Source: Spirochaetia bacterium (lineage in GTDB: Bacteria > Spirochaetota > Spirochaetia > CADAEX01). From it: a stretch of 33,038 bases of DNA. A program made the translations under genes and the position numbers. The notes under the pieces are model-generated. The model had not been told where the DNA came from. It did no database searches and saw only the letters and a list, made by a program, of their open reading frames with translations. The stretch's first letter is position 1. Every line of letters starts with the position of its first letter. Positions 1 to 33,038 of the stretch are shown here, one piece after another. The stretch lies in contig JAFXTY010000045.1 of NCBI GenBank assembly GCA_017535435.1, positions 1 through 33,038 of the forward strand, in the 5' to 3' direction.

Positions 1-84
1 AAGCAGGGGTGCCTTATTGCTGGAAGAGTTATTTGTTTATTGTGTATTTTTTATTTTTATATTATAGTCCCTGTAGGAGATAAC

Positions 85-570
85 ATGCAGAAAGTAATTT
101 TCCCGGGATCCTTCGACCCTGTCACAAATGGACATCTCAACGTAATAGACCGGGCCACCAAGCTTTTTGACAAGGTGGAGGTAGTCATTTCAGTCAATCC
201 TCAGAAGCAGTATCTCTTCTCGGTGGAGGAGCGCTTTGACATGATGGAGAAGCTGACTGCCCACTACGACAATGTGCATATTTCTGTATGGGACAAGCTG
301 ATTGTAGACTTTGCCAAGAAGATTGACACCTTCCTGATAATCCGTGGAGTCCGCTCCATAACCGACTTTACCTACGAGTTCGAGCTCTCCCTTATGAACC
401 ACGGCCTTGATAACCGGATCGAGACCCTCTATATGCCTACCGACTCCAAGTATTCACTCCTTAAGTCATCAGCTATAAAAGAGCTGGCTTACTTTGGTGG
501 AAATATATCCAAAATGGTGCCGCCTCTGGTGGAAGAGGCCCTTAAGGCAAAATTTAACAGGGGTTCTTGA
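85..570 (+). CDS. coaD: phosphopantetheine adenylyltransferase (CoaD)
   Basis: Cytoplasmic enzyme of coenzyme A synthesis; transfers AMP from ATP to 4'-phosphopantetheine to give dephospho-CoA. The 161-residue product has the family's usual length. Visible motifs are the N-terminal GSFDPVTNGH with the nucleotidyltransferase TxGH signature (TNGH, residues 14-17), the IRGVR substrate loop (about 86-90), and a C-terminal SSA element (128-130) followed by the conserved GGN segment. The start at 85 is chosen over an upstream in-frame ATG at 40 because an AGGAGA ribosome-binding site (75-80) sits just before it and MQKVIFPGSF matches the family N-terminus. The next gene's promoter overlaps its stop codon. 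Confidence 0.96.
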   Translation: MQKVIFPGSFDPVTNGHLNVIDRATKLFDKVEVVISVNPQKQYLFSVEERFDMMEKLTAHYDNVHISVWDKLIVDFAKKIDTFLIIRGVRSITDFTYEFELSLMNHGLDNRIETLYMPTDSKYSLLKSSAIKELAYFGGNISKMVPPLVEEALKAKFNRGS

Positions 571-595
571 CAATCTATCCCCGTTTCTTTAAAGT
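567..595 (+). promoter_or_regulatory. sigma70-type promoter for rpmF-acpP-rnc
   Basis: TTGACA at 567-572 and TAAAGT at 590-595, separated by exactly 17 bases. The -35 box overlaps the coaD stop codon. It predicts a leader of roughly 50 bases before rpmF, which has a GAGG ribosome-binding site. Position and spacing are seen directly; activity is inferred. Confidence 0.6.
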
Positions 596-654
596 ATATT
601 CTGCATAATTATTATTATGGAATTAATATTTTTTGATTATAAGAGGTAAATGAA

Positions 655-843
655 ATGGCTGTACCTAAAAGAAAGCCTTCAAAAGCAAGAAGTAGAAGAA
701 GAGAAGCAATAAACATGCGTCTGGAGAGCCCAGCTCTGACAGAATGCCCAACCTGTGGAAACAAGGTGGCACGGCATCAGGTTTGTCCAAAATGCGGTTT
801 CTACAAAGGCAAACAGTATATTGATGTAGAAGAAATGGCATAA
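655..843 (+). CDS. rpmF: 50S ribosomal protein bL32
   Basis: Small zinc-ribbon protein of the large ribosomal subunit. The 62-residue product begins MAVPKRKPSKARSRRR, the typical basic bL32 N-terminus, and carries two Cys pairs (CPTCG at about 32-36, CPKCG at about 45-49), the zinc-binding C+ form. A GAGG ribosome-binding site lies about 9 bases before the ATG. It is followed after 12 bases by acpP; rpmF next to fatty-acid synthesis genes is a common bacterial arrangement. Confidence 0.96.
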   Translation: MAVPKRKPSKARSRRREAINMRLESPALTECPTCGNKVARHQVCPKCGFYKGKQYIDVEEMA

Positions 844-855
844 GGAGAGAACCTC

Positions 856-1092
856 ATGGACGAAGTATTTGAAAAAGTAAAGAAAATTATTGCTGAAAAG
901 CTTGATATTGAAGAGGATAAGATTACAATGGAAGCTTCCTTCCGCCAGGATCTGGGAGCTGACAGCCTTGACACCTACGAACTCATCTACGCCCTTGAGG
1001 AGGAGATGGGAATCCAGATTCCAGACGAGAAAGCCAATGAATTTGAGACAGTAGGCAACGCTGTAGAATTCATTAAATCAGTAGCAAAATAA
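856..1092 (+). CDS. acpP: acyl carrier protein
   Basis: Carries growing acyl chains on a phosphopantetheine arm during fatty acid synthesis. The 78-residue acidic product has the DSLD attachment motif with the modified serine at residue 37, followed by the helix II sequence [20 protein letters not shown] ribosome-binding site precedes the ATG. coaD, which makes the precursor of the prosthetic group, lies just upstream. The stop codon directly abuts the GTG start of rnc. Confidence 0.97.
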
Positions 1093-1848
1093 GTGTTTAA
1101 TTTTCAGAAGAAAATTGCTGTAAAAGCTCCCCGGATCGATTCCAAGAGAAAAAGGGAGCTTTTGTTATTTCAAGACCAGGTGGGACTTGATTTCATAAAC
1201 CTGGATTTACTCAACCTTGCATTCTGTCACCGCTCCTATGTGAACGAAAGCACCGAGGATATAGAGAACAACGAGAAGCTGGAATTTTTAGGCGACTCAG
1301 TGCTGGGGCTGATCACCAGCGAGTACCTCTATCTGAATCTCAAAGATAAGGCAGAGGGAGATATGGCCCGGATCAAATCCTTTGTGGTGAGCGAGGCCAC
1401 CTTGAGCAAGATAGCAAAGGCTATCCGCATCGACAACTTCATCCTCATCGGGAAAGGGGAAGAGTATTCAGGCGGCCGTACCAAGAAGGCTATCCTTGCC
1501 GACTGCATGGAGGCTCTTATAGGGGCCTACTACCTGGACTCCGGTTTCAAGCCGGTTCAGGATTTTGTCCTCAGCTATCTTGTGCCTGAGATCATGAACG
1601 TGCTGGAGAACAAGCATGAGCAGGACTATAAGACCCTGCTTCAGGAGCTTGTCCAGAAAGCATATAAGACATGTCCTAAGTATAAGCTGGTGAAGAAGAT
1701 AGGTCCTGACCACGATAAGACCTTCCTTGTTGAGGTTGTGATCAATAGCGAAGTATTCGGACCCGGTGAAGGCAAGAACAAAAAAACTGCAGAGCAGCAT
1801 GCAGCCCACATAGCATATGAAGCTTTCACCAAGAATAAGACAGAGTAA
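1093..1848 (+). CDS. rnc: ribonuclease III
   Basis: Double-strand-specific endoribonuclease for rRNA and mRNA processing. The 251-residue product has the RNase III signature NEKLEFLGDS (60-69), the second catalytic segment ADCMEALIGA (136-145, with D137 and E140), and a C-terminal dsRNA-binding domain (about 177-247, ending KKTAEQHAAHIAYEAF). The start is a GTG directly after the acpP stop codon; no clear Shine-Dalgarno is visible, so translation is probably coupled to acpP. The N-terminal extension before the first helix (about 25 residues) is longer than in the E. coli enzyme. Confidence 0.95.
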   Translation: MFNFQKKIAVKAPRIDSKRKRELLLFQDQVGLDFINLDLLNLAFCHRSYVNESTEDIENNEKLEFLGDSVLGLITSEYLYLNLKDKAEGDMARIKSFVVSEATLSKIAKAIRIDNFILIGKGEEYSGGRTKKAILADCMEALIGAYYLDSGFKPVQDFVLSYLVPEIMNVLENKHEQDYKTLLQELVQKAYKTCPKYKLVKKIGPDHDKTFLVEVVINSEVFGPGEGKNKKTAEQHAAHIAYEAFTKNKTE

Positions 1849-1856
1849 TTAAGATT

Positions 1857-2057
1857 TCAATCTTTGTGTTTATAATATAGCAGACAGTGGCAGAACCCCT
1901 CGAAATCAGGATCTTTGATCTGATCCCGGAACTCCTGGCACATGCATTTATACTCGGGCAGCTTCTTAAGCCGGCAGGGACAGTATCCACCTGTGCGTTT
2001 CAAGCCCTCTTTTATATTATTTACAATCTCTTTGTCAGGGTTTTCTGTAATATGCAT
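1857..2057 (-). CDS. ferredoxin:thioredoxin reductase catalytic-chain-like protein
   Basis: A 66-residue protein with the six-cysteine pattern of the FTR catalytic chain: CPC (26-28), CMC (38-40) and CHC (56-58). In the family these hold a [4Fe-4S] cluster beside a redox-active disulfide that reduces thioredoxin or a similar partner with electrons from ferredoxin. Compared with the plant-type CPC-x16-CPC-x8-CHC spacing, the middle pair is shifted towards the N-terminus, while the distance from the first to the last motif is the same. It is the last gene of the hydrogenase-like operon, starting 3 bases after the previous stop codon, which suggests a thiol/iron-sulfur redox link with its neighbour. 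The substrate is unknown. Confidence 0.8.
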   Translation of the reverse strand: MHITENPDKEIVNNIKEGLKRTGGYCPCRLKKLPEYKCMCQEFRDQIKDPDFEGFCHCLLYYKHKD

Positions 2058-2060
2058 AGC

Positions 2061-3359
2061 TTATTTCTTCTCGAAGTTCCGTGTCTGAGGCATCCGCTTC
2101 TCAAGCTCCGCCATCTGGCCGGCCACTTTCTTTATCTCGTCCCGCAGAATGAAGATGCAGTCTGTCTTCTGTGCCTTGCCGGTGACAATATCCTCGGCCA
2201 GTGAGTGACATGTAGGAGCACCGCAGGAACCGCAGTCCAGACCTGGAAGCTCGCTGTCAATCTTCTCAATCTCATCCATCATCTTGATGGCTTCGGACAT
2301 ATTCTCGCTGAGCTTGAGCACAGGGCGGGAATAAATCTCTTTTGTCCATGAGATATCGAATTCAGTAAGCTGGTCAGAGTCTTTTATTCCTCTGTTCTCG
2401 CAGGCCATGCTGTATCTCTTGAGCCTTGACCGGGCTATGAAGGGATTCTCCACGGTCAGGGTGCCACCTACGCAGCCTCCCGGACAGGCCATTGCCTCGA
2501 TGAATTCTATGTGATGGAAGTCCTCGCTCTCAATCTGCTCAAGAACCCTGATAACATGCTCTATACCATCCACAGAGATACTCTTCTTGGAGTTGACAGC
2601 CTCGCTCTCGCCGTCGCTGTGTCCCCATCTGATTCCCAGGCTGGATGCCTTGGAAAGATGCTCCGGCTTGTCGATGGTCTTTATTATCTTGCGCAGGGCA
2701 GGGTAGATATCCTTCTGGGCTATTACGCCGTCCACCTCGGACTTTTCGTCCCCCAGCGGAACCCGTACACTGGTGACCTTTGCAGGGCAGGGAGAGATGA
2801 AGAATACTCCCAATCCCCTCTTGTCAGGGTAAATCTGGTTCTTTACTATTCTTGCCGCTATCTCCATAGGGGTCTGAATCTTTATTACATGCTCTATCAG
2901 GCTGGGGAATCTGACCTGGATAAGACGCACCACTGCAGGGCAGGATGAGGATATCATAGGGCGCGGAGACTTTACTTTCTCCAGAAGCTCGGCTGTTGCG
3001 ATAGAGGCGATCTCGGCTGCGCTGGCCACTTCGTACACATCATCAAAGCCTATCTTTTTCAGGGCAGTCAGGACTGTATCAATAGGAACATTCTTGAACT
3101 GAGCATAAAAGCTTGGAGCAGGCAGAGCCACCTTGAAGGTGAACTTGTTAAGCATATCCAGGGGATCGCTGACAGCTTTCTTGGCATGAGAAGGGCAGGT
3201 CCTTATGCACTGGCCGCAGTCGATGCAGCGGTCTGAGATGATTGTGGCCTTGCCATCGTGCACACGGATAGCTTCGGTAGGACAGTGGGAGATGCAGTTT
3301 GTGCATCCCTTGCAGAGATCTTTATCCAGTGTTACGGAATGTAAGTACTCTTCGCTCAT
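2061..3359 (-). CDS. putative sensory [FeFe]-hydrogenase-like iron-sulfur protein
   Basis: A 432-residue protein in three parts: a 2x[4Fe-4S] ferredoxin domain (C16, C19, C22, C26; C45, C48, C51, C55), an [FeFe]-hydrogenase H-cluster domain (about 75-345), and a C-terminal [4Fe-4S] domain of the Fe-S/PF04060 type (C376, C379, C384, C401). The four cysteines expected to hold the H-cluster are present: C140 in SSSCP, C191 in SPCPAK, and C292 and C296 in MACPGGC. The proton-relay cysteine of catalytic enzymes (TSCCP) is a serine here (S139), and the Glu of the MPCxxKxxE motif is missing. With an RsbW-like gene directly upstream, this fits the putative sensory (group C/D-like) hydrogenases rather than a bulk H2 enzyme. 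A pure electron-transfer role is also possible. Confidence 0.8.
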   Translation of the reverse strand: MSEEYLHSVTLDKDLCKGCTNCISHCPTEAIRVHDGKATIISDRCIDCGQCIRTCPSHAKKAVSDPLDMLNKFTFKVALPAPSFYAQFKNVPIDTVLTALKKIGFDDVYEVASAAEIASIATAELLEKVKSPRPMISSSCPAVVRLIQVRFPSLIEHVIKIQTPMEIAARIVKNQIYPDKRGLGVFFISPCPAKVTSVRVPLGDEKSEVDGVIAQKDIYPALRKIIKTIDKPEHLSKASSLGIRWGHSDGESEAVNSKKSISVDGIEHVIRVLEQIESEDFHHIEFIEAMACPGGCVGGTLTVENPFIARSRLKRYSMACENRGIKDSDQLTEFDISWTKEIYSRPVLKLSENMSEAIKMMDEIEKIDSELPGLDCGSCGAPTCHSLAEDIVTGKAQKTDCIFILRDEIKKVAGQMAELEKRMPQTRNFEKK

Positions 3360-3363
3360 CCTT

Positions 3364-3777
3364 TTATCCTATTTTTATCATTATTTTGACTGTTGTTCCC
3401 TCGCCTGGGACAGTATGTATCTCCATATGGTCAGAGTTTCTCTGGATGTTGGGCAATCCCATACCGGCTCCGAATCCCATCTCACGGATAGCGTCGGTTG
3501 CGGTGGAGTAGCCCTCCTGCATAGCCAGGTTGACGTCTGCAATACCTGGGCCATGGTCCACCAGCTCGCATTGTATCTCGGAAGGGGTGACATTTATGGT
3601 TATATCACCGCCGCCTCCATGGATTACCATGTTGATCTCCGCCTCATAAAGGGCTACTACTGTCCGCTTTATGACAGAGTTGTCAACCCCGATCTGCTGG
3701 AGTTTCTTCTTGAGGGTGCTGGATGCGATTCCAGCCATGTCCATATCATCGCCAGGTATAGAAAAATTAAGCTGCAT
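3364..3777 (-). CDS. RsbW-like anti-sigma-type ATP-binding protein (HATPase)
   Basis: A 137-residue GHKL ATPase domain of the RsbW/SpoIIAB/RsbT type. Visible ATP-site motifs are the N-box EAEIN (45-49), the G1 box DHGPGI (74-79) and the glycine-rich lid GFGAGMGLPN (101-110). Such proteins bind a sigma factor or other partner and phosphorylate a STAS antagonist. It overlaps ecfT by 11 bases and ends 4 bases before the hydrogenase-like gene. A natural substrate is the STAS protein at 5858-6352 in the same operon. No sigma factor is nearby, so the output partner is unknown; it may act on the hydrogenase-like protein. Confidence 0.85.
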   Translation of the reverse strand: MQLNFSIPGDDMDMAGIASSTLKKKLQQIGVDNSVIKRTVVALYEAEINMVIHGGGGDITINVTPSEIQCELVDHGPGIADVNLAMQEGYSTATDAIREMGFGAGMGLPNIQRNSDHMEIHTVPGEGTTVKIMIKIG

Positions 3778-4474
3778 AAGTCACCAATATAAGAATTATA
3801 ACAACTATTGGGATAAAATACAATAAAAATTGTTTATATAGAGGTGTTTTGCATTGGATAGGCCTGAAAACAGTGGGTTTTGCCTTCCCTACTCCTCTGA
3901 TTTCCAGGGCCATGGCAAGGATAGGAATATTCTTTATAGCCTGGATGAGCACCGATGCCAGCACCGGCAGGATAGAGCGGAACCGGGCTATGAAATTCCA
4001 TCTGCTTACAGCAGGGCAGCTTTCGGTATATCGAAGCTTGTGGGCCGCTTCTGCATCATGGTATGTGTCCAGGAGCAGTGGGATGTAGCTGGTGGAGATT
4101 GATATGACCAGAGCCAGCCTGTAAGGCATTCCGAAGAACCTGAGAGTCTGGATGAATTCATCTGGGTCGGTGGTCTTGAAATATAGGAAGAACAGAGCTG
4201 TTATGCCGATGAACCTGAGAATTATCCGCACTGTCTCGTGGATGCCGGAGAAAAACGGAGTGACTGAAGCTGTAAGAATGAGGAGGGGCAGAATAAGCTT
4301 GAACACCGAGAGGAAGGGCTTCCAGCCACAGGTGATGAAGCCTGCTGCAACTACTGGTGCAAGGAGAAGCCCATACCGGATGGCAGAGATGGGGCAGAAG
4401 AAGGCGGCTGTATAAATAAGCATGAGGATAAGCTTTAACCGGGAATCGGCCTGGTAGAGGAATGATTTTCTCAT
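3767..4474 (-). CDS. ecfT: ECF transporter transmembrane component (EcfT)
   Basis: A 235-residue hydrophobic protein with about five or six membrane segments and the charged coupling-helix region near AMALEIRGVG (about 190-199), which matches the A-x-x-x-R-G coupling motif of EcfT/CbiQ proteins. It joins the two ATPase domains to a substrate-binding S protein for uptake of vitamins or metals. Its start overlaps the ATPase gene stop by 4 bases, so the two are translated together. No S component is encoded in the window, so the substrate cannot be named. Confidence 0.85.
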   Translation of the reverse strand: MRKSFLYQADSRLKLILMLIYTAAFFCPISAIRYGLLLAPVVAAGFITCGWKPFLSVFKLILPLLILTASVTPFFSGIHETVRIILRFIGITALFFLYFKTTDPDEFIQTLRFFGMPYRLALVISISTSYIPLLLDTYHDAEAAHKLRYTESCPAVSRWNFIARFRSILPVLASVLIQAIKNIPILAMALEIRGVGKAKPTVFRPIQCKTPLYKQFLLYFIPIVVIILILVTYAA

Positions 4475-5853
4475 AGAGCCCCCATCCTGAATATGTTATC
4501 CGCTTCCAGGGCCGCCAGCTGTATATCGTGGGTGATGATGAGTATGGCCGGGTCTGCCGTTGACTGCCGGAAGGCATCTATGATCTGCCTGTATTCCAAG
4601 GATGAGATGCCGGAATCGGCTTCATCTATGATCACAATTTTCTTTTCCAGGAGCCAGTAGATGGCGGCCTGCAACTTTTTCCGCTGGCCATAGCTCATGA
4701 GCACAGGGGGTGCCTCCGGATGTTCTATTCCGAATACCTTTATTGCCTCTTTTACTTTTTCGTCTATCTGGTCCTGAGGCAGCTTCTGCAGCTTAAGACC
4801 ATATTCCAGCTCAGCCCGGGCCGTAGGGAGGAACAGCTGGTAGTCGGGGTTCTGGAAAAGATAGGAACAGTTGCGGTTAAGCTTTTCTGCCGATACCTCT
4901 TTCCCCTCCAGCATAACCTTTCCCGAGGATGGTTCCAGAAGGCCGGCTATGATATGTGAAAGTGTGGATTTCCCGCAGCCGTTGGTCCCTATGACCGCAG
5001 TGGTCTTCCCCTGCTCAAGGGCGAAGTTCTCTATGTTGAGCGAGAAGTCTGAATCAGGGTAGGAGAAGTGCATATCTTCAACTTTCAGGACTGGATTCTG
5101 CAAAGCTGCAGCTTCCATAGCCTTGATTGTAGCCTCATCCGGCATCGCCCCCTCCAGGCAGAAGCCCCCGGCCCTCACCGCATCCTCGAACTCCCGGCTG
5201 CTCCCATCGGTGAACTGCCTTAATGAACCGCCCTCATAAACAAAGAAACTGTCGGCATACTTTTTATATACATCCAGCATCTTTGCGGTGAGTATCAGTA
5301 TTGTCTTCCCGCTGGTCCTGAGGAAGGAGAGAATCTCCTCCCTTCCCCGGATGTCGATTTCCTCAAGGGTTTCGTCCAGAATCCAAAGGTCGGGGTCGGT
5401 GGCACACAGGACGCTTATCAGAAGCCGCCGCTTCTCGCCGCCTGAAAGGTGGACAGGCTTTTTGAAACGCAGGTACTCTATACCGGTTTTCTGGAATGCC
5501 AGATCGGCGCGGCGTCCTATCTCCTCCCGGGGTAGGCCGGCGGCTTCCAGCGGGAAAACCACCTCTTTCTCGGCAGTGCTGCAGAAAAGCTGCTCGTCCG
5601 GGTTCTGGAAAACAATGCCGGTCGATCCTTTATTCTCTATCTCTCCGGTCAGTTCTCCGCCGGTATAGGCAGGCACCAGGCCTGTAAGAATACGGGAGAG
5701 GGTGGTTTTCCCCGCTCCAGGCAGGGCCAGCAGCAGTGTCATGCTCCCTTTTTCCAGGCTGAAGGAGAGGTCCTTGAACAGGGCTCTGCTCTCAAGGCCC
5801 GGATAGGAGGGATATTGGAATGAAATATTTTTTACAGAAAGGATGGCTGGCAT
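4471..5853 (-). CDS. fused two-domain ECF transporter ATPase (EcfA-EcfA' type), asymmetric
   Basis: A 460-residue protein with two ABC ATPase domains. Domain 1: Walker A-like ALPGAGKT (43-50, first Gly replaced by Ala), Q83, good signature LSGGE (136-140), Walker B LD160-E161, but Ala190 where the switch histidine is expected (TAK instead of THD). Domain 2: perfect Walker A GTNGCGKS (289-296), Q334, degenerate signature MSYGQ (386-390), Walker B D410-E411, and intact switch H442. In a head-to-tail dimer this gives one intact ATP site (domain 2 Walker plus domain 1 signature) and one degenerate site. It energises uptake with the EcfT encoded next to it. The start lies 4 bases after the upstream STAS gene. 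Confidence 0.88.
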   Translation of the reverse strand: MPAILSVKNISFQYPSYPGLESRALFKDLSFSLEKGSMTLLLALPGAGKTTLSRILTGLVPAYTGGELTGEIENKGSTGIVFQNPDEQLFCSTAEKEVVFPLEAAGLPREEIGRRADLAFQKTGIEYLRFKKPVHLSGGEKRRLLISVLCATDPDLWILDETLEEIDIRGREEILSFLRTSGKTILILTAKMLDVYKKYADSFFVYEGGSLRQFTDGSSREFEDAVRAGGFCLEGAMPDEATIKAMEAAALQNPVLKVEDMHFSYPDSDFSLNIENFALEQGKTTAVIGTNGCGKSTLSHIIAGLLEPSSGKVMLEGKEVSAEKLNRNCSYLFQNPDYQLFLPTARAELEYGLKLQKLPQDQIDEKVKEAIKVFGIEHPEAPPVLMSYGQRKKLQAAIYWLLEKKIVIIDEADSGISSLEYRQIIDAFRQSTADPAILIITHDIQLAALEADNIFRMGAL

Positions 5854-5857
5854 AGTA

Positions 5858-6352
5858 TCAGAGCTTATTCTTCAGGCTCTGCTCCATCAGATTCACCACA
5901 TCCTTGAAGGTCTGCTGGTTTTTCTCGTTTATATTCATCAGGCACCGGTGGGCATCCAGCATCATGATGGTCTTGTCTTTCTTCTCGAATTTATCAGGTT
6001 CGATGACACCGAAAATATGGTCAAGATCTGATTTTTCCTCCACCAGGTTGAACACCTGGTCAAAGCCTACACCCCGCAGGGTCTGGTTCACATCCTTGGA
6101 GGTGGAGTAGATAGTGGTCTGGCTGCCGTTTTTATCCAGCATGAACTGGGCTATCTTGGCCAGAAATCCCAGGTTGGTGCTGTCCAGAAATTCTGCCTCG
6201 GTAAGGTCTATGGCAATCTCTTCCACATCAGAGGCATGGGCTATGAAATCATCAAGGAATGCGTCGAAATGGCCGCAGGTTGTGTATTTCAGCACGCCGG
6301 TGAGCTTGAAGTAAACCTTGTTGTCATCCTTTGCAAAATAGTAGTTTCCCAT
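5858..6352 (-). CDS. STAS-domain anti-sigma-factor antagonist with C-terminal helical extension
   Basis: A 164-residue protein. Residues 1-110 form a STAS/SpoIIAA-like domain with the phosphorylation-site segment EAEFLDSTNLGF (52-63); S58 is the likely phosphorylated residue. Residues 115-164 add an extension that looks helical and contains the segment DAHRCLMNINEKNQQTF. In partner switching the dephosphorylated form binds the RsbW-like kinase and frees its target. The next gene upstream is a SpoIIE-type phosphatase that could dephosphorylate S58, and the RsbW-like kinase is two genes downstream, so all three parts of the switch are in one operon. Confidence 0.85.
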   Translation of the reverse strand: MGNYYFAKDDNKVYFKLTGVLKYTTCGHFDAFLDDFIAHASDVEEIAIDLTEAEFLDSTNLGFLAKIAQFMLDKNGSQTTIYSTSKDVNQTLRGVGFDQVFNLVEEKSDLDHIFGVIEPDKFEKKDKTIMMLDAHRCLMNINEKNQQTFKDVVNLMEQSLKNKL

Positions 6353-6360
6353 CCTGTTTT

Positions 6361-7662
6361 CTACTTCCTGATAAGCATAAATGTTATATCATCAGGCAGA
6401 CTGCCATGCTGCTGCACCTTGAAGCTCTCTATAAGGTTTTCCAGAGAATCCCCTTTCTCTGTCACTGTGTCCAGGATCAGACTGTTCTTTGAATCCAGGT
6501 CGCCATCCAGAATATCCAGAAGTCCATCGGAGGTCAGGAACATAGTGAAATGTTCCGGCAGCTTTATCTCGTTGGTCTTTATTACAGGAGTCTTGAAAAG
6601 ACCTGCCGGAGTTCCTTTCTCCTGCAGGAATTTCTTCTCTCCGTCGGCGAAGAAGGCAGGGCAGGGGAACTGGCCGCAGTTGGCATACTTGAGGGTGTTG
6701 GTCTCCATGTCGATGATGCCGTAGAAGATAGTCAGATATTTACCCAGGTTTTCCCGCAGCAGTATGCTGTTGATTCTTGCACATATCTCATGAGGATCCA
6801 GCACTGTCCTGTCATCCAGGAGGGCAAATTTCTCCACTTTGTTGTCGATGAAGTTCTTAAGAAGCACTGTCACTATGGCCGAAGACATTCCATGTCCCGA
6901 CACATCTGCCATATAAAAACCGATATAGCGGCTTGAGATTGAGAAATAGTCCACAAAGTCCCCGCTCAGCACCAATGATGGGAAAAGGCGGCTTGAGAAA
7001 TGATATGGACCAATATCTTTATCCGGCTTCGGGAGAATTTTATTCTGCAATTTTTTGCCAGCTTCCTGATCCTCAAGCAGCTTCCGGTTGGATTCATCCA
7101 GCTCAGCCACCCGTTCTGCCACCTTCTGCTCCAGCTCTGCTGTCAGCTTATTGAGGGCATCGATATATTCGAAATTACGGATTGCAGTTATTACGCAGGT
7201 TATGAGTTTTTGGGCCGACATCTCGGTCTTTTCTTTATAGTCGTTGATGTCGTAGTCGATTATTACTTCTTTCTCAGGGGCATATCCAGGCTGTCCGGTG
7301 CGGAGTATGATGCGGATAGCCTTGTTGTTCATTATGTCCCGGATGTATTCCACCAGGTGCAGCCCGGCGTCTTCCTCCTCCATGACCACATCCACCAAGG
7401 CCAGGCACACATCGGGGTTTTCTGCCAGCACTTTCTTGGCCTCGGCTGCGGAGTAGGCATCACAGAACTCTATTTTGCGCCCTTTGAAGGTCAGCCCCCG
7501 CAGTACAAGCTTGGTGACAGTATGCACCTGAGGCTCGTCATCCACCACCAGCACCTTCCAAACCTCTTGGGGCGCTTCTGTGGCGGCCGGCGCTTCTGCC
7601 GGTGCACTGATCTCGTCTGCAAATATAAGCTCGTCATCCTGTGGATTCACAACTCTCACCAC
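6361..7662 (-). CDS. response regulator with SpoIIE-type PP2C serine phosphatase domain
   Basis: A protein of up to 433 residues. An N-terminal receiver domain (about 35-165) has acidic pair D41/D42, phosphoacceptor D91, and the segments LRTGQPGYAPE and YDINDYKEKTE, a subtype often seen with DUF3369 regulators. A coiled coil (about 168-208) links it to a PP2C/SpoIIE phosphatase (about 212-433) with metal-site motifs SGDF (D235), DVSGHG (253-258), SDGLLD (D379) and PDDIT (D424/D425). It probably dephosphorylates the STAS protein encoded next. The first GTG (7662) would leave a leader of only a few bases; GTG at 7650 (giving 429 residues), preceded by GGTGAGAG, is an equally good or better start. 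Confidence 0.88.
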   Translation of the reverse strand: MVRVVNPQDDELIFADEISAPAEAPAATEAPQEVWKVLVVDDEPQVHTVTKLVLRGLTFKGRKIEFCDAYSAAEAKKVLAENPDVCLALVDVVMEEEDAGLHLVEYIRDIMNNKAIRIILRTGQPGYAPEKEVIIDYDINDYKEKTEMSAQKLITCVITAIRNFEYIDALNKLTAELEQKVAERVAELDESNRKLLEDQEAGKKLQNKILPKPDKDIGPYHFSSRLFPSLVLSGDFVDYFSISSRYIGFYMADVSGHGMSSAIVTVLLKNFIDNKVEKFALLDDRTVLDPHEICARINSILLRENLGKYLTIFYGIIDMETNTLKYANCGQFPCPAFFADGEKKFLQEKGTPAGLFKTPVIKTNEIKLPEHFTMFLTSDGLLDILDGDLDSKNSLILDTVTEKGDSLENLIESFKVQQHGSLPDDITFMLIRK

Positions 7663-7672
7663 CTAACCTTAA

Positions 7673-7701
7673 ATTATAGTATTACTATATTGAGAAGTCA
7701 A
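7673..7701 (-). promoter_or_regulatory. strong sigma70-type promoter of the phosphatase-ECF-hydrogenase operon
   Basis: On the minus strand, TTGACT (7701-7696) and a perfect TATAAT (7678-7673) with exactly 17 bases between them. Transcription should start near 7666. No other convincing promoter was seen down to 1857 and every gene junction is 9 bases or less or overlaps, so all seven genes are probably one transcript. Confidence 0.75.
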
Positions 7702-7878
7702 CCCGGCGAAATGCCCCTGCCGCAGTGCCTGCCAGAGGCATTGCGCTCTGCAGAGACAGGCATAGGTTTACCGGATAGTGTCCTAAAGATGCTGGCCGGG
7801 AAATCTTTTGACTGTCTGCAGGGTATGCACTCTGCCGATGGCAGGTACTGCAGGCAGGGATGCTTGAACCGGGTTGAC
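7697..7878 (+). repeat. 182-bp structured intergenic segment bounded by a 10-bp perfect inverted repeat
   Basis: GTCAACCCGG at 7697-7706 is the exact reverse complement of CCGGGTTGAC at 7869-7878. Each arm contains most of the -35 box of one of the two divergent promoters. The interior is GC-rich and holds two nested hairpins: 7726-7762 (TGCCTG/CAGGCA outer, CAGAG/CTCTG inner) and 7812-7857 (10-bp outer stem with one G-T pair; CTGCC-GAT-GGCAG inner). No coding sequence or target-site duplication is evident. It could be a small mobile element, a structured RNA or a shared regulatory region. Confidence 0.45.
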
Positions 7879-7903
7879 ATTCCCCGCCTTTTTTGTATAT
7901 ATA
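7874..7903 (+). promoter_or_regulatory. sigma70-type promoter for ffh and the ribosomal operon
   Basis: Consensus TTGACA at 7874-7879, followed by a TATATATAATAAT stretch starting at 7896, giving TATATA at a spacing of 16 or 18. Transcription would begin about 10-20 bases before the ffh start at 7930. Confidence 0.6.
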
Positions 7904-7929
7904 ATAATACTCTAGGATTTAATAAAACT

Positions 7930-9258
7930 ATGCTGGACGGAATTTCGAACAAATTCAGTGATTTAATCAGAAGAATCTCGGGCAAGGCATCCATTTCAGA
8001 GAAGAACGTACAGGATGCAGTAGAAGAGATCAAAGTCGCACTCCTTGACGCCGATGTGAACCTGCGGGTTGTCCGCCGTTTCATCAACTCCACGCTGGAA
8101 GAGGCTGTGGGCGAGAAGGTCCTGCGCTCTGTAAATCCAGGCCAGCAGTTCACCAAGATTGTCTATGACAAGATGGTATCCTTCCTGGGGGACGAGAAAC
8201 AGGATCTCCAGCTGAAAGGGCCCGATACCCTTTCTCCTATCCTTATGCTGGGTCTCCAGGGTTCTGGTAAGACCACTGCCTCGGCCAAGCTGGCATATAA
8301 ACTCAAGAAAGAAGGGCGCAAAGTGCTTATGGTGGCAGCCGACCTGGTTCGTCCAGCCGCCGTTGAACAGCTGAAGGTGCTGGGTTCCCAGATTGAGGTT
8401 GAGGTCTACAGCGAGGATTCCAAGAATCCAGTGGCAGTTGTCAAGAATGCACTCCACTATGCCCAGAAGAATCAGTTCAACATACTTATAGCCGATACAT
8501 CGGGCCGTCTCCACCTGGACGACAGCATGATGCAGGAGCTGGAGGACATAAAGAAAGTCCTTAATCCGGTTGAGGCCCTGCTGGTTGCAGATGCAATGAC
8601 AGGTCAGCATGCGGTGGACATTGCCAAGGAATTCAACGAGCGCATCGGGATCACCGGTATTATCCTGAGCAAGTTCGACTCCGACACCCGGGGCGGTGCA
8701 GCCCTCTCCTTAAAGACTATCACAGGCCAGCCTATCAAGTTCATCGGTACAGGGGAGAAAATCCAGGATCTTGATGTCTTCTATCCAGACCGTATCGCTT
8801 CCCGTATCCTTGGTATGGGCGATATCGTCACTCTGGTGGAGAAAGCCCAGGAGACTGTGGATGCAGAAGAGGCAGCAAGGCTCCAGGAGAAGATAAATAA
8901 AGCCACCTTCACATTGGAGGATTACCTTGATCAGTTTGCCAAAATCCGCAAGATGGGCAGCATCAAGTCCATGATGGAGATGATCCCTGGCCTGAAGGGC
9001 AACATCGATGAGGACAAGCTGGACGAAGGGGCAATAAAGCACGAGGAAGCCATAATCCTCTCCATGACCAAGATGGAGCGGCAGAATCACCGCATAATCG
9101 GTCCTTCCAGAAGAAAGCGCATCGCCAAAGGAAGCGGCGTATCTGTGGGCGAGGTGAACAGTTTCCTTAAGAAATTTGATAAAACAAGGCTTATGATGAA
9201 AAAAGTCTCGAAAAATAAGAAATACCAGTCGGACCTTATGTCACGGTTCGGCAGTTGA
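7930..9258 (+). CDS. ffh: signal recognition particle protein Ffh
   Basis: GTPase that binds SRP RNA and signal sequences and delivers ribosomes to FtsY at the membrane. The 442-residue product has the helical N domain (1-90), the G domain with P-loop GLQGSGKTT (108-116), the DTSGR box (189-193) and SKFDSDTRGG, and a C-terminal M domain with GSGVSVGEVNSFLKKF. The reading frame is open far upstream, but that part lies antisense to the response-regulator gene. ATG 7930 gives the normal start, MLDGISNKFSDLIRRI. A weak AGGAT is the only ribosome-binding site visible. rpsP follows after 21 bases. Confidence 0.95.
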   Translation: MLDGISNKFSDLIRRISGKASISEKNVQDAVEEIKVALLDADVNLRVVRRFINSTLEEAVGEKVLRSVNPGQQFTKIVYDKMVSFLGDEKQDLQLKGPDTLSPILMLGLQGSGKTTASAKLAYKLKKEGRKVLMVAADLVRPAAVEQLKVLGSQIEVEVYSEDSKNPVAVVKNALHYAQKNQFNILIADTSGRLHLDDSMMQELEDIKKVLNPVEALLVADAMTGQHAVDIAKEFNERIGITGIILSKFDSDTRGGAALSLKTITGQPIKFIGTGEKIQDLDVFYPDRIASRILGMGDIVTLVEKAQETVDAEEAARLQEKINKATFTLEDYLDQFAKIRKMGSIKSMMEMIPGLKGNIDEDKLDEGAIKHEEAIILSMTKMERQNHRIIGPSRRKRIAKGSGVSVGEVNSFLKKFDKTRLMMKKVSKNKKYQSDLMSRFGS

Positions 9259-9279
9259 GTTGAATAGGAGGAAGTTGAA

Positions 9280-9528
9280 GTGAGCGTAAAAATCAGACTG
9301 AAACGGTTCGGAACAAAGAAGAGAGTGTACTACAGAATGGTAGTTGTGGATTCACGGGCACCACGGGATGGAAGAACCCTGGAGGAAGTTGGACAGTATC
9401 ATCCAATCGAGGCCGAGAATCAGATTACTCTTGATGCAGAAAAGATCAAGGCATGGATTGCCAAAGGTGCTTTACCAAGTCAGACAGTGAAAAAACTCCT
9501 TAACAAGCAGAATATTGCTGTAAAATAA
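9280..9528 (+). CDS. rpsP: 30S ribosomal protein bS16
   Basis: Small-subunit ribosomal protein needed for 30S assembly. 82 residues, starting SVKIRLKRFGTKKR and containing YYRMVVVDSRAPRDGR, both typical. The start is a GTG supported by a strong AGGAGGAAG ribosome-binding site (9266-9274) six bases before it. First ribosomal gene of the rpsP-khpA-rimM-trmD-rplS cluster, and very likely cotranscribed with ffh. Confidence 0.97.
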   Translation: MSVKIRLKRFGTKKRVYYRMVVVDSRAPRDGRTLEEVGQYHPIEAENQITLDAEKIKAWIAKGALPSQTVKKLLNKQNIAVK

Positions 9529-9540
9529 GGGGAGTGTCCC

Positions 9541-9780
9541 ATGAATTTGGAAAAGGATCTTGTGGAATATATCGCAAAGTCCCTTGTGGATGATCCCGAA
9601 AATGTAAGCGTAAGCATCATCGAAGGGGAGAAATCCACCATTCTTGAGCTCAGGGTTTCACAGGATGATATCGGCAAGGTGATCGGAAAACATGGTAGGA
9701 TCGCCAAGGCGGTACGGACTGTGCTGAGTGCGGCTGCATCCAAGACTGGAAAGAGGGTTGTGCTGGAAATTCTCGACTGA
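9541..9780 (+). CDS. khpA: KH-domain RNA-binding protein KhpA
   Basis: A 79-residue single KH domain with the GxxG RNA-binding loop seen as IGKHGR (about 49-54). The location between rpsP and rimM is the standard one for this family. KhpA proteins bind RNA, usually with KhpB/Jag, and affect cell division and translation in Firmicutes; the role in spirochaetes is less clear. A GGGGAG ribosome-binding site lies ahead of the ATG. Confidence 0.92.
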   Translation: MNLEKDLVEYIAKSLVDDPENVSVSIIEGEKSTILELRVSQDDIGKVIGKHGRIAKAVRTVLSAAASKTGKRVVLEILD

Positions 9781-9788
9781 GGCAACAG

Positions 9789-10313
9789 GTGGAAGGGCAG
9801 GATCTTATAGCCATAGGATTTGTGAGAACAGCCTATGGAGTGAAAGGGGATATCAAGGTTTCAAGCTATTCTGGCGAAACCGGACATTTTTTCAGACTTA
9901 AGGAGGTTTTCCTTAAGAAAGGTGCTGTACAGAAACACTTTGATGTGGAGCGTGTGCAGGAGTTGAATGGAGATATTCTCCTTAAGCTGAGGACTTTAGA
10001 CAGCCCTGAAGCAGCAAAGATGTATGCGACCTGGGACGTAGTGGTCGCCAGGGAGTTTGCCTCTCCTCTTGAGGAGGGAGAATTTTATTATTGTGATCTG
10101 TTCGGTAGCGTTCTGCTGCATGAAGGAACCCGGATGGGAGTGGTGAAGTCGGTAATAGACAATGGGGCTTCGACTCTCCTTGAGATTGTATGCGATGCCG
10201 ATTCCGAAGGGAAAAGGCGGACAGTTCTGGTTCCGTTCCTGGATCAGTTCATCGGTCAGGTGGACACAGAGAACAAGACTATCGAGCTTAAGGAAACATG
10301 GTTTTTTGAATGA
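9789..10313 (+). CDS. rimM: ribosome maturation factor RimM
   Basis: Assists 30S head assembly around bS19 and 16S processing. 174 residues; N-terminal RimM beta-barrel (IGFVRTAYGVKGDIKV, about 8-23) and a C-terminal PRC-barrel domain (about 95-174, starting EGEFYYCDLFGS and including VLVPFLDQFI). The start is GTG 9789 with TGAGG close upstream, overlapping the khpA stop codon region. Its stop overlaps the trmD start (ATGA). Confidence 0.93.
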   Translation: MEGQDLIAIGFVRTAYGVKGDIKVSSYSGETGHFFRLKEVFLKKGAVQKHFDVERVQELNGDILLKLRTLDSPEAAKMYATWDVVVAREFASPLEEGEFYYCDLFGSVLLHEGTRMGVVKSVIDNGASTLLEIVCDADSEGKRRTVLVPFLDQFIGQVDTENKTIELKETWFFE

Positions 10314-11011
10314 AGTTTACTATTCTGACTCTGTTTCCTGAGATTATAGAGGGGTACTTCAAGAGCTCCATAATGGCCAAGGCGGTGGAGAAGGGTATCA
10401 TAACCTACGATGTGGTTGATATCCGGAGCTTCTGCCTGGACAAGTATAAGAGCTGCGACGACTATCCCTACGGCGGAGGAGCCGGCATGGTGATGAAGAC
10501 CGAGCCGTTGGCAAGGGCTTTGGATTCCGTGAATGCCTCCTCCATTCGGACTATATATCCTTCCCCCAGTGGGAAGCTGTTTAGTCAGAAATATGCCTCT
10601 GCTCTGGCGGAGGAGGAAGAACTGGTTTTTATCTGCGGCCGGTACGAGGGTATTGACCAACGGATAATTGACAGTTATGTTGATGATGAGATCTGTATCG
10701 GAGATTATGTCATATCTTCCGGTGAGATAGCATCGCTGGTTATTGTGGATGCGGTATACCGTCTTTTCGACGGTGTGATCAGCAAAGAATCCCTGGAGGA
10801 GGAGAGCTTTTCCAACGGGCTTCTGGAGTATCCCCAGTACACCAGGCCCGAGGTGTTCCGCGGCATGAGGGTGCCGGATGTGCTTCTTTCGGGGCATCAT
10901 AAGAACATACGGGATTGGAGGCTTATGAAAAGCCTCGAGAAAACAAAAATGAACAGGCCTGATCTTCTGGGACCTGAACATATAGGAGGAAATCAGAATG
11001 GATCTGATTAA
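10310..11011 (+). CDS. trmD: tRNA (guanine37-N1)-methyltransferase TrmD
   Basis: Methylates G37 of tRNAs reading CUN, CCN and CGG codons, preventing frameshifting. 233 residues with the SPOUT trefoil-knot motifs: [17 protein letters not shown] (about 107-116), [10 protein letters not shown] (about 132-141) and [20 protein letters not shown] lies in the substrate loop. The C-terminal coding end overlaps the rplS start by 14 bases and contains the rplS ribosome-binding site. Confidence 0.96.
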
Positions 11012-11357
11012 AGCAATTGAGGCAGAACAGATAAAAGACAATGAGATTTTTGGAATCGGTGACACAATCAAGGTCTTCTTCAAGATCATTGAGGGCAACA
11101 CAGAGAGAGTTCAGGTATTTGAAGGTGTCTGCATCGCAAAGAACAACACAGGACTGAGAAAGACATTCACTGTACGGAAGATGTCATTCGGCGTTGGAGT
11201 TGAGAGAGTATTCCCATTCAACTCACCAAGAATTCAGAAAATCGAAGTTGTGAAATACGGAAAAGTTCGCCGCGCTAAACTCTACTATATTAGAGACAGA
11301 GTTGGCAAGGCTGCCAAGATCAAAGAGCTGATCAAGAAAAAAGAAGAGGCAAAATAA
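10998..11357 (+). CDS. rplS: 50S ribosomal protein bL19
   Basis: Large-subunit protein at the 30S-50S interface. 119 residues; recognised by [19 protein letters not shown], the [12 protein letters not shown] segment, the [17 protein letters not shown] core and the basic C-terminal [16 protein letters not shown]. The AGGAGG ribosome-binding site (10984-10989) lies inside trmD. Confidence 0.97.
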
Positions 11358-11367
11358 AACTTTTCTG

Positions 11368-11724
11368 ATGAATACCTTTAAAAAAGGTAAAATTGGCGAA
11401 GAATCTGCCGAAAAGTATCTTATAGAAAGGGGATATACCCTCGTTACCCGGAACTTCAAAGCGCATCCTGGTGAGATTGATCTTATCATGGCATCAGGTT
11501 GCGATTTGGTTTTTGTTGAGGTCAAGGCGTGGAAGAGCATGCCTGTCATGGAACTGGAGCGGAGCATAGATGCCAGGAAACAGCATCGTATTATGGCCGC
11601 ATCTCAGGTTTTCATGCTGCAGAACCAGCGCCTCTGCCAGGGAAAGACAATCCGCTACGATGTTGTTTTTGTGGATGGCGAGGGAGAGATAACCCATATT
11701 AAAGATGCTTTCGGAGATTATTGA
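11368..11724 (+). CDS. YraN/UPF0102 family nuclease-fold protein
   Basis: 118-residue protein with the UPF0102 signature: KGKIGEESAEKYL near the N-terminus, GEIDLIM (about 35-41) and LVFVEVKAW (about 47-55). These D and E-x-K residues are the catalytic pattern of the PD-(D/E)XK nuclease fold; the cellular role is still unsettled. A location near rplS is common in the family. The next small reading frame begins inside its stop codon (TGATG). Confidence 0.9.
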   Translation: MNTFKKGKIGEESAEKYLIERGYTLVTRNFKAHPGEIDLIMASGCDLVFVEVKAWKSMPVMELERSIDARKQHRIMAASQVFMLQNQRLCQGKTIRYDVVFVDGEGEITHIKDAFGDY

Positions 11725-11885
11725 TGTCCAGGGTGGCGAAAGAGACAGCTGAAGAGCGGCTTGAAGAGCTGAAGAAAGAAGTGAACACGGCAGAGTATAT
11801 CAACGATGCTGTGGACAGAATCTCCTGGGTGCTGTCCAGCGAGATTCACGAAATGCAGGAAAAAAATGAACGGAGACAGGGATAA
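11724..11885 (+). CDS. 53-residue hypothetical protein
   Basis: A short reading frame beginning at the ATG that overlaps the yraN stop codon (TGATG), ending TAA at 11885. The product starts MSRVAKETAEERLEELKKEV, is highly charged and probably helical, with no Cys, signal or membrane segment. It overlaps the next gene by 20 bases. The tight coupling on both sides supports a real gene; it may also be a translational coupling device. Function unknown. Confidence 0.5.
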   Translation: MSRVAKETAEERLEELKKEVNTAEYINDAVDRISWVLSSEIHEMQEKNERRQG

Positions 11886-12246
11886 AAGGAATTTCAGACG
11901 GGATTCCAGACGCAGGCATCATGTAAACCGGGATAACACTATTGTATTCCCGGAGAAACCGGAACTGGTCTGTGCTCTTTGCGGCGAGATTATCAAAGAG
12001 GCCGCCTCTACTCTGGCTATGCCTGACACTGGCGAGCCGGCTCATTTCGACTGCGTCATGAAGAAGCTTGAAGAGAGCGAGACCCTGGAGGAAGGCGATA
12101 CCATCGCATACCTGGGCGGTGGCAATTTCGGCATAATTAGGAAAAATTCCCAAAATCCAGCAGGATTTGAGATAAAAAAGAAAATTGACTTCGAGAACAA
12201 GGATAAAATCGGGGATTGGCGTAAAAAACTCTCCTATAAACTGTAA
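11866..12246 (+). CDS. conserved-looking hypothetical protein with Cys-pair motif
   Basis: 126 residues. A basic N-terminus (RNFRRDSRRRHH) is followed by CALCGEIIKEAAST and HFDCVMKKLEESE: Cys-x2-Cys plus a later His and Cys, a likely zinc site. The middle region has YLGGGNFGIIRK. The start at 11866 is supported by AGGA (11857-11860); an earlier in-frame ATG at 11806 would lie fully inside the previous gene and adds an unlikely sequence. No function recognised. Last gene of the ffh-yraN run. Confidence 0.7.
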   Translation: MNGDRDKRNFRRDSRRRHHVNRDNTIVFPEKPELVCALCGEIIKEAASTLAMPDTGEPAHFDCVMKKLEESETLEEGDTIAYLGGGNFGIIRKNSQNPAGFEIKKKIDFENKDKIGDWRKKLSYKL

Positions 12247-12265
12247 AAGTTCCTTTGTTTAAAGA

Positions 12266-12294
12266 TTGACAGCCAAAATATAAAAAAGTAAAAT
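12266..12294 (+). promoter_or_regulatory. sigma70-type promoter for the small Cys-rich membrane protein
   Basis: TTGACA (12266-12271), 17 bases, TAAAAT (12289-12294) in a very AT-rich gap. Predicted transcript start near 12301, about 29 bases before the gene. Confidence 0.65.
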
Positions 12295-12329
12295 AATTAA
12301 AAATCTTAAAGAAATTTTCGGGGTGAAAA

Positions 12330-12545
12330 ATGGTATTAATGAGCAGTACAGTAAAAGATATTATTGCTATTGGAATTCTTGTTGGTCTTCTTGGAACTAT
12401 TTTCTGCTGGAAGCTTAAGATGGCTAACAGAAAAGTAAAGTGCAACAGCTGCGGCAAGGTTGTTCTTAAGGACGAATGGCATCACTTCAAACACTGCCCA
12501 GCATGCAAATGCGAAGAGTGCACACCTATTGGAAAGCAGAAATAA
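12330..12545 (+). CDS. small membrane protein with zinc-ribbon-like tail
   Basis: 71 residues: one membrane helix (about 8-27, DIIAIGILVGLLGTIFCW) and a cytoplasm-type basic stretch, then CNSCGK (C38, C41) and CPACKCEEC (C56, C59, C61, C64) with two histidines between. This resembles a zinc ribbon anchored to the membrane. A GGGGTG ribosome-binding site supports ATG 12330; ATG 12339 is an alternative. It has its own promoter and a strong terminator, so it is a single-gene unit. Function unknown. Confidence 0.7.
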   Translation: MVLMSSTVKDIIAIGILVGLLGTIFCWKLKMANRKVKCNSCGKVVLKDEWHHFKHCPACKCEECTPIGKQK

Positions 12546-12565
12546 TTATATTTAGAAAAGGAAAA

Positions 12566-12593
12566 GGCCGGATTCAAGTCCGGTCTTTTTTTT
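12566..12593 (+). terminator. rho-independent terminator after the small membrane protein gene
   Basis: GGCCGGA, loop TTCAAG, TCCGGTC (7-bp stem with one G-T pair), followed by eight T residues and preceded by AAAAGGAAAA. It ends only 14 bases before the trmL start codon. Confidence 0.85.
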
Positions 12594-12606
12594 GATTCCC
12601 TTTTTT

Positions 12607-13101
12607 ATGAACCTGAATGTAGTTCTCCTGGAGCCTGAAATTCCCCAGAACACCGGCAATATCGTCCGCACCTGTGCGGCCACTGGTGCCCATCTGCACC
12701 TTATAGAACCCCTGGGATTCTCCCTTAAGGACAAGTACCTGAAGCGGGCGGGGCTGGACTACTGGCCTATGGCAGAAATCTCCGTTTATCCCAATATAGA
12801 AGATTTCTATGCAAAAAATGGCTCAGACGGGTGCTACTATGTGACCACCAAGGGGCTGAACACCTATTCAAATATGGAATACCCCGACAGGTGCTTCATC
12901 TTTTTCGGCAAGGAGACCAAAGGGCTTCCCGAGGAACTGCTGGCTGCCCATCGGGATACCTGCATCCGCATTCCTATGCTGCCTGGTACCCGTTCCCTGA
13001 ATCTCTCCAATTCTGTTGCCATAGTAGTCTATGACGTCCTGTGTCAGAAAGGATTCCCGAATCTGCAGCTGCAGGGTGCTCTGACCCGTTATGCCTGGTG
13101 A
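12607..13101 (+). CDS. trmL: tRNA (cytidine/uridine-34 2'-O)-methyltransferase TrmL
   Basis: SPOUT methyltransferase acting on the wobble base of tRNA-Leu. 164 residues; starts MNLNVVLLEPEIPQNTGNI like E. coli TrmL, with FGKETKGLPEE and IPMLPGTRSLNLSNSVAIVVYD as the SAM-binding knot. ATG 12607 is the only start that matches the family. No Shine-Dalgarno is present: the start lies just behind a terminator T-tract (TTTTTTTTGATTCCCTTTTT). How it is transcribed and started is not clear from the sequence. leuS is the next plus-strand gene. Confidence 0.92.
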   Translation: MNLNVVLLEPEIPQNTGNIVRTCAATGAHLHLIEPLGFSLKDKYLKRAGLDYWPMAEISVYPNIEDFYAKNGSDGCYYVTTKGLNTYSNMEYPDRCFIFFGKETKGLPEELLAAHRDTCIRIPMLPGTRSLNLSNSVAIVVYDVLCQKGFPNLQLQGALTRYAW

Positions 13102-13202
13102 TTGCCTGCCCCTTTTTTCTTGGCATCTTTTTCGTTCAGATAATCTTCAATCTTGCTTTCGATATAGCAGAAAAGAGCCCAGATCAGAATATATTTAATC
13201 AT
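13089..13202 (-). CDS. possible 37-residue small hydrophobic peptide
   Basis: A short frame opposite the trmL-leuS gap: MIKYILIWALFCYIESKI, then a charged tail ending KKKGAGNHQA. A well-placed AGGAG ribosome-binding site lies 6 bases before its ATG. The N-terminal half could span a membrane. It overlaps the trmL 3' end by 13 bases tail to tail. It could be a small membrane protein or a toxin-like peptide, or chance. No homolog recognised. Confidence 0.35.
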   Translation of the reverse strand: MIKYILIWALFCYIESKIEDYLNEKDAKKKGAGNHQA

Positions 13203-13283
13203 CTTTTTCTCCTTCTTGACCACAGTGTAAGACAGGTGGTGTGTCATAGAATGATACAGGTAGAATAATTTTTTAAAAAAAAT

Positions 13284-13289
13284 TATAAT
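13284..13289 (+). promoter_or_regulatory. -10 box for leuS, likely leaderless
   Basis: Perfect TATAAT ending 7 bases before the leuS ATG, with no clear -35 and no Shine-Dalgarno. Transcription would begin at or next to the start codon. No room remains for a T-box leader. Confidence 0.5.
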
Positions 13290-13296
13290 ATTGGAC

Positions 13297-15810
13297 ATGA
13301 GTAAATATCCTTTTACAGAAATAGAGAAAAAATGGCAGAAGTACTGGGATGAGCACAAGACCTTCAAGGCAGTTGAGGATCCTTCCATCCCGGCAGAAAA
13401 AAGAAAGTATGTCCTGGATATGTTCCCATATCCATCTGGAGCAGGTCTTCATGTAGGCCACCCGGAAGGCTATACCGCCACAGACATATACTGCAGATAC
13501 CTGCGGATGAATGGCTATGCAGTTCTTCACCCGATGGGTTTCGACTCCTTCGGTCTGCCTGCCGAAAACTATGCAATCAAGACAGGAACTCATCCACGGG
13601 TGACCACCCATAAGAACATCGATGTGTTCCGCCGTCAGATAAAATCTCTGGGACTCAGCTACGACTGGGACCGGGAAGTCTCCACCTGCGAGGCCGACTA
13701 CTACAAGTGGACCCAGTGGATCTTCCTCAAGCTCTATGAAAAAGGACTTGCTTATGAGTCAGAGCAGCCTATCAACTTCTGTCCTTCCTGCAAGACAGGC
13801 CTTGCCAACGAAGAGGTCAAGGAAGGCAAGTGCGAGCGCTGCGGTACTCCTGTAATAAGAAAGAATATCCGTCAGTGGATGCTCAAGATCACCGCCTATG
13901 CCGACAGACTCCTGGAGGACTTGGATCTTCTGGACTGGCCCGAGGCAATCAAGGCTATGCAGCGGAACTGGATCGGCCGCAGCGAAGGTGCTGCTGTATT
14001 CTTCCAGCTGGAGAACATGGACGAGAAGCTGGAGGTATACACCACCAGGTGCGATACACTTTTCGGCGCCACCTACATGGTAATTGCTCCGGAGCACCCG
14101 CTGGTGGAGAAGCTTACAGTTCCTTCCCAGAAGGCTGCAGTTCAGGCATATCTGGATATGGCTGCCCATAAGTCAGACCTGGAAAGAACAGACCTGGCAA
14201 AGGACAAGACCGGTGTATTCTCCGGAAGCTATGCCATCAATCCGGTGAATGGAGATCGTATTCCGATCTGGATTGCCGACTATGTGCTCATCTCTTACGG
14301 AACAGGTGCCATCATGGCAGTTCCTGCCCACGACGACCGTGACTGGGAATTTGCCAAGAAGTTCAATCTCCCTATAATCGAGGTTCTCAAGTCCCCTGTG
14401 GATGTTCAGACCCAGGCCTGGACCGAGGACGGAATCCATGTGAACTCCCAGTGGCTGGACGGTCTCAACAAGCAGGATGCCATCAACAAGATGCTGGAGT
14501 TCCTTGAGAAGAACAAATGCGGCCACAAGGCTATCAACTATAAGCTGAGGGACTGGATATTCTCCCGCCAGAGATACTGGGGAGAGCCTATTCCAATAGT
14601 GCACTGCCCCCACTGTGGCAATGTACCTCTTTCCGAGAAGGATCTGCCTCTCACACTGCCAGAGGTGACAAGCTATCTGCCTACCGGCACCGGCGAGTCA
14701 CCATTGGCTGAGATCACCGACTGGGTCAACACCACATGCCCTAAGTGCGGCGGTCCCGCTAAGCGGGAAATCAACACCATGCCACAGTGGGCCGGCTCCT
14801 GCTGGTACTACCTGCGGTTCATCGATCCACATAACACAGAGAAGTTCATCGACCCTGAGAAAGAGAAATACTGGATGCCTGTAGACCTCTATGTAGGCGG
14901 TGCTGAGCATGCTGTTCTCCACCTGCTCTATGCACGGTTCTGGCACAAGGTTCTCTACGACTTCGGTCTGGTTTCCACCAAGGAACCGTTCCACCGTCTG
15001 GTGAACCAGGGAATGATTCTTTCCTATGCATATCAGCGGAAGAACAAGGCACTGGTTGCTATCGACCAGGTGGAGGAGAAGGATGGAAAATTCTTCTCAA
15101 CCCAGGATGGCGAGGAGCTTGAGCGTGTAGTTGCAAAGATGTCCAAATCCCTGTGCAACGTAATCAACCCGGACGAGGTTGTCAAAGAACTGGGCGCCGA
15201 TTCCATCAGGCTCTACGAGATGTTCATGGGACCGCTCAGTGTATCCAAGACCTGGTCTACAACCGGAATCTCCGGCGTATACCGGTTCCTGGACAGAATC
15301 TGGAGAATCGCCGACGAGAAGAAGTTCTCCGATGCACCGCTTACCCCGGATCTGAATAAGCTGCTCCACAAAACTATCAAGAAAGTTTCTCTGGATACCA
15401 AGAATCTGGAGTTCAATACAGCTATCTCACAGATGATGGTATTCATCAACGAGATCAACCGGCTGGATGAGGTCCCTGTTGCAGCATGGAAGCCATTTGT
15501 ACTGCTCTTAAGTCCTTATGCACCGCACCTGGCCGAGGAGCTTTGGGAGAAGCTGGGGGGCAAGGAGTCTGTGGCACTTCAGAAGTGGCCTGAGTGGGAT
15601 GAAGCGCTTACCCACGATGATGAGGTCACAATCGTTGTCCAGATCAACAGCAAGAACAGAAGCCAGCTGACCATGCCTAAGGGAGCTTCCAAGGAAGAGC
15701 TTGAGAAAGAGGCTCTCTCCAACGACAGGATCAAGGAGCTTCTGGCAGGAAATACAGTTATCAAGACCATTGTTGTACCGAATAAGCTGGTCAACTTTGT
15801 AGTAAAATGA
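13297..15810 (+). CDS. leuS: leucyl-tRNA synthetase
   Basis: Class I synthetase charging tRNA-Leu. 837 residues, normal bacterial length. The HIGH motif is HVGH (52-55, in [16 protein letters not shown]) and KMSKS is at 614-618. Two zinc-type Cys clusters are seen ([12 protein letters not shown]...CERCG and CPHCGN...CPKCGG). The CP1 editing domain includes [20 protein letters not shown] 13297 gives the usual [14 protein letters not shown]; a TTG two codons earlier is not needed. Its stop overlaps the next start (ATGA). Confidence 0.97.
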
Positions 15811-16913
15811 ACACATATTTAAAACGTCAGAAAAAAGTATCCTCTCTGCTTGCCAGGGAGGATATTTCTTTATTGGTGCTCTGCGACCGGGAGGGGATGC
15901 GTAACTGCAGCATCCGTTACCTTACTGGACATCCATCCGACAGCGTCCTCTTTATCTTTGCCGATGGCAGAACTCTGCTTTTGCCCTGGGACATCAACCT
16001 GGCCCAGATAAAGGCAACTGCAACCCAGATCAAGCCCTATAACGATTATGGCAGAACATTAGGACAGGCAGTGGCCAAGGTGCTGGAGGAGGAGATTCTG
16101 CCAGTCGGGAGCAGGGTCGAGGTGCCTGCCGAGTTGCCCTATCCTGAGTTCATGAAAATTTCTGCGGACAGCCGTTATCAGTTTGTCTGCCGGGAAGGTG
16201 GGCTGACCGCCGCTGTGGAAGATATGCGGCAGATCAAGGATGATGATGAGCTTGCCACACTGCGGAAAGCTTTTGCTATCACCGATTCTATTCTGGACAA
16301 GATTGAGGCCGCTGTACGGAAGGGGCAGTGCACCGAGACTGATATTGCCCTGCTGATTGATTGGGAGGCACGCCTTGCCGGAGCCGAGGGAACCGGATTC
16401 GAGACCCTGGCTGCGGCGATGGGCAGGAGCTATAACATACACGCATTCCCTGCCTATACTGGTGCCATTATGCCTGCCGACGGCCTTTCTATCATAGATT
16501 TCGGCGTAAAGTATGACGGCTACACCAGCGATGTCACCACCACTATAACCCGGAATCTGAATCCTGAGCAGGAGAGGATGGTGAGTGTAATAGAAGGGGC
16601 CGTGAAGGTTGCCGAAGGGCTTCTTAAGCCAGCTACTCTTACTACTGAACTGTCCGGTGCAGTGAATGATTATCTGGAGAAGAACGGGTATGTCATGCCT
16701 CACAACCTGGGACATGGAATAGGGCTCTATATACATGAGAAGCCGTTCCTCAGGGCAAAGGTGGATCCGGTCAAGCTGGAGAAAGGGATGGTGTTCACCA
16801 TAGAGCCTGGAATATATGATCCAGAGCTGGGCGGAATACGGCTGGAGAACGATTATCTGATAACCGATAAAGGGTATGAGAAGCTCACCAGGTCCCGGAT
16901 AATCCACCTGTAG
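15807..16913 (+). CDS. M24-family Xaa-Pro aminopeptidase/dipeptidase
   Basis: Cytoplasmic metallopeptidase releasing residues next to proline. 368 residues: creatinase-like N-terminal domain (about 1-130) and pita-bread catalytic domain. Metal-ligand segments are present: [16 protein letters not shown] (two Asp), [12 protein letters not shown] (His), FTIEPGIY (Glu) and GIRLENDYL (Glu). It overlaps leuS by 4 bases, so it is probably cotranscribed. The 3' end overlaps the convergent lipoprotein gene by 29 bases. Confidence 0.92.
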
Positions 16914-17631
16914 TTCCCGATATGCAGATCCAGGTGAGCCGGTCGGAATAGACTGTGATACCTTCTCCTGTTGCCATGTTTATAAAAATGTTTTCTCCCT
17001 CTGTGATTACAAGGTCGTTGATATAACCGCCAGACTGCTCAAACTGCTGTATGCATCCCGGGGTGCCGCTGCACCAGGTGCCGGTGCCGGGGAGGGGCAG
17101 GCTCAGGGTATGGCTTTCGGCTTTCTTTATGTAGTTCATGTTGAATATGCCGTAGGAGAGGGCGTAGATTATTTTATCCCGGTTCAGTATCCAGGGGTTG
17201 CCCTCTGATTTCTCCAGAAGCTTCTGCTGGAACAATGTGAAGTTGAAGTTCTCTGAGCCTGCCCCTGCAGCCAGGGAAAAGGCTGTGCATTCTGCGCCGA
17301 AGCCTTCATCCCAGGTCATGCAGTTGTGGGCTTTCAGGTTGCCATGTACTATAAAACCGGCTGGTTTAAGTTCTCCCCATTGCCCCAGCGGATATGCCAG
17401 CACCGCAGTGATCCCTGACACTGGCACCGATGCCTTGAAGCTTTTTCCCTTTGCTGTAAACTCCCTGCGCTTGTCCACCGATGTCACCACCACACGCCAG
17501 CTGGTCACTTCCAGTGTCTGCATTTCCTCCGGCAGCTCTGGAATATGGAATGCCACCTCTGTGCTCCTGCTGTCGAACATAGAGCAGGAGGTGAGAAAAA
17601 GAGAGAGCAGGGCTGCCAATAACTTATTCAT
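16885..17631 (-). CDS. putative lipoprotein
   Basis: 248 residues with a lipoprotein signal peptide: MNKLLAALLSLFLTSCSMF, lipobox LTSC with Cys at about residue 15. The mature part is mostly beta-like with no family recognised; it contains several Cys (such as TWCSGTPGCIQQF). ATG 17631 is preferred over a further upstream ATG (17655) because GAGGAG precedes it and it gives a clean signal peptide. It lies 10 bases after the ORF6N gene stop and runs convergent to the peptidase gene. Function unknown. Confidence 0.7.
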   Translation of the reverse strand: MNKLLAALLSLFLTSCSMFDSRSTEVAFHIPELPEEMQTLEVTSWRVVVTSVDKRREFTAKGKSFKASVPVSGITAVLAYPLGQWGELKPAGFIVHGNLKAHNCMTWDEGFGAECTAFSLAAGAGSENFNFTLFQQKLLEKSEGNPWILNRDKIIYALSYGIFNMNYIKKAESHTLSLPLPGTGTWCSGTPGCIQQFEQSGGYINDLVITEGENIFINMATGEGITVYSDRLTWICISGTTGGLSGTW

Positions 17632-17641
17632 CAGGCTCTCC

Positions 17642-18205
17642 TCAAACTGTTTCAAGTACAGTTTTAATCATGCTTTTTGCATCCATCAATTGTGTGAATG
17701 CAAAGCATTTCTTGCCTAAATCTTTCAGGGAGGCTCCGACATGGTAGATTTCTCTGTTATCAAGTATCAGAAATCTATCATGCACTTTTGATGTATATTT
17801 CAAAGACAGATAATGACGCATTTTTACAAAAGCTTCCATAACTTTTATACTTATTTGAATAGCAGTTAAGCTGTGCAGTACCGCAGAAAGCATTGCAATG
17901 CCTTGTTCTGTAAATGCATAGTAAAGATATTTTGAATATTTTCCTCTACCGCTTGAAGTCAAATTTTGCGACTTCAAGTTTTCTAAGGTCGCAATTTGCG
18001 ACCTTAGACGATTTTCAACTTCATTTTGTTCTGATTTTGTAAGCTTGAACATAAACTGCTCGTGGAATCGTTCAATATTTCTTCTTACTGCCTCATTGAT
18101 TCGTTTTGTTTCCACCCCATACAACTCAGCCAAATCCCTATCCAGCATCACTTGCTGGCCACGGATAAACAGAATCTTGCTCTCGATATTCATTAATTCA
18201 TTCAT
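17642..18205 (-). CDS. ORF6N-domain DNA-binding-type protein
   Basis: 187 residues. The N-terminal ORF6N domain (about 7-95) includes LFIRGQQVMLDRDLAELYGV and RFHEQFMFKLT, followed by YYAFTEQGIAMLSAVL. The C-terminal part HDRFLILDNREIYHVGASL resembles the tail seen in related ORF6N proteins. Between them, peptide repeats (RSQIATL, LKSQNLTS) are encoded by two DNA palindromes. ORF6N proteins are usual in phages and mobile islands and often accompany type I restriction systems, as here. AGGAGG precedes the ATG. Role unknown. Confidence 0.82.
   Translation of the reverse strand: MNELMNIESKILFIRGQQVMLDRDLAELYGVETKRINEAVRRNIERFHEQFMFKLTKSEQNEVENRLRSQIATLENLKSQNLTSSGRGKYSKYLYYAFTEQGIAMLSAVLHSLTAIQISIKVMEAFVKMRHYLSLKYTSKVHDRFLILDNREIYHVGASLKDLGKKCFAFTQLMDAKSMIKTVLETV
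17952..18008 (-). repeat. two palindromes inside the ORF6N coding sequence
   Basis: Palindrome 1: CTTGAAGTC (17952-17960), 9-base loop, GACTTCAAG (17970-17978). Palindrome 2: 13-base arms 17982-17994 and 17996-18008 around a single T, containing AAGGTCGCAA/TTGCGACCTT. Both share a GTCGCAAATT-like core and encode the in-frame peptide repeat [R/K]SQ. A third copy lies at 18447-18473. Confidence 0.8.
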
Positions 18206-18305
18206 ACAAGCCTCCTATGGTTTTACTTGTATAAACATAATTTTTTTTCATTTTGATTTGAGTTTTGCTCCACAAATTTCAAAAACTTTATAATTAGTTA
18301 TTATC

Positions 18306-18381
18306 CCAGCAATAAGATACCCCTGCTCGGTGGTCCCGCTCCCTGCGGGCCGGGGATACCGCCAGGGGTATCTTTTGCTGG
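18306..18381. repeat. large imperfect hairpin between hsdR and the ORF6N gene
   Basis: Arms 18306-18325 and 18363-18381 pair over 19 bases with a single bulged T. The GC-rich loop between them contains a further CCCGC-TCCCT-GCGGG hairpin. It fills much of the 276-bp gap between hsdR and the ORF6N gene. It may stop the hsd transcript, or be a short interspersed repeat. No long T-tract follows on the minus strand. Confidence 0.65.
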
Positions 18382-18446
18382 CTTGATTATCGATATTTAG
18401 TTTTTGAGGATTTGTTTCGCACTAAGTGGAGGGGGGATTTGGTAAA

Positions 18447-18473
18447 TTGGATGTCGAAATTTGCGACCTCCAA
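18447..18473 (-). repeat. third copy of the ORF6N-type palindrome, just after hsdR
   Basis: TTGGATGTCG and CGACCTCCAA (one mismatch) around AAATTTG. Read in the hsdR frame after the stop codon it encodes WRSQISTS, close to the RSQIAT repeat in the ORF6N protein. It starts 9 bases beyond the hsdR stop codon. Confidence 0.6.
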
Positions 18474-18481
18474 TCACTAAG

Positions 18482-21400
18482 TCAGGCCTTACTGTTCTCT
18501 GGTGTTTCGGCTGCTTGGCTGTCGTCTAATTCTGATCCAAAGCCATATATACCGTCTGGTGCTTTCATCGAAGTAGAACTGATTCCAAAGAACTTCTGGA
18601 AGAACGCCTTGAATTTTTCTATTATTCGCTCCTTTATCTTAGTTCTTCTGAAAATTGAGGTTGGAGGCATCAGATTCACTATATCAGTTCCGATTGTCTT
18701 TATCTCGCCATTTTTGAAAGAGTTCTCAATGAATGTCCTGGTCTTGTCCTCATCAAGATTTTCTTCTTGTATAATCTGGACAAGCTGTTTTTCCTTTTCG
18801 TTTTCAATATAGGAATGCCAGCCTGCCATCACATCATCCATATCGTTGATTCTGGTGATAAATATCTCAATAAGCTCTTTCTTGCTTCTGAGTTCCGGTG
18901 ATGCATCAACGGCTTTCTGGATAGAGATAAGAAGTTCTTTGTCGGTGCAGTGGCTGTCATGATACTTTTTGACAAGGATGAGAATGTAATCAATATTTAT
19001 CTCAATCTGCCGGATAAGCTCTATCTCAAAGACTATGTCATCAGTTATGTCCTCTTTGTCCGTATCGTTTTTCTTGTTCCGCCATTCATCGCGCAAATCC
19101 TGATATCTGCCAAGATAGTCCTGCATATCTCTTTCGTTGATAAGTTCTTTTCCTGCAAAATCATCAAAGGAGGTCAAGAGATTACGCATACGCAGGATTG
19201 AACCGAACAAGCAGATGAAGTCTTTCTGATTCTGTTCTCCATCGATTCTAGGAGCAGTCAGAGGGAACTTGCCTGTAAGTTCGTTAATCATATCTACATA
19301 ACCAGGATGCTTCTTGCTGTTTTGGTCGATATAACCATAGTAGTAATCTTCAAATGTGTGGATAAGAACAATACCAGAGGCGTCCTTATCGCCAAACAGA
19401 GCTATTGCGTCATCAACCCGCTTCTGAAGGTTGCGGAAGCAGATAATGTTTCCAAATGTCTTGATACTGTTCAGGATACGGTTTGTCCGGCTGAACGCCT
19501 GAATAAGGCCATGCATCTTGAGGTTTTTGTCCACCCACAGGGTGTTAAGGGTTGTAGCGTCAAATCCGGTAAGGAACATATTAACTACAATCAGCAGATC
19601 AATTTGTTTGTTTTTCATTCTTAGCGAGACATCTTTATAGTAGTTCTGGAACTTGTCGCCATCGGTGGAATAGTTGGTCTTGAACATTGCGTTGTAATCT
19701 TTGATGGCATCGTCCAGAAAGTCTCTGGAAGGTTTGTCCAAGGCAGAAGTGTCTTCTGAGTTTTCCTCGTCCAGTATTCCATCGGCCTCTTCCTCATTTG
19801 CCCCATAGCTGAAAATAGTGGCAACCCTAAGCTTTTTAGTGGGGTCAGCCGCCATCTGCTTTTTGAATTCTTCATAATAAAGTTTGGCCATAGGAACAGA
19901 CGCTACAGCGAAAATGGAATTGAAACCACTTATACGCTGTTGCTGCTTTATTTCATCAACCTTGCCACGGGCTGCAGAAGCTACATCAGAAATGTTGGTC
20001 AGTGTGTTAAAGACATAGGATTTATTGCCACGGTAAGTTTTCTGGTCAAAGTGGTCGAGGATATACTGAGTCACCAACTCAATCCGCTTTGGAGCCATAA
20101 ATGCTTTTTCGCGGTCTATGTCCCATACTTCCTTATCATCGATATCATAGCCCATATCCATTGTTTTGATGTAATCAACGCGGAAAGGAAGAACATTTTT
20201 ATCATTAATTGCGTCAACAATAGTATAGGTATGCAGCTGGCCGCCGAAAGTCTGCTCTGTGGTAAAGAACTGAGGATTTTTGACCGCACCGGAATTTACA
20301 GCAAAAATAGGGGTACCTGTAAAGCCGAAAAGGTGGTACTTCTTGAAGCTTCTAATAATAGCAGCATGCATGTCGCCGAACTGTGAGCGGTGGCATTCGT
20401 CGAAGATAATCACATTATGCTTCTGGTAGACTGGATGACTTGGATTTTTCTTTATAAAAGTAGCAAGTTTCTGGATTGTTGTGATTATAATTCTGCACTC
20501 ATCTTTCTCCAGCTGCTTTTTCAGAATAGCTGTGGAAGTATTACTGTTGGCTGCTCCTTTCTCAAATTTGTCATATTCCTTCATGGTCTGATAATCAAGG
20601 TCCTTGCGGTCAACAACAAACAGCACTTTGTCGATATAAGGCAGGTTGGATGCAAGTCGGGCAGTCTTGAAGGAAGTAAGGGTTTTGCCAGAACCGGTTG
20701 TGTGCCAGATGTAGCCGCCACCCTCCACACTGCCATATTTCTTGTAATTTGTTGCTATTTCTATTCTGTTAAGGATGCGTTCTGTAGCTGTAATCTGGTA
20801 TGGGCGCATAACCATAAGCATATTTTCTGATGTGAAGATGCAATATCTGGTAAGGATGTTCAGGATAGTGTGTCTTGCAAAGAATGTTCTAGTAAAATCG
20901 ATGAGGTCTGGGATTATGGTGTTATTTGCATCTGCCCAATAGGAGGTGAACTCAAAGCTGTTGGATGTCTTGCCCTTCTTTTCTTTGCTGGATGTAGCAT
21001 CTTTTATAGCGTTAAATCTGGTTGAGTTTGAATAGTATTTTGTGTGGGTTCCATTGCTTATAACAAATATCTGTACATATTCAAAAAGGCCACAGCCAGC
21101 CCAGAAAGAGTCGCGCTGATAGCGGTTAATTTGATTAAAAGCCTCGCGGATAGCAACACCGCGCCGTTTCAGTTCAATATGGACCAGTGGCAGGCCGTTT
21201 ACAAGGATAGTCACATCATAGCGGTTATCATGCTTTGCCCCTTCCTCCTGGCTTACTTTATATTGATTGATAACCTGCAGTTTATTGTTGTGTATATTCT
21301 TTTTATCTATAAGTGAAATGTTTTTTGATGACCCGTCATCCCTCTTAAGGACTTTTACGAAATCCTCTTGGATAGTACGGGATTTTTCTACAATCTGTTC

Positions 21401-21676
21401 ATTTGGGTTAGCTATAAATGTGGAAAAGAAAGATTTCCATTCTGAATCGGAGAAAGTGTAATTGTTCAATTCAGAAAGCTTGTTACGCAGGTTGATTATT
21501 AAATCTGATTCAGTGTGAATATTCAGGTACTCATAACCCTGCTCTGTGAGCATCTTAATGAACTCTTTCTCAAGCTCAGCCTCGCTCTGATAGCTTCCAG
21601 ATTTGGTCTTCACCGGCTCGTATTTTGTTATGACTGTATCTTCTGTAGTCTGAGCTACGATGTTGAAATAAGGCAT
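18482..21676 (-). CDS. hsdR: type I restriction enzyme R subunit (HsdR)
   Basis: 1064-residue motor and nuclease subunit that translocates and cuts unmodified DNA. N-terminal PD-(D/E)XK nuclease: D154 in RYDVTILVNG and E168-x-K170 in HIELKRRG. Superfamily 2 helicase: Walker A TTGSGKT (326-332), DECH box (426-429), GFTGTPIF, and later FSRTNRIL as motif VI. Full length, no internal break. Starts one base after the hsdS stop codon, so translation is coupled. Base composition is AT-richer than the flanking housekeeping genes, consistent with transfer. Confidence 0.95.
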   Translation of the reverse strand: MPYFNIVAQTTEDTVITKYEPVKTKSGSYQSEAELEKEFIKMLTEQGYEYLNIHTESDLIINLRNKLSELNNYTFSDSEWKSFFSTFIANPNEQIVEKSRTIQEDFVKVLKRDDGSSKNISLIDKKNIHNNKLQVINQYKVSQEEGAKHDNRYDVTILVNGLPLVHIELKRRGVAIREAFNQINRYQRDSFWAGCGLFEYVQIFVISNGTHTKYYSNSTRFNAIKDATSSKEKKGKTSNSFEFTSYWADANNTIIPDLIDFTRTFFARHTILNILTRYCIFTSENMLMVMRPYQITATERILNRIEIATNYKKYGSVEGGGYIWHTTGSGKTLTSFKTARLASNLPYIDKVLFVVDRKDLDYQTMKEYDKFEKGAANSNTSTAILKKQLEKDECRIIITTIQKLATFIKKNPSHPVYQKHNVIIFDECHRSQFGDMHAAIIRSFKKYHLFGFTGTPIFAVNSGAVKNPQFFTTEQTFGGQLHTYTIVDAINDKNVLPFRVDYIKTMDMGYDIDDKEVWDIDREKAFMAPKRIELVTQYILDHFDQKTYRGNKSYVFNTLTNISDVASAARGKVDEIKQQQRISGFNSIFAVASVPMAKLYYEEFKKQMAADPTKKLRVATIFSYGANEEEADGILDEENSEDTSALDKPSRDFLDDAIKDYNAMFKTNYSTDGDKFQNYYKDVSLRMKNKQIDLLIVVNMFLTGFDATTLNTLWVDKNLKMHGLIQAFSRTNRILNSIKTFGNIICFRNLQKRVDDAIALFGDKDASGIVLIHTFEDYYYGYIDQNSKKHPGYVDMINELTGKFPLTAPRIDGEQNQKDFICLFGSILRMRNLLTSFDDFAGKELINERDMQDYLGRYQDLRDEWRNKKNDTDKEDITDDIVFEIELIRQIEINIDYILILVKKYHDSHCTDKELLISIQKAVDASPELRSKKELIEIFITRINDMDDVMAGWHSYIENEKEKQLVQIIQEENLDEDKTRTFIENSFKNGEIKTIGTDIVNLMPPTSIFRRTKIKERIIEKFKAFFQKFFGISSTSMKAPDGIYGFGSELDDSQAAETPENSKA

Positions 21677-21677
21677 A

Positions 21678-22247
21678 TTATGCTCCTGCTTCTTTAAAAT
21701 TTAATAGTTTATCCCGATAGTATTCATACTGCTGCTTTCTTGCTGTAAGCTCTGCTGTAAGCTCTGTAAAATTGTCTAAAATGTGAACTATTTCACGTTG
21801 AACATCTAGTGGAGGAACGGGAATCTTGATTCTAGCCATAACATTGCTCATTAATTTAGGATTTCCCATGCCACTATTTACATGTTTTGACGCCTCAATT
21901 TGTAAAAAATAGAAAGCATATTTGGCTAAAATTTTAGGGTAGATTATTTTTAGTAATCCACAAACATTGGTAACACTAAATTTTCCTTTTCTATAAAAAA
22001 CTGATCCCGCATTAGCTCCATCAGTAGTCCAAGTAAGGAATTCTCCATCATAGTCAAATGTAGAAATTCTACCGAGCTCTCCGTTGTTTTCTGTTTGGGA
22101 AGAATAAACCGGAAAAATACCTGAATTATTTTTAATATAATCTTTTGATATTACACGTCCTCGAGAAATACTACATAATTCATCTATTCTTCTGTACTCC
22201 ACACCATCAGGACATAGTTCTGCAATCAGTGATTCGAGTTTACTCAT
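21678..22247 (-). CDS. hsdS: type I restriction specificity subunit (HsdS), half-size
   Basis: 189 residues, about half of a normal HsdS (around 400). It has one target-recognition domain (about 17-140) and one conserved helical region (about 145-185, with [20 protein letters not shown] and [11 protein letters not shown]). The ATG at 22247 gives the usual [18 protein letters not shown] start and has GGAGAAAAG ahead of it; an in-frame start at 22274 inside hsdM is less likely. It overlaps hsdM by 8 bases. Half-size S subunits can dimerise and read a symmetric split site. It is the most AT-rich gene of the block. Confidence 0.88.
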
Positions 22248-23817
22248 TAATCTTTTCTCCCTCGATATCAGCAATAATCTTATCGATTTCTTCTCTGAGA
22301 ACTTGTTCCCGGGCTACAATTTCCTTGATTTCTGCATTCAGCTTGGTTATATTAATTATTTCCCTGGTATCTTCGGCTTCAACATAAGTTGATACTGATA
22401 AATTATAGTCATTCTTGGCTATTTCCTCATAAGGTACTAGTTTGGCAAAATGAGGAATGTCAATGCGGTTTGCAAATGTCTCGACTATCTTCTTGATATT
22501 TTCTTGGGTCAGTTTGTTATTGTTAGTAACTTTTATGCATTCATTTGTTGCATCAATAAAGAGTGTCTTGTTATCATTTTTACCCCTCTTCATCACCATA
22601 ATGCAGGTCGCAATAGATGTACCAAAGAACAAGTTGCTTGGCAACTGAATGATGCAGTCAATAAAGTTGTTATCGACAAGATACTTTCTGATTTTCTGCT
22701 CTGCACCGCCCCGGTACATTATGCCAGGGAAACAGACAATCGCTGCAGTACCATTTGGTGCAAGCCAAGCCAGACTATGCATAATGAATGCCATATCTGC
22801 CTTGCTCTTGGGTGCCAGCACGCCGGCCGGGGAAAATCTTGGATCGTTGATTAAAAGGGGATTTTCGTCTCCAGCCCATTTGATAGAATAGGGCGGATTG
22901 GAAACAATCAGCTCAAAGGGTTCATCGTCCCAATGCTGAGGTGATATAAGGGTGTCATCACAGGCAATGTCGAATTTCTCAAATCCAACATCATGAAGGA
23001 ACATGTTGATTCGGCACAGGTTATATGTGGTGATATTTATTTCCTGGCCGAAGAAACCATTCTTTATTTTATCCCTGCCCAGCACTTTCTCTGCTTTGAG
23101 CAGAAGTGAGCCAGAGCCACAGGCCGGGTCATATACTTTGTTTATCTCTGTTTTTCCTACAGTACCAAGTCTGGTCAACAGTTCTGAAACATCGGCAGGT
23201 GTAAAGAATTCACCTCCTGATTTTCCTGCATTGCTGGCATACATGGTCATCAGGTATTCATAGGCATCGCCAAAAGCATCTATATCGTGATTTTTTACAT
23301 CGCCTAGGTTCATCTCAGCTACACCATTAAGCAACTTTACCAGTTTATCGTTTCTTTTGGCTACAGTTGAACCTAATTTGTTGCTGTTTACATCAAAATC
23401 GTCAAAAAGGCCAGCAAAATCACTTTCGGACTGACTTCCTTTTGCAGATTCCTCTATATGCTTGAAAACACGCTCTAATGTTTCATTAAGGTTATCATCA
23501 GCAGATGCTCTTTTTCTGACATTGCAGAAAAGTTCACTTGGAGTAATGAAGAATCCCTTCTCTTCTACTAATGTATCTTTTGCTTCTTGAGCTTCTTCAT
23601 CTGACAGTGTTGCATAGTCAAATCCGGTATTCCCTGATTTCTTCTCGCTCTGATTTACATAATTGGTAAGATTTTCTGAAATGTATCTATAAAACATGGT
23701 TCCAAGGACATAATTCTTGAAATCCCAGCCATCTACTGCTCCACGGAGTTCATCAGCAATAGCCCAGATGGCCCTATGGAGTTCTTCTCGTTCCTGTTCT
23801 TTCTTTGTATCTGCCAT
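22240..23817 (-). CDS. hsdM: type I restriction-modification DNA methyltransferase (HsdM)
   Basis: 525-residue N6-adenine methyltransferase. HsdM N-terminal helical domain (about 10-160, including [17 protein letters not shown]), SAM-binding motif DPACGSGS (230-237) and catalytic NPPY (307-310). First gene of hsdM-hsdS-hsdR. No Shine-Dalgarno; a TATAAT box ends six bases before the ATG, suggesting a leaderless transcript. Confidence 0.95.
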
Positions 23818-23823
23818 ATTAAT

Positions 23824-23829
23824 ATTATA
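23824..23829 (-). promoter_or_regulatory. -10 box of the hsd operon, likely leaderless
   Basis: Perfect TATAAT on the minus strand followed by six bases and the hsdM ATG. The -35 region is poor (TTGTAG at a spacing of 18). Confidence 0.5.
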
Positions 23830-23896
23830 TATCTATTTTTTTTAATACTACAAGGAAAAAGATTGATTTTTGTTATGGAAGGGATAGGCCTGTGGA

Positions 23897-24436
23897 CTAG
23901 ATGGAATTTTGTTCCGCTCTGAGCCGCTTCTTCAGCAGGGTGCGCATCTCCTTGAATATGTCGTGGAAGGCGGGGGTGCGGTAGTCGGCGTAGGTCCAGG
24001 GGAGGGTCTGGTACTCCTTGTTCACATACATCAGGGTGACTTCGCCATAGATGCCCTTTTGCAGTGGTATCCGGTGCACGTTGTTCTTGGTGGTGGCCAG
24101 AATCAGGGAGCTCAGGCTCAGAAGCCCGGGATCCAGGTTTATCTTCCGGTTCCCATCGGCGGCGAACTTTTCCTCAAGCTCATTGGTGCGTATCTTGATG
24201 TCAGGCAGCTGGTCGGGGCTCACCAGGTTCAGGAAGGAGTAGAAAAAGCGTTTTATGCCGTTTCCCATCTCCGGCACATAGTAGTCGGTGAAGGTGAAGT
24301 CGAACTCCTGGCTCTCGTAGTCTATGGGGCCGAACTCATCCACCAGGATGTGGCGAAGCTCCTCTTTCCTCCCTGGAAGGGTGGAGAGTACTCCCATGAT
24401 CAGCTTGTTCTTTGCAAATGGCTCAATTGCTCCCAT
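23897..24436 (-). CDS. DUF4416 family protein
   Basis: 179 residues. Recognised by MGAIEPFAKNKLIMGVLST, VDEFGPIDYESQEFDFTFTD, YYVPEMG, INLDPGLLSL, LATTKNNVHRIPL, KGIYGEVTLMY and LPWTYADYRTP, all features of this domain family, which is common in spirochaetes and some other anaerobes. Function unknown. No Shine-Dalgarno; the ATG lies six bases after a TATTCT box in a symmetric divergent promoter shared with the TIGR04076 gene. Confidence 0.88.
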   Translation of the reverse strand: MGAIEPFAKNKLIMGVLSTLPGRKEELRHILVDEFGPIDYESQEFDFTFTDYYVPEMGNGIKRFFYSFLNLVSPDQLPDIKIRTNELEEKFAADGNRKINLDPGLLSLSSLILATTKNNVHRIPLQKGIYGEVTLMYVNKEYQTLPWTYADYRTPAFHDIFKEMRTLLKKRLRAEQNSI

Positions 24437-24442
24437 ATTTTA

Positions 24443-24494
24443 AGAATATTAGTTAATCTCTTTTGTTGCAAGTCTATGCAAGTATTGATATAAT
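24443..24494. promoter_or_regulatory. mirror-symmetric divergent promoter with a shared -35 box
   Basis: The self-complementary TTGCAA (24466-24471) serves as -35 in both directions. Minus strand: 17-base spacer, TATTCT (24448-24443), 6 bases, ATG at 24436. Plus strand: 17-base spacer, TATAAT (24489-24494), 6 bases, GTG at 24501. Both start codons lie exactly where transcription should begin and neither has a Shine-Dalgarno. The two promoters would compete for one polymerase site. Confidence 0.6.
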
Positions 24495-24500
24495 ATATAT

Positions 24501-24800
24501 GTGAAAGATGTACGGATCACTGTGATGCGCATAACTTCCTACCCCGATCTGATTGCCAGGTTTGAGAATCCCATAGAGCACACCTGCGACATGAAAGAGG
24601 GTATGGTTTTCATCGCCAAGGGCGGGGATCGCCCGGTTGGATTCTGCGACAGCGCATGGGATTCTGTTCTCCCGTTTGTGAAGGAACTTGCATCTGGCGG
24701 CGGGAATTTCTATGACGGCTGGATGAAGAATCCTGGTTCTGCCATGATCTCGTGCAACGACGGTTTCCGTCCTGTAAGCTTTTTATTGGAGGCTGTATGA
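24501..24800 (+). CDS. TIGR04076 family protein
   Basis: 99 residues matching this small uncharacterised family: VRITVMRI at the start, PVGFCDSAWDSVLPFVKEL in the middle, and ISCNDGFRPVSFLLEAV at the end. Conserved Cys in HTCDM, GFCD and SCND might bind a metal or a cluster. Start is GTG with no Shine-Dalgarno, next to a well-placed -10 box. Its stop overlaps the next start (ATGA); first gene of a five-gene signalling operon. Confidence 0.75.
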   Translation: MKDVRITVMRITSYPDLIARFENPIEHTCDMKEGMVFIAKGGDRPVGFCDSAWDSVLPFVKELASGGGNFYDGWMKNPGSAMISCNDGFRPVSFLLEAV

Positions 24801-25198
24801 CAGAAAAGATTTTCCCTGCAGATATTAACGAGCTTGCTCCAGTTACGGTATTTCTGGAGGAGGAGCTTGATAAGGCAGAGGCAAACCCAAAGCTTATGGT
24901 GACCTTTGCAGTTGCCCTTGAGGAGCTGTTTGTCAATGTGGCCCATTACGCATATCCCGATTCCAAGGGGACGGTCAAGATTGGTATTGACACCTCCGGC
25001 GACAGTATTGTGGTGCAGCTTACCGATTCAGGTGTTCCATTCAATCCGGTGGCAATGCCTGACCCGGATATCACTGAGTCTGCAGAAGAGCGCAAGATAG
25101 GCGGACTTGGTATCTACATGGTCAAGAAGAGCATGGACAGCATGACCTATGAATACAAGGATAATCAGAATATCCTGACTATTTCGAAGAGGAAATAA
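24797..25198 (+). CDS. RsbW-like anti-sigma-type ATP-binding protein (second copy)
   Basis: 133-residue GHKL ATPase: N-box EELFVN (42-47), G1 box TDSGVPFNP, and lid RKIGGLGIYMVKK. ATG 24797 is chosen because TTGGAGG lies just upstream and it overlaps the previous stop codon. It is quite different from the RsbW-like protein at 3364-3777. Expected to phosphorylate a STAS protein; two STAS domains are encoded three and four genes downstream. The partner that it controls is not in the window. Confidence 0.85.
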   Translation: MTEKIFPADINELAPVTVFLEEELDKAEANPKLMVTFAVALEELFVNVAHYAYPDSKGTVKIGIDTSGDSIVVQLTDSGVPFNPVAMPDPDITESAEERKIGGLGIYMVKKSMDSMTYEYKDNQNILTISKRK

Positions 25199-25204
25199 GA
25201 CGTT

Positions 25205-25762
25205 ATGGACATGCTGACAAAGGCTATCTTTTTTGCAACCAAGGCTCATGAGGGACAGATGCGCAAGATGACCAATACTCCCTACATCCTTCATCCTATC
25301 GAGGTAGCCTCTATCATTTCCACCATAACCGACGACCAGGATATAATGGCGGCCGGTGTGCTCCACGATGTTATCGAGGACTGCCATATCGATCCTGCCA
25401 CAATAAAGGAGCTTTTCGGACCCCGGGTTTCTGCCCTGGTGCAGAGCGATTCCGAGGACCGTCTGGATCCCAGGCCTGCTTCCGAGACCTGGATGGAGAG
25501 GAAGACCGATTCCTTGCTGATGCTCAAGCATACCAAGGACTTGGGAGTGAAGATAATGTGGATGGGGGATAAGCTTTCCAATATGCGGTCCCTGTACCGT
25601 GCCCATAAAAAGCTGGGGAAAGATATGTGGCAGGGGCTGAACCAGAAGGATCCAGCCAAGCAGGAGTGGTATTACAGGACAATAGCAGAATATATTTCCG
25701 AGCTTAAGGATACAGTGGCCTACCGGGAGTATATGATTCTGCTGGAGGAAGTTTTCAGTTGA
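25205..25762 (+). CDS. HD-domain protein of the (p)ppGpp-hydrolase type
   Basis: 185 residues. Metal-site pattern of the RelA/SpoT hydrolase and Mesh1 family: H30 in YILHPIEVA, H54-D55 in GVLHDVIED (with E58/D59), and D122 in MGDKLSNMRS. No synthetase, TGS or ACT domain, so a small alarmone hydrolase is the likely role, though other nucleotides are possible. It starts 6 bases after the anti-sigma-type gene, linking alarmone turnover with partner switching. Confidence 0.82.
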   Translation: MDMLTKAIFFATKAHEGQMRKMTNTPYILHPIEVASIISTITDDQDIMAAGVLHDVIEDCHIDPATIKELFGPRVSALVQSDSEDRLDPRPASETWMERKTDSLLMLKHTKDLGVKIMWMGDKLSNMRSLYRAHKKLGKDMWQGLNQKDPAKQEWYYRTIAEYISELKDTVAYREYMILLEEVFS

Positions 25763-25772
25763 CGAGGTTTAT

Positions 25773-26954
25773 ATGAGTTTGATTACAACAGATGTGAAAG
25801 ACAACATTTTTTATATTCAGCTGCACGGCAGGATAGATTCTGCCAATGCTGCCCCGGTGGAAGAGGAAATACTGGAAGCGGTAAGCAGCTGTACATGCCC
25901 GGCAGTTGTGATCGACGCAGATGACCTGGCTTATATTTCCAGTGCCGGTCTTCGGGTCGTCCTGCGGCTCCGCAAGAACCGCCCCGAGCTCAAGATCATA
26001 AATGCTTCCTCTGCTGTATACGAGATTTTCGAGATGACAGGCTTCACCGAGATGATTCCGGTGGAGAAAGGTTATCGCAAGCTTTCCATAGAGGGATGCG
26101 AGGTGATAGGGCAGGGGGCCAACGGAAAGGTCTACCGCCTGGATAAAGACACTATCGTAAAAGTCTATTATAATGCCGATGCCCTGCCCGAAATACAAAG
26201 GGAGCGGGAGCTGGCAAGACGGGCCTTCATCCTGGGCATTCCTACTGCCATCCCATATGACGTTGCCAAGGTTGGGGACAGCTACGGATCTGTGTTCGAG
26301 CTTCTGAATGCAAAGTCATTCTCCAAGCTGATCGCTTCAGAGCCTGAGAATCTGGATAAATATGTTGAGCTGTATGTAGACCTGCTTAAGAAAATCCACT
26401 CCACCGAGGTTAAGCCCGAAGATATGCCGGACCAGCGTGCTGTAGTGATAGACTGGGTCAACTTCCTCAAGGATTATCTGGAGCCTGGCAAATGGGAGAA
26501 ACTCCACAGCATGGTGGAGGCTGTTCCTGTGAATCACCATATGATCCACGGCGACTACCACACAAAGAACGTGATGATGCAGAACGGCGAGGTGCTGCTG
26601 ATCGACATGGACACATTGTCACAGGGCGACCCGGTATTTGAGTTTGCCTCAATCTACAATGCCTTTGTGGGGTTCTACGACTTTGATCATGATGCGGCCC
26701 TTGACTTCCAGGGGTTTGATTATGATACAACTATTTCAATCTGGAGGAAGATGCTGCCGCTTTACTTCGGCACCACAGATCCAGATGTGCTGAAGGCGGT
26801 GGAAAACAAATCTGCCATCCTGGGCTATGCCCGCCTTATGCGGCGTCTTATCCGGAGAAACGGATTCGACACCGAAGAGGGGAGAAAATTAATTGCACAT
26901 TATAAGAATCAGATAGAGACACGTCTTGATTCTGTTGATAAACTTCAATTTTAA
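25773..26954 (+). CDS. STAS domain fused to an aminoglycoside-phosphotransferase-like kinase
   Basis: 393 residues. STAS domain (about 1-97) with the phospho-site segment ADDLAYISSAGLRV (S56 or S57). Kinase domain (about 105-390): glycine-rich loop GQGANGKVYR (113-122), Lys130, catalytic HGDYHTKN (259-266, D261 and N266) and LIDMD (276-280, metal Asp). The kinase part resembles the TIGR02172 group. It may phosphorylate a small molecule or a protein, with the STAS part as switch. GAGG ribosome-binding site; 10 bases after the HD gene. Not likely to be a true antibiotic-resistance gene. Confidence 0.82.
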   Translation: MSLITTDVKDNIFYIQLHGRIDSANAAPVEEEILEAVSSCTCPAVVIDADDLAYISSAGLRVVLRLRKNRPELKIINASSAVYEIFEMTGFTEMIPVEKGYRKLSIEGCEVIGQGANGKVYRLDKDTIVKVYYNADALPEIQRERELARRAFILGIPTAIPYDVAKVGDSYGSVFELLNAKSFSKLIASEPENLDKYVELYVDLLKKIHSTEVKPEDMPDQRAVVIDWVNFLKDYLEPGKWEKLHSMVEAVPVNHHMIHGDYHTKNVMMQNGEVLLIDMDTLSQGDPVFEFASIYNAFVGFYDFDHDAALDFQGFDYDTTISIWRKMLPLYFGTTDPDVLKAVENKSAILGYARLMRRLIRRNGFDTEEGRKLIAHYKNQIETRLDSVDKLQF

Positions 26955-26968
26955 GGGAGGAAGAAAAA

Positions 26969-27268
26969 ATGGAAATTAAAAAGAATAGAGAGGGTGCAAA
27001 GCTTACAGTGGCTCTGTCTGGAAGACTTGATACACTTACTGCTCCTCAGATGGAGGAGGTTGTGAAAGGTGATCTGGATGGTGTTACAGAACTCTCCATC
27101 GACCTGAAAGACCTTACCTATGTTTCCTCTGCAGGACTCCGGGTGCTTCTTATGGCTCAGAAGACCATGAATGGCAAGAAAGGAACTATGGAAATCTGCA
27201 ATGTATGCGAGGATATCAAGGAAGTCTTCTCAATCACAGGCTTTGCAGATATTTTTACAATAAAATAA
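26969..27268 (+). CDS. STAS-domain anti-sigma-factor antagonist
   Basis: 99-residue SpoIIAA/RsbV-like protein: LSGRLDTLTAPQMEE, then phospho-site segment DLKDLTYVSSAGLRVLL (about 46-62), and FSITGFADIFTIK at the end. Its sequence around the phospho-site is close to that of the fused STAS domain just upstream, suggesting duplication. Strong GGGAGGAAG ribosome-binding site. Last gene of the operon; likely substrate of the RsbW-like kinase at 24797. Confidence 0.9.
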   Translation: MEIKKNREGAKLTVALSGRLDTLTAPQMEEVVKGDLDGVTELSIDLKDLTYVSSAGLRVLLMAQKTMNGKKGTMEICNVCEDIKEVFSITGFADIFTIK

Positions 27269-27270
27269 TA

Positions 27271-27357
27271 CGGAAGCGGAGGGATTCGAACCCTCGAGCC
27301 CCAGAGGAGCTACCTGATTTCGAGTCAGGCCCGTTATGACCACTTCGATACGCTTCC
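27271..27357 (-). tRNA. tRNA-Ser (anticodon CGA)
   Basis: 87 bases forming a full cloverleaf with a long class II variable arm. Acceptor GGAAGCG pairs with CGCTTCC, discriminator G. Anticodon stem CCTGA/TCAGG encloses loop CTCGAAA, anticodon CGA at 27322-27320. T loop GGTTCGAATCC is normal. CCA is not encoded. It lies just after the STAS gene and just before guaA in the guaA-opposing gap. Confidence 0.95.
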
Positions 27358-27364
27358 TATAAAA

Positions 27365-28339
27365 TCACTCCCACTCGATGGTGGAGATTGGTTTCGGTGA
27401 AAGGTCATAGAGCACTCTGTTGACTCCCTTGACCTCGGACAGAATTCTGTCTGTTATACGGTGCAGCAGCGGATATGGAATCTCTTCTATAGTTGCAGCT
27501 GTTGCATCGGTGCTGTTCACGGCTCTTATGATCACCGGCCAGTCCCAGCTCCGTTTTCCGTCGATGATTCCGGTTGATTTGACATCTGGAACGATAGTAA
27601 AATACTGCCAAACTTTTCCCTCAAGACCGCCTTTTGCAAACTCTTCCCTAAGAATAGCATCTGATTCCCGGACTGCCTCAAGCCTGTCCCTGGTTATGGC
27701 GCCTATGCACCGTACGCCGAGCCCTGGTCCTGGGAATGGCTGGCGGTAAACCATGGTGTCTGGCAGTCCCAGCGCCTTTCCAACAGCCCGCACCTCGTCC
27801 TTATAAAGCATCTTCACAGGCTCCACAAGCTCAAAGTCAAGCTCCTTCGGCAGGCCCCCTACATTGTGGTGAGCCTTGACACCCTTGGACTCGGTGATGT
27901 CCGGGTAAATAGTTCCCTGGGCCAGGAACTTGATGCCGTCCAGCTTTTTGGCTTCGTCGGCAAACACATCTATAAATTCTTTTCCTATTATCTTCCGCTT
28001 CTGCTCAGGGTCGGAAACGCCGGCAAGCTTGGTAAGGAACCGCTCGGTGGCATCTACATAAATAAGGTTTGCATCCATCTGGTGCTTGAACACCTGCACC
28101 ACCTGCTCAGGCTCGCCCTTGCGCAGAAGTCCGTGGTTCACATGCACGCAGTAAAGCTGCTTCCCGATTGCTTTTATCAAAAGGGCTGCCACAACAGAGC
28201 TGTCAACTCCGCCGGAAAGGGCTAAAAGCACCTTGCCGTCGCCCACCTGGGCCTTGATCTCTTTTATTGCTGTCTCAATGTATTTCTCTGCTGTCCAGTC
28301 TTTTCCCAGACCGCGCTGTTCAGTAGTTTCTCTTGCCAT
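27365..28339 (-). CDS. guaA: GMP synthase, ATP-pyrophosphatase subunit only
   Basis: 324 residues. P-loop-type SGGVDS (42-47) and the C-terminal dimerisation domain (YRQPFPGPGLGVRCIG to the terminal NRVLYDLSPKPISTIEWE) are complete, so it can adenylate XMP and transfer nitrogen. The roughly 190-residue N-terminal glutaminase domain of usual bacterial GuaA is missing. AGGAGA before the ATG shows that this start is genuine, and no glutaminase is encoded upstream. It must use free ammonia or a separately encoded glutaminase. Confidence 0.92.
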   Translation of the reverse strand: MARETTEQRGLGKDWTAEKYIETAIKEIKAQVGDGKVLLALSGGVDSSVVAALLIKAIGKQLYCVHVNHGLLRKGEPEQVVQVFKHQMDANLIYVDATERFLTKLAGVSDPEQKRKIIGKEFIDVFADEAKKLDGIKFLAQGTIYPDITESKGVKAHHNVGGLPKELDFELVEPVKMLYKDEVRAVGKALGLPDTMVYRQPFPGPGLGVRCIGAITRDRLEAVRESDAILREEFAKGGLEGKVWQYFTIVPDVKSTGIIDGKRSWDWPVIIRAVNSTDATAATIEEIPYPLLHRITDRILSEVKGVNRVLYDLSPKPISTIEWE

Positions 28340-28411
28340 GTGTTTCTCCTATGCCATTATTTTTACACATTTTTTATTTTTTTTAAACTGGTTTTTTTAT
28401 AAAAGCGGTGG

Positions 28412-28417
28412 TATAAT
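28412..28417 (+). promoter_or_regulatory. -10 box of the DtxR-like gene, likely leaderless
   Basis: Perfect TATAAT followed by six bases and the ATG at 28424. No Shine-Dalgarno between them; the -35 region is weak. Confidence 0.5.
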
Positions 28418-28423
28418 CTAAAT

Positions 28424-28795
28424 ATGCAAGAATCTGGTGAAATGTATCTGGAGACAATCCTTATCCTCAAAAACAAGCAGGATACAGTCAGGGCAATCGA
28501 CATTGCCGAGGATATGAAGTTCTCAAAGCCTTCTGTAAGCCGGGCTCTCTCCATCCTTAAGGAAGAGAATTATATTTCTGTTGATGAGAAGGGCTTTATC
28601 AAGCTGACCCGGAAGGGGAGCCTGATTGCCAAAAAGATATATGAGCGCCATGTGGTGCTTTCCGACATGCTTATTGCTTTGGGGGTGGATAAGAAAACAG
28701 CCCTGGATGATGCTTGCCGGATTGAGCATGTGATCAGCGACCAGTCCTTTGCCGCCATCAAAAAGCATATAGCGGAATACAGAAATAAAAAATAA
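28424..28795 (+). CDS. DtxR/MntR-family metal-dependent transcriptional regulator
   Basis: 123 residues. Starts ESGEMYLETILILKN, then a winged helix-turn-helix (about 20-65, with IDIAEDMKFSKPSVSRALSIL as HTH) and a short helical dimerisation part with metal-ligand candidates (DDACRIEHVISDQ). No C-terminal SH3-like domain, as in MntR. It probably senses Mn or Fe and controls uptake genes, none of which is adjacent. Divergent from guaA; its 3' end lies 4 bases from the convergent helicase gene. Confidence 0.85.
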   Translation: MQESGEMYLETILILKNKQDTVRAIDIAEDMKFSKPSVSRALSILKEENYISVDEKGFIKLTRKGSLIAKKIYERHVVLSDMLIALGVDKKTALDDACRIEHVISDQSFAAIKKHIAEYRNKK

Positions 28796-28799
28796 ATCC

Positions 28800-30764
28800 C
28801 TATTTCCACCTGGCCTTTAATTTCTCAAACTGAGCCATCATCCTCTTGTGCGCCTCTTCGGGGCTCTCCTGTTTCTTGTTCTCCTCTGTCTGTATAAGCT
28901 CTGCAGGAATTTCCTCCAGAAAACGGGACGGGAGGCATGTAACAGTGTCTCTTAAGTGGTGACGCATCTTGCAGCTGGTTATATACAGCTTGTCCATAGC
29001 CCGGGTGACAGCCACATAGAACAGCCGGCGCTCCTCCTCGATGTTGGCCGGGTTCTCCTCCAATGCCCGTGCATGGGGTATTACAGCATCCTCGCAGCCG
29101 GCCAGGAACACCACCTTGAACTCAAGCCCCTTGGCGGCGTGGATAGTCATAAGGCCCACCTTGCCTCCCTCGGCATCCTGGTCATCATCCCTGGTTATCA
29201 GAGTTATCTTATTCAGATATGAGTATATGCTTTCTTCCTCATCGTTCTCCTGTTCCCACCGGTCCAGCAGGCTTATGAAGGTGAGGATATTCTTATACTT
29301 CCATTTGGCCTCTTTCTCATTCTTCTGGTATTCCATCACCAGGTAGTTCCAGTAGTGCAGCTCCTCCACCAGCGCAGTCAGGGTGGCCGCAAGGTTTTTT
29401 CCGGAGAGGAATTTGCCCTTGTAGGCAGTTATCATGTTCACAAAATCTTCGTACTTATCCAGCTTCTGCATGGCGGCGAATACAGAGCACTTCTCTTTCT
29501 TGCCCAGCTCTGTCACCTGCTCAAGGGCTTTCTTCCCTATGCCCCGGCGGGGTGTGTTTATTATGCGCAGCAGGCTTATGTCGTCGTCCGGGTTTGTGAT
29601 TACCCTCAGGTATGCGATTATATCCTTTATCTCCTTGCGCTGGAAAAAGCTCTGCCCGCCGGAGACTGCGTAGGGTATTCCCGCCATCAGAAGGGCATCC
29701 TCGATAGCGGTGGTGAGACTGTTGGTCCTTACAAGTATGCCGAAGCTGTCGTAGGGGAGATCCTCCTGCATCCGCAGGAGAGAGATGGTGTCTGCTATGA
29801 ACTGGGCCTCTTTTATCTCGTTGTCAGGGTAGCTCAGCTCAATGGGATTCCCTTCTCCGGACTTGGACCACAGGTTCTTCTTCTTCCGTTTTGTGTTGTG
29901 GGCAATTATGCTGTTGGCAGCATCCAGGATGGTGCCGGTGGAGCGGTAGTTCTGCTCCAGCTTTATCTCTTTAACCTCGGGGAAGTCTTTCTCGAACTGC
30001 ACTATATTCTCGTAGTTGGCACCCCGCCAGGAATAGATGGACTGGTCATCATCCCCCACCACACAGATGTTCCTGCTCTCCTCTGCCAACAGATAGACAA
30101 GGTCGTACTGGATTCTTGATGTGTCCTGGAACTCATCCACCATGATGTAACGGTATCTTTTCCTGTACTTTCCAAGCACTTCAGGATGCTCCTTGAAAAG
30201 CTTTATGGGAAGCACAATCAGGTCGTCGAAATCAACTGCATTGTAGAGCTTCAGGAGCTCGTTGTATTCCTGATAGATAGGCCGGTATAGCCCTGTATCG
30301 GCGTCCCAGCGGGCTCTTCCGGTCTTGATGTCGGAAAAAAGATTCGCCAGGTCGTAGAGGTTCAGATCCGCAGGGTCTATCTTGAGGGATCTGGCAGTCT
30401 CCTTTATAAGGGCCATCTTGTCGGCCTGGTCGTATATGCTGAAGTTCTCTTTGAAGCCCAGGTGGCTTATGCTCTCCCGCAGCACCTTGACTCCGAAGGC
30501 ATGGAATGTGGATATGGTCAGCATAGGAAGCTTTCTTCCCACCAGCTCCTTCACCCGGTCGCCCATCTCCCGGGCCGCCTTGTTTGTGAAGGTGAGGGCC
30601 AGGATTGCAGACTGGGGTATGCCCTTGTCCAGCATGTTTGCGATCCGGTAGGTGATGGTTCTTGTCTTCCCGCTGCCGGCACCGGCTATTACCAGGAAAG
30701 CTCCTTCGGTCTCCCGGGCAGTCAGGCACTGCTGGGGATTAAGTTTATGCTCTAAGTCTATCAT
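28800..30764 (-). CDS. Rep/PcrA/UvrD-type DNA helicase
   Basis: 654-residue superfamily 1A 3'-5' helicase. Motifs: AGAGSGKTR (27-35), DEFQDTSRIQYDL, GDDDQSIYSWRGA, QNYRST, TIHAAKGLEFKVVFL and VAVTRAMDKLYIT. The length is closest to Rep, and the short charged C-terminus lacks a long UvrD tail, so Rep or PcrA cannot be separated by eye. It starts 4 bases after the exporter gene stop, with little Shine-Dalgarno. Third gene of the HAD-exporter-helicase run. Confidence 0.93.
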   Translation of the reverse strand: MIDLEHKLNPQQCLTARETEGAFLVIAGAGSGKTRTITYRIANMLDKGIPQSAILALTFTNKAAREMGDRVKELVGRKLPMLTISTFHAFGVKVLRESISHLGFKENFSIYDQADKMALIKETARSLKIDPADLNLYDLANLFSDIKTGRARWDADTGLYRPIYQEYNELLKLYNAVDFDDLIVLPIKLFKEHPEVLGKYRKRYRYIMVDEFQDTSRIQYDLVYLLAEESRNICVVGDDDQSIYSWRGANYENIVQFEKDFPEVKEIKLEQNYRSTGTILDAANSIIAHNTKRKKKNLWSKSGEGNPIELSYPDNEIKEAQFIADTISLLRMQEDLPYDSFGILVRTNSLTTAIEDALLMAGIPYAVSGGQSFFQRKEIKDIIAYLRVITNPDDDISLLRIINTPRRGIGKKALEQVTELGKKEKCSVFAAMQKLDKYEDFVNMITAYKGKFLSGKNLAATLTALVEELHYWNYLVMEYQKNEKEAKWKYKNILTFISLLDRWEQENDEEESIYSYLNKITLITRDDDQDAEGGKVGLMTIHAAKGLEFKVVFLAGCEDAVIPHARALEENPANIEEERRLFYVAVTRAMDKLYITSCKMRHHLRDTVTCLPSRFLEEIPAELIQTEENKKQESPEEAHKRMMAQFEKLKARWK

Positions 30765-30768
30765 GATG

Positions 30769-31248
30769 TCACACTTGTTTTGTAAAGAAAGAGAATGCCT
30801 CTATGCCGTAGTAGGCGATTACCGATACAATGATGCCGGCGATTGCCACACCTGCCAGGACGGCAGGGAGTATCTGCCGCTTCTTCATCCCCAGAACCCA
30901 TGCTCCCAATGTTCCGGTTATGGCGCCGGTGACCGGCAGGGGGATGGCCACAAAGACTGTGAGTCCCCAGGTGCCGTATTTATCTAGGTTCGGCCCCACC
31001 TTTCTTCTTGCCCTCTCTATGAATGAGTCGAAGAATCTTCTATATAAGCTGATATGGTAGAACAGCTTGTGGAGAGTATTCAGGAATATAAGCACCAGGA
31101 TGCTGGCCAGGAAGTTCATGGTTACGCAGAAAAGGTAGGCCCACACCACCGGCATTCCCTTGGCCAGGGCAAAGGGAATTGCCCCCCGGAGCTCGGAGAT
31201 GGGTGCTATGGACAAAAGAGCTGTTATAAGAAGATTGGAGAATGACAT
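30769..31248 (-). CDS. small multidrug-export-type membrane protein (PF06695-like)
   Basis: 159 residues, about four membrane segments. Recognised by PISELRGAIPFALAKGM at the start, the middle IPLPVTGAITGTLGAWVLGMKKR, and GVAIAGIIVSVIAYYG, typical of this family. Despite the family name, the function is not well established; a role in membrane homeostasis is possible. Starts 4 bases after the HAD gene stop. Confidence 0.82.
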   Translation of the reverse strand: MSFSNLLITALLSIAPISELRGAIPFALAKGMPVVWAYLFCVTMNFLASILVLIFLNTLHKLFYHISLYRRFFDSFIERARRKVGPNLDKYGTWGLTVFVAIPLPVTGAITGTLGAWVLGMKKRQILPAVLAGVAIAGIIVSVIAYYGIEAFSFFTKQV

Positions 31249-31252
31249 GCTT

Positions 31253-32059
31253 TCAGCTGTTCCTCTTCTTTAAGATGAGCTGCACCGCCTCATAGAAGCC
31301 TTCGCCCGATTCCTTCTGGGTTATGTACCGTGGCTTGTATGTTATTTTGTCCAGGAAGTTCTTTATGTTGGCCACTGCTATGGAATGGTGCAGCGCCTTG
31401 AACATAGGCTCGTCGTTGGGGCTGTCTCCTGCAAAGATGATCTCCTCCTGCAGGTCCTCCAGTGTCTTGCCTGTAAAATCGTTTATGAATGTGTTGAAGC
31501 AGGAGACCTTGTCGTAGTCGCCGTACCAGCAGTTCACATGGATGCTGGAAACCTTGGCTGTGGTCCCTTCCTCTGCCGCTATCTGGCAAATCCTGTCAAT
31601 CTGATCCTGAGGAAGCCTCTTCACATCCTCGCAGAAGTCTATGGCCAGGTCTGCAGTACGGAACTCCTGGTCCGATGCTATGCCGCAGCCAGGCACCTCC
31701 TTGAGCACCCGCTGCCTCAGATGCTGGAGCCGCTTTCTCGATTCTGCCCGCTTCTCGTCCGAGTCCACATAGCGGCGTATGAATTTGCGGTTTACCTCGT
31801 CGTAGGAATAGTAGAAGGCGCCGTTCTCCCCCACAACTCCGGCCACCGGCCACATCCGGGCTATCATGTCGCACCATCCGGCGGGGCGGCCTGTAACAGG
31901 GACAAACTTGATGCCGTTCGCCTTGAGTTCCCACATGGCGTCGAATGTGGTGGCCGGCAGTTTGCCATGGGTGGTTATAGTATCATCAATATCTGCAAAG
32001 AAAATAGAAAGGCGCTTGCAGAAAGAGCTGTCGATATTTGTAATGCTTGTGGGTTCCAT
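31253..32059 (-). CDS. HAD-superfamily (IIB) phosphatase
   Basis: 268 residues with HAD motifs: FADIDDTIT (21-29; nucleophile Asp23 and acid/base Asp25), motif II PVTGRP, a cap domain, and motif IV FAGDSPNDEPMF. It resembles sugar-phosphatases such as mannosyl-3-phosphoglycerate or sucrose-phosphate phosphatase and Cof proteins; the substrate is not clear. GGAG ribosome-binding site before ATG 32059. First gene of the operon leading to the helicase. Confidence 0.85.
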   Translation of the reverse strand: MEPTSITNIDSSFCKRLSIFFADIDDTITTHGKLPATTFDAMWELKANGIKFVPVTGRPAGWCDMIARMWPVAGVVGENGAFYYSYDEVNRKFIRRYVDSDEKRAESRKRLQHLRQRVLKEVPGCGIASDQEFRTADLAIDFCEDVKRLPQDQIDRICQIAAEEGTTAKVSSIHVNCWYGDYDKVSCFNTFINDFTGKTLEDLQEEIIFAGDSPNDEPMFKALHHSIAVANIKNFLDKITYKPRYITQKESGEGFYEAVQLILKKRNS

Positions 32060-32074
32060 ATAATCTCCAGATAT

Positions 32075-32104
32075 TTTATAGCATAAAAAAGGCAGACTTG
32101 TTAA
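32075..32104 (-). promoter_or_regulatory. promoter of the HAD-exporter-helicase operon, overlapping a terminator
   Basis: Minus strand TTAACA (32104-32099), 18 bases, TATAAA (32080-32075). The -35 lies in the loop and stem of the terminator of the upstream lipoprotein gene. Confidence 0.45.
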
Positions 32105-32111
32105 GTCTGCC
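32085..32111 (-). terminator. rho-independent terminator of the repeat lipoprotein gene
   Basis: Perfect 9-bp stem GGCAGACTT/AAGTCTGCC with a 3-base loop, followed on the minus strand by TTTTTT. Confidence 0.9.
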
Positions 32112-32140
32112 TATGAGCATTGATTATTTAGGATTACTGA

Positions 32141-32680
32141 TCACTCAATAAGACCTGACCAGAACTTAACTGCCTGCTTGAGAGCAGGGATAGAGTCGGA
32201 ATACATTCCTCTCTGATAGAGCTGCTCGCCCATAGCGAAGATCTGAACACCCTTTGTCCAAGGCTCTTTTGTCTTCTTGTCTTCTGGAACTTTCTCTCTC
32301 AGATCAAGTCCTGTGAAGTAGAGGCCCTTTGCATTGTATTCGTCGTTTGCAACTACAGGAGCTGTCTTCTCGTCAACAAGGCCAGACCAGAATTTCTTTG
32401 CCTGTCCAAGTGCTGGAAGGGACTCTGTGTACATTCCCTTCTGATAGAGCTGCTCGCCCATAGCGAAAATCTGAACGCCCTTTGTCCAAGGCTCTACATT
32501 CTTCTTATCCTCTGGAACCTTGCCCTCAAGGTCCTTACATGTATAGTAGAGACCTGTTGCTGCATTCTGGTCAACAGCTGCATTTCCACCTGCTGCGGCA
32601 GATTTGCCTGTTGTACCGCAGGAAACAAACAGTCCCACGATAAGGATGAGAGATACCAATAATGCTAAACTTCTTTTCAT
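32141..32680 (-). CDS. lipoprotein with two near-identical repeats
   Basis: 179 residues. Lipoprotein signal MKRSLALLVSLILIVGLFVSC, lipid-carrying Cys21. The mature part is two copies of a roughly 61-residue unit (43-104 and 119-179) spaced 76 residues apart, each with KVPEDKK, EPWTKGVQIFAMGEQLYQ and KFWSGL, resembling paired TPR-like helices. The codons are almost unchanged between copies over 55 bases, indicating a recent duplication or gene conversion. Strong AGGGGG ribosome-binding site. Has its own terminator. Function unknown. Confidence 0.8.
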   Translation of the reverse strand: MKRSLALLVSLILIVGLFVSCGTTGKSAAAGGNAAVDQNAATGLYYTCKDLEGKVPEDKKNVEPWTKGVQIFAMGEQLYQKGMYTESLPALGQAKKFWSGLVDEKTAPVVANDEYNAKGLYFTGLDLREKVPEDKKTKEPWTKGVQIFAMGEQLYQRGMYSDSIPALKQAVKFWSGLIE

Positions 32681-32725
32681 TTTTTCCCCCTAATGATTTG
32701 TGTAAAATGCATATTGTACATTTAC

Positions 32726-32810
32726 TTGGTTATCATCAATAATTATCACCTATGGATATAAAAAATGGCAAGGAAAATATTTTTATTAAAAATTTGGCAT
32801 TGATAACCAA
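32726..32810. promoter_or_regulatory. 10-bp perfect inverted repeat upstream of the repeat lipoprotein gene
   Basis: TTGGTTATCA (32726-32735) and TGATAACCAA (32801-32810), centres 75 bases apart, in the AT-rich gap upstream of the lipoprotein gene and downstream of the aminotransferase. May be paired operator sites. Confidence 0.35.
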
Positions 32811-32867
32811 AAATTATCAAAAAATATCTTCACTTGCCAACTGTCAGCGGCTGTCAAATAAAATCAA

Positions 32868-33038
32868 TTATTTGCAGCAGGAACACTTCTTTGGAAATGG
32901 AACCTTGCATCCGCAAGCCTTCAGGGCAGCCTTGAGCTCTTTCATAGCAGCCTTAACGTCTGCTGGTGTGTTAGCTCCCAGGTTGCAGAGTCTGAATGTA
33001 GGCAGGTTTCCGATCTTTCCAGGATAGATTGTGATTCC
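32868..33038 (-). CDS. C-terminus of a class V aminotransferase, PhnW-like (partial)
   Basis: The last 56 residues of a gene that enters from the right edge. The sequence GITIYPGKIGNLPTFRLCNL with GANTPADVKAAMKEL resembles the end of 2-aminoethylphosphonate-pyruvate transaminase, where IYPGK and FRxxNxG are typical. An unusual Cys-rich tail (CGCKVPFPKKCSCCK) is added at the end. If correct, it would take part in phosphonate metabolism. The identification rests on a short segment. Confidence 0.55.
   Translation of the reverse strand, partial: GITIYPGKIGNLPTFRLCNLGANTPADVKAAMKELKAALKACGCKVPFPKKCSCCK

Follow-up and report, generated by a model that had tools for sequence, protein, structure and literature searches.

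Gene content and operon structure

The window, meaning the whole 33,038-nucleotide stretch of Spirochaetia DNA that was analysed, carries seven genes in positions 1857-7701, all on the minus strand and tightly packed, with intergenic gaps of ≤8 nt. From the promoter downstream, the features are:

7673..7701, minus strand: promoter TTGACT-N17-TATAAT, matching 11 of 12 consensus positions, the old SpoIIE-STAS promoter
6361..7650, minus strand: receiver-linker-PP2C/SpoIIE phosphatase of the RssB/RsfR type (PF07228, 1e-27; PF00072, 2e-6; NCBIfam RssB, 211 bits, below cut-off)
5858..6352, minus strand: STAS antagonist of the RssC type (PF01740, 6.5e-8; RssC model, 104 bits, below cut-off)
4471..5853, minus strand: fused ECF ATPase (A-A') with two ABC domains (ECF_ATPase_1, 237 bits)
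3767..4474, minus strand: EcfT transmembrane component (PF02361, 1.7e-14)
3364..3777, minus strand: GHKL serine kinase of a hydrogenase-linked family, RsbT/SpoIIAB-like (motifs E45..N49, DxGPGI, GAGMGLPN)
2061..3359, minus strand: group D (M2e)-type [FeFe]-hydrogenase-like sensor (Hyd) with two [4Fe-4S] clusters, an H-domain with four ligand cysteines and a C-terminal Cx2Cx4Cx16C
1857..2057, minus strand: FTR-like protein of 66 aa (PF02943, 18.9 bits against a cut-off of 22)

The seven genes are a real operon under one promoter, as the original prediction had proposed, and Pfam supports the six upstream genes from SpoIIE to Hyd. The promoter at 7701-7673 is more than a chance match, since six congeneric genomes (G000, G001, G002, G003, G005 and G006) share the same two hexamers. 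Promoter-like matches within the operon (2533, 7288, 4209) are unconvincing because the region holds 11 such matches on both strands against 6.5 ± 2.2 in shuffled sequence. No terminator-like site was found on the minus strand inside the operon; one lies just 3′ of it, at 1807-1784. An Rfam search near the operon and near the gene for the transporter's S component returned tRNAs only, and no other RNA or riboswitch that might point to the ECF substrate. The SpoIIE gene most likely starts at 7650 (GTG), not at 7662; the homologous site in G005 is an ATG.

A merger of two units

Comparison with relatives indicates that the operon arose recently, when a SpoIIE-STAS pair with its own promoter merged with an older ECF transporter-kinase-sensor operon. 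The most divergent congener, G001, has two separate loci, ffh|SpoIIE-STAS and ECFA-EcfT::EcfS-kinase-Hyd|rnc. ECF-kinase-Hyd likewise lies apart from SpoIIE-STAS in the sister genus. In five other species there is a single operon with the SpoIIE promoter, the same gene order and an identical STAS-ECFA gap of 4 nt. Thus, the suggested insertion of ECF genes into a switch did not take place, because G001 and the sister genus keep both units separate; instead, SpoIIE-STAS was placed upstream of the older operon, which came under the old SpoIIE promoter. The expectation that these genes would keep together in close relatives fails for the sister genus and G001 but holds in every other congener whose locus was readable throughout. 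The host group consists of gut spirochaetes.

The ECF transporter is complete in the genome, with A-A' and T in the operon and S elsewhere. The orthologous S component (PF07155, at G000:C43) is 50-59% identical to the operon S of relatives. It is fused to EcfT in G001 and encoded by an adjacent separate gene in the sister genus; in the clade of the window S is no longer encoded in the operon, which sets this locus apart from a typical ECF transporter with its fused ATPase, EcfT and S. Matches of S to NCBIfam were weak and mixed (riboflavin, folate, TIGR04002) and name no substrate. The transporter is probably co-regulated cargo and not the target of the switch, a role for which we found no evidence. 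A literature search for ECF transporters with partner switches returned nothing.

The terminal FTR-like gene belongs to the operon in only two of seven genomes (G000 and G005), which rules it out as a fixed component. Its product has three CxC motifs (CPC, CMC and CHC; 9 and 15 residues apart). It scores below the PF02943 cut-off for a ferredoxin-thioredoxin reductase catalytic subunit, and its best PDB match is 4tpu at an E-value of 0.31.

A hydrogenase-like sensor without HydG

The sensor has the group D (M2e) architecture: two N-terminal [4Fe-4S] clusters, the H-domain, an exact C-terminal Cx2Cx4Cx16C and no PAS domain. The earlier description of a sensory hydrogenase-like protein is thereby borne out. 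The four H-cluster cysteine ligands are kept in all 55 group D proteins of the Spirochaetia, and the Cys299 equivalent, a serine in the window, is never cysteine. The closest known counterpart is TamHydS, a putative sensory hydrogenase of Thermoanaerobacter mathranii (PMC8163306, PMC13104023), which shares the two [4Fe-4S] clusters, H-domain, Cx2Cx4Cx16C and lack of PAS, the loss of Cys299, the replacement of Met353 by Ser and an adjoining gene for a histidine kinase-like ATPase. However, Met497 is kept here and is Leu in TamHydS, and the genome studied here has no HydG. The neighbourhoods also differ: a bifurcating hydrogenase and an AraC-family regulator lie near TamHydS, where the present locus has the ECF transporter and SpoIIE-STAS instead.

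The CO and CN ligands come from HydG, and none of the three maturases can be dispensed with (PMC6212873). In the genus, HydG was found in none of seven genomes (the best score, at HydE loci, was 71 bits, where the cut-off is 312), while HydE is present in 7/7 and HydF in 6/7, both with intact motifs; the full HydE, HydF and HydG set expected of a functional [FeFe]-hydrogenase is therefore lacking. No other [FeFe]-hydrogenase was found in any of the seven. Across the Spirochaetia, HydG was not found in 29 of the 55 genomes that bear a group D protein, five of the 29 being assembled into 1-2 contigs, and its presence is patchy, having changed at least 8 times along the sensor tree. The H-cluster ligands do not differ between genomes with and without HydG; the equivalents of positions 299 and 497 vary without separating the two sets.

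Could the sensor nonetheless be a genuine [FeFe]-hydrogenase of group D whose H-cluster is complete, sensing H2 as proposed for TamHydS and relaying that signal through the kinase? The architecture and all ligands are present, as are HydE and HydF; the protein is under strong selection; and TamHydS itself contains an H-cluster and undergoes structural change with H2 (PMC13104023). We regard this as quite unlikely given that the genus lacks both HydG and any other [FeFe]-hydrogenase, and that HydG was not found in so many group D-bearing Spirochaetia, assemblies of 1-2 contigs included. The H2 signal offered in the original prediction is thus disfavoured in the genus, and the sensor probably reads redox state rather than H2. 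Against this reading, the retention of HydE and HydF, motifs intact, argues that some cofactor chemistry persists. A bolder version holds that group D sensors function without a canonical H-cluster in many bacteria; here, HydE and HydF would make a diiron cofactor that is free of CO/CN or in some other way non-canonical, or the [4Fe-4S] clusters would act alone, and the redox switch would drive the RsbT-like kinase with a STAS output. As a whole we hold this to be rather unlikely.

The kinase and its pairing with the sensor

The kinase had been described as RsbW-like. It is not specifically so: by profile it scores 55 bits against RsbT and 26 bits against RsbW/SpoIIAB, and in the tree it clusters with RsbT at a support of 90/84, on long branches and with only four reference RsbT sequences. 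These references (L255-L258) were retrieved with B. subtilis RsbT, which served as bait only; an RsbW identity was dropped once they were added. At an E-value of 0.001, the window kinase matched neither of the curated RsbW models TIGR01924 and PRK04069. RsbT of the stressosome and SpoIIAB share its GHKL kinase fold, RsbT being closest by profile and tree and SpoIIAB by solved fold (TM 0.83-0.85). Unlike RsbT, it has no RsbR, RsbS or RsbU neighbours: no RsbR/RsbS stressosome partner is present in the operon, none was recognised in the relatives scanned, and the partner gene is the hydrogenase-like sensor.

These affinities bear on the original model, in which an RsbW-type anti-sigma kinase targets a distant sigma factor or the transporter. 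The SpoIIAB-like fold is compatible with it, RpoD, FliA, a 284-aa sigma factor and an ECF sigma factor occur elsewhere in the genome (named from length, sequence and neighbours), and the SpoIIE and STAS proteins resemble RssB-RssC of Pseudomonas, which act on RpoS (PMC12923157). However, the profile scores and tree favour RsbT, Pfam scans of the operon and of kinase-sensor neighbourhoods recognised no sigma factor, and nothing points to the transporter; we therefore consider the model very improbable. Given a kinase that lies closer to RsbT/SpoIIAB than to RsbW, the missing sigma factor is unsurprising, and a switch without one ceases to be the paradox it had seemed.

Pairing of group D [FeFe]-hydrogenases with HATPases is already known and widespread (PMC8163306). 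Kinase and sensor are adjacent and on the same strand in 55 Spirochaetia loci (in one, G111, with a 354-bp gap), and 71 of 80 loci from the database, most of them from Clostridia, also have the pair, in keeping with the earlier remark that such genes adjoin in other anaerobes. Our literature search on hydrogenases with DRTGG or RsbW-type genes found nothing on pairing of this type. Between congeners, the two genes are the most constrained of the operon (dN/dS 0.010-0.032 for the kinase and 0.019-0.031 for the sensor, compared with 0.04-0.10 for SpoIIE and STAS, about 0.10 for ECFA and 0.027-0.060 for rnc). Outside the genus, no STAS or SpoIIE gene is linked to the pair and DRTGG genes are the usual neighbours (68/80 loci); the native kinase substrate may therefore not be a STAS protein, which weighs against the scheme proposed below.

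Phosphatase, antagonist and proposed mechanism

The predicted set of kinase, antagonist and phosphatase is complete in the one operon, with catalytic residues conserved in all three. The phosphatase retains the PP2C motifs GDF, ADVSGHG, SDG and PDD, and its receiver domain falls just under the Pfam cut-off (28.3 versus 30.2). The candidate phospho-acceptor of the STAS protein is Ser58 (LDSTNLG), present in 5/5 sequences compared. RssB-RssC of Pseudomonas and Azotobacter (PMC12923157, PMC12143880) likewise consist of a receiver-linker-PP2C protein and, encoded after it, a STAS protein of about 160 aa, and give the best NCBIfam matches for both genes, yet far below the curated cut-offs (NF045505, 211/700 bits; NF045506, 104/250 bits). 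Here the pair is joined to a kinase and a sensor, and the RpoS adapter role is that of RssB-RssC. A receiver-PP2C phosphatase with a STAS antagonist also occurs in the RsfS-RsfR-RsfB/SigF system of Mycobacterium smegmatis, where RsfR dephosphorylates RsfB on respiratory-chain state (PMC10950880). There, the signal comes from a membrane histidine kinase, in contrast to the co-encoded hydrogenase-like sensor here, and no SigF homologue is linked to the present operon.

We propose that the merged operon runs from redox sensor to kinase to STAS output, with the ECF transporter as cargo, and give this scheme about an even chance. The hydrogenase-like protein would read the redox state of the cell through its iron-sulfur clusters and bind or release the small kinase whose gene immediately precedes its own. 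This kinase would phosphorylate Ser58 of the STAS protein, and the receiver-PP2C phosphatase would remove the phosphate, its receiver domain serving as a second input. The phosphorylation state of the STAS protein would then be the output. An unlinked partner, for instance a sigma factor or degradation adapter, would read it, as happens with RssC and RsfB. The transporter would simply be co-expressed, having been inherited from the older operon. The scheme is supported by the pairing of kinase and sensor far outside the clade, their constraint and the conserved catalytic residues, as well as by the 4-nt STAS-ECFA gap kept in five species and the promoter kept in six.

The joining of the two units could also be neutral, a by-product of rearrangement that left SpoIIE-STAS with another kinase and sharing only its promoter with the ECF-kinase-sensor genes. 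The units are, after all, separate in G001 and the sister genus, the ECF genes and the sensor differ greatly in evolutionary rate, and other RsbW-type kinases in the genome (window 24752-25198; C76) could serve the STAS protein, which also counts against our scheme. Preservation of the gap and gene order in five species speaks against neutrality, and so does the kinase repertoire of G001. There, a PF13581 search gave four matches: the operon kinase, a CBS-fused kinase of the same family and two longer histidine kinase-like proteins. As the only RsbT/RsbW-type kinases found in G001 are of the hydrogenase-linked family, such a kinase is the likeliest STAS partner even before the merger. We judge a neutral junction unlikely, though the strongest of the competing accounts.

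Implications

The label of H2 sensor is applied to group C and D [FeFe]-hydrogenase-like proteins, although signalling from such proteins is unproven. The genus described here offers a natural case in which sensor and kinase are highly conserved without HydG or any other [FeFe]-hydrogenase. With a candidate kinase substrate and a phosphatase in the same operon, both the sensed signal and the kinase target become directly testable. More broadly, the patchy occurrence of HydG along the sensor tree calls for caution when H2 sensing or metabolism is inferred from metagenomic genes.

Operon architecture and promoter

Seven tightly spaced genes run along the minus strand of the window from 7701 to 1857, separated, in gene order, by 8, 4, -4, -11, 4 and 3 nt (negative values denote overlaps).

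Genes of the operon (minus strand, 7701-1857), in gene order, with their Pfam support
Gene 1: receiver-PP2C/SpoIIE phosphatase; Pfam, with the receiver domain just below the cut-off
Gene 2: STAS protein; Pfam
Gene 3: fused two-domain ECF ATPase (ECFA); Pfam
Gene 4: EcfT; Pfam
Gene 5: small GHKL ATPase (the kinase); Pfam
Gene 6: [FeFe]-hydrogenase-like protein (the sensor, Hyd); Pfam
Gene 7: FTR-like protein, 66 aa; Pfam score under the cut-off

The original prediction of this seven-gene operon was borne out: the gene set and promoter are present, and Pfam supports the first six genes. The promoter, TTGACT-N17-TATAAT, is found in the window sequence, and both hexamers are invariant across six congeneric genomes amid diverged surrounding sequence. 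The SpoIIE start is better placed at 7650, a GTG (ATG in the congener G005). Within the operon, promoter-like matches are not convincing, and a search for minus-strand terminator-like sites found none. The accompanying interpretation, an anti-sigma-type switch set by a redox or H2 signal, needs revision.

A known kinase-sensor pair in a new context

The sensor carries two N-terminal [4Fe-4S] sites, an H-domain and a C-terminal Cx2Cx4Cx16C motif, and lacks a PAS domain and Cys299. It thereby matches the group D (M2e) putative sensory hydrogenases, for which the same architecture has been described (PMC8163306, PMC13104023). Among 80 database loci, 71 of which pair the sensor with the kinase, ECF genes lie nearby in two, each belonging to the window's family, and one has SpoIIE-STAS. 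The pairing itself is therefore already known and widespread, and its ECF and SpoIIE-STAS surroundings are specific to the window's family and genus. All 55 group D proteins of Spirochaetia retain the four H-cluster cysteines, the Lys358 equivalent and the four C-terminal cysteines. Within the genus, the sensor evolves at a dN/dS of 0.019-0.031 and the kinase at 0.010-0.032, compared with 0.027-0.060 for rnc and about 0.10 for ECFA, and the pair is therefore strongly constrained.

Four genomes (G018, G039, G026 and G032; loci L117-L120) carry [FeFe]-hydrogenase genes that are either group C-like with a PAS domain or group B-like, and in the group B-like ones the ligand motifs are intact; HydE, HydF and HydG were not found in these genomes.

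Absence of HydG

HydG was found in none of the seven genomes of the genus; the top score, 71 bits, came from HydE loci and fell short of the cut-off of 312. HydF exceeds its cut-off in six of the seven and HydE in all seven, with two copies in five, and the cluster motifs of both are undamaged. The genus yielded no further [FeFe]-hydrogenase.

HydE and HydF genes of the window's genome (two HydE, one HydF; cluster motifs intact; best match of both HydE proteins, solved HydE)
C16:9140-10078
C54:7991-8926
C50:7910-9064

Across the 55 group-D-bearing Spirochaetia, HydG is present in 26 (in two pieces in the sister-genus genome G009), and the search was negative in 29, including the one- or two-contig genomes G162, G188, G203, G218 and G231. 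Its state switches at least eight times on the sensor tree; isolated absences may in part be assembly gaps, as in G055 (93% complete). Because the H-cluster requires all three maturases (PMC6212873) and HydG is absent, an H2-sensing H-cluster is unlikely in the window's genus. That the sensor reads redox through its [4Fe-4S] clusters is the simpler reading.

Kinase identity

The best solved relatives of the kinase are SpoIIAB proteins. In profile comparisons it scores 55 bits for RsbT versus 26 bits for RsbW/SpoIIAB. When compared with genuine RsbT sequences (L255-L258) and RsbW sequences, the hydrogenase-linked kinase family clusters with RsbT, apart from SpoIIAB and RsbW (support 90/84, with few references and long branches). 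RsbT is the kinase of stressosome STAS proteins and is not known to act as an anti-sigma factor. The PP2C phosphatase RsbU is also activated by RsbT (PMC12143880).

The genus holds a second kinase of this family elsewhere, fused to a CBS-like-domain protein (L246:2079-4046 on G001:C10; L247:2161-3111 on G000:C51, in the window's genome). In G001, DRTGG-like and PHP-like genes, as read from sequence, follow it, with no hydrogenase-like gene.

Probable assembly of the operon from two older units

The window's genome (G000; 1.70 Mb, 99% complete) was compared with six congeners (G001-G006) and the sister genus (G007-G010). The order ffh|SpoIIE-STAS-ECFA-EcfT-kinase-Hyd|rnc, with its 4-nt STAS-ECFA gap, recurs in G002, G003, G005 and G006; the G004 contig stops within ECFA. 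A yak omasum MAG (L166) carries a near-identical locus. The most divergent congener, G001, has ffh|SpoIIE-STAS (L112) and ECFA-EcfT-kinase-Hyd|rnc (L069) as two separate loci, and its EcfT is fused to an S component. The sister genus, one of whose loci comes from a Spirochaetaceae MAG (L167), has ECFA-EcfT-EcfS-kinase-Hyd followed by CNNM/CorC and lactate permease genes (CNNM/CorC-type and L-lactate permease, L076:4597-7496), with SpoIIE-STAS as a separate pair. Since the two units are split in G001 and the sister genus, the operon is most simply explained by two pre-existing units that were joined in this genus and came under the SpoIIE promoter. The S component most simply departed from the operon; its ortholog in G000 is a solitary gene on a different contig, 50-59% identical to operon-borne versions. 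The FTR gene belongs to the operon in G000 and G005 only, and its homologs in G001 and G002 sit outside.

Directly upstream of the G001 ECFA-EcfT-kinase-Hyd operon is a gene for a 57-aa 2[4Fe-4S] ferredoxin (L069:10363-10536), with a promoter-like site upstream and a terminator-like hairpin downstream.

Other genes in the window and related switch-type genes

A second switch-type set (window 24752-26954) consists of genes for an RsbW-like ATPase, for an HD_4 (RelA-like) protein and for an APH-type kinase with a fused STAS domain; close to HydF there is another STAS-APH gene like this one (L088:3929-5050). Elsewhere in G000, an RsbW-like gene adjoins a membrane SpoIIE-type phosphatase (L248:3462-5344, contig C76). 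The low-GC region at 17642-23817, with HsdR, a short 198-aa HsdS and HsdM (resembling type I restriction genes) and a small ORF6N-like gene, is likely a mobile insertion. A GMP synthase-like gene (27365-28339, 324 aa) lacks the N-terminal amidotransferase domain.

Proposed mechanism and outlook

STAS Ser58 and the PP2C motifs are kept in every lineage compared. The nearest relative of the phosphatase-STAS pair is Pseudomonas RssB-RssC, at scores under the curated cut-offs. RpoS degradation in Azotobacter and Pseudomonas depends on RssB and RssC (PMC12923157), and M. smegmatis RsfR is a receiver-PP2C enzyme responding to the respiratory chain (PMC10950880); by analogy, both are possible models for the switch output. 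We propose that the sensor's redox state would control the kinase, which would phosphorylate STAS Ser58; the receiver-PP2C phosphatase would remove this phosphate, and an unlinked partner would read the outcome. The ECF genes were already next to those of the kinase and sensor when SpoIIE-STAS joined them, so co-regulated cargo is the simplest reading of the transporter. The main weak point of this proposal is that no STAS gene is linked to the kinase-sensor pair elsewhere. The novelty lies in a variant context for a known sensor-kinase pair, and in the persistence of group D sensors under strong selection where HydG is absent.
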